Shown piece by piece: positions 1 to 64,000 of a DNA stretch of 64,000 bases. A model generated the notes under the pieces. It saw only the letters and a list, made by a program, of their open reading frames with translations, was not told where the DNA came from and did no database searches. Location of the stretch: the NCBI GenBank assembly GCA_009746045.1, contig RPFO01000027.1, positions 5,145,146 to 5,209,145 on the forward strand, written 5' to 3'. Source of the stretch: Mesostigma viride. Taxonomy: Eukaryota > Streptophyta > Mesostigmatophyceae > Mesostigmatales > Mesostigmataceae. The translations under genes were made by a program, and so were the position numbers. How positions within the stretch are numbered: the stretch's first letter is position 1; every line of letters starts with the position of its first letter.

Positions 1-81
1 TTAGCAGCTCAACGGACGACCGGTGATGAAAGGGTTTCATCATCTACTCCCAGACGTCAACTATTTGGAGATACCACCTTA

Positions 82-1720
82 ATGTCTGCTTCCCGCAGAT
101 ATTCGCTGTCGGTCGGCCCAAAGTTCTCCATCTTGCCCCTCGGTGTGCAACCAGGCGAGCCCTCCTTGCGTGGCACTGGTAGAGGTGGACCACGGTTCTC
201 CAACGTGGAGGACACGCGTTCGCCAGCACCCGAATACGGTTCGGCTATTCGTTTTGGCTACAACACGGTGCCGGGGCGAGACGGCACTCGGCTAGCGGCT
301 GACGAGCTGACAGCGGAGAAAATTCGATTACAACATGAACGTGAGGAAGCTGCGAGAGCTAGAAGTGTGGCGGAAGCGCTGGAGAAGAGTGTGGGTAGGA
401 CTATTGCGCGTGTGCAGCAACTTGAGTCGCAAGGGCAGGCGGGCGATGGAGAGTCTGTTTTCGTGGATCAACCGTCTCCAACACTGGGTATACGAAGGGT
501 ATATGCGGCTGACGCTCCTTTTGTTGATGAAGGGACAGATGCACAGGGGCATGAGCCTCCACGGCTCTCGGTGGCTGCGACATTGCCGGGAGTCAGAATG
601 CACCACCGCCCCAGTGATGGAGCTCACGTCTTTGTATCCTCGTACTGTTCCTTTCCCAAGGTGGAGTCGGTAGACAAGCTATCGCTGACCAACCTTACCC
701 ATCGCAGCTTCGACCATTTCTCCACCAAGTTTCAGGATGTCTTCGCTATTCACTTCGCCAACTACGGGCCCAAGGCAGAGGAACGTCTCACGATGGACAT
801 CCAGAAGAGAATGGTTAGGCAGCGGATGAGTGACAGTGCCAGCGACCGTTTTGATGAGTTTTTGCGTTCTGTGGCTGGACGTGCGTGTACCGACCTCCCT
901 CTCTCTATTGGGCTTTCGCCGGTTTCTGTTACCCCAGGATCAGCTTCGCATGGATCGGGACGCACTGGCTAACTGTACACAGGCTGGTTTGACGCTGCCA
1001 CAGTTCGTGGAGCAATTCACCAACCTTAGAGCCAAGATTCCCCAATGCTCTGACGCAGAGGCGCTTCACAGACTCCTGCATGGCATGGCTCCCCACGTGC
1101 GACTGGATGTGGACAAGCACTTCTCCCAGTTCGACTACGTGGACTGGCAATGGGACAAGGTGTTGTCTTATGTGCTCACCCTCTGTCGTGTGCCTGCTTT
1201 TTCTGTCAAGTGGGAGCCTGTGGCCACGCCAGTGCCACCCATCAAGAAGTCCCTGAACCAGCTGGATGACCTCCTGGGGGAGCTCAATGCCTTGGATCCC
1301 ACCCAGGGTAACTGTTTTATCTGCAACCAGCCAGGTCACTTTGCACGGGACTGCCCTAGACGGGACCAGTTTCCCCCTGCCACGAGAGGACCTTTTGGCG
1401 CCTTACCATCTCCCAGGCCACCCAGCCTTCCTCCTGGCGTTCCTGCTGGCGATCACCGGATGCAGCCAGGGTTCCAGCCCAACTTCCAGCCCTCTGGGAG
1501 GTTCCAGTCCCGCGCTCGACCCTTCAGCAGACAGGATAAGCGTAGGATGGTGAACGCTCTCATGCAGCTGCTGGCAGATGAGGAGGATGGGGGGACGAGG
1601 ATGAGCCTCCAGCACCACCTGAGCAGCTTCCACCATCAAGCAGTGGAGCACTCCCAGACCCACCTGAGTCAAAAAACTAGTTGGGTCCCCAGGTCATCCT
1701 TCTGTCATGGCCAGGTCTGA
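82..1720 (+). pseudogene. gag of the chromovirus, frameshifted
   Basis: Reading starts at ATG 82 and runs open to 972. The similarity then moves to another frame (open 830-1720), so there is a frameshift at about 880-960. The N-terminal part has a charged, probably coiled-coil stretch (about 302-430). The second part reads as a capsid-like helical region followed by a single retroviral CCHC knuckle, C-x2-C-x4-H-x4-C, at about 1313-1354, and a Pro/Arg-rich tail. This structural polyprotein would assemble the particle and bind element RNA. Function is lost in this copy unless the break is an assembly error. Confidence 0.8.
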
Positions 1721-2324
1721 CCTGCCTGCTGTTGACGTTAGGCCAGTGAACACTGTGGGTGCTTCTGACCCTGCTGTCCCTGTGGGTCCTCCTGTACCAG
1801 GTCACTTACTCAAGTTTCAGGCTAGGCTCCTCAACGTGCCAGTTCCATTGGCTCAACCAGCTTGCTTGTTTATGATTGATTCTGGTGCTGGCAGTAATTA
1901 TATTGCTGCATCCTTGGTGCAGGAGTTGAAGTTGCCTGTGTTGGCCCACCCCACACCTGTCATGGTGCAGTATTCTGATGGCAGGAGAAGCTGCTCACCT
2001 GGCTATGTGCAGCTCATCTTCCAAGTTTGTTCATCCCAGACTTTGGAAGTGACAGCAGATGTCATTCCCCTCACGGCAGCAGATGTGATTTTGGGGATCC
2101 CATGGTTGTCTGACACCAATCCTGCTATTTCTTGGCCTGACAGGGTGGTCCAGTTCAAGGATGGGACCGTGTGGGATGCTACCTGTGTGTTGTCAGGGGG
2201 GAGAAGAACAGCCACTGAGTGCTGTTCCTCACAGACAGCCGTCAATGATGGCAAGGGAGGGGAAGCAGGTGCGAAAGGGTGGATCAAGAGCCGACTTTGG
2301 AAGAGAAACGGGCTGCCCTACTGA
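1707..2324 (+). pseudogene. aspartic protease domain of pol
   Basis: The open frame contains a hydrophobic stretch followed by Asp-Ser-Gly-Ala (about 1876-1887), the catalytic D-S/T-G of retropepsin-like proteases, and a downstream hydrophobic segment ending in ILGIPWL, matching the second conserved block of the family. It overlaps the end of gag and the start of the RT frame and is in a different frame from both. It would cleave the Gag-Pol polyprotein. Confidence 0.8.
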
Positions 2325-4690
2325 AGCATGTGTGGTCTGCCAAGCATACTCTGTCTTATTTGGCCACCTATCCAGCGGAACACATCTTTTTCCTGCATTT
2401 GGTGCCTAATGAACCTGAGTCTGCTAGTGGTCATTCTGTCAATGCTGTCAGTTCTACTGTCACCACTGAGCAACAACAACAGCATGATGCCTTGTTGGAC
2501 AGGTATGGAGCCATCTTTGAGGACAAGATGCCCCAGTATCCTCCTGAGGGACCCATCACACATGTCATCAAGTTGGTAGAGGGTGCTCGTCCTCCTTTTG
2601 TGCCTATGTATAGGATGGGCCCTGCAGAGATGGCAGAGCTGAAGACCATACTTATTGGCCTGTTGGAGGCTGGTCTGATCCTCCCAGCTAACAGCCCTTT
2701 CAGTTCTGGGTGTTTGCTTGTACCCAAGCATGATGGGGGGTGGAGGTTGTGCATTGACCTGAGGGGACTGAACAAGGTGACTGTCAAGTCCAGGTACCCT
2801 CTGCCCAGAATTGATGAGTTGCTGGAGAGGACTGCAGGAGCTGCCTTCTTTACCAAGTTTGACCTCAGGCATGCTTTCTGGCAGATCAGGGTGGCTACTG
2901 AGGACATCCCCAAGACGGCCTTTTCTACCCCATGGGGACAGTTCCAGTGGACGTAATGCCCATGGGTGCCTCTAACAGTCCTGCCACCATGCAGATGTTT
3001 GTCAATGCCATCTTTGGCCACCTGACTGGAAATGCCCTTCCGCAGATCTCACCTGACCTTCGCAACCCCAGGTTCAAGGACATTGCCCACTTGTGTGACA
3101 CTACCAGGGTGGTCTTCAGGACTTGTGTGGTCGTCTACCTGGACGACATTCTGGTACACTCTCGTACCTTCAGGGAGCATCTGGAGAACGTGGAAGAGGT
3201 CCTTAAGGTGATCCAGCAGTATCATCTGTCGGTGAAGAGGTCCAAGGTGGAGTGGGGCCAAGAGGTGAAGTTTCTGGGCTACCAGCTGAGCGCTGCAGGT
3301 ATGACTCCTGAGGCCAGCAAGGTCTCTGCTGTTTTGGAGTGGCCTGTGTTGAAGTCAGTTCAGGATGTCAGATCCTTTCTGGGCCTGGTGGGCTGGTACC
3401 GACGGTTCATCCCTGACATGGCGGCCATCTCTGGTCCCCTGTTAGCCCTGCTCAAGAAGGATGTTCCCTTTGAGTGGACTGCAGCATGCCAGCAAGCTTT
3501 TGATGTGTTGAAGCAGAAGCTTACCACTGCTCCCTTACTGGTGGGCCCCAACCCAGACTTGCCATACCAGGTTAGGTCTGATGCCTCACAGGGTGCTATT
3601 GGGCAGTACTAATGCAAGATCAGGTAATGGCCCTCAACCAGTGGAATACATGTCCAGGAGTATGACGTCTGCAGAACGTAACTACCCTGTTCATGAGCAG
3701 GAGCTGCTGGGGTTGGTGGTGGCCTGTCACAAGTGGGAACACCTACTGAAGGGGGCTCAGTTTTCTGTGGCCAGCAGCGCCAGGGATGGGCAGGGCAACG
3801 AGTCTATTACTCTGATGACTGATCACAGGCCCTTGGTACATGTGTTGGAACAGACCCGGATGAGTAAGAGGATGGCTGGATGGATGGAGTTCCTGGGGGG
3901 GTTTGGACCTTTCTCTGTGAGGTACATTCCTGGTACGCAGAATGTGGTGCCTGACGCCCTGTCCAGGAGGAGGGATTTGATGGGGAGTTTTCATGAGGAC
4001 TTGGACATCTGTGCTGCCCTGATTTCTGTGGTAGAGTGTGGAGCCTTGACTAGAGCTCAGGCCAACAACCAGAAGGTTTCTCAACTGTTGACACCACCTG
4101 TAGGGAATAACGGTGGTCCCGTGATGCTCATCGACCAGGGCTCTGTCCCAGAGTTGACAGGCGTCCAGGAGGGTGTCCAGTCACTGTCTGACAGTCTTAG
4201 GAGAATTCCTGAAGGTGTGGTGCCCACTCCCACAGTGCAGCCAGGTGAGGGAGACCCTGCTAGGCGCAGCAGAGGTAGACCCAGGAAGTGGGTCATGGAC
4301 CCTGTGTTGGTAGGCCGGTCCAAGGTGTTGGCCTCTCAGGTGATGGCAAGGTCAAAAGGGCCTATAGCTACTACTGTCTCATCCAAGCAGTTGGTGGCTA
4401 GCCCTGGGCAGGAAGAGGAGATGCAGATGCAGCCCCTGGGACCTGACAAGGACCTGGTGTTGCCTAATCCTTTAAATATTTCCCTGCTGGACGTCATCAA
4501 GGCCTTCACCAAGACGGAGGACATGGCTACTGCAGCTATCCAGAGGGGCAACTTTGGCAATAGACCTGTAGAATACTGGGAGGGCGTTCTGTATGTTCAC
4601 ACTCATGATGCAGAGCACACGGTGACTAGAAAAGTGTATGTGCCTGAGATGGCCATCCCACAGTGTTACATTGTTTCCATGACGATGTAA
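2279..4690 (+). pseudogene. reverse transcriptase and RNase H of pol, frameshifted
   Basis: RT motifs appear in order: LCIDLRGLNKVT, FTKFDLRHAFWQI, then (after a frame break near 2940) a SNSPATMQ block and the catalytic YLDD at about 3136-3147, followed by the thumb/connection motif FLGLVGWYRRFI. A further frame break near 3600 leads into RNase H (DASQGAIG, YPVHEQELL, TDHRPL, PGTQNVVPDALSRR). An unusual feature is about 30 extra residues between the fingers/palm block and YLDD (about 3028-3125), where most Ty3 RTs are contiguous. The region after RNase H (about 3985-4660) is Pro/Gly-rich spacer. Not expressible as one protein. Confidence 0.88.
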
Positions 4691-6038
4691 CTGCATGTCA
4701 TCCTGGTTATGCTAAGCTACTTCATGAGGTGCAGCAGAGGTTTTGGTGGCCTGGCCTTTATCAGGATGTTAAGGCCTATGTGGATTCCTGTGACTCCTGC
4801 CAGAGAAATAAGGTCAGGAACCAAGCCACGCCCATCTTTCCCATGGCTATGCCATACCCCTGCGCCCTTGGATCAGTGTGACTATGGATTTTATCTGTGG
4901 TCTTCCCATGTCAGATGGTGGCAATGACAGGATCCTAGTAGTCATGGACAGGCTGTCCAGGATGTGCCACCTGATTCCTTGCAATACTCATCTCACCGCT
5001 GCACAGTGTGTGGATTTGTTTATGAAGGAGATCTACCGTCTGCACGGCATGCCTAGAGTGATCATCACTGATCAGGACCCCCTCTGGCTGTCAGGGTTTT
5101 GGAAGTCATTCTTTGACATCCTAGACACTAAGCTGGCATTCGGTGTGGCCTACAGGTGTGCCAGTACTGGGGCGGTGGAGAGGATGAACAGAATTGTCAG
5201 GGAGTGTCAAAAGCACTATTGTACACACGACAACAAGGACTGGGACAAGAAGATACCTTTCATAGAGTTCGCAATCAACAACTCTCCTCTGGCTCCTCAC
5301 CAGATGTCCCCCTTCGTGATCTGCAATGGCCAGTGCCCCTTGACACCATTCGACTTGGAACTGCCTGACAGAGACGCTGAAGGCCCTTTCCAGCGACGTC
5401 TTGGTTCAGTCCAGCAGTTGTTGGCTTCCTTCCAGGAGGCTCACAGCATTGTGGCTACCCAGCTGTTGAGGACACAGGACAAGTACCTGACTAACGCCTG
5501 GCAGCAAACAGTGGCCAGTCATTCCTTTGTAGCTCCTGGGGACTTGGTGTTGTTGGAAGCCAACAGAGTGCTGCCTGAGAAGGAGCAATGCAGGAAACTG
5601 CAACCACTCTGGTTGGGTCCTTACCCAGTGTTGGCCACCTTTCACTATGGTACCGTGGTTCAGGTCCAGGTGCCTTCTCACTGGAAGCTCAGGAATAATA
5701 TTTTCCACCTAGCACAGCTGAAACTGTACAAGCGTAACACCTTGCCAGGCAGATTGTCTGCCCCCTTGCCTTATGAGTTGGATTCAGAGGGGGAGAAGAT
5801 CTATGAAGTGGAGCGGTTGTTGGCTCACAGGGTGAAGGGGAAAGGTCGTACTAAACAGCTGCAGTTTAAGGTACACTGGAAGGGAGAGCTAGAGGTGACT
5901 GCTACGTGGCTGTGGCTGTCTGATCTCACCAATAGTCACTCTGCTGTACTAGATTACTGTCAGCGTCATGGGATCACCTTGCCTGAGTGGTACGTCATGG
6001 GCTCTGAGCAGAGTGCTCCCCTTCATAGCTCCCAGTGA
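4663..6038 (+). pseudogene. integrase with C-terminal chromodomain
   Basis: The first part (4663-4881) carries the HHCC zinc-binding region (HPGYAKLLHEV ... CDSCQ). The catalytic core continues in a different frame from 4878: DFICGLP (first Asp), VIITDQDPLW (second Asp) and GAVERMNR (Glu) make up the D,D-35-E site. A GPY-like block (PLWLGPYPV) follows. The C-terminal 60 residues (EKIYEVERLLAHR ... FKVHWKG ... TWLWLSDL) are a chromodomain, which in chromoviruses directs integration to marked chromatin. A single frameshift near 4870 separates the zinc region from the core. Confidence 0.9.
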
Positions 6039-6087
6039 GCACTGCTAACGCCTCCTTTTTGGTGCTGTGTGTCTGTGGTTGCCAGCC

Positions 6088-7278
6088 ATGGCAGACTCCC
6101 ATCCTGAGGGGCCACCCAGGCCACCTGCCCCACTCCAGGAAGACCCTGGATTCGTGGAGGGCCATTTTCTCAACCTATTCCAGCGGATGGTCCATGACCA
6201 GCAGCGACACGAGCAGCGACACGGGGCCCTTATCTCCAGGTTGATTCATGTGGAGGATTTGGTGACCCAGATGGCAGCACATTTGAGGGCGGGGCACCTT
6301 CCACTGGTGGGTTCTGATAGGCCTGCAGCCTTGGAGGCCCAGGTAGCTCAGGAGGTTATACCCACCATGGTGACCTCAGTCCCCTCCCCTACGGAGGCTC
6401 CTCCGCCCTCTAAGGTGGTGGTACACTTGCCCAGGTCTGTTGTCCCAACGAAACAGGTGGAGCAGTACTTGGACCACCGTAAATGTACCCCTGAACAGTG
6501 CGAGTGGTGTAAATCCTTGTACACAGCCATGAAGGCCCTCGACCAGACAGTGGTGGAGGAGGGTGAACTAGTACCCGAGGGTATGGTAGAGTTGGCCCTG
6601 GACTGTCTGCCCCCCAGTCTTTGTGAGATTGGTTCACCCATGGTGGCTTATATTATGCACACCGTCTTTGCAGTGTACCCGTGGCCTTCGTTTGACATGA
6701 GGCCGGTGGAGGGCCAGGACCTGATGGCAGCTCTGCCCAGTGATCTGAGACTCGCCTTTGCAGAGCTCCAGCCAGTGGGTTACTCCCAGACCTATACTGA
6801 GCTGTTAGAGCAAGCTGTTCAGCAGGGAGAGTTTGACATGACTCCGTCGTCCAGCTGCTCTGTGATGTCATGTTTTCCACACAAGGACAGCACAGTTTTC
6901 GTGGGGCTGCAGTTACCAAAGTTCCCTAACGAGCTGAGAGCCAGGCTCACACCCTTGAGAGTGCTGGTACCCATCTTGGGGGCCAGGTGGGGGCCTATCA
7001 AGGCCTTTCTACAGCTGTGGTGGGCCTACAGCAGCTGGCTATGTCGCCATAAGACTGCCAGTGGCTGGGTCTTCGACCCCCTCCGACAGGCTGTGGTTAC
7101 TCTGGCCTATCCTGCCCAGTGCAGTAGGTTTTCAGCTGAGTTGGGCAAGGCTGCTGAGACCTGCATGGCTATCCAGGTCAGCAGGAACTGGCCAGATCTG
7201 GTGTCCATGGTGGAGCATTTCCCAGTGTTTGGAACGAGGGGGAAGGACACGAAGAAGGGGGATTGGTTCACTTTGTGA
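6088..7278 (+). CDS. Extra 3' ORF of the chromovirus, unknown function
   Basis: An uninterrupted 396-codon frame starts at ATG 6088 (an in-frame GTG lies at 6067), about 50 bases after the integrase stop, and ends 384 bases before the 3' LTR. The protein starts with a Pro-rich stretch, then a charged helical segment (HDQQRHEQRHG), a small C-x4-C-x2-C cluster (CTPEQCEWC) and a Trp-rich segment near residue 310. I see no signal peptide or clear membrane anchor, so it does not look like an envelope gene. It stays open while pol is broken, which suggests either more recent constraint or luck. No family recognised. Confidence 0.6.
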   Translation: MADSHPEGPPRPPAPLQEDPGFVEGHFLNLFQRMVHDQQRHEQRHGALISRLIHVEDLVTQMAAHLRAGHLPLVGSDRPAALEAQVAQEVIPTMVTSVPSPTEAPPPSKVVVHLPRSVVPTKQVEQYLDHRKCTPEQCEWCKSLYTAMKALDQTVVEEGELVPEGMVELALDCLPPSLCEIGSPMVAYIMHTVFAVYPWPSFDMRPVEGQDLMAALPSDLRLAFAELQPVGYSQTYTELLEQAVQQGEFDMTPSSSCSVMSCFPHKDSTVFVGLQLPKFPNELRARLTPLRVLVPILGARWGPIKAFLQLWWAYSSWLCRHKTASGWVFDPLRQAVVTLAYPAQCSRFSAELGKAAETCMAIQVSRNWPDLVSMVEHFPVFGTRGKDTKKGDWFTL

Positions 7279-7648
7279 AGGGTTTCCAGGATGGTTGGAG
7301 ATGGGGCTGTGGAGTGAGGTGGGGATCCAGAATGGAGGAGGCCAGTTCTGATGTCCAGTCCAGATTTCCAGTAATGACAGTTCTGAGTTCCTGACAGTCT
7401 TGCAGTTGTATTATCCAGGCATGGTTGCCTGTGTGTGTTAGTCACTTGATAACAATTCATCAGTGGGTGAAATTGTCTTATTCAGGATTGACCATGGTCA
7501 GATGATAATGAGATAGGAGGCCCCTTTGGGGATGTAAAAACCCACTTGCTTGTCCCAAGAGGTGGTGGACTTCCTGTTTATTGTTGTGTTGTTTTGTAGA
7601 GGTTGTTGTTTTATTCTTCTTGGCTTCTAGGAACTGGGAGTTCCTGTT

Positions 7649-7662
7649 TTGAGGGGGAGATA
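7649..7662 (+). promoter_or_regulatory. Polypurine tract of the chromovirus
   Basis: GAGGGGGAGA at 7651-7660 sits two bases before the LTR start and is the expected plus-strand primer site for reverse transcription. Confidence 0.75.
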
Positions 7663-8366
7663 TGTAACAACCAAATGTTACATCCAAAGTTTTCCTACTG
7701 ATTTATCTGATTATGAGTTCTTTAGGACAATTATTTGGGAAGTTAGGAGGCTGCGACGTCTGATAGATAGTGTGCCTGCTGAGATCTGCAGATATTATTG
7801 TTCTACCCTCATTGGTCGTGGCCTGATCCACGTAGGGTACTTTGCATGGTTGTGTTCAGTCAGTCATAGATTCTCATTAATACCGTTGCACCTGGTGGAT
7901 CTGGTTCCAGGTCATGGAGATTCTGTATGTGCTGGCTTTGTGTTGTGTTGAAGATTTGGAAGCTAAGATCTTATCTTGAGTGATTCTCACTTTTGATTGG
8001 TCCTTCCGAGTTAGGGCTGAGCCGACCCTGCGTGCATGATGATTTTTATCCAGTTTGTGGCGGCTGGAAACGTGTGCGTGTAAGAAAGCTAAAGCTATGG
8101 TGTAATTCAAGGGATTCCTTGTTTCATCAATCAAACAACCCTCGCTAAAAGTCAACTATAACTTCAACAGATAGTCGACTTGGATATAACATTGTCTGTT
8201 GTGTCTAACAAGGGTGGGGACTCATTCCCTTAACTGTTGAAGATCCATCTTCATTGCTTCTCTGGACGTGAAGTTATCTGTCGCGACTCCAACCCAGGTA
8301 TAAAGATCTTTTCACATCAATGTTGAAACTGAGGCTGTTGCAAACACAACATTTTTAGTCGTTACA
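7663..8366 (+). repeat. 3' LTR of the chromovirus (704 bp)
   Basis: It starts TGTAA just after the polypurine tract and ends TTACA, giving a perfect 5-base terminal inverted repeat with the canonical TG...CA ends. A TATA-like TATAAAG lies at about 8299. The partner LTR is outside the window, so identity between LTRs (age) and the target-site duplication cannot be read. Confidence 0.8.
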
Positions 8367-8760
8367 AGGGGAGGGGATATGCCCAAATGGCACTTTTCTG
8401 GAAACCATACCTATGCATGTGCTAAAAATCCAATTATGGTTGGGAACCATAAATATGATTTAAAAAAAAAATTCCAACCACTTGGGGGGGGTACTAGCCC
8501 CCACCAGATGCCGGTTACGCGCTAAAAATAGAAAAGGACGCTACTTTTGGCATATTTTCCCTAGGACAATGGGCAAACATATTTTTAAACAAAAAAAATA
8601 AAACAAATCATAAACACATGGAATCATGCCATATCTTATATTTTCAAATACTAGAGAGGGGGGGGACATGCAGCCCCAAATTTTCAGGTCATTCTGACAA
8701 GCGCAGCCCTATTTGATGGATATTCCTAGATTGCCACGTGGCAGCGCCAGACACTAGCAA
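8367..8760. repeat. AT-rich interspersed repeat, copy 1 (uninterrupted)
   Basis: Segments such as GCACTTTTCTGGAAA, GGGAACCATAAATATG, CCACTTGGGGG and AAAATAGAAAAG-GACGCTA recur in the same order at 12935-12999 plus 16787-17170, where a LINE splits them. No coding potential. This copy is the empty-site reference for that LINE insertion. Confidence 0.7.
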
Positions 8761-8765
8761 AAAGC

Positions 8766-9651
8766 TCATTCATCATCACTATAGGCCTCCCCAGGGTCGC
8801 AGTCTTGGCAGTACCACTCCCCCTTTTTTGGCACATTTTCAAGGGTGAGACCCGTGCACAGCATGTGGGCCCCCTGCACACAATCAGTGCCACCACAGAT
8901 GAGGAAGGGGTTGTGAGTTGTGTGTGTGGGGTCACCGCAGAACATGCACAGTCTAGCATCAACATCCATGTCATCCCCATCCTCATCCCCTGCCCCCCCC
9001 TCCTCATAGTGCACCCCCTTGCTGTATGTGCAGCGGTCCTGCTTGCCCTCCTTCCAGTGCCTTTTCTTCTTCTCTAACTTCCTTTTCATCTTGCGCCGCT
9101 TCCAGTCATGCTGCCCCTTGAGCTGCTGCTGCCACTCCCTCTTGGTGATGATGGTCCCCAGCTGCGCCTCGACAGCAGGGGTCACTGTCACACCCAGTTC
9201 CTCTGCATCCTCTAGCCACCACTGTTCACCGTGCTGCACGTGCAGTATGCCCATGCACCGCGCATGCACCTGCATGGTACAGCGCCCTGCCCCAAACCCG
9301 CCCTTCCCACCGGGGACAGCCCTGATCTGCTGGGAGTGCAGGAACTCATTCCTGTTGCTGCTGGCATCGTGGGTGCAGGCCTCTAGAATCTCCATCGTGG
9401 TGTACTTGGCCCAGACAGCCTTGACCAGCCCCAGCACATCCACCGTCACCCCCTGCGGCGTGCTCGCCACGACAGGCAGCCACGTGGTCCCACCCCACCC
9501 GGGAGTTGTGTCCCCCACCACAGAGCCACACCACTGCTGCTCAACATGCGGCTGGCTTGGATCCGCTTGCCGCACATAGTTAGGCCACTTCTCACACTCG
9601 CCGTGCTTGTTAAAGTAGTGCAGCAGTGCGTTGCCTAGTGCCCCCTTGCCG
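8766..9651 (-). CDS. PHD-finger protein (exon or single-exon gene)
   Basis: The frame is open from a likely splice acceptor (CTTCCAG, exon start about 9651) to the stop at 8766; a Met at 9575 gives 269 aa. The C-terminus is a PHD-type zinc finger: C-x2-C (CMFCGD), a C-x4-C pair, an H-x2-C (AHMLC) and a final WYCQDC, ending in an acidic tail. Upstream of it is a strongly basic Lys/Arg/Trp stretch (KRRKMKRKLEKKKRHW) and a second Cys/His cluster (RCTMQVHARCMGILH). PHD fingers usually read histone H3 tails. The location among retroelements and the lack of a visible first exon leave open that this is a gene carried by a transposon. Host gene or element gene is undecided. Confidence 0.6.
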
Positions 9652-10260
9652 GGACTGGAAGACGTGCCCTAGGATCTGCTGGCAGTGTACCCTTGGGCCG
9701 TCCCTCTGCTTACAGCAATTCTGTTTACAGCATTACAATCCCTTGTTCAGTTAGTGGGGTGGGGTGGGGTTGCAATTTTGCTGTATGCGTGAAGCAATGT
9801 GCGACACATGGCTTGATTATAGGTTGCACGCATGTTGCATGGGCACAATTAGATGTTGTTGCAAGTGGACAGACAATGGCATGGGCAGCAAGTGAGCAAG
9901 GCAGCTGAGTGGTACTCCTTTGTCACTGTCTCAAGTCTTATCTATGCTTACAGCAGCTAGCTCGTGCTATCAGGTGCATGATAATAGTGTACATAGCGGT
10001 GCGCCCCTCTGTTCCCCGCAATGCAACCCCCGGCTCACCATGCGGCACCATCTCTAGTTTCCCACAGGGACACGGCTGCTGCGTGGCACTTAGCTGGGGG
10101 CGGGGCCGCCCACGTGAGTCGGCGTAGCCGGGTTCGTGGCCGGTATGTCTCCTGCGGACGCGGGTGGGGGTGGGGGGTGGGGGTTGGGGTGGGGGTGGGG
10201 GTCATGGGGCTGTGGAGTGTTGTGCATTTTTTTTCCGGTGAAATGGGTGTTTTTTTATTT
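9652..10260. other. No gene seen; G-rich tract at 10164-10201
   Basis: I see no convincing exon. A GGGGT/GGGGGT-rich run at 10164-10201 (G-quadruplex prone) is the only distinctive sequence. The first exon(s) of the PHD-finger gene could lie here but are not recognisable. Confidence 0.4.
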
Positions 10261-10490
10261 CCAGTTAAGTTATCCCAGGTATGCCACTGATAGCCAAACA
10301 CCTAGTTGTGCCTAAATTGGGGCGCCCGCATAAATATGGCGCGCCCTGCGACCATGGTAGCCATTGTACTGAAGATATATCGGCGTCCGGCATGAGTGTA
10401 AAGACCTTATTCACTCCCATGAGTGCATGGAAGACTTCCAGTGGGCTGGGGGCATCATTTTTAGGGCCCGGGTCCCATACTTTGTGTTGT

Positions 10491-11500
10491 TCATTCGCCA
10501 GGAGCCAGTACCGACGCATGCATGGCCAGGTTCCAAGAGGATATAAACCGGCGGACCACGGCACCTCTAGTGTACTCGGCACGTAGCGTGAAGACGGTCT
10601 CGTTGCAAACTTGCCAAATGGTGTGGAGCATCGTCGTGCGTAGCCATATCCATGCCATCTGGTTGGCTGTGAGGCGGTCCCGTAATCCCGTGATGCCGAA
10701 AATAACCGTAGAGAGTGTGACGGTGGGTGGTGATGTAATAGCCATCCACTTTGCCCATATACCCAGCAGCCATTGCCAAACCCCTGCGAGTTGGCAGTCC
10801 ACAAGACTGTGCTCAATTGTTTCATCTGGATAGGTGCATAAGCACGCCGCCGCGTGGGAATACCGATGGTGCATTTGGGAGTTGACCCCGATGGCCCGGT
10901 GCATTATCAGGTGGTGGACGTCGGTGGCCCGTTTGTCGACCAATGGGTGATCCACTGCCAAGGTATAATGTTCTTGATCCAGGTGTAGCCCGGCCACTCG
11001 GGGTGCCATCAGAGGCGACCCGGGTGCATCCTGTGATGTTTATGTATTAGAAGCCGATTTCCCCAATCTGCCGTGTACTCGAAGAGGCACTTTGTAATTG
11101 GGGTGCTGCCTGTTGTGAGGACCCACCCAAACTCTAGTGGGGTCCAGAGCGAGCGTGTCATGCAAGGCGCCCCTTGCCAACATGCAGCCATGTGGTGTCG
11201 CGTATCACAGTGGTGGGTTCCAGGGGTAACATGCATGTTTGTGACAGTGACCACGGGACCATGCACTCGAATGCGGTGACATTGATGTGCTGGAACGTAG
11301 GCGTACGATGTAATCAATCTGCCCAGCAGTCCTTGTCCGCCGGGTCGGTCTCCTGGAGCAATTGTATGGTAACGCCCGACGGCGCCACCGCAACGATGCA
11401 GCCCTTATGTGTAGACGTATAATTTTTAGGGTAGTAGCTCACCCATTCCCCGATTTGTAGGGGTTTGCGCGGCGTTGTCATGAGGGTATGCGTCATGAGT
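10491..11500 (-). pseudogene. Decayed LINE C-terminal tail with zinc-binding (zf-RVT-like) region
   Basis: The 172-codon frame at 10491-11009 reads as the C-terminal end of a plant-type LINE ORF2: a basic helix, a Cys/His cluster (CLCTYPDETIEHSLVDCQ) of the zf-RVT kind, then the alternating Trp-rich tail (IWLRTTMLHTIWQVCNETVF). Upstream pieces in other frames (11009-11500) look like more of the same protein broken by indels. No YADD motif is present in this stretch, so it is 5' truncated. It differs from the two other LINE families in the window, which lack this zinc tail. Confidence 0.6.
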
Positions 11501-11545
11501 GTTGTGCATTGGTGGTGGTGTGGTTGTGTATAATAATTAGCCCAT

Positions 11546-12607
11546 TAATGAATTAATTAGACTCGTGCTCCCGTTGGGGAGTCCGTGCGGAGCATTAACC
11601 GCGATGGATGGATGGATGGGTGCAAACATTCCTACCGGTCTAATCTATCTACATTGGCTACATACTACATCTATCTAACAGCATTCTAGCTACAACATCT
11701 ATCTAGGCAGCCGCACGTTGCCCTAGGGGGAGCTATCTGGCGTGCCTCCCGCGGGATTGCACACGCGGGCGCTTCCCCACTGGGGGGGGCTCGTTGTCCT
11801 CTATGACCTGGGCCCACTTGGCCTTGTCCATCATCTTCTTCCAAATCACGGAGAGGCCTAGGCCCCCCATGTCCTCTACTAGCTGTTCTTTGAAGGTGCG
11901 GGCCTTGCGGCGTCTAACATCACTGGGCCCAGCCCACGTCAGGAGGTGCCGGCCAGGCTGGGCTGGTCGCAGTCCTGCGGGGGGGCCACGTGAGGTGTCT
12001 ACCTGGTTGGTGCGAGCTAGGTGCCCTACTAGCTGCAGGCGTGCTGGTGATATAGGGCATGCCCTGGTACAGGTCCTCATTGCGCACATGAGCAGCATAT
12101 CCTACTCTGAAAATGGAACGCAGCATGCTGGTGACCGCGCCGTCCAGCTTGCGGGCCAGGTCGGCGGTGAGGGTCCACGTCTCGGCGCCATACGTGAGAA
12201 CAGGAAGGACGAGGACCTTGAACAGGTCCTGTTTCTCGATCTTGCCCAGGGGCTTGCGCCACAGGGCCCGGTATTGGCGTAAAGCGTGCCAGGCGAGGGA
12301 GATGCGATGGTCCACATCAACCTCGCAGCTAGGGAGCAGGCTGCCCAGCAGCTTGACGCGGTCCCGATACAGGACTCGAGAGCCGTCTAGGAGATAGAGG
12401 GGCGGCGCTGAGTTGGTGAGCCCAACCGCCAGGGCCTCTGTCTTCTTGCTGACCTCAAGCCCCACTGCACGGGCCTCGAGAGCCAGGCAGTCAAGCCATG
12501 TCTGCACGTGCTCAGTGTCCTCGAAGAGGGTGGTGTCGTCTGCGTAAATGATGTCTGCTAGCCGAATCTCCGTGTCCGCACCGCCATGCCAGAATTACAA
12601 AAAAGAA
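11546..12607 (-). mobile_element. LINE family B, 5'-truncated copy with 11-bp TSD
   Basis: Flanked by AATTAGCCCAT at 11535-11545 and 12608-12618, a perfect 11-bp target-site duplication. The 3' end (low coordinates) has the hairpin CTCCC-CAAC-GGGAG and an AATT-type tail. Truncation lies just upstream of the RT YADD box. It shares the terminal motif with the ORF1-only element at 37027-39020 and with the fragment at 35144-35740, but not with LINE family A at 13000-16786. Confidence 0.85.
11700..12590 (-). pseudogene. LINE family B ORF2, C-terminal third of RT
   Basis: Reading from about 12580 gives IIYADDTTLF (catalytic YADD), then WLDCLALEARAVGLEV, KLLGSLLP, LPVLTYGAETWTL. A frame change near 12030 leads to the C-terminal end (LVGHLARTNQVD ... 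LSVIWKKMMDKAKW). Every block has a close counterpart in the intact ORF2 at 13107-16658, so the two LINE families share an ORF2 lineage. Not functional. Confidence 0.85.
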
Positions 12608-12751
12608 AATTAGCCCATACTTAGGTGGTCGGTTGTACAGTACTTGGGTGGACAGGGACGGGATACACTACACCTTGTAGGGTGATCCGGCACACGTTGG
12701 TGGGTTGCAATGTGGGAAAAGGACTGGGTCGAATGGGATTGGGTCGTATGT

Positions 12752-12840
12752 ACAGTCATTCACGCCTTAAGTTCGGTTCGAGGTTTTTGAGGGGGTCAAC
12801 CCAACTTAACGCGTGAACCCAACTTAAGTCGTGAATGATT
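12752..12840. repeat. Foldback (MITE-like) element, copy 1
   Basis: The 18-base arms TCATTCACGCCTTAAGTT (12756-12773) and AACTTAAGTCGTGAATGA (12821-12838) are inverted repeats with one mismatch. The interior repeats CAACCCAACTTAA. Copies or halves occur at 19051-19118, 56515-56647 and 59146-59395. No coding capacity. Confidence 0.75.
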
Positions 12841-12934
12841 TTACTAAATTCTACTAATTTCAACTGAAGATAATATTCTGAACTACTTTGAACTTGGAAT
12901 GCCGAAATCCTATTCGACCCACATGACACATCGA

Positions 12935-12999
12935 AAGTGCACTTTTCTGGAAAACAGACCTGTGCATGGGATAAAAATCCAGTTATGCATGGGAACCAT
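12935..12999. repeat. AT-rich interspersed repeat, copy 2, left part
   Basis: Matches 8380-8450 (GCACTTTTCTGGAAA, then AAAAATCCAGTTATG, then GGGAACCAT) and is interrupted by the LINE at 13000. It continues at 16787. Confidence 0.7.
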
Positions 13000-13018
13000 T
13001 AATTAATTAATTAATAGA

Positions 13019-13037
13019 CACGTGACTGCGTCACGTG
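13019..13037. promoter_or_regulatory. LINE family A 3'-terminal hairpin
   Basis: CACGTGAC and GTCACGTG are perfect 8-base arms around a TGC loop, next to the AATT-type tail. The same hairpin ends other family A fragments at about 36868, 36990, 39086, 40030 and 40226. In other LINEs a 3' stem-loop is what the RT recognises; that role here is inferred. Confidence 0.65.
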
Positions 13038-13106
13038 AGCATAAGTCCTCAGTGGGAGGGGAACATGGGATGGAATGGATGGTATAATAAGCTATCTAGG
13101 TCCTAG

Positions 13107-16100
13107 TTACAGGGGCATGTGGGCACCGCGGCCCGAATCGCTATGAATGCCATACTTGGTCACACGCGGAGCCCCCACAGGCTTGGGGGTGGTCTCCTTC
13201 ATCACTACTTGCCATCTATCCTTGCGCACCATCTGCCTCCATATTACAGACAAACCAGGAGGCTGCCCGGGTGTGAGCCCGTCACGTCTAGTGTAGCACA
13301 TGTCCATGCCGAGTCTATCACGAAAAGTCCACGGGTGGCGGCCCTGCCGCGCGCGGCCGGGGGCACGCCAGGTGAGGACATATCGCCCAGGCTGGGCGGG
13401 CTTGGTGCCAGCTAGTCTATCTGATGTATCTACCTGATCTGTGCGGGCCAGGTGCCCGGCTAGGCCCAGGCGCCTGTGCCTAATAATGTGGGAAACATAG
13501 GGCAAATCAGCGTACAAATCCTCATTACTAATGTGCAAACCAAAGGGGATGTTAAGGGCCTTGCGCAGCATCTTGGTGACGGCGCCGTCGAGTCGTTGCT
13601 CCAGCTCCTGCATCAGTGTCCACGTCTCGGCGCCGTAGGTCAGGATCGTCAGAATGACGACCTTGAAGAGGTCACGCTTGACGATCCGGGGTAGGGCGGG
13701 GTTGCTCCACCAGCGGCGGTGGTCATGGAGGTGCGCCCACGCCATGCCGATCCGTGTCGTCATGTCGTCCTCGCAGTCAGGAAGCCAACTGCCGAGCAGC
13801 TTGAAGCGGCCTGAAGTAGGGTAGTTGACCTCGGCATCGTCTAAGAGGCGGAGTGTGGGTGGGGGCCCTGCCATGCCGAGGGCCAGGGCCTCCGTTTTGG
13901 GGCTGATTTCTAGACCAACCGCCCGAGCCTCGAGCGCCAGGCAGTCCAGCCAAAGTTGGGCAGACTCCGGCTTCTCGATGAGCGTGATGTCGTCGGCATA
14001 AATGAGGTCAGCTAGTAAATTCTGCTTGTTAGTCGGCCCCCCTTCCCCAAGCTCGTTCGTGATCGCTAGGCCAGGGGCACGGCCTGCAATGCTAGCAAAG
14101 CGAGCACGTGCCTGGCGCATAACATAATCCACTACAATAATAAACAGGTACGGCGACAGGACGCAACCCTGCCAGACGCCGGTCTGCAGTGGGCAGGGCG
14201 GGGTTATGCCGTGCTGAGTGCGCACCGAAGTGGTGGACCCCTCATACAGCGTGCGGATGACGGTAATCAGGGGAGTGGGGACGCGAGCGCGAGCAAGTAC
14301 AGCCCATAGAGCGTCCCAGAGGACAGAATCAAAAGCCTTGATGAAGTCGACGAAGATCAGGATGGCGGGAAACTCACCAGGTTGCAGGAGAGCGATTTCC
14401 TCGAAGAGGCGACGCGCGACGAAGATGGCCATGACGGTGTTGCGCCCAGGACGGAAGCCCATTTGACTTTCCCCAAGGTGACAGTCGAGAGCAGAACGAA
14501 GGCGGTTGAGGATCATGCGCATGAACAACTTAAGTGCGGCGCTCTGGATGCAGACTCCTCTGTAGTTGGCGGGGTCGTCAGGGGAACCTTTGTTTTTGTA
14601 CAGCATAATACGGTAGCTGTGCTGCCACTCAGGAATCGGCGGCGCGTCGGCAAGCAGGATCCGGTTGCAGACGTCAAGCAGGAACCCCGTGAGCGCCGTC
14701 AGCTTAATCACCGGGGCTGGGAGCTGGTCAGGTCCAACGGCAGCATAGAAGCGGAGTTGCTTGGCGGCGGTGCTCAGCTCGAGCTCGGTGAACGGCGGGA
14801 GCTCGTTGGGGTGGGCCAGGGGTTCCGTCAGGGCTGGGTACGTGTAGTCCTGCTCAGCGGCGGGCGGCGTGGGCGGCGCAGGGACGTCCGCCGGTGCTAC
14901 TGCCAGGCGTGCGGCCGCCAGAGGGCCAAGCGGCGGAGGCGGCGGGGGGGCGCCGAGCAGCCGGGACTGGGAGGAATACCACTGGTTGAGCTGCTGCTGC
15001 GGTGAGCCAGAGAGCGTCCGCGGCGCCGGCTGCGCGCCGCCGGCGGGCCGTTGGGCGTGACGCAGGCGGGTCCAGGCGTACTTGCCGTGCTGGTCCTTGA
15101 GGTGGGCGAAGTACTCGCGGACATGAAGGTCCTCCTGCTCCTTGGTCGCCTGCCGGATGGCCGAGTGGTAATCGGCTTTGAGGCGGGCGTAGCGGGCGGG
15201 GTCGCGGTTGTCGCGCAGGGCTTGCCGGGCCTGGATGACGGCGGGGAGCCGGTGCAGGCTGGTGAAGCGGGGCGGGCGGCGGGGGGGCAGTAGGGCCCCG
15301 GCCGCGGGCAGCTTGTCAGCGAGGTGCCGAAGGGCCGATGCCGGGCCGGCAGCGAACAGCTGGGCGTGGCTGGCCGGGATGTCCAGCGCGTCGACGAACG
15401 CCTCTGCGGCGCGCTTGTGGGCGCGTTTTTCAGGGAAGTCCTCCAGAGCGTCGTCAGATTTCTCGAGCAACTGAAGTGTGCGCAAATCAGGTGGTGCCAC
15501 GTGCTTACGAAAGGGCGAGGGGAATCGCAGGCGGATGCGGGCGGTGACGATGCGATGATCGGAGCGCACCAGGGGGATCACATGCGAGCGAGCAGCTAGT
15601 ACAGATCCTTGATGACGCTTGCGCATTACAACATAGTCAATGCAGCGTTCAGTGCCAGTTGGCGAGGTGTGTGTGACCAAAGCATCTGGACTATGTGGAA
15701 AGCGGGTGTTGGCAGTGACCAAATCGCATGTCGTAAGCAAATCAGCAAAAAGTTCGGTGTTGGCATTGGAGACCGTACCGTTGGGGGCGTGCTGACATCC
15801 GCCAGTACCCGGTGGTAGCGTGGCGTTGGCGTCCAGCAGCAGAGCGAGGTAGTTGCGACCAGGGATGCCGTTCGCCAGGTTCTCCAGCGCTGCAAAGAAG
15901 TCCTTGCGGTCTTGTTCTGGGTGGCCGGAGTGGGGTGCGTAACCAACGCCCACCGTCAGGGCGTAGGTCGAGTGGCCCTCCATCGAATGAAAAGTGGCCA
16001 CGAGGAGCCGAGCGTTGACCAGCTGGGGTTCGCCCATGTGGCGTACGGCGAGCGGGGAGCAGAGGAGACCGACGCCCCCGTTCCCGGTGCCGTCGCCGCC

Positions 16101-16658
16101 TCCGTAGTAGAACCGCCAGCCGTCGATGTCGTCAGCAACAAGGGCAGTTGATCCGCGGGCCGATGCAGTGCGCCTGTGTTCTTGGATTCCCAGGATGGCG
16201 ATATTATTGTCGATGCAGAAACCAATAAGATTGGAGACTCGATGGCACTGACAGTCGTCACTGCGCAGGCAGTGACAGCGGTCAGCGTCGGGCTGGAGCG
16301 TGCGGGCGTTGAAGGTGGCGATGACCAAGGGCGCGCGTTGACCGAAAAGGGGGGTGCAGGCGGGGGTGGGGGCGGAGATGGAGCAGGGTGGTGATGGGGG
16401 TGGGGGTGGAGGTGGTGGGGTAGGGGGGGCGGGTTGGGGACTTATGCTTTCAATCACCATTTCGATTCTTCCTGCCAACGCGTCGAGGCGACGCCGACGG
16501 TTGGCTCGGGTGGCCAGGTAGAATGAGTCTGCGTCTGCACGCATAAGAAATGCGTGCAGTCTGAGGAGGTTTCGGAGGCGGCCGCGCGAGGCGGGGCTAA
16601 CCTGGCTCACTGCCGACCCGTTGCTCTCTCTCCGACAGCCCGAGGGCTGCGAAGGCAA
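13107..16658 (-). CDS. LINE ORF2: AP-like endonuclease and reverse transcriptase (1183 aa)
   Basis: Intact frame. A Pro-rich linker (about residues 75-92) precedes an endonuclease/exonuclease/phosphatase domain at about 111-375 with IQEHR (Glu160), LLLDAN (Asp276, Asn278), CIDYV (Asp341) and RSDHR (Asp367, His368), the metal and catalytic residues of LINE nicking enzymes. A linker with a basic helix leads to the RT at about 640-930: QMGFRPGRNT, FVDFIKAFDSV (Asp771), GVWQGCVLSPYLF, LIYADDITL (Asp889-Asp890), GLEISPKTEAL and KLLGSWLP. The C-terminal part has the TYGAETWTL block common in LINE RTs. Together these perform target-primed reverse transcription. No break or missing catalytic residue is seen, so this could be an active copy. 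Clade not assigned by eye. Confidence 0.95.
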   Translation of the reverse strand: MPSQPSGCRRESNGSAVSQVSPASRGRLRNLLRLHAFLMRADADSFYLATRANRRRRLDALAGRIEMVIESISPQPAPPTPPPPPPPPSPPCSISAPTPACTPLFGQRAPLVIATFNARTLQPDADRCHCLRSDDCQCHRVSNLIGFCIDNNIAILGIQEHRRTASARGSTALVADDIDGWRFYYGGGDGTGNGGVGLLCSPLAVRHMGEPQLVNARLLVATFHSMEGHSTYALTVGVGYAPHSGHPEQDRKDFFAALENLANGIPGRNYLALLLDANATLPPGTGGCQHAPNGTVSNANTELFADLLTTCDLVTANTRFPHSPDALVTHTSPTGTERCIDYVVMRKRHQGSVLAARSHVIPLVRSDHRIVTARIRLRFPSPFRKHVAPPDLRTLQLLEKSDDALEDFPEKRAHKRAAEAFVDALDIPASHAQLFAAGPASALRHLADKLPAAGALLPPRRPPRFTSLHRLPAVIQARQALRDNRDPARYARLKADYHSAIRQATKEQEDLHVREYFAHLKDQHGKYAWTRLRHAQRPAGGAQPAPRTLSGSPQQQLNQWYSSQSRLLGAPPPPPPLGPLAAARLAVAPADVPAPPTPPAAEQDYTYPALTEPLAHPNELPPFTELELSTAAKQLRFYAAVGPDQLPAPVIKLTALTGFLLDVCNRILLADAPPIPEWQHSYRIMLYKNKGSPDDPANYRGVCIQSAALKLFMRMILNRLRSALDCHLGESQMGFRPGRNTVMAIFVARRLFEEIALLQPGEFPAILIFVDFIKAFDSVLWDALWAVLARARVPTPLITVIRTLYEGSTTSVRTQHGITPPCPLQTGVWQGCVLSPYLFIIVVDYVMRQARARFASIAGRAPGLAITNELGEGGPTNKQNLLADLIYADDITLIEKPESAQLWLDCLALEARAVGLEISPKTEALALGMAGPPPTLRLLDDAEVNYPTSGRFKLLGSWLPDCEDDMTTRIGMAWAHLHDHRRWWSNPALPRIVKRDLFKVVILTILTYGAETWTLMQELEQRLDGAVTKMLRKALNIPFGLHISNEDLYADLPYVSHIIRHRRLGLAGHLARTDQVDTSDRLAGTKPAQPGRYVLTWRAPGRARQGRHPWTFRDRLGMDMCYTRRDGLTPGQPPGLSVIWRQMVRKDRWQVVMKETTPKPVGAPRVTKYGIHSDSGRGAHMPL

Positions 16659-16786
16659 AGGGGCGGGAAGGGGAGTTAGGCAGATCCCACTGCTAGAGCC
16701 GCGGAGCCGCGAGCCTCGTCATTGATAGGAGAGAAGGGTTCGCAGCGCGGGCTCCGGCTCAGGTGCAAAGCGAACGAATTTATTAG

Positions 16787-17170
16787 GGGAACCATAAATA
16801 TGTGAAAAAAAAATTTCCAGCCACTTGGGGGTGGTACTACCCCCCAGCATGACCCAGTTATGAGCTCAAAATAGAAAAGACGCTATTTTTGGCCGATTTT
16901 TCCCAGGAGACTGGGCAAACAAAATGTGACCAAACCACATATTTTCCTAAAATCCCCACCCTTGCAAATAAATCTGGCTACTCAGGACCGCAAAATAAGC
17001 AAGTTTAGACTATTTGATGGGGTTTAGCCCAAAACACGTATTTTTTTTGTCCTAAAAAAATTAATCAAATAGTAGACACATGCAACTGGGTCAGTGATGA
17101 TATTTATACTAGGCATAGGGTGGGAATTTCACTCTCACAAAGTTTGAGCTCATTCTGAGCACGTTTACTC
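16787..17170. repeat. AT-rich interspersed repeat, copy 2, right part
   Basis: Continues the repeat split by the [49 protein letters not shown] and CCAGGAGACTGGGCAAAC all align with 8440-8580. Confidence 0.7.
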
Positions 17171-17243
17171 ATGTTGATTGGTGTAAACATGCAAAAAAAA
17201 AAAGACAGAAAATCCGGGTTATGAGCACAAACCACACCCCTTT

Positions 17244-17656
17244 TACCCCCCCCCCCCCCACACACACGTTTAAGATTGGAGTCCGGCCAACCCAGGGCTG
17301 CGATCTTAAACCTAAAATCAAATCCAGGGTTGACGATCTTAAACCTGAGAAGATCTTAAACCTGAGGGGGCGCGGCGCGGCGCGCCCCGCCGGAGCCCGC
17401 CAATTGATGCATGAGTCCTGCATGAGTGGAAGTTTTGAAATTAATAGCAACACCGCCAATAAATAATAAAAATATATCAATACCGCTGCTCGTGGTCTGT
17501 ACACTGGGCACTGGCCGGAACTTGGCAGCTTTTTGTACCAACTTTAAGATCTTTTTGCCCAAAACCAGCCCTGCGATCTTAAACCTGAAATTTCAAAATC
17601 CAGGGGCTCATGATCTTAAACCTGAGAATCTTAAACGTGGTGGGGGGGGTGTACAC
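17244..17656. repeat. Inverted-repeat element with C-run/G-run ends, copy 1
   Basis: Perfect 13-base inverted termini CACGTTTAAGATT (17265-17277) and AATCTTAAACGTG (17627-17639) are bounded outside by a run of C and a run of G. The interior repeats GATCTTAAACCTGA and contains CAAATCCAGGG. A related, more decayed copy lies at 58346-58550. No coding capacity; it looks like a non-autonomous DNA element. Confidence 0.65.
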
Positions 17657-19050
17657 CCTAGCCAACCACTAACTGGGGCAAACCAGGTGCAATTAATTAA
17701 TAAAATGTATCATAAAGCTTGCCACCAAATTACAGGTCATTCTGACCTAGTTTGCCCATAGTACATCATGTTATAGCTGCCACCCTGCATGCTTGGTACA
17801 CCGTGGCATGAGGGACACCATAAGCACATTCCTAAGCTTGCCCCCTGCAAATTGGGCAGAAGCACGTAAAGCAAATGCTAGATGCTTGAAGAAGACATCC
17901 ACCGACAAAATCATTACGCAAGCAGGCATGACCACTTGCGGGAATCACCTCATAGCTAACACCCAGTCATGATGCTAAAGGATAAAAGGGCCATCCTTTA
18001 ATATTGTCATAATAAGCACCTGATCCTTATCATCTAGGAAGCCCCAGCCATGTGTAATGGAAGCAAAACATTTAGGAAGGAGATAACTATATAACACATG
18101 TTCACCTTCCCTACAACTTCACACCTTGTTTTCCAGCAGGCTGAAGAGCCAAGACAAGCGTTTATGAGCTCGCCAGCTCCTTGCAACGTTGATGCCGCTC
18201 CCAGGCAGCTTATAGGCCGCCGGTCCTTGACTAGCTACGCAATATACAATGTCTACCATATGAAAAACTCCATAAAACAAAGTATAGCAGAGCCGCAAAA
18301 CTGCCCGATCAACTCTTGCTAGCTTTAAGAAGCACGGCATACGCAGCATAAGGCAAAACATTGAAACCTGCGGAAAATCAGATAGCGCAACTGCAACAAG
18401 TGGCGAACTTAAAATAGCAAGAACACCCGGAATCGGCGCCAAAGCTTCATGCCAGGAACATTTAGAGCGCAAACAGACAGGGCGGTGACATGCGGCAAAT
18501 GAACGTACCACGGCCGGCTTTATTTCCTACCCAGGCGCGCGAGACAGCCAGCCATCCATGGATGGCTTGACCGCGGATTGCGCAGGCCTGAACGATATCA
18601 TTTCAGAAATGACGGGAAATGGCCGCAGATCGAAGCCGCTTAGGTTATTTTCATGGTGTCCGTTACTAAACGCTTCTTCCTGCATCAATATAACCCACAA
18701 ATCTTAAATTCTACCGTCGCAGGCACGCATTAATCTAAATTGATATATGCGGCCAGATTTTCGGATTTATAGACCCCCGGCCCGTGCAAATCTGGATGAA
18801 GAAAGGCACCGACTTTTCAAATTGTGCATATCTGGCTATGAAACATCATACTAGAACATCGTTTAAAACCACCGGCGTACATTTTTCGCTTGTCGCCTGG
18901 CCGATTAGGCAAATTTTTACGGAACGCACGTCGCCATGGCCACCTCCGCACGAGGTACTGTGCGCATTGTGCACCACAATTTCACGGTCCGGGGGTACCG
19001 ACGGTACCGGCGCGAATTTTTTGGCGCAAAAAATTCCGATGTGTCATGTC
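17657..19050. other. No gene recognised
   Basis: The only sizeable frame (18119-18511, minus, 130 codons) has no recognisable domain or supporting splice context. I see no repeats of note. Confidence 0.4.
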
Positions 19051-19118
19051 CCCTTAAGGCGTTAACACAACTTAAGCTAACCCAACTTATAATGCTAATA
19101 AGGCGTGAATGACTGTAT
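19051..19118. repeat. Foldback element, partial copy 2, upstream of paralog A
   Basis: Contains CTTAAGGCGTTAAC, ACAACTTAAG, CCAACTTA and the terminal AAGGCGTGAATGACTGTA, matching one half of the foldback family. It ends about 860 bases before the proposed ATG of paralog A. Confidence 0.6.
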
Positions 19119-19981
19119 GTATACATTGTGTCGTCGTGATGTCATGCCGCGCAAATTCAACCCACGGGTCCCAGTAAGGCTTCGTGCAGTAAATCGCGCG
19201 CTCGCCTCGCGAGTCGTGCGATCGCCTTCCCATCGCGGCAACATCCACGGCCCACAACTTGGCTCACGATGTGCGTTGCGTCGTCTCGAGTTCGCGAAGA
19301 ACAAACCAAACGAAGCTTTCATCGCGCGAGCATTGTGCTTGGAGAACAGGACACGTCAATTATTGTTCTCCTGCAGGCTGCAGCTGGTGATCTGTCATGC
19401 TTCCTGAAAATATTCATGCGATCCTGAAAATATTGGGCCGAGTTCATTCAATTGGGTCTTAGAAACGTGGTCAAAGCCCCCATTTTTAAGCGCTCACCAT
19501 GGCGGCATTTCTATCAGGCGAAGATAAAGGTGCCGCGTTGCGGGCGGCTTAAGAGTTTTCAGGTGATGGGTTGGCAAAGTGTGACCACGAGGGATCGCGG
19601 AGTCGCCGGGCGCGCTCTCCTCGACTTCCAACTAGGTCAGTCAAGGAGCGCCCACTAACAGGCTGACTTATCAGCACCGTTTTTCCCTGCGAGAAAGGAT
19701 TGATATCCTTGGTAAGCTGAACCCAGCATCTAACGGAGCCATCCCCGACTTGGCGAGCACGACTATACACGTGTCAGCAGGTAAGGGTAGTCGTCCACAT
19801 TGAAACTCTCGCTGCCATGGTTACCTTTCCGTGGCATTTCCAGTGTTTTGCCACGTGCTGGCTGCCTCATCTGACGACGCAGATTTCCAACGCTGCGTGT
19901 CCTCGCGTGCCTCATCCTCCATCACCTTCAGGCTTCGCAAGAGCAACCCCTCCGCGAGATATAGTTTCTTCAGATTCGGGC

Positions 19982-22900
19982 ATGGGCGTTCAGCCAAGGG
20001 CACCCCCCCTGGCGAGGGACTCCACCTTCTCGCGGCCCAACTGTTCGATGAACCCGTCGGCAGGGTCAACGGACGGCCCCGACATCGATGCCACGAGAGC
20101 GGAGCACCTTTTCCACGAGATCGCCGCCCGCCGCCCTGGCAGGGACATCCACGACGCCCTGGGCTCCATCCTCGGGTCCGTCTTCGGCCTACTCTCAACC
20201 GACGCCGCGGTCTCCTTTCTACCCCTGAGAAGCGCCCTCAAGCACGCCTCCCTGGCAGATATTCCGCAGCTTCCCGAGCTCTTAAGGGCCCTCGGCTTTC
20301 GGCTCAACCCGCTTGTCTCCGTTGACAACGACGCACCAGAAGTTATCAACAGTAATGACACGGCACACCATGATGACGGGGCAGCCCATGGCATCGATAA
20401 GCATGACAGCGGTAGGTCAGCCCATGCTGATGTCATGGTGACCCAGTCGCGGGGTAACGGGGTCCACCGTGATCTCATGTTGGTCATGCATGCTGCTGAC
20501 GCCCGGACCCACCTGCCCGCGATTCGTGCCGTGCACAAGCTGTGCTTGCAGCTGCACGCGAGTGCGGTGGGTCACCACCCTGCACTCAAAACCGCCAGCA
20601 TGCCCCCTGCCTTTGGTTCCATCGCCCCCCCGCCTGTGGCCCATGGTAATACGATGTTCACAGTGGACAAGGGCGTGGGCAAGGACATGGACAAGGGCGT
20701 GGGCGTGGGCGAGGACAAGGGCAAGGGCGTGGGCGTGGGCAAGAGCAACAGCGTCATGGACGGGACACTGTGTGCTATGAATAGCCATGACCAGACGGCC
20801 CGCATGCAGGTGGAGACACCCACCAGCCTGGCATGCCCTGCGAACCAGCCAAGGAAGCGGCCGGTGGTGGGCTCAGCCAGCGTTTCGGGGGGGAGGGAGG
20901 AGAGCCAGCCCCCCGGGAAAAGGGCCAGGGAGGGGGAGGGAGCTGCGCCGGCGTCCGGGGGGCCATGTCCAGGGTCCCAGGTATGCAGGCACACGTATCC
21001 GCAATCATGCTGCTCTCGTGGGGTGGGGTGGCGCCCATATTCATCCGTGTACTAGCATCACGGGTGAGTCCATTCGCCACTCAAGGAGGTCCGGGCTTCG
21101 GTAAAGACTTCTTAGCGTGCATCCTGGTTTTGTGAGAGGAGAACTGATGTTGCTGTCGCGCCATGCTGCTGCCTTCCCCATTGTCCGAGGGTGAGAAGGG
21201 GGGGGGGGGGGGGACAAGGGGGCAGGGGGAAGGAGTATTGGGAGGGGAATGGGGAAGTAGGGTGCTGCCGTCCCCATGGTCCGCCGGTCACCCACGCTGG
21301 AGTTGGCAGAAGTGAGCAGCAGGCAAGCAAGGAATGTGGCAGTTTATGGGTGTACGCTATGACAGTCTTGCTGCAACTCGCTGTCGACAGTCTTGCTGCA
21401 ACATGCTTTCGACAGTCTTGCTGCAACTCGCTTTCGACAGTCTTGCTGCAATTGTTTTTTTTTTACCATTTGTGCATTCCCAGGTGCTTGCGGAAGTTGA
21501 GTCCGTGATGTTTGGATCCCCCCGTCACACAACATACCTAACATCCGCTCCTGTGGACACTCCGTGTGGTGAGACACTTTCCGTGCTAGCATCCCCACCC
21601 ATGCCTTGTGCTGCCGCATACCCCCCTCCCCCCGTTCCTAGTGCTGCCGCATACCCCCCGGGCCCCAACGCCTTGTGCTACTGCACACAGTCACCCTCTG
21701 CAAAACACTTTGTTGCTATGCTGGCTCTACTGTCCCCCCCCCCCATCAACCTTGCAATGACCATGCACGGACTCTCACAGGCAACGTCCGCATCGATGCC
21801 AGCAGAAGGACGCTCCCTCCCCCATATGGAGGGTTCCTGTATGGACCCGACGCCAGCACAAGAACTCTCCCACATGGACCCGACGCCAGCACAAGAACTC
21901 TCCCACATGGACCCGACGGATGATGCCGTGACGTTGCGAGGCACCCACTCATCGTCGCTGGTCAATGCTGACCTCTCCGTGCGCGATGAAGGCCACGCCT
22001 ATGCCAGCACGGTGGCGGTGACGGCCGCCAATGGCAACCGTGGGGGCGATGTGGCTGCCCCGACGGATGATGCCGAGTGCAGTGGGGATGCCCGCTCGGC
22101 ACACAGTAGGGATGGTGCCACGGACATGCCTGGCAACCATGAAGACCCTGCGACCTTCATGGTTGTTCGCAACGAGGACCTGCCATATGTGCCTGCCGCA
22201 GGCGCCACCGATGTTGACATGCACGTATGTGGTGACCATGCCGCTAATGAGGCGATGGTGACGGCGGCTGAAGGTCAGCCAAGGCTTGCGGGGGACAAGG
22301 TCACGGTTGGTTCCACCATGTCGATCCCGCCAGGTAGCACCAGCTCATTGGCGGCCGTCACCGAGCGCCTGCGCACCTCGTCAGGTGCGTGGGAGGGGAT
22401 TTCTAGGCACCGCTCAGGTTACCTCGCGCATCTTTAGAAACGAGTGAACGCGTCATGCATTGATGAGGACATACAGTTGAATGAGCGTGCAGCGTTCGCT
22501 CTAGATAGATTCCTAATAACGCTGCATTGTGCGTTGATGAGGACAAACAGGTCAAATGAGTGGTTAGATTCCTTAGTTCTAGATAGATTCTTTTTATAGC
22601 TGCAGCCTTTGTCTTCTGCAATTCTTCCAGCTTTTAGGCTTCTCTATCTTCTTCAGTCCCTGTCCTAGCCTACTGCATCGTGGCTTACGGTAACACATGC
22701 AGTCGCTTCTGGTATTAGGCCCCTTGTCGGTCAACTGCTGGCATTGTAGGGTGCACCACCAGGCATCAGAGCTGGTAGCTCTCAAATAGCTCTCAGCTGG
22801 TCTCACGGCTTTTAGTAGGGTACGTTGGTGTTATGGTTTTTAATTCGCTCGGCTTCTCTTGTTGGGACTCTTGTTGGCGGGCCTTCGCTGTACCTTGTAG

Positions 22901-25900
22901 CCTGGGAGCTCCTAATTGATACTTCTGGCAGTTTAGTCAGCGGTCCTCGGTGATACTTGAGATGGTACTAGAAGGTAGTAAGGTAGAGGCATATCATGGT
23001 AGGATGAGATTTCGTGGCACGAGAGCGCTGTTAAAATTATTGTTTTGCGGCTATACTCCCTGACCTTGTGGCGTTTGGTAGCCATTCTTCCCTTATTGGT
23101 CCTTCACCTGTTCACCCAGGGTTCAATAAGCAAGACAGAACCTTATTGGTCCTTCACCTGTTCCCCAAGGGTTCAATAAGCAAGACAGAACCTTATTGGT
23201 CCTTCACCTGTTCATCAAGGGTTCAATAAGCAAGACAGAACCTTATTGGTCCTTCACCTGTTCACCAAGGGTTCAATAAGCAAGACAGAACCTTATTGGT
23301 CCTTCACCTGTTCATCAAGGGTTCAATAAGCAAGACAGAACCGGAAATTTCGGTGGCTTCTGACATGGTTGCCCTTATCGTCAGACCTCATAAATAATAC
23401 AACACCTGAGACCTCACAAATAGCACTACAGTGGGTAGTATAATAATATACAACTAGGGATGACATGGTGGCCCTTATAGTCAGACCTCATACTCTGGTA
23501 GGTGTATTCTCTCATACTTGAATCGAAGCTCGAGCCTCGTTGTTCTCGACTTTACGGGGCCCCGTCTTCTGGTTTCGGTGGTTCTCTGCAGCTCTGGGAT
23601 TGCAGCTCCTGGTATCAAATTTCTATTTATCTTTAGTAGACTAATAGTACCACCCTATTTTATCATCAGTAGCATTATCGAGCTGCCTGGTTTTATCGCG
23701 CCTAGTATGAGAGCCCCTAGTTTCAGCGGTCGCAGCTTGAAATGTTTGGAGTCCAACCACCTGCGGCAGCTGTGCTGCTATGCAAGTGAGGTGATACTGT
23801 ACCGCTACTACTCGTAGAACTCAGCCTTATGACGAGGTGACACCGTAGTGCTGTGCAGTGTTCTGCTTGCGCCTGGTGTTATGGTAGCTCAGCATGGTGT
23901 ATTGGTGTTATGGTGGGCGGATGCAGCCTGCATGTGTAAGCTCCAATCACCCGGAAGATTTCTGTTCTATGCCCCCACCCCTTTCCCCACCCCTTTTTCC
24001 CACCCTTTTCCCACCCCTTTCCCCACCCCTTTCCCCACCCCTTTCCCCACCCCTTTCCCCACCCCTTTCCCCACCCCTTTCCCCACCCCTTTCCCCACCC
24101 CTTTCCCCACCCCTTTCCCCACCCCTTTCCCCACCCCTTTCCCCACCCCTTTCCCCACCCCTTTCCCCACCCCTTTCCCCACCCCTTTCCCCACCCCTTT
24201 CCCCACCCCTTTCCCCACCCCTTTCCCCACCCCTTTCCCCACCCCTTTCCCATGCATCGTCTGACCCTCACGCAGCGCAACGTGAGGCGCCACGCAAGAG
24301 GGCAGCTGAAGGGCCCGCATTGATGCCACGGGCTGCGCGGGTGCTGGACCAGCAGGCACACCCCCGAGGGGGCGCACATGCCCAGGGGAGCGAATCGGGT
24401 GTCGGCAGATCATTGCCCTTGTCGGCGGAACCACGTTGTTTGCTGGCAGAACCAAGCCCTTTGCTGGCGGATGCGATGCCAGCATCGTTGGACGATGCCA
24501 GCCCGTTGGTGGCAGAGCGGCCTTCCTTGTCGGCAGATCCAAGTCCTCGCTCGGCCGGCATGCCCTCAGCACCGGCAGGAACGGAGCAACAAAAGTTGGA
24601 GCAACAGGAGCAAAAAAAGCTGGAGCAAAAAAAGCTGGAGCAACAGGAAAGAAAATCGGAGGAACAAGAACTCGAGACAATAGCACCAGCACCACCTGCC
24701 CCACCACACGTGGCATTGCCTGCAGTCCCGGAGGACGCTGCCTCCAGGGGTCACGATGGCCCCTCGTCACTTCACGGTGTCGCGTCCGGTGATTGTACGA
24801 CACATGCGCTGGCACCATCGGACGCGTCCCACTCACAAGGCCCATTCGCTATCCCGCGGTCGCAAGGGAACATCCCTCGGCTACCCTCCGAGCAAGGGCA
24901 GGTCCCTCGGGTGTATGCATCAGAGCTGCCGATGATACAGAGCGCGGTCATATTCCCGACGGTACCAACCGGTTTGGCTCGCGATGATGCTGCAACGATG
25001 GAGCTGGGGCCACGGAGAGGGATGCCGCTGTCACCGGAGCAAGGGATCCAAGCCCCAGTCGAGACCCCAGCGACGGGCGAGACCCCCAGGACGGGCGACA
25101 TGGGGAAGAGGGCGATTCAGCCAGAGGCAGAAGCAGAAGCAGAGGCGCCGTCGTTGCAGGAGCCCCAGACAGAAGGGGGCAGCCGAGCGGGGCAGGGGGA
25201 GGGAGAGGCGGAGGCAGGGTCGGAGGTGGAGGGAGGTGAGGAGGCGGAGTCGGGCGCGGTCATGGATGTAATGGAGGAGTGGGAGGGGCATGGACAGGCA
25301 GAGTCTGCGCAAGGGGGAGGCGAGAGCGTAGGGGAAGAGTTAGATGGAGAGGCAGAGGCGATGGGTTATGGAGAGGCAGGAGTAGGGGTGGGGCCAGACA
25401 CGGGGGTGGAGTTGGGGCCAGAGGGGGGGGGGGAGGGGGAGACAGTTGGCGAGAGGGGGGAAGAGGGAGGGGGAGAAAAAGATGGATTTTTGCGGGGAGG
25501 TGGAGAGGGGCAGGGGCGTGAGGAGGGGCAGCGCTTGGCATTGGGCCCCGACCCCCTACTCAACGCGACAGCGAGCATCATAGCATCGCCAGTGACGGAA
25601 ACCAGCATCATGCCATTGCCAGGGAGGGAAAACAGCATCGTAACGTTGCCAGGGCGAGAATCCTCGGCACCCCCTTGTGTGGAAGAGCAGCACATAAAGA
25701 GGTGGCCTCAGTGGGCGGTGGCAGTGTTTGCGGACTATTTGTTCCAGCAGCAAGTGGTCGAGCGTTTCGAGCTCTTCTTCCTGCGAACGGCGGTGAGTCG
25801 GGTGACTAATAACTATTAATAATGTGGGGGCGGAACGTGGTGAATCATGCTAGCATGGGCCTGGACAGTCGGGTGACAAAGAGTGAAGTTTATTACATGG

Positions 25901-28900
25901 TTTTACGGGGATATTTACAATGGGCATTTGGGCGCTAAAAGAACTAGAGCAAAATCAATGCCATCATTCACTATTTGACAATGCATCTTGGGCTATCCAC
26001 GAAGGGAGAATAGGTGCTACAAGTTCTGCCCACCCCCCTCCTGTATTGTTTTGTGCAAGTGACAGCATAACTCTTCCCTCATCAAGTAGGGGAGTCCAGA
26101 GGAGACAGGATAAGCTGTTGGGGAAGTGGGTGCCTAAAGTTCTTCTTTTATTGCCCTGATCATTGCTTCTTTCACCATTTGTTCTGTTGGGTGGATGGTT
26201 AGGCATGTGGGTCGTGTGCAGGAGACATGGGGTGGCCGCTTGGGTTGTGTCGGGCAGTTACTTTTGCAACTACGCGCATGCGACTTTGCGTGGTAGTAGT
26301 TTGATCCCAGGTGTCGTCCAAGCACTTCAGATACTTGGACCCCGCCATTGCAGCATGACCTTGATTTGCACTGCTTTTTGTATCGACTATCTCAATCAAC
26401 GGAGAAGGCACAAATCTCTCCCCATGTGCGCCAAGTCTTATAATCTTATAATCTCACTTGGCAGGGTGTCATCGGTTCCCCCATCACGAACCTGTTGCTT
26501 CATGACTGTCCCTCCTCCCTTTGTATGTGGCAGAGCCATGAATACTCGGCGCCATGTTTTCAACATGCCATTTACCCTGCCACGTTACCCCCCTCTAACA
26601 TTGCCGCCGTGCTAAGCGGTTTCAACAATCTCTAGTCTTGGGGTGGTTGGCCCTAAGTTGGGATGTCTTGTCTGAGGTGACATTGGTTCGGGCAGCGGAT
26701 GTAGGGCTAGCGCTAAGGGAGGCTTTGAGATCTCTACTCTCTGCCCTCCTTGCAAGATCAGGCCCTCAATGGTACTCTTTACGGATATTGGGTATATTGA
26801 TACTAGTCTAGTAGCACTATAGGCTTGATGTCTAGGCTTGATGAATACTACTACTATAGGCTTGATGTCTAGGCTTGATGAATAGTACTACTATAGGCTT
26901 GATGTCTAGGCTTGATGAATAGTACTACTATAGGCTTGATGTCTAGGCTTGTTGAATAGTACTACTATAGGCTTGATGTCTAGGCTTGATGAATAGTACT
27001 ACTATAGGCTCGAGGTATCAGCTTGATAATTAGGTTGCTACGAGCTGACTGTTCGACTGCTGAGTCACCACATTTTGCACTTCCATCGAACAGGGCACAA
27101 GGTTTGCGGTGCAATATTTGATCGAGACGCTGGGCAGGCAGGAGGTGAAGCAGCATGCGCAAGCTTTCGTCCGGGACCCTGACCAGTGGGTGAGTTACTG
27201 GCGTAGAACCAGCCCGAATGAAAGCAATTGGTGCGTCTTTGGGAGTTTTGTGCACATATCACCAACCCAACGGTAAGCAGTGGATGGCTCTTTGTGAGTT
27301 TGCAATGCGTTCGAAAGAAATTGGAGTATCACCAATGCATTATCACTCCCTTCCTCACTTATCTACTAATAACTAACTTACTAACGTTACTTATTAACAC
27401 TGCATTCTGACGTAATCAGTCAATCTTTCAATTCATTCATTCATTACCTGCGTATCTGTCGCGCACGGATATGGTAAATATGGATGTTCTCAGTGCAGTA
27501 TCAGGCATCACTTAACAATCAGCCTACTTTAGTAAGTAGTTTATAGCAATTTTTGCAGGCAGTTTTGAAGATTGTGACTAGCAGCCTTACAGCAACTACA
27601 CAATTTTTTGCAGTACTAAAATATATTGTTAAGGATGCGATCTCATAGTGCATCAATAGCAAATGGCGGGAAAAAAATAATTCGTGGAAAAGAAAATTGT
27701 GTTGACGTTGTAGTTTTTGTAACTATGGTGGTGTTTTGTGGGATTCGCGATCGCGAAGTGTAGTGCCTGCCCCCTTTGTGAACTCAATCGCCTCCATGGA
27801 CTGCCCTCACATATTTCATGTCACCTTGTGTTCTTTCAAGTGCCTGACCTGGCTCCTTTTCTAAGTGCCATTTCGTTAGGTGCCCAAGCACCTGTCGTCC
27901 GTGAGCGCTCTATACTTGATGCTTTTTAGCACATAGAATAATCATTATTTTTTTTGTGCAGGTCCAGGCCCTCCATGTGCCCTGATTTGCTCGTTGGGTT
28001 TCAGCGCTTATAGCTCATGGTTGTCATTTCTCGCTTTCTTATGTCCTTGACCGACTAGCATCTGCTCTACTTCCTGCTCTAATCCCTGCTCTAATCTACC
28101 TTCTGAAGTTCTGATCTAATCCCACCTGCCTGCTGGAAGCAAGGGATGATCGCATAAAGGTTTTGCCAACCTCCTCTGAAATATGATTATCATGGAAACC
28201 AAACGCCTCCCCAAACCTACTAAACGTTAATTAGTGAGCAAAAGCACTACGATCCTCCTGCGGTTCCGCTTATAGTTCTGCAGATAGCAGCTGATGTGAA
28301 CATGCATGCTCTTATCCTGCGGTTCCGCTTATAGCACTGTAGATAGCAGCTGATGTGAACATGCATGCTCTTATCCTGCGGTTCCGCTTATAGCACTGTA
28401 GATAGCAGCTGATGTGAACATGCATGCTCTTATCCTGCGGTTCCGCTTATAGCACTGTAGATAGCAGCTGATGTGAACATGCATGCTCTTATCCTGCGGT
28501 TCCGCTATAACAGGCTTAACTCTTAAAGCTAGCGCCCCTGCAAAATGCTTAGCTCTTAAATCTACATAACTCTTACATCTAGCGCCCCTACAAAATGCTT
28601 AACTCTTCAATATGGCGCGATGCTATTTTAAATCTCCTGTGCCCCTACCTGCCTCTACCTGGGTGCGCAGAGGGCCCTGTGGGTGAAGTTCGACGAGGAA
28701 GGAGAGGGCAGCGCCACCCCCGCCTCCCGTCAAGTCCCCGAGGCAAAGCCACGACCAGCACGACAACGCGAGACACGAGCCTCGCAGCCACTCCAGTTGC
28801 AGCCGCAAACACTACTCCCACGGCCTCTGCAACGTCAAGCGTTGCAACCCTGGTGGTCTCAACCCCAAGCAAGGCAGTCGCAACTGTGGCAGTCAGCCCC

Positions 28901-31900
28901 AAGTCAGCCACAGCCGTCGCAGCTGCCAGTATCACAAGCGCATCCATTGCAGACCCCCTCATGGCAGCCACAAGCGTCACAGCCGCAACCATCGCAGCCA
29001 AGGGCGGAGGCGAGGGCAGAGGCAAGGGTGATGGCAAGCATGCAGCCGAGGGCAGTGGCAAGCGCCCAACCGGATCTCACACTCAGGAATGTAACCCCAA
29101 CCCTTGCATGCGAGGGACTGCACTCGCGGAGCCTAGGCCTTCAGGCAACAGGCAACTATACAGGCGGGTGGGCGGGGGCAGGCCTCCAACAGGGCCTCCC
29201 ACAGCCGCAGGCAACCGCACAGTACCCAGCGCCGCGACCTCTGTGGCCACAACCGCCGTTGCCCGCGTGGGCGAGGACGAGCTGTCAGCCTGGGGCGTAC
29301 ACAGGGGTGCTCCCTCTAGCGGACACGGGGATGCAGGGGGGGGCGCATGCGTGGGCGCAGCAGCAAGCACGCCCAGGTGTGCCGTCGCGGGCCGTTCAAG
29401 AGGGGCAGCCGAGACCTGATGCAGGGGTGCCAGCAGGGCCGCATGCAGTGGTGGAGACATGGGTGGGATATGGGGTGCGAGCGAGGGCTGAGTCAGGACA
29501 AGTACCTTATCCTGCGCAAGCTCATCCAACAGGAGCCCAGGCACGAGGCTATCCAGAGGCCCAGCCTCGATCGCACGAGCGGCTGCAAGCATGGGTGCGT
29601 GAAGAGGTGCCGGCGCCGAGGGAGTCATGTTCGCCGGCACATGCGCAGGCCCCGTCGCAGCAGCACTCGCATCTGCAGTTGCAGTCGCACTCACAGGTGC
29701 AGTTGCAGCCGCAACCAGCGCAGGCACTGATGCAGCTTTACGCACGGTTGCATGCAGGGGACTCGGCACCAATGCCCGAGCGGACGCAGCCGCAATTAGC
29801 GCAGGCCCGTTCATCGACCCCCGCTTTTTCTCAGGCAGAGTTGCGGTCGCAAGCCCGCGTGAGCTTGCAAGCAGAGCGTGAGGCAGGAGCGTCTTCGCAG
29901 GTGACGTCGCGAGCATCGGTGCAGGCAGGGCATGGGGCAGGTGTGCCCACGCAGGTGACGCCGCAAGCGCCGGTGCAGGCGCAGGCGTCTGTGCGGATGC
30001 AGGCACAAACTCAGCCGCAAGCAATGGCGCAGGTGCAGCCGCAATTAGCATGGGCGAATTTGCAGCCGCAAGCGCCGGCGCAGGCAGGGAATGAGCGGCT
30101 GATGCTCGGGCAGTTGACGTCGCGAGCACAGGCGCGAGAGGGGCCGCTCCTGACGGCTCAGGCACAATCGCAGGTGCAGGCGCACGCACAATCGCAAGCG
30201 CGGGCACAATCACAGGCGCAGCAACATGCGTTGAATGTGCAGCAGCATCTTGTGCGAATTGGGCAGCACTCTAGTACCCTGCAGCCAACTATCAGGTTGG
30301 GTGGGCAGCCGTCTACGTCCCTGCTTCCTGGGCAGCAACCTACCCAACTGTCCATCGGGCAGCAGTCCTCTCTCCTCCAAGCTCGGCTGCCTGTAGCCAG
30401 CACGGCAGGCAGTGGGCTGCCAGTAGCCAACACGGCAGGCAGAGAGCTGCCAGTAGCCAACACGGCAGGCAGTAAGCCGCCGGCAGTGCCTGCACCACAG
30501 AGCGTTCAAGTACCCACCAGCGCTCGACCAGAGTGCCCGCGTTCAAACCCTTGTGGTGCTGCCCTCTCAACCGGCATACCTGCCCCGCAACGGTGCACGG
30601 ACTCATCGACGCATCACGGCGTTGACTCGTCTACTCATCAGTGCACATCCTCTTCTACACACCCTGGCGTCTGCTCGTCTACTCCTTTGACAGAGGTCCC
30701 GTGCTCCCATCCCGCTAATATTGTTTTAACCAGCGCCGCCAATGTGCTTGTACCTACCAGCGTGCCTGACAACCAGCCGCTACGCACCAGCATGCCCGAT
30801 GCACTGCTGCCCGCCAATGTTACCAAGCAACCAATGGCTGCCAGCTTTACCAACGCGCCGGCCCCCGCCAGCTCTACCGAAGCGCCGGTACTCGCCAGCT
30901 TTACCAACCAACCAGCACGAACCAGCTTTACAAACCAAGCAGTGCCCGCTAGCTTTACCGACCATGCAGTGCCCGCCAGCATTATCAACCAAGCAGCGCC
31001 CGTCAGCATTATCAATGAGCCTGCGGTCCCGGCTCCAATGTCCCAAGAACCTCGTCCCCCTGCAGCTTCACCGAGGAATCTGCTCCCCTCCCCGTTGTCG
31101 ACAGAATCTTTACCTTCCTCGTCGTCAAGGGAACGCACGCTTCTGCCAGCGAGGACGGACACAGTCTTACATGGCCAGCCGGGGGTCGGCGATGTGCTGG
31201 CGTCTCTGCGCACGAGGACCCTGGCGGAGTGGCCCAACGCCGCGCGGGTGGTCTTCTACCAATATGTGCTGGGCAGGGTCTCCAAGAGCAAAAGCAAGAG
31301 GCTCTCTTGGTCCCGTATCGGCTTCCATCAGACACAAAATTTGAAGGTACGTATCGGTAATGTTTTCTTGAATAGTAGCAGAAGTTCAAAGCATGCATTG
31401 CCTTTTGTTTTTTAATAGAAGTAGAAAATTATGCATCGCTCTTGTTAACTTGAATAGAAGCAAAATTGAGGCTATGTCTTTCTGGTTCAATTTTTTCTTG
31501 ATGGCACACTTCCAGGTTTATGCAGCGGCATTGTTTTCCTATCAGAGGAGTAGCAGAATTTGAAAGCCCGCGTAGCTCTTGTTTCTCATCAGGCACTTCA
31601 AGCGAGCTCCCGTCTTGTTTTCCTACCGGTTTCCCTCTCTGACTTCAAGGTGTTAAGTGAGCTTCATACGCATATGCAGGGATTCGTGATGGCGTTGGAC
31701 TTGTCTCTTTCCATGCTAATGTCTTGTCTCATTCCATGCAAGTGCCTTGTCTCATTCCATGCAAATTGTTGCTCTTTTTCATAGCTCCTTTTCATGGTTG
31801 GTAACGTAACGGTTGGCAGTCCCCCTTTTTCTTTCCAAAGGCCTTATTACCAGCTTGTTATTGAGGTAAGATATTTGTCTTTTGCCTTTCTAGGACCCAT

Positions 31901-34687
31901 TCTTTCAAATCTTTCCCGTATACTACAATCTTTCTTGTACCCATGCTCGCAACACCGCAGGTCGGCCATACCTACAGGTCTACTGAAGGAAACCTGTTTT
32001 TTTAACCCACTATTCCAGAATTGCTCTCAGCAGATCACAGTTGATCGGTACCCCCCCGCCAGGCTATCCCTATCCACTGGTCGGGTTCTAATTTTCCAAA
32101 TGCTGTGCTGTGTTGATGTGTCCCGAATGCCGGGTGCAAGTTGATAGTAGAATTCAAATTTATTCCACTCAACCTTATGCCTTTCTTGACCACCGACAGC
32201 TAGGTTGGTAAGCATGATATGGACGTCCCCGGCCTCGCCTTCCCTCCTTTGTCCCCCCATTCTCCTCTCCTCACCTGCATTATTCCTCTCCTCTCTCTGC
32301 GTTATTCCTCTCCTTTCCTCTCCTGCATTATTTTTCTCCTCTCCTCTCCTCGCCTGCGTTATTCCCCTCCTCGCCCTTTCCTCACCTCCCTTCTTCCTCC
32401 CGTCAACCCGGCGTCGCCTCCCCTCACCCCCTCCTCGCCCTTGCGTCCCCTCCCCTTGCCCACTCCTCGCCCTGGCCCCGCCACACCTTGCCCTCCCCTC
32501 CCCTTGCTTGCCCGGACCGCGCCTCACCTGGCGGCGCCTCACTTGGACGCGCCTTGCTTGGATCCTCACCTCGCAGACGGGGGACTTTGGGTTTGCATAT
32601 CTGCTCCTTTCCGAGCTGGGCGCGTCCACGATGGGCATCCACATGGCAGCCTTCCTGCGGGAACCCACGGCCCAGGTGAGAAGAGGGAGCTGTGGTGTTA
32701 TGATTGCTGTTTTTGTGGTAGAGCTAGAATAGCAGTTTATGGTGAGAAAAGGGAGCTACGGGATCGTCATTATTCTAAATACTAATAGTATTACTGTTGT
32801 TATCATTGTTATCGCCATGGTAGGGCTAGGATAGCAGTTGAGTGGTGAGAGGTGGAGCTATGTCATTTTGATAATCAAATAGTATGCGTGCCACAAGTTC
32901 GTAGTTAAAACGTTCGAGAGAATACGTCATAGTTACAGTACCACTGTGATTGTAGTAGGATAGTAGTTTAATGGGGAGAAGGCTAGTTAGGGGATAGCTC
33001 CTCAGTCTGCCAGCGGCATAAGACGGTCGAACGTACTGTGATGCATGCGACTACCCAAGTTGTAAGTTGTGGAGTTACATTGAAACCTCTGTACCTTTAG
33101 AAAGTTGGAACTGTTATTGAAGACTTCATTATGTAGCAATCATACAACACAGTTATACAGAATCAAATTCAATCTCGTGACTGCGTGACGGGGCACCAGT
33201 TTAAGCACTGTCGAACCCAGATAGTGATAAACAGATACAAGGCGAGAAGGAGGCTGAGTCATGACTTGCACGGTGCGCCCCACCTCTCGTCCCTAGTCCT
33301 CACAGTGGTTGCTCACGCGGTCACAGGTGGCTGATAGTAGCGTTTGCTATGTATCTTTTACTAGTACTATCAAATCGGTATTCATCTATGTTTTACTTTC
33401 AGGCTTTTCAGGAAGGATTGACGACATACCCATAAACGCCTCCCAGCAGTATTCAATGATATGAGCATGACATCTGCGGTGCTAAGTTCTGTGACACCTT
33501 TTGGTACCTTGTGGTTTCTCCGATTCGCACCACTGCTTATGTCTGGTCCACTCACAGGTAGGCCGGCAGGGTAGGTTCAAATCTGCTTGGGCCCGTTTTT
33601 GTGTCTTGTTCCGTAAATAGATTTCGTAAATAGCGTCATTTCTACCGCTTCACAAGATTCCGCGTTTGAGTGTGGGGCCCTGGATTAGATCTCTCATATG
33701 CAGTTACGGTGCGATTGTCCGTACATCTGGCTGTACAAAGGCATTAGATAGAATCATGATGAAAGAATGGACTCAATATCGGGCTGTTGTTCTTCTAAGC
33801 TAATGCCTTTCTCGGCATCAGCGTGCTGGAGCCGCGGCAGCTACTGCACCTTACGCAGAGCAGCTTACCACGCCTTCTATGATAAACATCCGTTTCATAC
33901 TCTTCAATGGCTCTTCTTCTACACTATTCAGCCATGCTTTTTCTGGTGCTTTCCACCACCACCACCACCACCACTACCACCACCACCACCACCACCACCA
34001 CCACCACCACCACCACCACCACCACCACCACCACCACCACCACCACCACCACCACCACCACCACCACCACCACCACCACCACCACCACCACCACCATCTA
34101 TGCCACTTCCTGCAGGCGGACCTACAGAGAGCCCTTGACCAAGCCATGGTCCAGACCCCGGTACCTCCGGTGCCTTCAACCCCCGAAGCACCCCCACGGT
34201 CGCCTGCGAACCGCCAGGCACCCCCTCACCCACAGCCACACCTGCCTCTGCCGGCACATCAACAGACAGCACCACAGCCACCGCCGCCACAATCACAGCC
34301 GCAGCCAAGACAGCAGCCTCTGCCATCACAGTCAGCTATGCAGCAGTTTGTGCCGCAACAGGTACTGCCGCAGTGGTTAGCGAGGCAACAGGTACCGGCG
34401 CAGCCCACGGAGGCATCACTGCCACTGCCACCGTCGCTTCTGCCACCAACCCAAGGAGTTTCATCAGTGCCGTCGTCAGCGCCGTCGCCGCCGCTGCTGC
34501 CACCATCGCCTCCCCTCCCACATCATCAGCAAATGCCAGAGCCAGCAAACCTGCCGGTGGCACAAGTGCAGCTGCTGGCTGCAACGCAGGCACTCCTGCG
34601 AGCACAGCCAAGTCTCCCGCTGGACCGGCCAGTCTCGCAGGCAGAGTTAGAGGCCCAGACGCGAGCGCTCCTGCAGTCCTTGCCACC
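19982..34687 (+). CDS. Paralog A: long disordered protein related to the PARP-RING-DTC gene, catalytic half not found
   Basis: Exons read from GT-AG sites with matching phases: 19982-20980, 21484-22384, 24276-25792, 27094-27189, 28671-31346, 32577-32675, 34116-34687 (about 2290 codons). The start is chosen because MGVQPRAPP aligns with MVVQPRV of paralog B; an upstream in-frame ATG exists at 19817. Exon 1 encodes the shared N-terminal domain (about 20055-20560, [13 protein letters not shown]). Exons 2, 3, 5 and 7 are Pro/Gln/Ala/Glu-rich and probably disordered. The ends of exons 3 and 5 with exons 4 and 6 encode two copies of a short helical module. Exon 7 ends in the same phase (2) as the exon that precedes the PARP domain in paralog B, but nothing PARP-like follows. 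A splice to 34796 would stop after about 21 codons. It may be a truncated gene, a pseudogene, or a catalytically empty relative. Confidence 0.65.
21362..21450. repeat. Tandem repeat in paralog A intron 1
   Basis: About four copies of a 25-bp unit containing CGACAGTCTTGCTGCAA, ending about 30 bases before the exon 2 acceptor. Confidence 0.8.
23091..23340. repeat. 50-bp tandem repeat, five copies, paralog A intron 2
   Basis: Five head-to-tail units (starting CCTTATTGGTCCTTCACC) of exactly 50 bp with two or three variable positions. Adjacent rather than spaced, so not a CRISPR array. Confidence 0.9.
23970..24252. repeat. 12-bp C-rich array (CCCCACCCCTTT), paralog A intron 2
   Basis: About 23 near-perfect 12-bp units ending about 20 bases before the exon 3 acceptor at 24275. 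It is a strong pyrimidine strand next to the splice site. The frames through it on both strands are low-complexity artefacts. Confidence 0.9.
26797..27010. repeat. 37-bp tandem repeat, paralog A intron 3
   Basis: About six units containing TAGGCTTGATGTCTAGGC, ending about 80 bases before exon 4. Confidence 0.85.
28252..28508. repeat. 59-bp tandem repeat, paralog A intron 4
   Basis: About four units containing GCGGTTCCGCTTATAGCAC and GATAGCAGCTGATGTGAAC. A single related unit occurs at 58928-58973, upstream of paralog C. Confidence 0.85.
33951..34096. repeat. (CCA)n trinucleotide array beside the exon 7 acceptor of paralog A
   Basis: About 48 near-perfect CCA units end 19 bases before the acceptor CAG at 34113-34115. 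If the intron were retained the array would encode poly-Pro, poly-His or poly-Thr depending on frame. Confidence 0.9.
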
Positions 34688-35143
34688 GTGATGGCTGTGT
34701 GCATTGGCAACCGTGTGCTGGCATACTCTCTTAACTTTGCAGCAAGTAAATTATCGGCAAAATTTCTGCCTATTTTCTTTAGTTTGCAGCTGTAATGGAG
34801 GCCACTGCTGGCTTCCCTTGCCTCTACCTCTTACTCTGGCTTTGCTCTGACAGTGGCGGAGATAAAGCGCATGCAGCCTTGCATGGCAAAGTCAGCGCCA
34901 GCGCTTCAGTCGGTGAATTGAGGAGGGTACACCAGTATGATGTTGGAGTGGCCCGACAGAATAGCAGGCCACTTGAGGGTGTAGTGACCTCGAACGGCGC
35001 TATTTTATGGTGGCCGCTCAAATGGAGGCCACACATGGCCACCCATGAAGACCAGGGCGGCTATCTATGAGGGGCCATCGATTAATTATCACGTAGACTG
35101 CGCCACGTGGGTACCAATAAAGAAACCTTAATTAATTCATTCA
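34688..35143. other. End of paralog A homology and start of the LINE nest
   Basis: Homology to paralog B stops at the donor-like GTGATG at 34688. A plausible acceptor (CTTTAGTTTGCAG) ends at 34795, but the exon after it stops within about 21 codons. From about 35060 the sequence has the TTAA-rich, CACGTAGACTGCGCCACGTG-like signature of LINE tails. Confidence 0.5.
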
Positions 35144-35740
35144 TTAAACTCGTGCTCCCGTTGGGGAGTCACGGAGCACCGAAGTGCTTTTAATCCCTGT
35201 GTGTGCACAACAGGAAGAAAGGGCAGAGACCCCCTTTCTCCTTCATGCCAAAGGCATGCCACAGCCAGCTGCAATCGGGAACGGTAAACGATCCGGCGAG
35301 ATCTGTGGGTGCAATAAGACCCATGTGAGCATATCATAACAAGGAGCGTGAGCAAGTAATCTGAGCATAGCCAGGACGTAGCATGGCTGTACAAGGACTA
35401 AGCTAAGGCTATGGCTGGTTGTGTACCGTGTGTTAGCGGTGCACGTGACTAGGTATGGTGGCACAGCTAGGCAAACATTCTAAGCATGGCGCTGCCATGG
35501 CGGCAGCGACTACCAATGGATACAAGCCTTAGGAGCTAGGGCTATCATGCAAGCTATTCTAGCCTGCAGGGGGCGTTCACATCTTGTGGTTGATCATCAG
35601 GTCCCCGCCCCTCCAGTACACCTTGGGCTTCTGGGGGTCTTGCTTGTGGTGAAGGTATTCCGGCCACAGGTCGCGTCGCTGCTGCTGCTGAGCGGGGGCC
35701 AGGTCGTCGAAAGAAACCCTCAACCCTTATACAAATGAGG
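35144..35740 (-). mobile_element. 5'-truncated copy of the ORF1-only retroelement
   Basis: Reverse-complement match to 38430-39003: the C-terminal end of ORF1 (35577-35715), then the 3' UTR ending in the UUCG and CTCCC/GGGAG hairpins and a TTAA-type tail at the low-coordinate end. It lies inverted relative to the complete copy 1.3 kb away. Confidence 0.8.
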
Positions 35741-36061
35741 AAGGGATGGGGGGCGATTAATTAATTCATTAATTAATTAATCAATTAATGACATTCCAAT
35801 CCCATGGAAGGACTAGGGTAGCTGTCTGAGAGGAAAGATGCGAAGACTGTGGGAGCCGCGTGGCTATCTGTAGGAAGACCTGCATGGAAATGAATGCTCA
35901 CGGCCGACTGGTACAAACGTGAATTAAACTCAGTCCGTACATGTATACGTGTACCATTAGCCCCCATGATTTGTGCTGCATGACGCAGTAACACAACGCC
36001 TATTTCACCCTGATCCATATATTTGAAAGTGCTGTGCTTTGTGATTCTCCATGTAGTGGGC

Positions 36062-36904
36062 CGAGGTCAACTACCCTACTTCAGGCCGCTTCAAGCTGCT
36101 CGACAGTTGGCTTCCCGACTGCGAGGACGACATGACGACACGGATCGGCATGGCGTGGGCGCACCTCCATGACCACCGCCGCTGGTGGAGCAACCCCGCC
36201 CTACCCCGGATCGTCAAGCGTGACCTCTTCAAGGTCGTCATTCTGACGATCCTGACCTACGGCGCCGAGACCTGGACACTGACGCAGGAGCTGGAGCAAC
36301 GACTCGACGGCGCCGTCACCAAGATGCTGCGCAAGGCCCTTAAGATCCCCTTTGGCCCTTAACATCCCACATTAGTAATGAGGATTTGTACGCTGATTTG
36401 CCCTATGTTTCCCACATTATTAGGCACAGGCGCCTGGGCCTAGCCGGGCACCTGGCCCGCACCGATCAGGTAGATACATCAGATAGATAGCTGGCACCAA
36501 GCCCGCCCAGCCTGGGCGATATGTCCTCACCTGGCGTGCCCCCGGCCGCGCGCGGCAGGGCCGCCACCCGTGGACTTTTCGTGATAGACTCGGCATGGAC
36601 ATGTGCTACACTAGACGTGACGGGCTCACACCCGGGCAGCCTCCTGGTTTGTCTGTAATATGGAGGCAGATGGTACGCAAGGATAGATGGCAAGTAGTGA
36701 TGAAGGAGACCACCCCCAAGTCTGTGGGGGCTCCGCGTGTGACCAATTAGTATGGCATTCATAGCGATTCGGACCGCGGTGCCCACACCCCTGTAACTAG
36801 GACCTAGATAGCTTACACCATCCATTCCATCCCATGTTCCCCTACCACTGAGGACTTATGCTCACGTGACGCAGTCACGTGTCTATTGATTCATTCATTA
36901 ATTA
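36062..36904 (+). mobile_element. LINE family A fragment with 11-bp TSD
   Basis: Flanked by ATGTAGTGGGC at 36051-36061 and 36905-36915. It contains the C-terminal part of ORF2 (open frame 36132-36362 with LTYGAETWTL), broken by a small duplication near 36355, then the family A 3' UTR, the terminal hairpin at 36868-36886 and a TTAA-type tail. A classic 5'-truncated target-primed insertion. Confidence 0.88.
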
Positions 36905-37226
36905 ATGTAGTGGGCACATATTTACTCGAAGTGGGCACATTAATTGATTAATAAATCAATTAATAGACACGTGACTGCGTGATTAATAGACGTACACGTG
37001 ACTGCGTCACGTGAGCATAAGTCCTCCATTAGAGCTAAGTGCATGCCAGCTAGACGCGAAAATGGCTGACGGCGGTATGGCTGACGGCGGAGTTCAGATC
37101 TTTTGCGTCTGAGCCCCAAATTCGGTCAGACCACTTGCATTCGATGCGCCTTTCTAAGACGCACTTGCCAGTATAAACGGTTACGGCTGCCACGCAGTAT
37201 AGACAAAGTTACGCACGTGACCAGCT

Positions 37227-38600
37227 ATGACGACTACCAAAGCAAAACGAGGGCTGGAAAAGGAGCTGGCACAGCTTCCCAGCGCCCAGCCCAACCCTCT
37301 CGCCCTCGCCATTGTTCAGCCGCCAGGCTTACCCGCCAAACCCTCGCCAAGCGCCTCGCCTGAGCCCAAGAAACCATGCCACGATCGCCACAAATGGAGC
37401 AAATTCTTGCCCGGCGACGGAATGTTCTCCCTCCTCGAGTGGCAGCAGCTGTCGCCGCAGGAAGTCGTCGAAGTTCTCCAGTTCCTCACACAGGAGCGGA
37501 AGCTCTTTGTGCCCTGGAGAGGGAGGGCGGCTATCGACTACCGCGACACGTCCTGGCTCTACACCTGTGCCGAATCCCGCCAACGCGAGTCTATCTTGAC
37601 CAGCTACTACCAGCGCAGCTTCGGCGCCATCCACAGAGAACTTTGGAACGCACTCAACGCCCCAGCCCCCGCACAGCCGGCAGCCCCATCGGCTTCCTCC
37701 CTCTGCAAGGATGACATCCGCGCAGTGCTGGAGGAGCACGTGACCTGGCCGCTGGCCGAGAAGATGACCTCGCTGAACACCACGCTCAACACGGTCGAGG
37801 CCCGGGTCTCCAACGTGGAAACCAAGGTCGTCCACAAGCTACAACCACAGTTCACGGCGCTACACACCGCGGCGCAGGCTTCGGAAACGCATGCTGCACT
37901 TGTCTCTCGCCTTAACCAGGTGGAAGGCAAGTGCGGCGTGCTCATGAAGAAGCTTGAGGCCATCACCGCCCACACCGAGGCCCTGGCCACACAGGTCCCA
38001 AAGCTAGCGGAGCAGACGGCCACCATTGCCTCCCAGCCACCCCGGCAGGATGCTGGTGACCTCCCGCTCTCCTACGCGGACCTGCTGCGGACAGCGACCG
38101 CCTCCACCACCGACGCCATCGCCACGAAGCTCCAGGAGCTGGAGGACCACCGCCAGGCCCAGCAACGGGAGGTCACCGATCGCGCTCGCCGCGAGTGCCG
38201 AGTGGTGCTACGTCGCTTCCCCCAGAAGCCAGGTGAGACGTCAACCTCCCTTGCTGACGAGATCAAGAAACAGCTTCTTACCCTCATGGGCCTGGTAGGT
38301 GAGGTAGAACTGCGTGGGTGCCACCGCCTTCCCCACTCACGGGACAAGGCGGCCACCCCACCAGTCCTGCTCACCTTCATCTCCCCTGAGGATAAGCAGC
38401 GGTTCCTCTCTCGTCGCAAGCGGTTGCACGACCTCACCTGGACGCTGGATGACGACCTAACCCCCGCTCAGCAACAGCAGCGACGCGACCTGTGGCCGGA
38501 ATACCTCCGCCATAAGCAGGACCCCCAGAAGCCCAAGGTGTACTGGAGGGGCGGGGACCTGATGATCAACCACAAGATGTGGACGCCCCCAGCGGGCTAG
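37227..38600 (+). CDS. LINE ORF1-type RNA-binding protein (457 aa)
   Basis: Intact frame. The N-terminal part is Pro/Ser-rich with a basic cluster (PEPKKPCHDRHKW). The middle (about residues 155-330) has long helical heptad-like stretches expected to form a coiled coil. The C-terminal third (CRVVLRRFPQKPGE ... CHRLPHSRDK ... PPVLLTF ... DDDLTPAQQQQRRDLWPEY ... GGDLMINHKMW) follows the RRM plus C-terminal domain plan of L1-type ORF1 proteins, which trimerise, bind element RNA and act as chaperones. The start is the first ATG of the frame. No Cys knuckle is visible. Confidence 0.82.
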   Translation: MTTTKAKRGLEKELAQLPSAQPNPLALAIVQPPGLPAKPSPSASPEPKKPCHDRHKWSKFLPGDGMFSLLEWQQLSPQEVVEVLQFLTQERKLFVPWRGRAAIDYRDTSWLYTCAESRQRESILTSYYQRSFGAIHRELWNALNAPAPAQPAAPSASSLCKDDIRAVLEEHVTWPLAEKMTSLNTTLNTVEARVSNVETKVVHKLQPQFTALHTAAQASETHAALVSRLNQVEGKCGVLMKKLEAITAHTEALATQVPKLAEQTATIASQPPRQDAGDLPLSYADLLRTATASTTDAIATKLQELEDHRQAQQREVTDRARRECRVVLRRFPQKPGETSTSLADEIKKQLLTLMGLVGEVELRGCHRLPHSRDKAATPPVLLTFISPEDKQRFLSRRKRLHDLTWTLDDDLTPAQQQQRRDLWPEYLRHKQDPQKPKVYWRGGDLMINHKMWTPPAG

Positions 38601-38960
38601 AATAGCAATAGCCCTAGCTTGTAACCATTGGAGTCACTGTCGCTAAGGCAGCCATGCCTAGAATGTTTGCCTAGCTGTGCCAACAAACCTAGTCACGTGC
38701 CGCCAACGCACGGTACACAACCAGCCATAGCCTTAGCCTAGTTCTAGTACAGCCATGCTACGCCCTGGCTATGTTCAGATTACTTGCCCACGCTCCTTGC
38801 TATGACATGCTCACATGGGTCTTATTGCACCCACAGTTTGCCGGATCGTTAGCCTGTCCTTTTAGCTAGCCGCGCCCGATTGCAGCTGTGGCATGCCTTT
38901 GGCATGAAGGAGACTGGGGGTCTCTGCCCTTTCTCCTGTAGTGCACACACAGGGATTAAA

Positions 38961-38997
38961 AGCACTTCGGTGCTCCGTGACTCCCCAACGGGAGCAC
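38961..38997 (+). promoter_or_regulatory. 3'-terminal stem-loops of the ORF1-only element
   Basis: AGCAC-TTCG-GTGCT (38961-38974) is a perfect stem closed by a UUCG tetraloop. It is followed by CTCCC-CAAC-GGGAG (38981-38994), next to the tail. GTGCTCC (38970-38976) can instead pair with GGAGCAC (38991-38997), so two mutually exclusive folds exist. The second hairpin is shared with LINE family B. A recognition role for the RT is inferred from other LINEs. Confidence 0.6.
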
Positions 38998-39030
38998 GAG
39001 TTTAATTAATTAATTAATTAATAAGTCCTC

Positions 39031-39160
39031 AGTGGGAGGGGAATATGGGATTAAAATAATGAATTAATTAATTAACTAATAGACACGTGACTGCGTCACG
39101 TGAGCATAAGTCCTCACTGGGAGGGGAACATGGGATGGAATGGATGGTGTGAGCTATCTA
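39031..39160 (-). repeat. LINE family A 3'-end fragments
   Basis: Two successive pieces of the family A 3' UTR (AGTGGGAGGGGAATATGGG, then the terminal hairpin at 39086-39104 and AGTCCTCACTGGGAGGGG), the first being the target of the ORF1-only insertion. Confidence 0.7.
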
Positions 39161-39790
39161 AGTCAGTCACGTGTCTGAACGGAGGGTGGGGGCGGAGATG
39201 GATGGAGCCCAGATCTCGCCGTCAGAGCGCTGGAGAAGGGAGTTAATTGAGGATGGTGTGCCCGGAGCTGGGGGCGGGGGCAGCCAAACAGCATGCCGTG
39301 GGCGGTCCAGCGGCTGCCGTTGCTGCCGAGGAGGCGATCTTGGTCATCTATAGAGATGGAGGCACAGGTCGTAAAGCAAGGCGTAGTCCCCGTAGAAGAT
39401 GCAGTGCAGAGCATCGGATGGAGACATGTTGGTCCAGTCGTGATCATCGACCTTGAAAGGTTGGGGCCGAAAGCGCGGTTCAGAGGGGCGGGACCCTCCT
39501 GTTTTGTCGGCTGAGCGGGTGCGTTTCGGGTCAGGCGATGCCGATGGCGATGGCGAGGCATTAAGCCCGGGAGGTTGCTGGGCGACCACCAGTGCACGAC
39601 TAGTGTCACCGCTGCCTGCCGGACCTGCATGAGAGCGAAGCTGCAGCCTGAGCTGCAGAATTTTCATGGCCGAGCGCATCCGCCAAACTGCGTCAACTGC
39701 GTCAAAGGACGTTTGCTCGTCATATATTGCGTTTTAGATTCGGAAATTATATCAGCATGTGCGTCTTAGAAAGACGAAGTGATAGGCATG
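39161..39790 (-). pseudogene. ORF1 N-terminal fragment, second subfamily
   Basis: The minus-strand frame 39344-39679 reads SPSPSASPDPKR, aligning with SPSPSASPEPKK of the intact ORF1, followed by a divergent stretch. The upstream leader (CTTTCTAAGACGCAC, about 39760-39775) matches the leader of the intact element at 37150-37165. It breaks off at about 39161 next to LINE family A sequence. Confidence 0.65.
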
Positions 39791-39984
39791 GCTTAGCTAT
39801 GGATATGTAGCTATACCTATGATGTAGCTATACCTAGTTCCTAGTTACAGGGTTGCAGGCACTACGGCCCAAATCGCTATGCATGCCAAACTTGTTCACA
39901 CGCGGAGGCCCCACTGACTGGGGGGTGGTACGTGTCCTTCATTACTTTCTGGCACCTGTCTTTATGCGTCATCTGCCTCCATCA

Positions 39985-40880
39985 TGTGACTGCATCATGT
40001 GAGCTGCCTCCATTAATTAATTAAATAGACACGTGACTGCGTCACGTGAGCATAAGTCCTCAGCTGCCTCCATTAATTAAGTAATTAATAGACACATGAC
40101 TGCGTCACTACTGGCTATCTATCCTTGCGTACCATCTGCCTCCATTAATTAATTAATTAATTAATTAATTAATAGACACGTGATCTGCCTCCATTAATTA
40201 ATTAATTAATTAACTAATTAATTAATAGACACGTGACTGCGTCACGTGAGCATAAGTCCTCAGTGGGAGGGGAACATGGGATGGAATGGATGCTATAAGC
40301 TATCTAGGTCCTAGTTACAGGGGTGTGGGCACCGCGGCCCGAATCGCTATGAATGCCATACTTGGTCGCACGCGGAGCCCCCACAGGCTTGGGGGTGGTC
40401 TCCTTCATTACTACTTGCCATCTATCCTTGCGCACCATCTGCCTCCATATTACAGACAAGCCAGGAGGCTGCCCGGGGGTGAGCCCGTCACCTCTAGTGT
40501 AGCACATGACCATGCCGAGTCTATCACGAAAAGTCCACGGGTGGCGGCCCGGCCGCGCGCGGCCTGGGGCACGCCAGGTGAGGACATATCGCCCAGGCTG
40601 GGCGGGCTTGGTGCCAGCTAGTCTAGCTGCCTCCATATTACAGACAAACCATGCAGGCGGCTCCCCGGGCGTGAGCCCGCCCCGTCGTAGGTAACACATG
40701 TCCATGCCTAGCCAATGATGACGACCTGACGCCAGCCCAGCAGCAGCAACGCTGCGGCCAGTGGCCCGACTACATCCGCCACAACCCCGAGAAGCCCTAA
40801 GTGTACTGGCGGGGCGGGGACCTTTATGTCAACAAGAAACTATGGAGGCCCCCCCGATCATGATTAGAAAATAATGACAT
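39985..40880 (-). mobile_element. Nested LINE tails: family A 3' fragments and an ORF1 3' remnant
   Basis: Repeated tails of TTAA units, each with a CACGTG-type hairpin (about 40029 and 40226), precede a 400-base family A 3' fragment (40226-40625) that closely matches 13019-13440. A second short fragment follows (40626-40715). An ORF1 C-terminal remnant lies at 40705-40862 on the plus strand (DDDLTPAQQQQR, an in-frame stop, then VYWRGGDLYVN). This records several successive insertions into earlier tails. Confidence 0.7.
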
Positions 40881-42240
40881 ACAACAGCAGACACATAAAA
40901 GGTTAGAGCAGATCTAACACATGCAGTTCATGTTCAGCAGGACTTTAGTGGCCACTGGGGCAGTCCTGAACACACAGTGTGACTGACGGTCTTACTCAAT
41001 TGAGCCATCATGACTTTTGTTGAAAGTGGGTTGTAGTGTCACAGCAGGGGCTGTGGAAGCCCTGTTACGGCAAGGCAGACTCATGGCAGCCCTGCACAAC
41101 CAGATAAGATGCATGGACTCACTGGACAATCCACCGTGGCTAAAAACTTTGAAAAAAAACTTGGCAAATCCGAGGCTAGCCATAATTTTAAAACACAGAA
41201 TGTACAGAAAATGAGGCCTGATCAATGCACTGACCACGGCGTACTACACAAGCAGAAAGCCCATCCTCCAGTTGAGGGAACTTATCTGAACTAGCATTAT
41301 TTTTGTGGCTTTCTTAACCGTTAAATTCAGCACGCAGAGCCACAACGGCGGTGCATGACTGACAGGAAATGCATCACCCCAACGAGTGCCTGTGGCAGAA
41401 CGTGCCAGGGACTATGGTAGGAGTGGACTGCACGCTGCTTTTCTGTACAGCCACCTCGCCGAACAGGCCACCCAGCAAGGCTGGACGGAGTTGGCCATGT
41501 TCAGGGTAATGCGCCCGATCATATTTACACTCTGGCCGGGGAACTCACCCAGCAAACACTTGACCTTGGGTCTCAGACATATCAAGGAGACAACCAGCAG
41601 ACATATGGCTAGTGATCATGGGCCTGGTCGGCTGGCCCCCATGACAATCGTCCATGAATGCAGCGCTCCACAGTTGTCTGGACCGCAGTGGCTAGGCCCA
41701 AGAGCGTCCTTTGGAGCCAGATCTCCATTAATTATGAATTTGCACCCCTCCACTTCGTCGATCCAGGGAACTGGGCCTTCACAGCCGCATACTTGGCGCG
41801 CAGCTCCCTCTGCCGTCACTAGTTACCCGTGCCTGGGAAACTAACGCCCGGAAGTAGATGTACAACATGCATACGCTCGTGGGCGAGAGAAGCGCCCGGG
41901 ATACTGGAGTGGATTGACCGCCGGCATCAGCGAAATCTGCCAAGACATTCTCGCCAATGGCTTTTGTCCAAATCGGTCTGACCATGGGCAAACGAGAGCA
42001 GTGCCCGGCGTTCGGGGATTGGCGAATAACGCCCAGCAGCATCTGGGTAAGTGCATACTGGGGGGGCCATAATGTTACCACCCCACCTGCACCACCTTCG
42101 CCTGCCGCTAGATTTTGCATGGTGATTTCTCCGTGGGGAGACTTTTTCCGTGGTTGAAAATGCATGGTGGTCATCCGCGACGACTCTGCAGGCATGACAA
42201 GCATATACTACCATATAAATGACTCTTGACAAGGTTAGGG
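40881..42240. other. No gene recognised; includes the 3' flank of paralog B
   Basis: Frames at 41386-41844 (+) and 41779-42204 (-) have no domain I can recognise. Nothing resembling the missing PARP half of paralog A was seen on the plus strand. The 3' UTR of paralog B lies at the right end. Confidence 0.4.
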
Positions 42241-42245
42241 GTAGA

Positions 42246-43898
42246 TCACATGGCCACCCCCGCCTGCAGCATCTCTGCTTTCACGTGCTCCAGGTAGCCC
42301 TCATCCGGGTACCCGTGCGCACCGCCGGGGGTGGGGTTTGTCTTGTGGTGGATGCTGCCCCACTTGACCACATTCTCTTCCCCTGTCGTATCGCTCGTGC
42401 CCACAGCAAAGATCAGCCGCTGCTGGAACGCCCGCTGCAGCATCTGGACCACCCTGCGACCGTGGGGCGAGTCAGGCAAGTATGCCTGACGGCGCAACCC
42501 CTTGAACGGCTTCCCAGGGGCATCACCGTCCGCGTCCTGCACGCCGCTGGGGACTTCGTAGAAGATGACGATCGCTCCCGGGGGGTGGCCCGCCAGGGTG
42601 AGCCCAGGGACCACTTTGTGGGCCATGCGGGCGCTCAGCGGCTGCTTCCCCACCGTCAGCCCGAACCGCTGCATGCACACCTCGCAGCGGGTGAAGGTTT
42701 GCGACGTGATGCCGTCCGCCATGACGCGCGTCTGGATGAGTGGGCGGCAGCAGTCGGCGTGGCCGTTCACGTGGCCGCACGGCATGGCCAAGCAGGGCTC
42801 TCCTACACTGACCACATCCAGGCACACGAGGCACTGTTTGGCCAAGTCCTGCGGAGTGAGCGGCCGCTCTGCGCAGGAGGTGCCGGCAGCCCCCACGGAT
42901 GCAAGCGCGCCAGCTGGAAGAGACGCACCGGCAACCGCAGCAACAGGCCCACTGGCAACACAGCCGTTGGCAGCAGCGACAGCGGGGTCGTAGGCACCGC
43001 TAGCGCCCTGGGCCCTGTTCACCGCCACATGCATCCCATGGCTGCCCTGGGCACTGTCCCCTTGACTGCTGGTGCCAGCGCCAGGACGGGACCCAACGAC
43101 AAAGGGGATAGGGGCCACCCCCGGTGCATTATTGGCGGCGTAAAGCGCGCTGGTCGCGTCGCCAGAGTCCTTGTTCCCAGGAATGTTTTTACCCCCCTCG
43201 GCGCCGCCATCGATGTCCATCGCGTCAACCCCATCGCCGCCACCCCTGGGCCTGTCCTGCGTCTGGTCCTCGCCAACGATGGGCGAGCCAGCACGCGCTA
43301 CCGGGGCGGTGACCGGGGTCGGCGCAACCAGCTGATAGAACGACTTGAGAAACAGGTCCCAGCGGGAGCCGTCCGATTGGGTCGCCGGCGTCACGGTCCC
43401 AAATGGCTCTGCCACCACCGGCGCCGCTGCCACGGTCTGACCATGGCTGCTGGAACTGCCCCCGGTCGGCGCGGCGGGGTACTTGAACGCGAACTCAGGA
43501 ACGGAGAGAAGCGGCGGCGGCGTGGCCACGGTCGGCATGGCCTTTGTGGCCTGGAACTCGAGCATGTACATCGGGCACGTGGAGGACCTGTCGTACATCA
43601 CAAACTCGTTGGCGCCCGTCGCCCCAGCCACCCCAACAAGGTCTCTAATCCTCCGGCCCACCACAGAATCGAAGCGCGTGTCACTCGCCCGGCGGCGATC
43701 CACCTCGGCCTTCTCTGGCTCAGTCTTCCAGGGGGCACTATCTGCGCGTGCCGGCACCGCCAGCATGTCACCGAGGAGCGCGGAGCAGATGTAGAGTTTG
43801 CCCGTGCTGCCGCTATAAACAGCCGCCTTGCGGGGGTCGTCGCTCAGGTAGATGCCGTGGCCAAAGGTGCCTCCACGGGAGAGGCGGAGGTCCAGGCC
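42246..43898 (-). CDS. Paralog B terminal exon: PARP C-half, RING, DTC
   Basis: One 551-codon exon after the acceptor CCACTCAG. It begins [20 protein letters not shown], the PARP donor-loop region, with Tyr1240, and reaches NEFVMYD with Glu1321, the third residue of the H-Y-E triad associated with chain elongation. A Gly/Ala-rich linker of about 230 residues follows. The RING reads CLVC, then [12 protein letters not shown], then CEVC, i.e. a C3H2C3 ligand pattern. The end is a full-length [73 protein letters not shown]. In Deltex proteins the DTC binds NAD+ and ADP-ribose and works with the RING to modify ADP-ribosylated targets or ubiquitin. The 570-codon antisense frame over this exon is a shadow. 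Confidence 0.93.
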   Translation of the reverse strand, partial: GLDLRLSRGGTFGHGIYLSDDPRKAAVYSGSTGKLYICSALLGDMLAVPARADSAPWKTEPEKAEVDRRRASDTRFDSVVGRRIRDLVGVAGATGANEFVMYDRSSTCPMYMLEFQATKAMPTVATPPPLLSVPEFAFKYPAAPTGGSSSSHGQTVAAAPVVAEPFGTVTPATQSDGSRWDLFLKSFYQLVAPTPVTAPVARAGSPIVGEDQTQDRPRGGGDGVDAMDIDGGAEGGKNIPGNKDSGDATSALYAANNAPGVAPIPFVVGSRPGAGTSSQGDSAQGSHGMHVAVNRAQGASGAYDPAVAAANGCVASGPVAAVAGASLPAGALASVGAAGTSCAERPLTPQDLAKQCLVCLDVVSVGEPCLAMPCGHVNGHADCCRPLIQTRVMADGITSQTFTRCEVCMQRFGLTVGKQPLSARMAHKVVPGLTLAGHPPGAIVIFYEVPSGVQDADGDAPGKPFKGLRRQAYLPDSPHGRRVVQMLQRAFQQRLIFAVGTSDTTGEENVVKWGSIHHKTNPTPGGAHGYPDEGYLEHVKAEMLQAGVAM

Positions 43899-46800
43899 CT
43901 GAGTGGCAAGTGGACATGGACAGGGATATAGAAATCATGGGGGGTGGCAAGTGATGTTGCAAACAAGGTAAGAATGACGTAATGGCTTCACCACGAGTTT
44001 CGTTTCGACATGCGCTGCTATGTGTGTGGCAGGACAGGCCTACAGCCCAGCCCCCTGAGTTTGTATAGGTGCGTGTGTTTGTTGATGGAGGGAACATCGG
44101 TATGACAAGCAATAGATACATGTTGGCTCTACTTGCATGGATGGATCCCAAGGCAGCCGTCCACCTACCCCCCCCCCCCTCCGTCCACCTACGAGCATGC
44201 GGACATGTTGATGTGTGTGTGAATATTTTGGTGACCGACATAGCAAATGCTGATGTGTGAGTGAATAGTGGTACCAATCGATGTCGAGAGCTTCACAGGC
44301 GAGGCTTCCCTAGATGCCGGCCAGCAAGCACACGCTTGTCCATTGACAAAGTGCATGGAAGTTAATTGCAGCAACGAACACCGCGAGGCATGGGAAGAGA
44401 GCCACAAGATAAGCAGCCAAGTCTATCAAGAATGCCAGGTGTTTCGCACCAAACCTAGCCATCTTTGCACGACGATCTAGTACTGTTTCATGTACTGGAA
44501 GGAAGACAACCAGGTCTACCCAGGATGGCACGTGTCTTGCACACCGATCTAGTTATCTTATCTACTGTCTGTTAAATACCCGGTCTAGTTATCTTGTCTA
44601 CTGTCTGTTAAATACCCGGTCTAGTTATCTTATCTTCTGTCTGTTAAATACCCGGTCTAGTTATCTTATCTTCTGTCGGTTAAATACCCGGTCTAGTTAT
44701 CTTATCTACTGTCTGTCAAATACCCGGTCTAGTTATCTTATCTTCTGTCGGTTAAATACCCGGTCTAGTTATCTTATCTTCTGTCTGTTACCTTATATAC
44801 TGTAGATATCTCACGGATGCTCCCCCCCAAAAAAATTTTTCCGACATTTGGCAGGCAATTTCTGATGCCAATCGCAGAAGGCTATAAAAAAGGTAGACCT
44901 TTACCGACTGGAAACAAGCGAATCTTAGAGAAGGGGGCAGAATCCACAGCGGGCCACGGATTTCTTAAGTGAGATTTTTTCCTTGTGTGAACGGAACTAA
45001 GCCTATGCCCTCCCTACTGCAGTTGCTGTTCCTCGCCTGAAACAACCACAAAATCAAAACGCTTTGGAAAGGATGCCCATGCTTACATCTAGGCAGATCT
45101 TGGTGTGGTCCTCCTTAGTGCCGTGGTAGAGAAGGCTCTGCAACAAGTGCACAGACAAGCCGGACAAACAAAACGGAGAGTCAGATTTAAGCAAAATGGG
45201 GTGTGTGGGACATCTCCTTGCTGCAGTGGTAGAGACGGCTCTGCCAACCACGTATGGAATCCGACAAGAAAGCTAGATACTAGTACCAGGCTACGTGCCA
45301 AGGTACCTCAAGAAGTTCAAAGAGGTTACTAGTGAAGCCAATACACAAGGAAACAATATTGAATAGCAAAGCCAGTATTACATAGTAGAGCCAATACACA
45401 AGGAGACAATATTGAATAGCGAAGCGAATATTGAACAGTGGACCCAATACACAACGAAACAACACTGTGCACAGTCAAACAATCAAACAATCAAACAAAG
45501 AGAAATCTCTACAAATCAAGACAGCGAATGCCACGCAGACCAGCGACAGGACAAGTGACAATCTAGCTCCCTGCTGTAAGTTGCACGTTTCTTGAAGAAA
45601 AGAAGCGAAATAAATTAGAGAAAATAAGAAATATTCTTTTAATTTCATTTAAAAAAATTTTTCCTTAAAAATGGGAGCTAGGTCATTACCTCGTGCAGGT
45701 CATACACGCGCATGCACCGGGTCGGCGTGCTCATCTCGCCCGGCGGTCCGACTTTCCTCTTGAGCATGGCCAGCCGGTGCGAAACGTAGGCCTCCCACAG
45801 GTGGGGGTTCTGGATGCGTGTGACAGAGGTCACTCGGATGCCGAACATGTCCATGCGGGAGGCCCAGTAGAGGAACTCCACCGAGTCGTCCTTGACGGGT
45901 ACGCACTCGTAGGGCAGGGAGGGGTCCATGGGCGTCCTGCCACGACAGGGGCGAATAGCACGTTATATTCATTATCAGCAAGGTAGGTAGGAAGCATGAT
46001 ACTCGCGAATAGGGCAGGGAGGGGTCCTGGGTGTCCTGCACTTGGAGAGCACGGAGTTGCATGTGTTGTCAGGCAAGATAGAGTGTGTTCAGTGTACAGA
46101 GGCACGCGCGAATAGGGCAGGGAGGGGCCCATCAGGGTTCTGCCGGGAGAAGGGGAGAAGGAGAGCACGCGTGGAACAGGCAAGGGGGTGTAGCCCACAA
46201 GAAAACCAGCCTTGAAAAAAGCAAGGTGTCCACCAGGGTCATGGGCTGCCAAGCAGACAAGATGGAGAGTGCGTGGTTCAGGCGAGGCAGGACAAGCGAT
46301 CCCTACGAAGCATGTCACATTCACAGGGGAGCAACGAGTCCATAGGCGTCCTGTCGCCCGATGATCAGGTGCGCATGGTTCAGGCGAGCATGTCATGCTC
46401 ATAGGAGCCCACCATTGGGCGTCCTGTTGAACAGGAATGCAGGCCAGGCAGTACTAAGAACGTCTTGTCTATCTTTATAATGATTAGGTATCTATCTTTT
46501 ACAGAGTTTACACCACAACTCTAAAATGCACACAGATGGACAGAAAGCACGGGATTTGCAGGCGTCCTGTAGGGGATGAAATAATAGGGTAGAGTGCGCG
46601 GGAGAGGTAAGGCAAGTGTAATGTAGACATGAGCGCGTCCTAAGGGTGGCGAGGGATGAATGGGGGTGCTGCCACAAAGTACTATCAAACGCAGATGCCA
46701 AGCGATAAGGAAAAATCTCACCCATGGGGTAGCCAGGCGCACTAGCCATTCAGAGTACAGCATAGAGACCCAAGTGCTGAAATTCTGGGAATGAAAAACT

Positions 46801-49800
46801 CGCATCATGAACAGGGACTTACCACATGGGTGGCTGCGCACAATCGTCCCCTGCCCACAACGGCGGCGTTGCCGCGGCCAACGGAGGCCACGCCGTGGGC
46901 TGCGGTGCCAGGTTTATTTGGTTGTCGCGTTGTGGGGGGATACCCTGGGCAGGCACCCGCGGCTGTGTTGGCAACGGTTGACCTGCGCGTAATGCCGCTG
47001 CCTGCTGCTGCACGAGCATCTGCTGTGCCAACTGCATGCGCTGTTGCATTGCGAGGATAGCTGTCGCTTGTTGCTGCTCAGATTGCTGCATCCGTGGCTG
47101 CCCTTGCGGCTGTGGTTGTGGCTGTGGCTGTGGTTGTGGCCGTGGTTGTGGCCGTGGTTGTGGCTGTGGTTGTGGTTGTCGCTGTCGTTGCGGCTGTGGT
47201 TGCGGCTGCGGCCGCAAGTGTGCTCGATGCTGCCGTCGTGCTGGCCGTGATTGGGAGCTTGCGCATGGCGGCGCCGCTGAAGGGGTGGCGCTGCGTCGGG
47301 GCCGTAAGCGCGACAGAGTCTGTGCCTGCGCCTCCACCTGCGCCTTTGACAGAAGTCGAGGCTGCGGCTGGGTCTGTGCCTGTGCCTGCGCCTGTGGCTG
47401 TGGCTGTGGCTGCGCCTGTGGCTGCGCCTGTGGCTGAGGCTGTGGCTGAGGCTGTGGCTGTGGCTGAGGCTGTGGCTGTGGCTGAGGCTGTGGCTGTGGC
47501 TGACGCTGAGGCTGTAGGCTGGTAGGCTGCCCCAGAGGTGCTTGCTGGGGGGAGGGCGGTACAGCTGCTGTTGGTGCTGGTGCGTGGGCTTGAGGGGCCG
47601 AGGGGCCGGCGGGATCCCTCGATCGGCGGTATGCCTCCAGCTGCTGTCGCAGCTCAGTCTGCGGTGGATGGTGCAAGAAGAGCAGCATGGGTTATGTGTC
47701 GGTGGGTGGGTGGATGGAGTATTGAGATTAGTACAAGCGGCAAAGTGATGCTGTCGCAGCTAGCTCTGTGGTGGATGGTGAAAGAAGAGCAGCATGGGTT
47801 TATGTGTCGGTGGGTGGGTGGATAGAGTATTGACATTAGTACAAGCGGCAAAGTAATCCTGTCGCAGCTAGCTCTGTGGTGGATGGTGAAAGAAAAGCAG
47901 CATGGGTTATGGTGTGTGTATTTGTGTGTGTGTGTGTGTGTGTGGAGGAATGAGATGAGAACAAGCGGCAAAGTAATGCCGTCGCAGCTAGCTCTGTGGC
48001 AACCTACGGTGGAGAGCACGGGTGTAGGACGAATGTGAGAATAAAACTAATGCTGTCGCAGTTCGTTCAATGGCGAGCGTTCAGCCGGGGTGTGGAAGGA
48101 GGGGAAGGAGGGGAAGGAGGGGAAGGAGGGGAAGGAGGGGAAGGAAGGGAAGGAGGGGAAGGAGGGGAAGGAGGGGAAGGAGGGGAAGGAGGGGAAGGAG
48201 GGGAAGGAGGGGAAGGAGGGGAAGGAGGGGAAGGAGGGGAAGGAGGGGAAGGAGGGGAAGGAGGGGAAGGAGGGGAATGGGGGAATGGGGGAATGGGGGG
48301 GGGGAAGGGGGGGGGGGGGGAAGGGGGGGAAGGGGGGGAAGGGGGGAAGGGGGGAAGGGGAAGGGGGGAAGGGGGGAAGGGGAAGGGGGGAAGGGGGGAA
48401 GGGGGGGGGAAGGGGGGAGGGGGGAAGAAGGGGGAAGGGGGGAAGGGGGGGAAGGGGGAAGGGGGGGAAGGGGGGGAAGGGGGAAGGGGAAGGGGGAGGG
48501 GGGGAAGGGGGGGAAGGGGGGAAGGGGGGAAGGGGGGGAAGGGGTGGGAAGGGGGGAAGGGGGGAAGGGGGGAAGGGGGGGAAGGGGGGGAAGGGGGAAG
48601 GGGGGAAGGGGGGAAGGGGGGGAAGGGGGAAGGGGGGAAGGGGGGGAAGGGGGGAAGGGGGAAGGGGGGAAGGGGGAAGGGGGGAAGGGGGGAAGGGGGG
48701 AAGGGGGGAAGGGGGGGAAGGGGGGAAGGGGGGGAAGGGGGGGAAGGGGGGAAGGGGGGAAGGGGGGAAGGGGGGGAAGGGGGGAAGGGGGGGAAGGGGG
48801 GAAGGGGGGAAGGGGGGAAGGGGGGGAAGGGGGGAAGGGGGGGAAGGGGGGAAGGGGGGAAGGGGGAAGGGGGGGAAGGGGGGGGAAGGGGGGGGAAGGG
48901 GGGAAGGGGGGGAAGGGGAAGGGGGGAAGGGGGAAGGGGGCGGAAGGGGGGGAAGGGGGGGAAGGGGGGGAAGGGGGGAAGGGGGGAAGGGGGGGAAGGG
49001 GGGAAGGGGGGGAAGGGGGGGAAGGGGGAAGGGGGGGAAGGGGGAAGGGGGGGAAGGGGGGAAGGGGGAAGGGGGAAGGGGGGAAGGGGAAGGGGGAAGG
49101 GGGGAAGGGGGGGGAAGGGGGGAAGGGGGGAAGGGGGAAGGGGGGAAGGGGGAAGGGGGAAGGTGGGGAAGGGGGAAGGGGGGAAAGGGGGGGAAGGGGG
49201 GGGGAAGGGGGGGAAGGGGGGAAGGGGGGAAGGGGGGAAGGGGAAAGGGGGAAGGGAAGGGGGGAAGGGGGGGAAGGGGGGGAAGCGGGGGGAAGGGGGG
49301 AAGGGGGGAAGGGGGGGAAGGGGGGGAAGGGGGGGAAGGGGGAAGGGGGGAAGGGGGGGAAGGGGGGAAGGGGGAGGGGGGGAAGGGGAAGGGGGGGAAG
49401 GGGGGGAAGGGGGGGAAGGGGGGAAGGCGGGGGAAGGGGGGGAAGGGGGGAAGGGGGAAGGGGGGAAGGGGGGAAGGGGAAGGGGGGAAGGGGGGAAGGG
49501 GGGGAAGGGGGGAAGGGGGGGAAGGGGGGAAGGGGGAAGGGGGGAAGGGGGGGAAGGGGGGGAAGGGGGGAAGGGGGGAATATGAAGAGTCACGCTAACG
49601 ATGCCACTGCCGTAAGTCATGTTCTGGTGAGCAAACAGCGGGGGTGGCATGTAAGCGCTGGGATATGACAAAAATAAAGCAGCAGCCCTGATGTGGTGTA
49701 GGGCCATTGACACACAATGAATGGAAGTCAAGGCGTAATGGTGGGTTGAATGATTGGGTCGAGGCACACACAAATAAGAGCAATGGCGGCGTGGTCTGTG

Positions 49801-52800
49801 AGCAAGCTGGCTAGGAGAGACAAGAGGATGGGTGGTATAGGGTATATTTGCTGCGGGAGCTCACAAAGGGCAAAAACAAGTAGTGGGACTAAGAAGGATG
49901 GGTGGGATAAGAGGGAGAGGGGAGAAGAGAAACAAAAGGAATGGGAGAAATTGAAGGAATGCCAGGACAATATTACTCCCCATTCTCTAACATTCACGCA
50001 TGTCCTCCCAGAACAAAAACCAGAAGCCTGCCACAAACAGCAATTACTTCCATAACATTTCAGTTCCATGAGAAAACACTAAGGGCCGTCATTTCGATTA
50101 CAAAGCCCCTGACTGCCCTTACTTAGATAGCAAGGTACACAGGGCCTTTACTTCAACAACAAGGCACACCAGCACAGTTACATCCTCGGAAAGCTTGACC
50201 GCATATTTGCATGCTGAATTCACAGCACTTAAATCATTACTTGACGTCAGCCGAAGCAGCTTGCACGTTGGAAGTTTGAAACGCTTGTGGGGGTGTGCGA
50301 ACACACAATTCTTGCATTACCTGCTGAGAATACATTGTTCCACTACGACGCACCTGCGCGCTGGGATCCTCGAAGATTTTGTATGGCTGTTTTAACAGCC
50401 AATTCAGAGCAATAACTGACACTAGGCACTCCTGAGTCCTGAGACCACAAACACGCACCTGCACGTTGGAATCCTCAAAGAACTTCTTGACGTACTCCCT
50501 GTACACGCGTCTGCCGAGCAAACCCTGTGATAATGCGCACATGCCGGTACCCCCCTGTTGCAGGGATGGGAAATAAAAATAGCATCTCATGGCATATCAA
50601 TGAGCGAAAGGCTCAGACTGACAAGCACATGGGTCCTCAGGGTCTCCCCATAAACGGCATGCACCTACGGACACTGGATGAGCGTGCTGCAATAGAGACC
50701 ACGCATTTACATGGGTCCTATATTAGGGTGCTGCAACAGAGACCACAACCTACGGATGCTGGATGAGCGTGCTGCAATAGAGACCACGCATTTACATGGT
50801 TCCTATATTAGGGTGCTGCAACAGAGACCACAACCTACGGATGCTGGATGAGCGTGCTGCAATAGAGAGCACACGAACAGCCACTTCATAATATGATAAG
50901 AAAATCATGCTCCTATCCCTACCCATGCAGCCCTTGTGAAAAACAGGAGGGGTGAACAGCACTGATGGACAAGTGAGCAAGTGAATCAGCCAGACCACCC
51001 GTCTGCCCGCCCGCCCATCCGCCCACACGCCCGTCCGCCCGCCAGCCCGCCCGCCACCCAACAAGCCAGCCAACAAGCCAGCCAACAAGCTAGCCAACAA
51101 GCCAGCCAACAAGCCAGCCAACAAGCCAGCCAACAAGCCAGCCAACGAGCCAGCCAACGAGCCAGCCAGAAAATTGAACGTGTGAGGTGGAACACTCCAA
51201 AACCAATCTAACTCGGGTGGTCACGTCCCTACCTGCCCGAAACGGTCTTCAATTTTGCTCATGCTTCAATTTTGCTCCCCAACCTGACCTGGGAACAAGC
51301 GTGCTCATGCAACCCTTCAAGACCCCCGTGTACGGCCCTTCAAAGTTAACTCATAACAGCTTGGCCCTTCCAACCCCATCTTGTTTGGGCCATTCAAGCT
51401 TCCATTACCTGCCCCGCGAGGCTCCGCAACGTAGCGACTGTGGTATCCTCCCCCTATCTGCCCCGTGAGCTATTAACAGTAACTGCTGGTACCGCCATTC
51501 TACATACCTCTTTGACTAGCAGCGCCCCCACGTCCGATGAAAACCTACCAGTTGTAGCGGAAATCATCACCAAGCATTCTTGACTAGCAGCGCCCTCCGT
51601 ACCTGCCCATGACAACCTACCAGGTGTAGCAGATATCATCACCAAGCACTCACAACTAGCAGGGCCCACCTGCGCCGCGGACGGCTACCAGGTGTGGCAG
51701 ATATCATCAAGAACCTCGTTAACTAGCAGCGGCCCCACGTACATGCGCCTTGAGTTGCCTCAACTTCGAGACCGCGACCGCGTCCCCCGCCATCTCGCGG
51801 CAGAGATAGTCCCAGAAGAGAGGCGCCACGAGGGGGGCCCACCATCGCGGATGTGCCGAGAGCGGCAAGGAAGGGGGAGGACTGCCCGCTGACGAGGGAG
51901 GGCTACCATCAGGCTGTGAGGCGTGGGGATGGGCACCATTTGTGCCCGATGAGGCGTGGGCGCCACCAGGCAGGGCGGGATGGGCAGTGTTCGGCAGCAG
52001 CGAGGGATGCCCCGCTCCCGGCAGCAAACCATCAGGGAGTGGCCCAAGCCCCTGGCCCTGGTGCTGCTGGTGCAGCGGACCCCCCTGCGGCTGAGCCTGC
52101 GATTGGGGGACGGGCTGAGGCTGACCCTGCTGTTGGGGGCCTTGCTGTGGCTGAGCCTGCGGTGCTTGTGCCGGGGGCAGCATTGGGGCAACGGAAGGAA
52201 GCGTCTGCGGCGGTGCTTGTGCTCTCGCCGGCGCTCGAGCCTGCGCACTCACTGCTGCTTGTGCGTTACCAGGCACCGGCGGGGGACGGCTAGCATGTGG
52301 ATTTGAGGCAGCATGATTTGCGCCCATGGAGGCGTCGTGAAGGAGCGTCTGGGCTCTGATGGCGCTTCGATGGGCAGCATGAGGACCCTGCGGTGACGCA
52401 CTCGTGGGCGGTGGCTGAGCTTGAGGAGTTGAAGGCGGCACCTGCGCTGGAGTCGCAGGCGGCGCTTGCGATTGTGCAGTTGAACGCGGCAGCTGTGCTT
52501 GAGGAGTTGGACGCGGCAGTGAGTCTTGCGCTTGCGTCAATGGTGGTGGTGGTGCTTGCGTCCAAGACGGCGGTGGTGCTGGCGCCAGAGGTGGTGGCGG
52601 CGGCGGCATTGTCGTCACCGCGGCTAGGTCTGGCCATGGCCCCGTGTCATGTCCTGTTGTGCCTGGGTCCCGTTTGCGCTTCCCACTGCCGCGCGAGGAG
52701 AGCGTGCGTACCAGCCCATTGAGCGGACCCATGGTCACTTGCGCGTTTACGGGCTGGGGACTTGCGTGTCGTGCGTGGGCCTTGGAAGTCCGGGGGTGGC

Positions 52801-55800
52801 CTGTCAGCTCAATGATCGTGCTTTGCGGGCCTGCGGGGGGGAGAGAAGGGAATGGGAGGAGAGAAAAGTATAGCGCTTATTAAGTAAGGCATGGGAGCAT
52901 GGCGGGGAGAGGGATGGTGAGTGAATCATATACTGCTATGTTGACATCAGGGCACCCGAATCAGGGGAAAACATGGGAGCAAAGAAGGGAGAAAAGTAGG
53001 GGCAAAGGAAGGGGCGAAGGAGGGGGCAAAGAAGGGGGCAAAGAAGGGGGCAAAGAAGGGGGCAAAGAAGGGGGCAAAGAAGGGGGCAAAGAAGGGGGCA
53101 AGGAAGGGGGCAAAGAAGGGGGCGAAGAAGGGGGCAAAGAAGGGGGCAAGGAAGGGGGCAAAGAAGGGGGCAAAGAAGGGGGCAAGGAAGGGGGCAAAGA
53201 AGGGGGCAAGGAAGGGGGCAAGGAAGGGGGCAAGGAAGGGGGCAAGGAAGGGGGCAAAGAAGGGGGCAAGGAAGGGGGCAAGGAAGGGGGCATCAGCTCA
53301 TGATCACAAGCTTATGGGCCTTGAGTTGGCGGGGGTACACCTATTTATGGAAGAGCAGGTGAGGGAGTATTTACGGGACTACAGGCTTGATGTGACAGAA
53401 AATATGATACCAACTTGGAGGAAGGGGACAACGGCAGCAGCAAGAAAAAGAGGGAAACAACGCAGCAGCAACAGGGAGGTGGACGCCAACAGTCAAGAGG
53501 GACCCTAGGCTTTCCAGCAACAACGCTCCAAGGGCTGATCATGTGGACAATAGCCCTTTGAATATGCCAGCAGCAAGAACAGAAAAAGGAGAGAAACGCC
53601 AGCAGCAAGAACAGGAAAAGAAGGAAAGAAACGCCAGCAGCAAGAACAGGAAAAGAAGGAGAGAAATGCCAGCAGCCAAAACATTACCTGTAGAAACCGC
53701 GGAAGCTGAAGAAGCAGTGGGCGTGGTGGCCACAGCGGCTGCAAGGGGCATGGGAGGCATTGCGGCAGCTCCAGGCACGGAAGCCAAGGAGGCGCAAGCA
53801 GGTGTGGAGACCTCGACGGCAACGCCAGGCGGGGAGGTCGGGGGACCGCTATTCACAGCGAATATGCTGCCATTCACTAAGGTGGGTCCAGCCGAGGTGG
53901 TGCCTGGCTCATCGCCGGTGCCAGCTGTGCCTGCCACCATGGCGGCGCGACCAGGGGACCATGGGGCGGCGGCCGAGCTGCCCGCGAGGGCCTGGAGGGA
54001 TGAAGGCAGGGGGGGGGAGGAGGAGGGGGAATTGTAAAGCATGTACTGGCCGTTAGCTTCTTAACCATGGACTGTGGAAGATGAAAATTAGATACTACTT
54101 CATAACCCATGTAGTAGTACATTATAACCAATGCATGCCTCTTGATGAGGTAGCAGGGGGGCACGGGTATATGCAATAATAATTACACCAGGAATGCAAT
54201 AGCAAATAGGGGGGCGCTAACATACATGCCTCATGCTTGGATGTGGTGAGCATATTATGGCAGGAGCGTCCCCTGCTGCTGCATGAAAGCTTGGAATGGC
54301 AGGTGGTATAACAAGATGTCATAAACTGCGACAACGCTGTCATGAAACAAGATGGTTACTGAAGCTTAAACTGTTCCGGGGGAGGGCAAAGTACAGCAAG
54401 TGCCCATATCGCATCAAGCGGCTCGTCCAGATATAGCTTGCCAGGCACGGACCACGAGTCCAGCTAATTATATTTTAGTTTTGTTGATATTCGTTCAAGT
54501 ACGGATGGCATCAACCTGAAGGAGGTACCGTTATGCACATATATACCTACAAGGAAACAAGTAATGATTACATAGGCTGCTAGCACAAAACCAAGTACGC
54601 TGACAAAAGGTGGCAATGAGCACAGACACTTGTACGGAAACAAGAAACAAATGCAATAACCAGCAAGCAGTACCACCACCTCCCTAGCGACGGTGTATAC
54701 ATAGACATCCACAGGAATGGCTACAGACTAGGAAGGAGTGAGCGTAGACATCCACAGGAATGGCTACAGACTAGGAAGGAGTGAGCATAGACATCCACAG
54801 GAATGGCTACAGACTAGGAAGGAGTGAGCATAGACATCCACAGGAATGGCTACAGACTAGGAAGGAGTGAGCATAGACATCCACAGGAATGGCTACAGAC
54901 TAGGAAGGAGTGAGCATAGACATCCACAGGAATGGCTACAGACTAGGAAGGAGTGAGCATAGACATCCACAGGAATGGCTACAGACTAGGAAGGAGTGAG
55001 CATAGACATCCACACTACCTTACCTGGGTTCCCAGGGATTTCACAGCCGGTGCTTGCATGAGATCCTCTTCCCCTGTGGTTTTTGCCTTCTTGTCATGGG
55101 GGGGATCTTCCGCGGCGCTGCCATGTGGCGGCGTGGCTGGCCGTTTCCTCTCTGAAGCCTTGGGGGTGAGTGAGGCAACATCCGCGGCCCACTCCATGTC
55201 GACTGAGCATGCCGGGCTGTCATGGCCTGCCATGCTGTCATGGCCTGCGGTGCTGGCTGGGTCTGCGATGCTGTCATGGCCTGTCACGCCATCGTGGCCT
55301 GTCACGCCATTGCCCTGGTCCATATCAGCGAGGGCTTTCCCTTTGTCGATGTTTTTAAAACCAGCCAGGTGAGATGCCTGGCCATCCGCCGTGTTGATAA
55401 CGTCATCAGTGGCGTGGTTGGCAGCGTGGTTGGCACTCATATGGAAAATTTGGCCAGCAGCCGTGTTGGCAATGTCATTGGTGGCATCATTAGCAGCGTT
55501 GTTGGCAGCAAGATTAGCAGCGTTATTAGCATAATTGGTGGCATCGTTGGCAGCCTTATTGGAGAGGTTAGCCCCCTCAGGCGTTGTGACGGTTCCAGAG
55601 ACCAGCCGGCTGCACCGCCTGAACACGGCCCGGATGACGGGATAATTCCTGCGGGCATCCGCTGCCTGCAAGACGGCCATGATGGCGGGATATGCTGCGT
55701 CGTCGTTGAGGTCGATGAGGGGCATGAACTGGAAGCCGATCGCCTCCAAGAGATGGCGGACTTTGGGGAGGTCCGCGTCGTCGCGTCCCATGGATAGGTC

Positions 55801-56067
55801 GCTCAACGGGACGGAGAGTTCCCCCGCGTTTTTAGACACCAGGCCGAAAACGGGACTAAGCAAGGAGCACAGCGCTTGGCTGATGTCACTGCGTGAACTG
55901 CACGCGAACAGCGAAGAGCAAAGCTGATCCGCCTTGGAGGCATGAGCGCCATTGGTGGTGTCGGTCGATCCGGCTTGCGAATGCGCGGAGCCAGCACTGA
56001 CAGACGATGGCTCACCCACTCGCGTCACGCGCGGCTGTACCACCATCCTCGGCTCTGCGGAAGACAT
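42246..56067 (-). CDS. Paralog B: PARP catalytic domain fused to RING and Deltex C-terminal (DTC) domain, 1773 aa predicted
   Basis: Exons (minus strand): 56067-55024, 53991-53688, 52830-51743, 50524-50459, 50386-50354, 47658-46823, 45936-45690, 45137-45087, 43898-42246. All have GT-AG borders, the phases join, and the total is 1774 codons with the stop. Residues 1-348 hold the N-terminal domain shared with paralogs A and C, then Asn/Ala-rich and GHD-repeat segments. About 349-1120 is Pro/Gln/Ala-rich with a basic patch (SGKRKRDPG, a possible nuclear signal) and a short helical module. About 1125-1335 is the PARP catalytic domain with His1211 (YHGT), Tyr1240 (GHGIYLSD) and Glu1321 (NEFVMYD). 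After a disordered linker come the RING (1579-1631) and DTC (about 1639-1773). Predicted role: ADP-ribosylation coupled to ubiquitin transfer. No WWE or macro domain was seen. The catalytic half is certain; the small exons at 50354-50524 are the least certain. Confidence 0.8.
44560..44800. repeat. 36-bp tandem repeat, paralog B intron between H-G-T and terminal exons
   Basis: About six units containing CCCGGTCTAGTTATCTTATC and CTGTTAAATA, with two alternating variants (TCTACTGTC and TCTTCTGTC). Confidence 0.88.
45087..45137 (-). CDS. Paralog B 51-bp microexon with the PARP H-G-T motif
   Basis: Seventeen codons between TTGCAG and GTAAGC encode [17 protein letters not shown]. This contributes the NAD-binding His1211 and joins in phase 0 to the preceding exon (ends DLHE) and the next (starts GLDLRLS). 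That gives the usual PARP order of LxHGT, a helix with Ile-Cys, then G-x-D-x-R. Without this exon the enzyme would lose its nicotinamide-ribose contact. A degenerate copy lies about 70 bases upstream in the same intron (about 45205-45243). Confidence 0.88.
45205..45470. repeat. Degenerate H-G-T microexon copy and short tandem repeats
   Basis: On the minus strand, GGCAG-AGCCGTCTCTACCACTGC (about 45224-45246) mirrors the acceptor and start of the real microexon, but would read RLYHCS and has no donor. Next to it, units around CCAATACACAAGGA-ACAATATTGAATAG repeat at 45336-45450. Confidence 0.65.
45690..45936 (-). CDS. Paralog B exon: start of PARP catalytic domain
   Basis: Begins with one base completing the Trp codon split with the exon ending at 46823, then 82 codons. 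It contains [20 protein letters not shown], the conserved opening of PARP catalytic domains (R-I-Q-N-x-x-L-W-x-x-Y), and ends VYDLHE at GTAATG. Confidence 0.88.
45995..46580. repeat. Imperfect repeats carrying copies of the PARP-exon acceptor
   Basis: On the minus strand, copies resembling the junction GGCAG-GACGCCCATGGACC and the first 25 exon bases recur near 46035, 46140, 46350, 46430 and 46570, increasingly diverged with distance from the real acceptor at 45937. Confidence 0.65.
46823..47658 (-). CDS. Paralog B exon: Gln/Pro-rich segment
   Basis: Starts [15 protein letters not shown] after CACCGCAG and ends PPM plus two bases of Trp before GTAAGT. Long Gln-Pro alternation (about 47100-47520) is followed by QQQ-rich helix-prone sequence. 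It is homologous by position, phase and opening helix to exon 7 of paralog A ([11 protein letters not shown]). Probably disordered, possibly phase-separating. Confidence 0.8.
47690..48075. repeat. About 115-bp tandem repeat carrying the acceptor of the Gln-rich exon
   Basis: Units contain TGTCGCAGCTAGCTCTGTGG and TGGATGGTG-AAAGAAGAGCAGCATGGG. Read on the minus strand they reproduce the sequence across the acceptor at 47659 and the first 15-20 bases of the exon. A (TG)n run lies at 47918-47943. Confidence 0.75.
48083..49580. repeat. 1.5-kb purine-strand array of GGGGAAGG-type units
   Basis: An almost pure A/G strand with units of 8-16 bases built from GGGGGGAA, GGGGGAA and GGAGGGGAA, within the long intron of paralog B. 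The first 200 bases are a regular 9-bp (GGAGGGGAA) array and the rest is irregular. All three plus-strand frames and one minus-strand frame are open through it only because of composition. Confidence 0.95.
50640..50870. repeat. Tandem repeat in paralog B intron 3
   Basis: Two and a half copies of a unit of about 110 bp containing TGGATGAGCGTGCTGCAATAG and ACATGG-TCCTATATTAGGG. Confidence 0.8.
50990..51170. repeat. 12-bp CAAGCCAGCCAA array, paralog B intron 3
   Basis: About nine units at 51060-51170, preceded by a CCCGCCCG-rich stretch. Confidence 0.85.
51480..51742. repeat. Repeat carrying copies of the exon 3 donor region
   Basis: Four imperfect units of about 65-70 bp (CTAGCAGCGCCC ... 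CTACCAGGTGTAGCAGATATC ... ACCAAGCA). On the minus strand each unit contains a GT-bearing match to the region just after the exon 3 donor, including a G-C-A-G/GTACGG form. Confidence 0.65.
51743..52830 (-). CDS. Paralog B exon 3: Pro/Gln-rich segment ending in helical module
   Basis: The acceptor TCCCCCCCGCAG gives the two bases needed after the phase-1 exon 2. It contains the basic patch SGKRKRDPG, long Pro/Gln/Ala tracts, and ends in [17 protein letters not shown] followed by SKLRQLKAH at GTACGT. The ending corresponds to the ends of exons 3 and 5 of paralog A. Confidence 0.75.
52985..53292. repeat. 12-bp GGGGGCAAAGAA array, paralog B intron 2
   Basis: About 24 units with A/G variation at one position. 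An adjacent set at 53565-53685 repeats CAGCAGCAAGAACAGG-AAAAG, directly next to the exon 2 donor. Confidence 0.9.
54697..55014. repeat. 43-bp tandem repeat, paralog B intron 1
   Basis: About seven nearly identical units containing GAGCATAGACATCCACAGGA, starting 9 bases after the exon 1 donor on the minus strand. Confidence 0.92.
55024..56067 (-). CDS. Paralog B exon 1: shared N-terminal domain
   Basis: Starts [14 protein letters not shown] and runs 348 codons to LGTQ at GTAAGG. Residues of about 45-150 (LLSPVFGLV ... [26 protein letters not shown] ... [13 protein letters not shown]) align with paralogs A and C along their whole length, showing a conserved helical domain of about 110 residues that I cannot assign to a known family. 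Asn/Ala-rich repeats ([14 protein letters not shown]) and GHD repeats follow. Confidence 0.85.
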
Positions 56068-56514
56068 GTTAACAGGAAGGGAACTGCAGGCTTGCGTTAG
56101 ACAAGAAATGACCAGGTAAAAGGACTACAGGTGACCATTACAGCAATCTGACCGTCACAAGCTAAGCTGTTTGCTTGCTAACAAGCGAAACCCATTCATT
56201 AAAAAACACTTACGACAGCCGCGCACGCCTTGCTCCCGTCGAACGTCCAGAAACCAGTCACGACGGTTGCGCTGGTTTCTCCAGCGTGTTTGAGATGTCG
56301 TGGCTTGTTTCGTGGGTGGATCGTCTAGAGGGTTTTTTGGCTTGCGGGCTTCCGTGTCGAATATATATCCATTTGGACAAAAACTTCGCGCAGTACCCGA
56401 ACGGAGGTGCGCGAGTTGCCGAGGGTGCAGTACCGCCGGAGGGATTTGGGGGTCGATCGATCGAGATCTTCGGACTTCGGGAGGTTCGCCGTCGGAAAGT
56501 TACGAAGGGTACAG

Positions 56515-56647
56515 TCATTCACGCCTTAGGTTGGGTTGGCTTAAGTTGGGTTCACGCCTTTTAAGTTGGGTCGCAGTTGGCTGCATGGCGAACCCAACTT
56601 AAGGCTGCTGGCTGTACTAGCAAAAACCCAACTTAAGACGTGAAATG
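56515..56647. repeat. Foldback element, copy 3, upstream of paralog B
   Basis: TCATTCACGCCTTAGGTTGGG at the left and AACCCAACTTAAGACGTGAAATG at the right are inverted repeats of the family; additional TTAAGTTGGGTT units lie inside. It lies about 450 bases before the ATG of paralog B. Confidence 0.7.
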
Positions 56648-56699
56648 GCTTCTAGCGCGATGTGGCATGCACTGTTTTTGACTGCCGCGACTTGTGGGG

Positions 56700-57400
56700 T
56701 GGTCGCCGGCCTAACGTACATTTTGCGCGTTTTTCGTCGCCTAACCAAGGCCTAACATACATTTCGCCTGTTTTTCGTCGCCTAATGTACATTTCGCCTG
56801 TTTTTCGTCGCCTAACGAACATTTCGCCTGTTTTTCGTCGCCTAACATACATTTCGCCTGTTTTTCGTCGCCTAGTGTACATTTCGCGCGTTTTTCGTCG
56901 CCTACCATACATTTCGCATGTTTTTCGTCGCCTAACGCACATTTCGCGCGTTTTTCGTCGCCTAACTGACATTTCGCCTGTTTTTCGTCGCCTGATGTAC
57001 ATTTCGCCTGTTTTTCGTCGCTTAACGTACATTTCGCGCGTTTTTCGTCGCCTAACGTACATTTCGCCTGTTGTTCGTCGCCTAACGTACATTTCGCCTG
57101 TTTTTCGTCGCCTAACGAACATTTCGCCTGTTTTTCATCGCCTAGCTTACATTCGCGCGTTTTTCGTCGCCTGACGTACATTTCGCCTGTTTTTCGTCGC
57201 CTAGCTTACATTTCGCGCGTTTTTCGTGGCTTAACGTACGTTTCGCCTGTTTTTCGTCGCCAGCCTAAGTACGTATATTTCGCCTGTTTTTCGTCGCCTA
57301 AGGTACATTTCGCGCATTTTTCGTCGCCTAACGTACATTTCGCGCGTTTTTCGTCGCCTAACAAACATTTCGCGCGTTTTACGTCGCCTAACGAAACTTT
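56700..57400. repeat. 30-bp tandem array between divergent paralogs B and C
   Basis: About 23 units of CGCCTAACGTACATTTCGCC-TGTTTTTCGT type. Because 30 is a multiple of three, both strands stay open (minus: RRRKTGEMYV repeats; plus: YISPVFRRLT repeats). Variation is concentrated at two or three sites (TAACGTAC, CCTG/CGCG). Confidence 0.92.
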
Positions 57401-57595
57401 GGTGGGCCGAATGCATAAAAGGCGGAGGCCCCACTCCTCTGGCTCCCAATCTCCCTTAGTCCCAACCCTGACGAGTTTTCAAGGTGAGTGGTCGTTTTCG
57501 TCGCCTCCTTGCATTTTCCTCGTTTTTCGTCGCCCTACGGGATTTTCACTCTTTTTTCGTCGCCTTGCGCTTTCACGCCCCTTCTCTCGCAGGAT

Positions 57596-57792
57596 ATGTC
57601 CGATGACAGGGGACCGCGCCTGTTCCGCGTGGAGGACGAGGACTGCTCCGGGCGCTGGGGCGCTTCATCCTGAACAACATCACCTACTCGGAGCACGACC
57701 CCTTGGTCGCCCGGTTCGCGGAGGCGGGGTACAAGGTCGCGGACAAGCCCTTCGAGCCGGAGTCCGTGCCGGTCACGTTCCCACGCAAGTAG
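57596..57792 (+). pseudogene. Short GC-rich coding remnant, one frameshift
   Basis: After an acceptor-like CCTTCTCTCGCAG, ATG 57596 opens MSDDRGPRLFRVEDEDCSG. A shift near 57655 leads to FILNNITYSEHDPLVARF and a stop at 57790-57792. Base composition and the length of clean reading on both sides of one shift suggest a small gene or exon of about 66 codons. No family recognised. An in-frame reading without the shift stops after 26 codons. Confidence 0.4.
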
Positions 57793-58345
57793 TACAGGTG
57801 CCCAGATTCCGTCAGACGCAAACAGTGGGTGTCAGATTTCATCCTGCGCGTGTCACACTGAATCTCCGAGCAGTACAACGCGATACGGACGCCCAGAATC
57901 CGACGGGATTCGGGCGCCATTCGAATATGCATTGCATGAACGTGCGGGTCACGGTCACACGACATTCCCGTATGGTATATTGAGATTCTCCGTACGTGGC
58001 CCCAGTACCTTTGCGTGCCGTGGCATGCACGAAATCCTAATAAGCGTCAATGTCTGACTGAACCCAAAGGCGCAAACCCAGTCATTCACGCATGGTCACC
58101 TTTGCGTGCCGAATGTCAGTATAACCTGTCTCACGATACGTTTTCAGTTTGTATTATAGAACGTTGTGCTGCTTGTTGTGGAGGTCCAGAGTTCGGCAGC
58201 CGTGGTGACCAAGAGTCCGGCAGTCACCTTTGGTCGGCCGGCTTCAGTTCCGCCGGCGTGACCCAATGAGTAGTACTCCTGCTCACAGTCGGTCGCCCCC
58301 GTGGTGGCCGGGCCGCTAGCAGTTAGATTCGCGGATCCCCTATAA

Positions 58346-58550
58346 TCCCCCCCCCCCACACGTTTAACATTGGGGTCCGACCAATCCGGCCGGGCTCACG
58401 ACTGTAAAAGAATCTCACTACTGTGATTCGGTCCTTATACTACATTCTACTACTACTCTAGTAGTAGAGTAGAGGTCAAATCCAGGGTCTCACACTGATA
58501 ATCGGGATTCCTTAACCGGCGGGGGAGGGGGGGGGGGGGGGGGGCGTGTA
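58346..58550. repeat. Inverted-repeat element with C-run/G-run ends, copy 2 (decayed)
   Basis: Starts with a C run then CACGTTTAACATTGGGGTCCG, contains CAAATCCAGGGTCTCAC, and ends in a long G run, paralleling 17244-17656. Confidence 0.6.
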
Positions 58551-58927
58551 GTTCATCATGATATATTTGGAGAATTTTAGTTCTGACACACTTAGTGCAC
58601 CGCTCTCATCCGCGGTAAGCTGATTTTTCGCAATTGGGCTACAAGTATACTAGCTTCAGTTGGGATGCCTGCGGATCAAGAGACCCCTATAAATACTGAC
58701 AGCCGCGATGAAATCATGCAACTGAAGATGAGCCGGTCCTGTGTTCGAATCCAGCCTAGTACCAAATGACATTTTCATTGTCTCCCAACCTCCCGGAAGT
58801 CAGTCGTCTCTGCGCGAACATGACACTGCGCCCGGAACAATCGGCCACGCTTGTCGGCTGCCGCGCCTGTTGCGCATGCAGCTTTAAGCCAGCTGCTGGC
58901 TGCGCGATGTAACGTGTACAGTGTGGG

Positions 58928-58973
58928 TGGTTCCGCTTACAGCACTCTAGATAGCAGCTGATGTGAACATGCA
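58928..58973. repeat. Solitary unit of the 59-bp repeat from paralog A intron 4
   Basis: GGTTCCGCTTACAGCAC followed by AGATAGCAGCTGATGTGAAC matches the array at 28252-28508. Confidence 0.7.
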
Positions 58974-59145
58974 GAAAACTTAGGATCGCTAGCCCCTGCG
59001 CGGGTTTCAACTGGCTACTTCCGGATCCGACGGAACGACCAGTAAAAACTCCCACTTAATTTTCTCAATGCTTCTTGCCGGGAAGGTGGGCGAGTAAGTT
59101 TTCGATGCTATCCAGCTGAGGTGGGTTCCTTCCTGTAACGTGTAC

Positions 59146-59395
59146 GACTTAAGTTCACGCCTTAAGTTGGGTTCGAGGTTTTTGAGGGGTCAACCCAACT
59201 TAACTGAGGCGTGAACCCAACTTATTGCGTGAATGATTCTACTAAATTCTACTAGTTTGAACTAAAGATACTAAAACATACTATTCTGAACTACTTTGAA
59301 CTTGGAATGCCGAAACCCTATTTGACCCAACTTAAGGCGTGAACGCAACTTAAGCCAACCCAACTTAAGGCGTGAAGCCTGTACTGTAAGCATGA
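59146..59395. repeat. Foldback elements, copy 4, upstream of paralog C
   Basis: Closely matches 12760-12930 including the flank TACTAAATTCTACTA and CTGAACTACTTTGAACTTGG, with additional TTAAGGCGTGAA units at the right. It ends about 790 bases before the ATG of paralog C. Confidence 0.75.
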
Positions 59396-60181
59396 CTCCG
59401 GCACCCTTCGCATTCCCGCCAAAAAGCACGGCGCTGCTGGAAGCGTAACCGGCACTCGCTCACCGGCACAGTTCGCCAGGCTCGCGCCAGTCGCCACCCA
59501 GGCTTGGTCGTCGTCACACGGCATTAGGCGCGACGCGGCACCTTGGAATGACGTGGCGTGCCGGCAGAAGAAAGAAGAAGAAACGTTCGCGGAACCATAT
59601 CGCGGAACCTCGGCGGAAAGTCCCGCGAAGCCTCGACCCCACGAAGACCACCCACAAAACGGCGCAGGATAGAACACAGGAAGACATTCCATTATTTTCT
59701 CCAGCTTTTTTCTCAGTAGTAGGTACAACAAAACGGGAGTCTCGATGATGCCGATAAGCATACCTTGTGTTTTAGAACTATTCACGCGACAGGGCACGTT
59801 GGGCGGGCTTTAAGTACGTTCTTTCTTTCAGGGCGTGCGCTGCAAGGAACCCCACTTCTTGCTTTGCCAGTGCGGCGGTGGATTAGTGCGGAAGAACTCG
59901 GTTGCCGAGCGGCTTTACAACCAACCGACAGCAGGGTCACTACTTATCTGCCTCCACAGATCCTACGACGACTTGGTAGACCAGTAAACAAAACGAGGTG
60001 CGTACGGTGGGCATAAACGATAGCATAGAAAATTCCCTGCTGGACATGACCACTTCCGAAACTCTGACTGCATGGCGGCGAGCGTCCATGGCGCGGTCTC
60101 AACCGTGTAGATTTTCTATACATCGCTATTCGCTATGCCTTTAAAAATGATTCAATTCTTGTTTATGGTGCAGGTCTGAGC

Positions 60182-61650
60182 ATGGTGTCAAAAACACATG
60201 CGCGGGCAGGAGAACCGCGGGCTATTGGCGCTGGCGATCGACAAGGCAGCAGGCCGGCGGGGCTCGAACGCGTCCAAAGTCGTAAAGTGGAGCGAGCTCG
60301 CTCTCTATTTTTCACGTGCAGTCCAGACGCGGACACGGCCACCGCGCTTGTTTCCTTGCTGGATCCAGTGGTTGCCATTCTTCCTAATAACAACTCTGAA
60401 GACATCTGTATGGCTTGGAGTAGCCTTTCCAAGGGCAGCTTTGATGCGGACGCGCCCCAGGTTCGCAACTTGCTGAAAGCGCTGGGCTTTCAGTTCAAGC
60501 CCATTATCGACGTAAACGACGACGATGCACCACCCGCGTTCATGGCCATCATGCCGGCTTCCAAGGCTCGCAAAAAGTCATCGGTGATCCTGGCCGTTTA
60601 CGAGCTGTGCAACCGGGTCCTTTCGGCACCTCCCGTGACCTGTGACGGAGGCCACACTGCCGGCGATGCTGCCAAATATATGGCCAAAGAGGCTTGCGAA
60701 AACGCTGTCAACATTGCTGCTAACAGTAGTGCTGCTAATAATGCTGTTAACAACTCTGCAAAGAGAGGTGCCAGCAATGTTGCCACGGATGTGGCGGGCC
60801 AGGCATGCCAGCTAGCTCTTCCTGATCATTTCAACAACGGCGAAACTCCCGCCACCAACGAGTGGGGTGACGTGGCAGGTCCCACCAGCATGGCATTGGA
60901 TGTGGTCGCTGGCCCCCCCAGTCCTGGCAAGCCTGCCAAACGGAAATGGGGCGTTACACTGCGAGCGGACACCCCAGAATTTTCCCCCCTCGATAAGAAA
61001 GCAAAGGAGGAGGTGGTGAAGGATAAGGAGTGTCCGATGCAAGCAATGGCGGGGCAGCCTGTGGCCCCCCAGGTACGTATGCACCACAACTTTTTGAACC
61101 AAATAGTTGCTATCTCGCTTGTGTTTGCTATACCTTGCTGTTGTAATTCCTAGTACACTGCTCGAGTAAACTTTTTTGAATACAGTGTCGCAAAATGCCG
61201 GCCGTTCCTTCCTCCTCTGGCTGGGTTGTGGGTATAGTGACAACGGATCGGGTACCGTGAATCCACGCTTGAGTGCGGCAAGTGTGGGGCAGTGCTGGGT
61301 CAACAAGGTGCAGCCCAGTCCCCACATTCATACAGCCCCAGTCCCCACATTAATATAGTAGAGTACTAAGGGTCTGTTGTCTTTTTTCCCCCGGCTGCAG
61401 GGTGAGATGGTGGCCAGAAAGCTCTGAATACGATGCGTGGTTGCCCTTCCCCCCAAGCCCAAGTATGCCCAAGTATGCCCCCGCGTGACACAGTCACGTG
61501 CTTTTACTTTTAATTTATACTTTAATTAATAATGCCCATGTCGGTTTTCTTGGGTATTCCGGCGGTGGGTATTCCGGCGGTGGGTATATCACGGTGGGCT
61601 TGAGCTGGGCATCAGCAAGGCCAGGCGGTGTCAACGGTCACGTGAGGAGC

Positions 61651-61683
<33 letters not shown>

Positions 61684-62317
61684 GATAATGATAATGATAA
61701 TAATAGTGCTTACACCGCTGATGCATTATTAGGGTTAGCACCAAGCTAGAAATCGCGATCCTTTGGTTGACAGTCCATGGCTCTGTCCTTGGTACGCCGT
61801 TCTGTATTCCGCGATCCTTTGAGTGACAGTCCATGGCTCTGTCCTTCGTGCGCCGTTCTGTATTCGCTGGCGCCGAGCTCTGTCATTCGTGCGCCGAGCT
61901 AGTGCATCAAGGATGCTTCATGTGCATCCATGTGGGTGGGTGGATGCATGATACGTATGGACTTTTTACCGCGTTTGTCACGCGGTACTCAGTTATTTGG
62001 GGTATATGACATGTATGCTTGTGTGCCTGTGTGCCTGTGTGCTTGTGTGCCTGCGTGCCTGTGTGCCTGCGTGCCTGCGTGCCTGCGTGCCTGCGTGCCT
62101 GCATGCCTGTGTGCCTGTGTGCCTGTGTGCCTGTGCGCCTGCGTTCCTGCGTGCCTGTGCGCCTGCATGCCTTTGTCTCTACCCCGGACGTACTGGCTAT
62201 CCTCTTCGTGCTCCACATTTTCTTGATGCATCCACTGTCGTGCCTATCAGATGCCGACAGACAGCACAGAAGCTGTGATGGTGGGGGACTTCAACGATAC
62301 CGCCATCACCCAACGAG
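60182..62317 (+). CDS. Paralog C, first two exons (continues beyond window)
   Basis: Exon 1 is 60182-61072 (297 codons), ending APQ at GTACGT, the same phase-0 position as GSQ in paralog A and GTQ in paralog B. It holds the shared N-terminal domain (VRNLLKALGFQFKPIIDVND ... VILAVYELCNRVL) and an Ala/Asn-rich stretch (NIAANSSAANNAVNNSA), then a Lys-rich end (DKKAKEEVVKDKE). Proposed exon 2 is 62251-62317; it opens after CCTATCAG, its STEAVMVG resembles VESVMFG at the start of paralog A exon 2, and it ends in phase 1 like exon 2 of A and B. The rest would lie to the right of the window, so whether C has the PARP-RING-DTC half is unknown. The start is the first Met of the open frame. Confidence 0.7.
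62014..62175. repeat. 8-bp GTGCCTGT/C array, paralog C intron 1
   Basis: About 20 units of TGTGCCTG or CGTGCCTG, ending 75 bases before exon 2. A separate (AAT)n run lies at 61650-61682. Confidence 0.9.
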
Positions 62318-62582
62318 GTGTGTGTTATAATGACTGGCGTCCTGCTGCTTCTGCGCCAGACAGGAATCGCTTGATGACACCCGAACTATACTTCGAAGAC
62401 ATTAATCGCTCAAACGACAGGAAACGTGCTTGGGCAGGAATGATACGTGTCTTCTAACTGGGTGGGCAGGAGCCATTTAGGAAACAGAATCGATTACAGG
62501 CGGGAAGTGCTTAGATGTTAGTAAAGGGAATAAATTACGTGCGTAGCGTCTGCACCTTTTAGGTATCTGGCCAATTAGTAAG

Positions 62583-62947
62583 AAGGAGGGAAGGAAGGAA
62601 GGAAGGAAGGAAGGAAGGAAGGAAGGAAGGAAGGAAGGAAGGAAGGAAGGAAGGAAGGAAGGAAGGAAGGAAGGAAGGAAGGAAGGAAGGAAGGAAGGAA
62701 GGAAGGAAGGAAGGAAGGAAGGAAGGAAGGAAGGAAGGAAGGAAGGAAGGAAGGAAGGAAGGAAGGAAGGAAGGAAGGAAGGAAGGAAGGAAGGAAGGAA
62801 GGAAGGAAGGAAGGAAGGAAGGAAGGAAGGAAGGAAGGAAGGAAGGAAGGAAGGAAGGAAGGAAGGAAGGAAGGAAGGAAGGAAGGAAGGAAGGAAGGAA
62901 GGAAGGAAGGAAGGAAGGAAGGAAGGAAGGAAGGAAGGAAGGAAGGA
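62583..62947. repeat. (GGAA)n array, about 90 units
   Basis: A 365-base, almost perfect tetranucleotide run, presumably in intron 2 of paralog C, followed by three copies of a 42-bp repeat containing GATAAGCAAGTAATGAAAG to about 63060. Confidence 0.95.
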
Positions 62948-63156
62948 GATAAGCAAGTAATGAAAGTAAGTGATTAGGTAAGGATAAGCAAGTAATGAAA
63001 GTAAGTGATTAGGTAAGGATAAGCAAGTAATGAAAGTAAGTGATTAGGTAAGTAAGTGGGTAACTTAGACAGAAACATAATGGGCTGATACGTGGGCGAC
63101 ATGCGCTGTAGGATGCGCTGTTGGTACTGCTATAATGCGTTTAGCATCTCCAACGT

Positions 63157-63450
<294 letters not shown>

Positions 63451-63829
63451 TTACAAGCTTGAGCTGCCCATACCTCTCTTCTTGCCCACCACTCTCACTT
63501 TATCCACGTATGAATAAGACTTGTCAAACCAAACAGACTGTCCTAAAACTGGCCTGTCCTTAGAAAGGGCTGTCTTCAAAAGTGATTATCCTATAGTAAT
63601 AGGATTCCACTTGTGTTTCTCACCCATATGATTTTCTTCACCATCCCTCACCATCTCCCCATCCCTACTCCTGCTGCACCCTACCTTACCATTAGTACTA
63701 TGACAGTTTTCCCCTCTTCTTATTGGTGCTTCATCCCAGCCCCAATTCAGTTCCAGCCACTGTATTCTGAACATCACGCCTTTGAAATGTTTTCCACGTA
63801 GACACACGCATTTAAAATTATTTCTTATT

Positions 63830-64000
63830 AGCAGCACTGAGTGATGGACACCCCATGAACCCCTGAACCTTATTAGCAGCACGGAGTGATGGATACCGCA
63901 TGGACCCCTGGACCTTATTAGCAGCACTGAGTGATGGATGCCGCATGAACCCCTGAACCTTATTAGCAGCACTGAGTGATGGATACCGCATGGACCCCTG
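63830..64000. repeat. Tandem repeat running off the right edge
   Basis: At least three units of about 54 bp containing TTATTAGCAGCAC-GAGTGATGGAT and CCCCTGAACC. Confidence 0.85.

Follow-up and report, generated by a model that had tools for sequence, protein, structure and literature searches.

In animals, PARP enzymes and Deltex ligases are separate proteins, which makes it hard to test whether the two work one after the other on a shared target. Gene B of Mesostigma viride, a green alga at the base of the lineage that led to land plants, raises the question of whether both activities are joined on a single chain and, if so, whether they would work together. The gene lies on the minus strand of a stretch of 64,000 nucleotides of contig RPFO01000027.1, which was analysed as a whole (the window), and a first-pass annotation of this stretch had proposed that three of its exons encode one polypeptide with an intact PARP catalytic domain, a RING and a Deltex DTC domain.

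The terminal exon (42246..43898, minus strand, as are all features of gene B given below) comprises the PARP C-terminal half, a linker, the RING, the DTC domain and the stop codon in a single open frame of 562 codons, and it matches positions 96-282 and 295-517 of our core profile, both in one frame. As the PARP C-terminal half with the triad Tyr and Glu, the RING and the DTC domain share this uninterrupted frame, the fusion is independent of splice prediction. The triad His is located outside the terminal exon, in a separate mini-exon of 51 nt encoding YHG(T) (45087..45137; AG..GT borders, phase 0), which is preceded by the exon for the PARP N-terminal half with the motif RIQNPHLW (45690..45936; Pfam and core profile). 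Both junctions, 45690/45137 and 45087/43898, have GT..AG borders and are in phase, and the joined three-exon reading yields 658 amino acids without an internal stop, in line with the first-pass annotation. Moreover, a comparison by script of B with eight paralogs found the second junction, in phase 0 ahead of GLD, at an identical position in all of them (9/9), and the first junction (before [SA]LLYH) in B and seven of the eight paralogs, the usual donor being absent from locus L010. The mini-exon is common to all eight paralogs compared by script; by eye, L009 likewise has both junctions, and L016 and L009 each show one extra intron inside PARP. Thus, the two PARP junctions of gene B are supported by homology and are predicted as to splicing.

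The gene is longer than the proposed span of 42246..45936. The first base of the PARP N-terminal exon joins in phase (...PPMW/TPMDP) a further, low-complexity exon at 46823..47691 (5' border approximate), which ends in ...[15 protein letters not shown]; Mesostigma gene models match there, and its last 34 residues agree at 59% with the PARP gene model P0004. In addition, a probable 5' exon beginning MSSAEPRMV... (55015..56124) carries the donor CAG/GTAAGG at a place like that of P0004 and resembles the first exon of this model at 33% over 291 columns, suggesting that this exon, at about 55015-56124, is probably part of gene B. Its assignment as a PUB domain was rejected, since Pfam gave no match for 55018-56124 at E up to 1.

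When the 658-residue part was analysed with Pfam, both the PARP and the DTC domain scored above their cut-offs. PARP (PF00644) was matched at residues 40-224 with an E value of 4.8e-12 (46.2 bits versus a cut-off of 26.7), and the C-terminal half at 43551..43877 reached 27.3 bits from the terminal exon alone. The DTC domain (PF18102), found at 42255..42650 by the genome DTC profile search as well, was matched at residues 525-656 with an E value of 1.2e-37 (129.5 bits versus 25). The RING (42675..42833) directly precedes the DTC domain and matched zf-RING_2 with an E value of 1.2e-4 and 22.8 bits, under its cut-off of 27.3 bits; as proposed, the terminal exon runs into a RING with all eight ligands (C-C-C-H-H-C-C-C; positions counted on the sequence, with Pfam and alignment) and a DTC domain. 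Counting on the sequence likewise placed the triad His of YHGT at 45123..45125 (profile alignment), the Tyr of GHGIY at 43848..43850 (alignment) and the Glu of NEF at 43605..43607 (alignments including PARP12). The DTC pair proposed as catalytic in DTX2 is present too: alignment to DTX2 chain 6y22, with numbering by count, identified the counterparts of DTX2 His582 (IHHKT, 42348..42350) and Glu608 (KAEM, 42273..42275). Macro and KH_DTX3L domains were not detected in the 658-residue part by Pfam at E up to 1. A first structure model, with 4 sequences, had a mean pLDDT of 33.8 and was of no use; a second was good for the DTC domain and weak for PARP, and in the model of the related protein P0003 the RING-DTC aligns to DTX1/DTX2.

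We then asked how widespread this gene type is. A DTC profile search of the Mesostigma genome yielded 13 matches, 10 full-length (profile positions 2-133) and three partial, and the identical search of 14 control genomes gave no match in any of them (0/14). About 10 kb were fetched around each of the nine other full-length loci. At all nine, as in B, the core profile identified PARP exons upstream of the RING-DTC on the same strand, and at 10/10 loci the PARP C-terminal part shares an open frame with the RING-DTC. In eight of the ten this frame includes core positions from 97 or earlier through 517. In L009 and L016, the RING-DTC frame holds less PARP, plus long inserts. Since B, P0001, P0002 and P0003 are the sequences behind the core profile, four loci match by construction, and Pfam serves as the independent test of the fusion. 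By this measure, PARP and DTC both scored above cut-off in one protein at 8/10 loci, namely B, the manually spliced L014 and L017, and the models P0001, P0002, P0003, P0005 and P0006, which correspond by eye to L010, L013, L012, L015 and L018, respectively. From the terminal frame alone, PARP of L009 reached 17.6 bits, under the cut-off, and that of L016 was not matched. Taken together, at least ten Mesostigma genes, B among them, encode a single-chain PARP-RING-DTC protein, and the view that writer and DTC ligase reside in one chain is borne out by halves that score independently within one open frame.

A genome-wide exon-by-exon Pfam search for PARP gave eight matches, which included two of the ten fusion loci (B and L017), the rest being other PARP places; some of L021-L028 are other PARP genes. 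Seven annotated Mesostigma models were recovered, and two of these, P0004 and P0007, are PARP proteins without DTC. Residues 1-298 of P0004 (Mv03360) match the window at 60182-61075 on the plus strand at 99.7%, so that this PARP-only relative (L019) begins inside the window. The PARP and core profiles revealed no second PARP-DTC gene ('paralog A') in the window; besides gene B, they matched a relic mini-exon with E of 0.17-0.26, a stretch resembling the linker at E 0.018, and weaker places with E of 2 or more.

The active sites are conserved across this family. H-Y-E is invariant in nine PARP domains of B and P0001-P0007 and is kept at all ten loci (B and seven paralogs by script, L009 and L016 by eye across the extra intron), which is consistent with the suggestion that the PARP half looks active. 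B reads YHGT, and the remaining nine loci have HC at that place. The RING ligands are CCCHHCCC in 7/8 genes and CCCDHCCC in L015. The counterparts of DTX2 His582/His594/Glu608 read HHE in five of eight genes (B, L010, L012, L013 and L014), HYE in L015, QHA in L017 and QFE in L018, and by eye H-Y-E in L016 and H-F-E in L009. Since DTX3L carries Y at the place of His594, the catalytic pair is scored as lost only where His582 is changed (L017 and L018) or Glu608 is changed (L017), and it is hence kept in 8/10. Conservation of the PARP triad (10/10) therefore equals or exceeds that of the DTC site.

Nei-Gojobori counts over 28 pairs of eight genes gave a median pN/pS of 0.44 for PARP, 0.33 for the RING, 0.38 for DTC and 0.56 for the linker. 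Between B and seven paralogs, dN/dS was 0.25-0.39 for PARP, 0.23-0.30 for DTC, 0.19-0.78 for the RING (57-58 codons) and 0.48-0.60 for the linker of B in six unsaturated pairs, figures that are rough because dS is often above 1. This set was assembled without L016, where the extra intron breaks the frame, and the divergent L009. PARP, RING and DTC are all under purifying selection, and constraint is weakest on the linker, which measures about 240 residues in B and, in L016, about 1000 residues of frame.

Does the arrangement occur elsewhere? When 5.8 billion proteins were searched with a profile, 12 hits were obtained among the best 8000 candidates by shared words: four Mesostigma PARP proteins (P0003, P0005 and P0006 with DTC, P0007 without), seven DTC proteins without PARP, and P0015, an uncultured protein with PARP and DTC. 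With P0015 as query, eight hits were obtained among the best 8000 candidates by shared words, comprising P0015 itself, P0016 with both domains called, the fragment P0019, three DTC proteins without PARP, and P0017 and P0018, which are alike over 99-100% of their length. As each search scored the best 8000 candidates within a length range, absence elsewhere is weak evidence. The uncultured P0015-P0018 show the same order of PARP, RING and DTC on one chain, with a RING above the Pfam cut-off; their Pfam PARP match is partial (P0015, P0016) or missing (P0017, P0018), and by eye the third triad place is Ile. They are rich in Lys, Asn and Ile and are known here from protein sequences alone; a viral relative was not found in IMG/VR scans using a few peptide patterns each. 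Thus, the PARP-RING-DTC order is not unique to Mesostigma, and the uncultured set has a divergent PARP. In line with the first-pass suggestion that the architecture was undescribed, no paper on a PARP-DTC fusion was found by title or abstract in the open-access literature. In a DTC tree of 20 of 22 rows (L014 and L016 left out), the Mesostigma and uncultured sets formed separate clades and a joint clade was not rejected (p-AU 0.314); the fusion may therefore have arisen once or twice, as both fit the tree.

How might such a protein work? DELTEX enzymes have been reported to attach ubiquitin to ADP-ribose at its 3' hydroxyl, and His582 and Glu608 of DTX2 are the proposed catalytic pair (PMC7615817). 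By analogy, the PARP12/14-like transferase domain of B would use NAD+ to place ADP-ribose onto a bound target or the enzyme itself. The DTC domain would hold this ADP-ribose, its His/Glu pair activating the 3' hydroxyl, and the RING would bring E2~ubiquitin, resulting in an ester-linked ADP-ribosyl-ubiquitin mark or in ubiquitylation of a nearby lysine. In its broad form, ADP-ribosylation followed by ubiquitylation by one chain, we give this mechanism a probability of roughly 0.6. The strict form, in which ubiquitin would be ester-linked in cis to the ADP-ribose written by the same polypeptide, we put forward tentatively. With similar reserve, such a writer could have been retained and multiplied in this early-diverging streptophyte alga, and the fusion may have happened a second time in another lineage. 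Activity, expression and substrates of B as well as coupling in cis are putative. The step with the weakest support is coupling in cis, given the length of the linker and the loose constraint on it.

These features of the linker, together with its pN/pS, speak for the foremost alternative, namely that the halves are uncoupled. The DTC domain might then ADP-ribosylate ubiquitin, as human RING-DTC modules are able to link ADP-ribose to ubiquitin Gly76 (PMC8883491), or act as a plain reader-ligase, and PARP might modify other targets or itself, for example for turnover control. However, the fusion is kept at 10/10 full-length DTC loci, which suggests that proximity matters, and we consider uncoupled halves unlikely.

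A further explanation is a fast-turnover or decaying lineage-specific family, in which B may lack expression or activity. It would agree with the partial DTC copies (3/13 matches; L011, L015), the PARP-only relative beginning in the window, the DTC His lost in two paralogs and the absence of B from the annotated models recovered with a search range of up to about 1150 residues. Yet the joined exons of B are stop-free, its triad, RING ligands and DTC pair are kept, and its dN/dS for PARP and DTC is 0.23-0.39 versus seven paralogs, which renders decay quite improbable. Finally, two adjacent genes, PARP and RING-DTC, misread as one could be entertained inasmuch as the exon joins of B are predicted by homology and sequence, but this can practically be dismissed, given that the PARP C-terminal part with Y and E lies in the same uninterrupted exon as the RING-DTC of B and shares the RING-DTC frame at 10/10 loci.

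Serial action by one chain thus remains the reading that we favour. One molecule could write an ADP-ribose mark and attach ubiquitin to that mark, and the retention of natural fusions at ten loci, their active sites conserved, argues for both steps belonging together. The fusion would hence offer a one-protein system for testing serial PARP-Deltex action.

How does B compare with known systems? The vertebrate DTX3L-PARP9 is a two-chain complex, in contrast to the one chain of B, and the catalytic triad of PARP9 as usually described is degenerate, whereas the Mesostigma PARP domains keep H-Y-E. Contact and reading by DTX3L-PARP9 rely on KH domains and macrodomains (PMC10955461), unlike the 658-residue part of B with its lack of KH_DTX3L and macro matches. 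PARP14, PARP9 and DTX3L derive from a single locus, and joint action has been proposed (PMC12687431). With DTX1/DTX2 and other Deltex ligases B shares a RING followed by a C-terminal DTC domain and the His/Glu pair. The scanned DTC proteins without PARP carry other partners, namely WWE (P0008, P0010), macro (P0009, P0011) or KH_DTX3L (P0012, P0020). A Deltex-type RING in B was rejected, as its best solved match is MYCBP2; to this it is nearer in sequence than to Deltex RINGs, the match being weak. A 2009 survey by Gazave et al. described Deltex as holozoan-specific (PMC2770060); the Mesostigma genes extend the range of DTC to the green lineage.

Of the proteins with solved structures, the PARP10-15 types PARP12 and PARP14 appear by profile and fold to be nearest to the PARP part (PARP12 profile, E 3.2e-11). 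Neither has a ligase on the same chain, as B does, and at the third triad place the Glu of B aligns with Ile of the PARP12 sequence. A U-box-macro-PARP of Dictyostelium and the fusions of PARP with E2-like UBCc described in fungi, moss and Chlamydomonas (PMC2964712, PMC4245714) resemble B in that a single polypeptide carries PARP together with a domain of the ubiquitin pathway, here a U-box or an E2-like domain; DTC is unmentioned, the words deltex and DTC being absent from the available main texts of both papers. Likewise, the accessible text of a 2025 plant PARP phylogeny makes no mention of Mesostigma, deltex or DTC (PMC12785305), and that of the Mesostigma genome paper none of PARP or deltex (PMC6947507). 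Taken together, gene B combines component domains that are all already known into an architecture outside the described Deltex and PARP architectures that we found.

Full-length DTC loci are clustered in the Mesostigma viride genome, with three of the ten located on contig C1580 and another three on C335, the contig that harbors the window. Moreover, additional copies were found upstream of the PARP-RING-DTC unit at the paralog loci L010, L014, and L017. At L010 the extra copy corresponds to a PARP part, and the annotated protein model P0001 has the order PARP-PARP-RING-DTC; at L014 and L017 it comprises a PARP part together with a RING, without a full DTC.

The family includes a PARP-only member, P0004 (Mv03360). 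The first exon of this gene lies at 60182-61075 on the plus strand, divergent from the minus-strand PARP-RING-DTC gene B, and the gene continues in the adjoining stretch L019, where its PARP exons are located downstream of this exon. A search with the core profile, built from gene B, P0001, P0002, and P0003, revealed neither a RING nor a DTC in L019-L020.

Within the first intron of gene B, we observed a duplicated mini-exon relic (45243-45190, minus strand) followed by a stop soon after, which reads YHC as in the paralogs, in contrast to YHG in the used exon. Approximately 260 bases below the gene B stop, a minus-strand frame (41985-41830; core profile E 0.018) resembles the PARP-RING linker of the paralogs and is perhaps a remnant of one more family copy. 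A 1.5 kb GGAAGGGG repeat array (48094-49580) lies in what is presumably an intron region of this gene.

Elsewhere in the window, we named by eye a Ty3-like retroelement with a chromodomain-like end (1-7278, plus strand), a non-LTR retroelement with endonuclease and reverse transcriptase (13107-16718, minus strand), a retroelement ORF1-like frame (37221-38600, plus strand), and an open frame ending in a PHD-finger-like Cys/His pattern (8766-9668, minus strand).

Three mutually related exons, at 19721-21055 (plus), 55015-56124 (minus), and 60068-61153 (plus), encode an N-terminal domain without a Pfam match. The exon at 19721-21055 is part of a left-hand locus, for which no PARP was found within the 64 kb. 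The models P0003, P0005, and P0007 carry a different, helical N-terminal domain (residues ~1-97), likewise without a Pfam match, for which structure prediction yielded a confident model in P0003 (pLDDT blocks 83-95).
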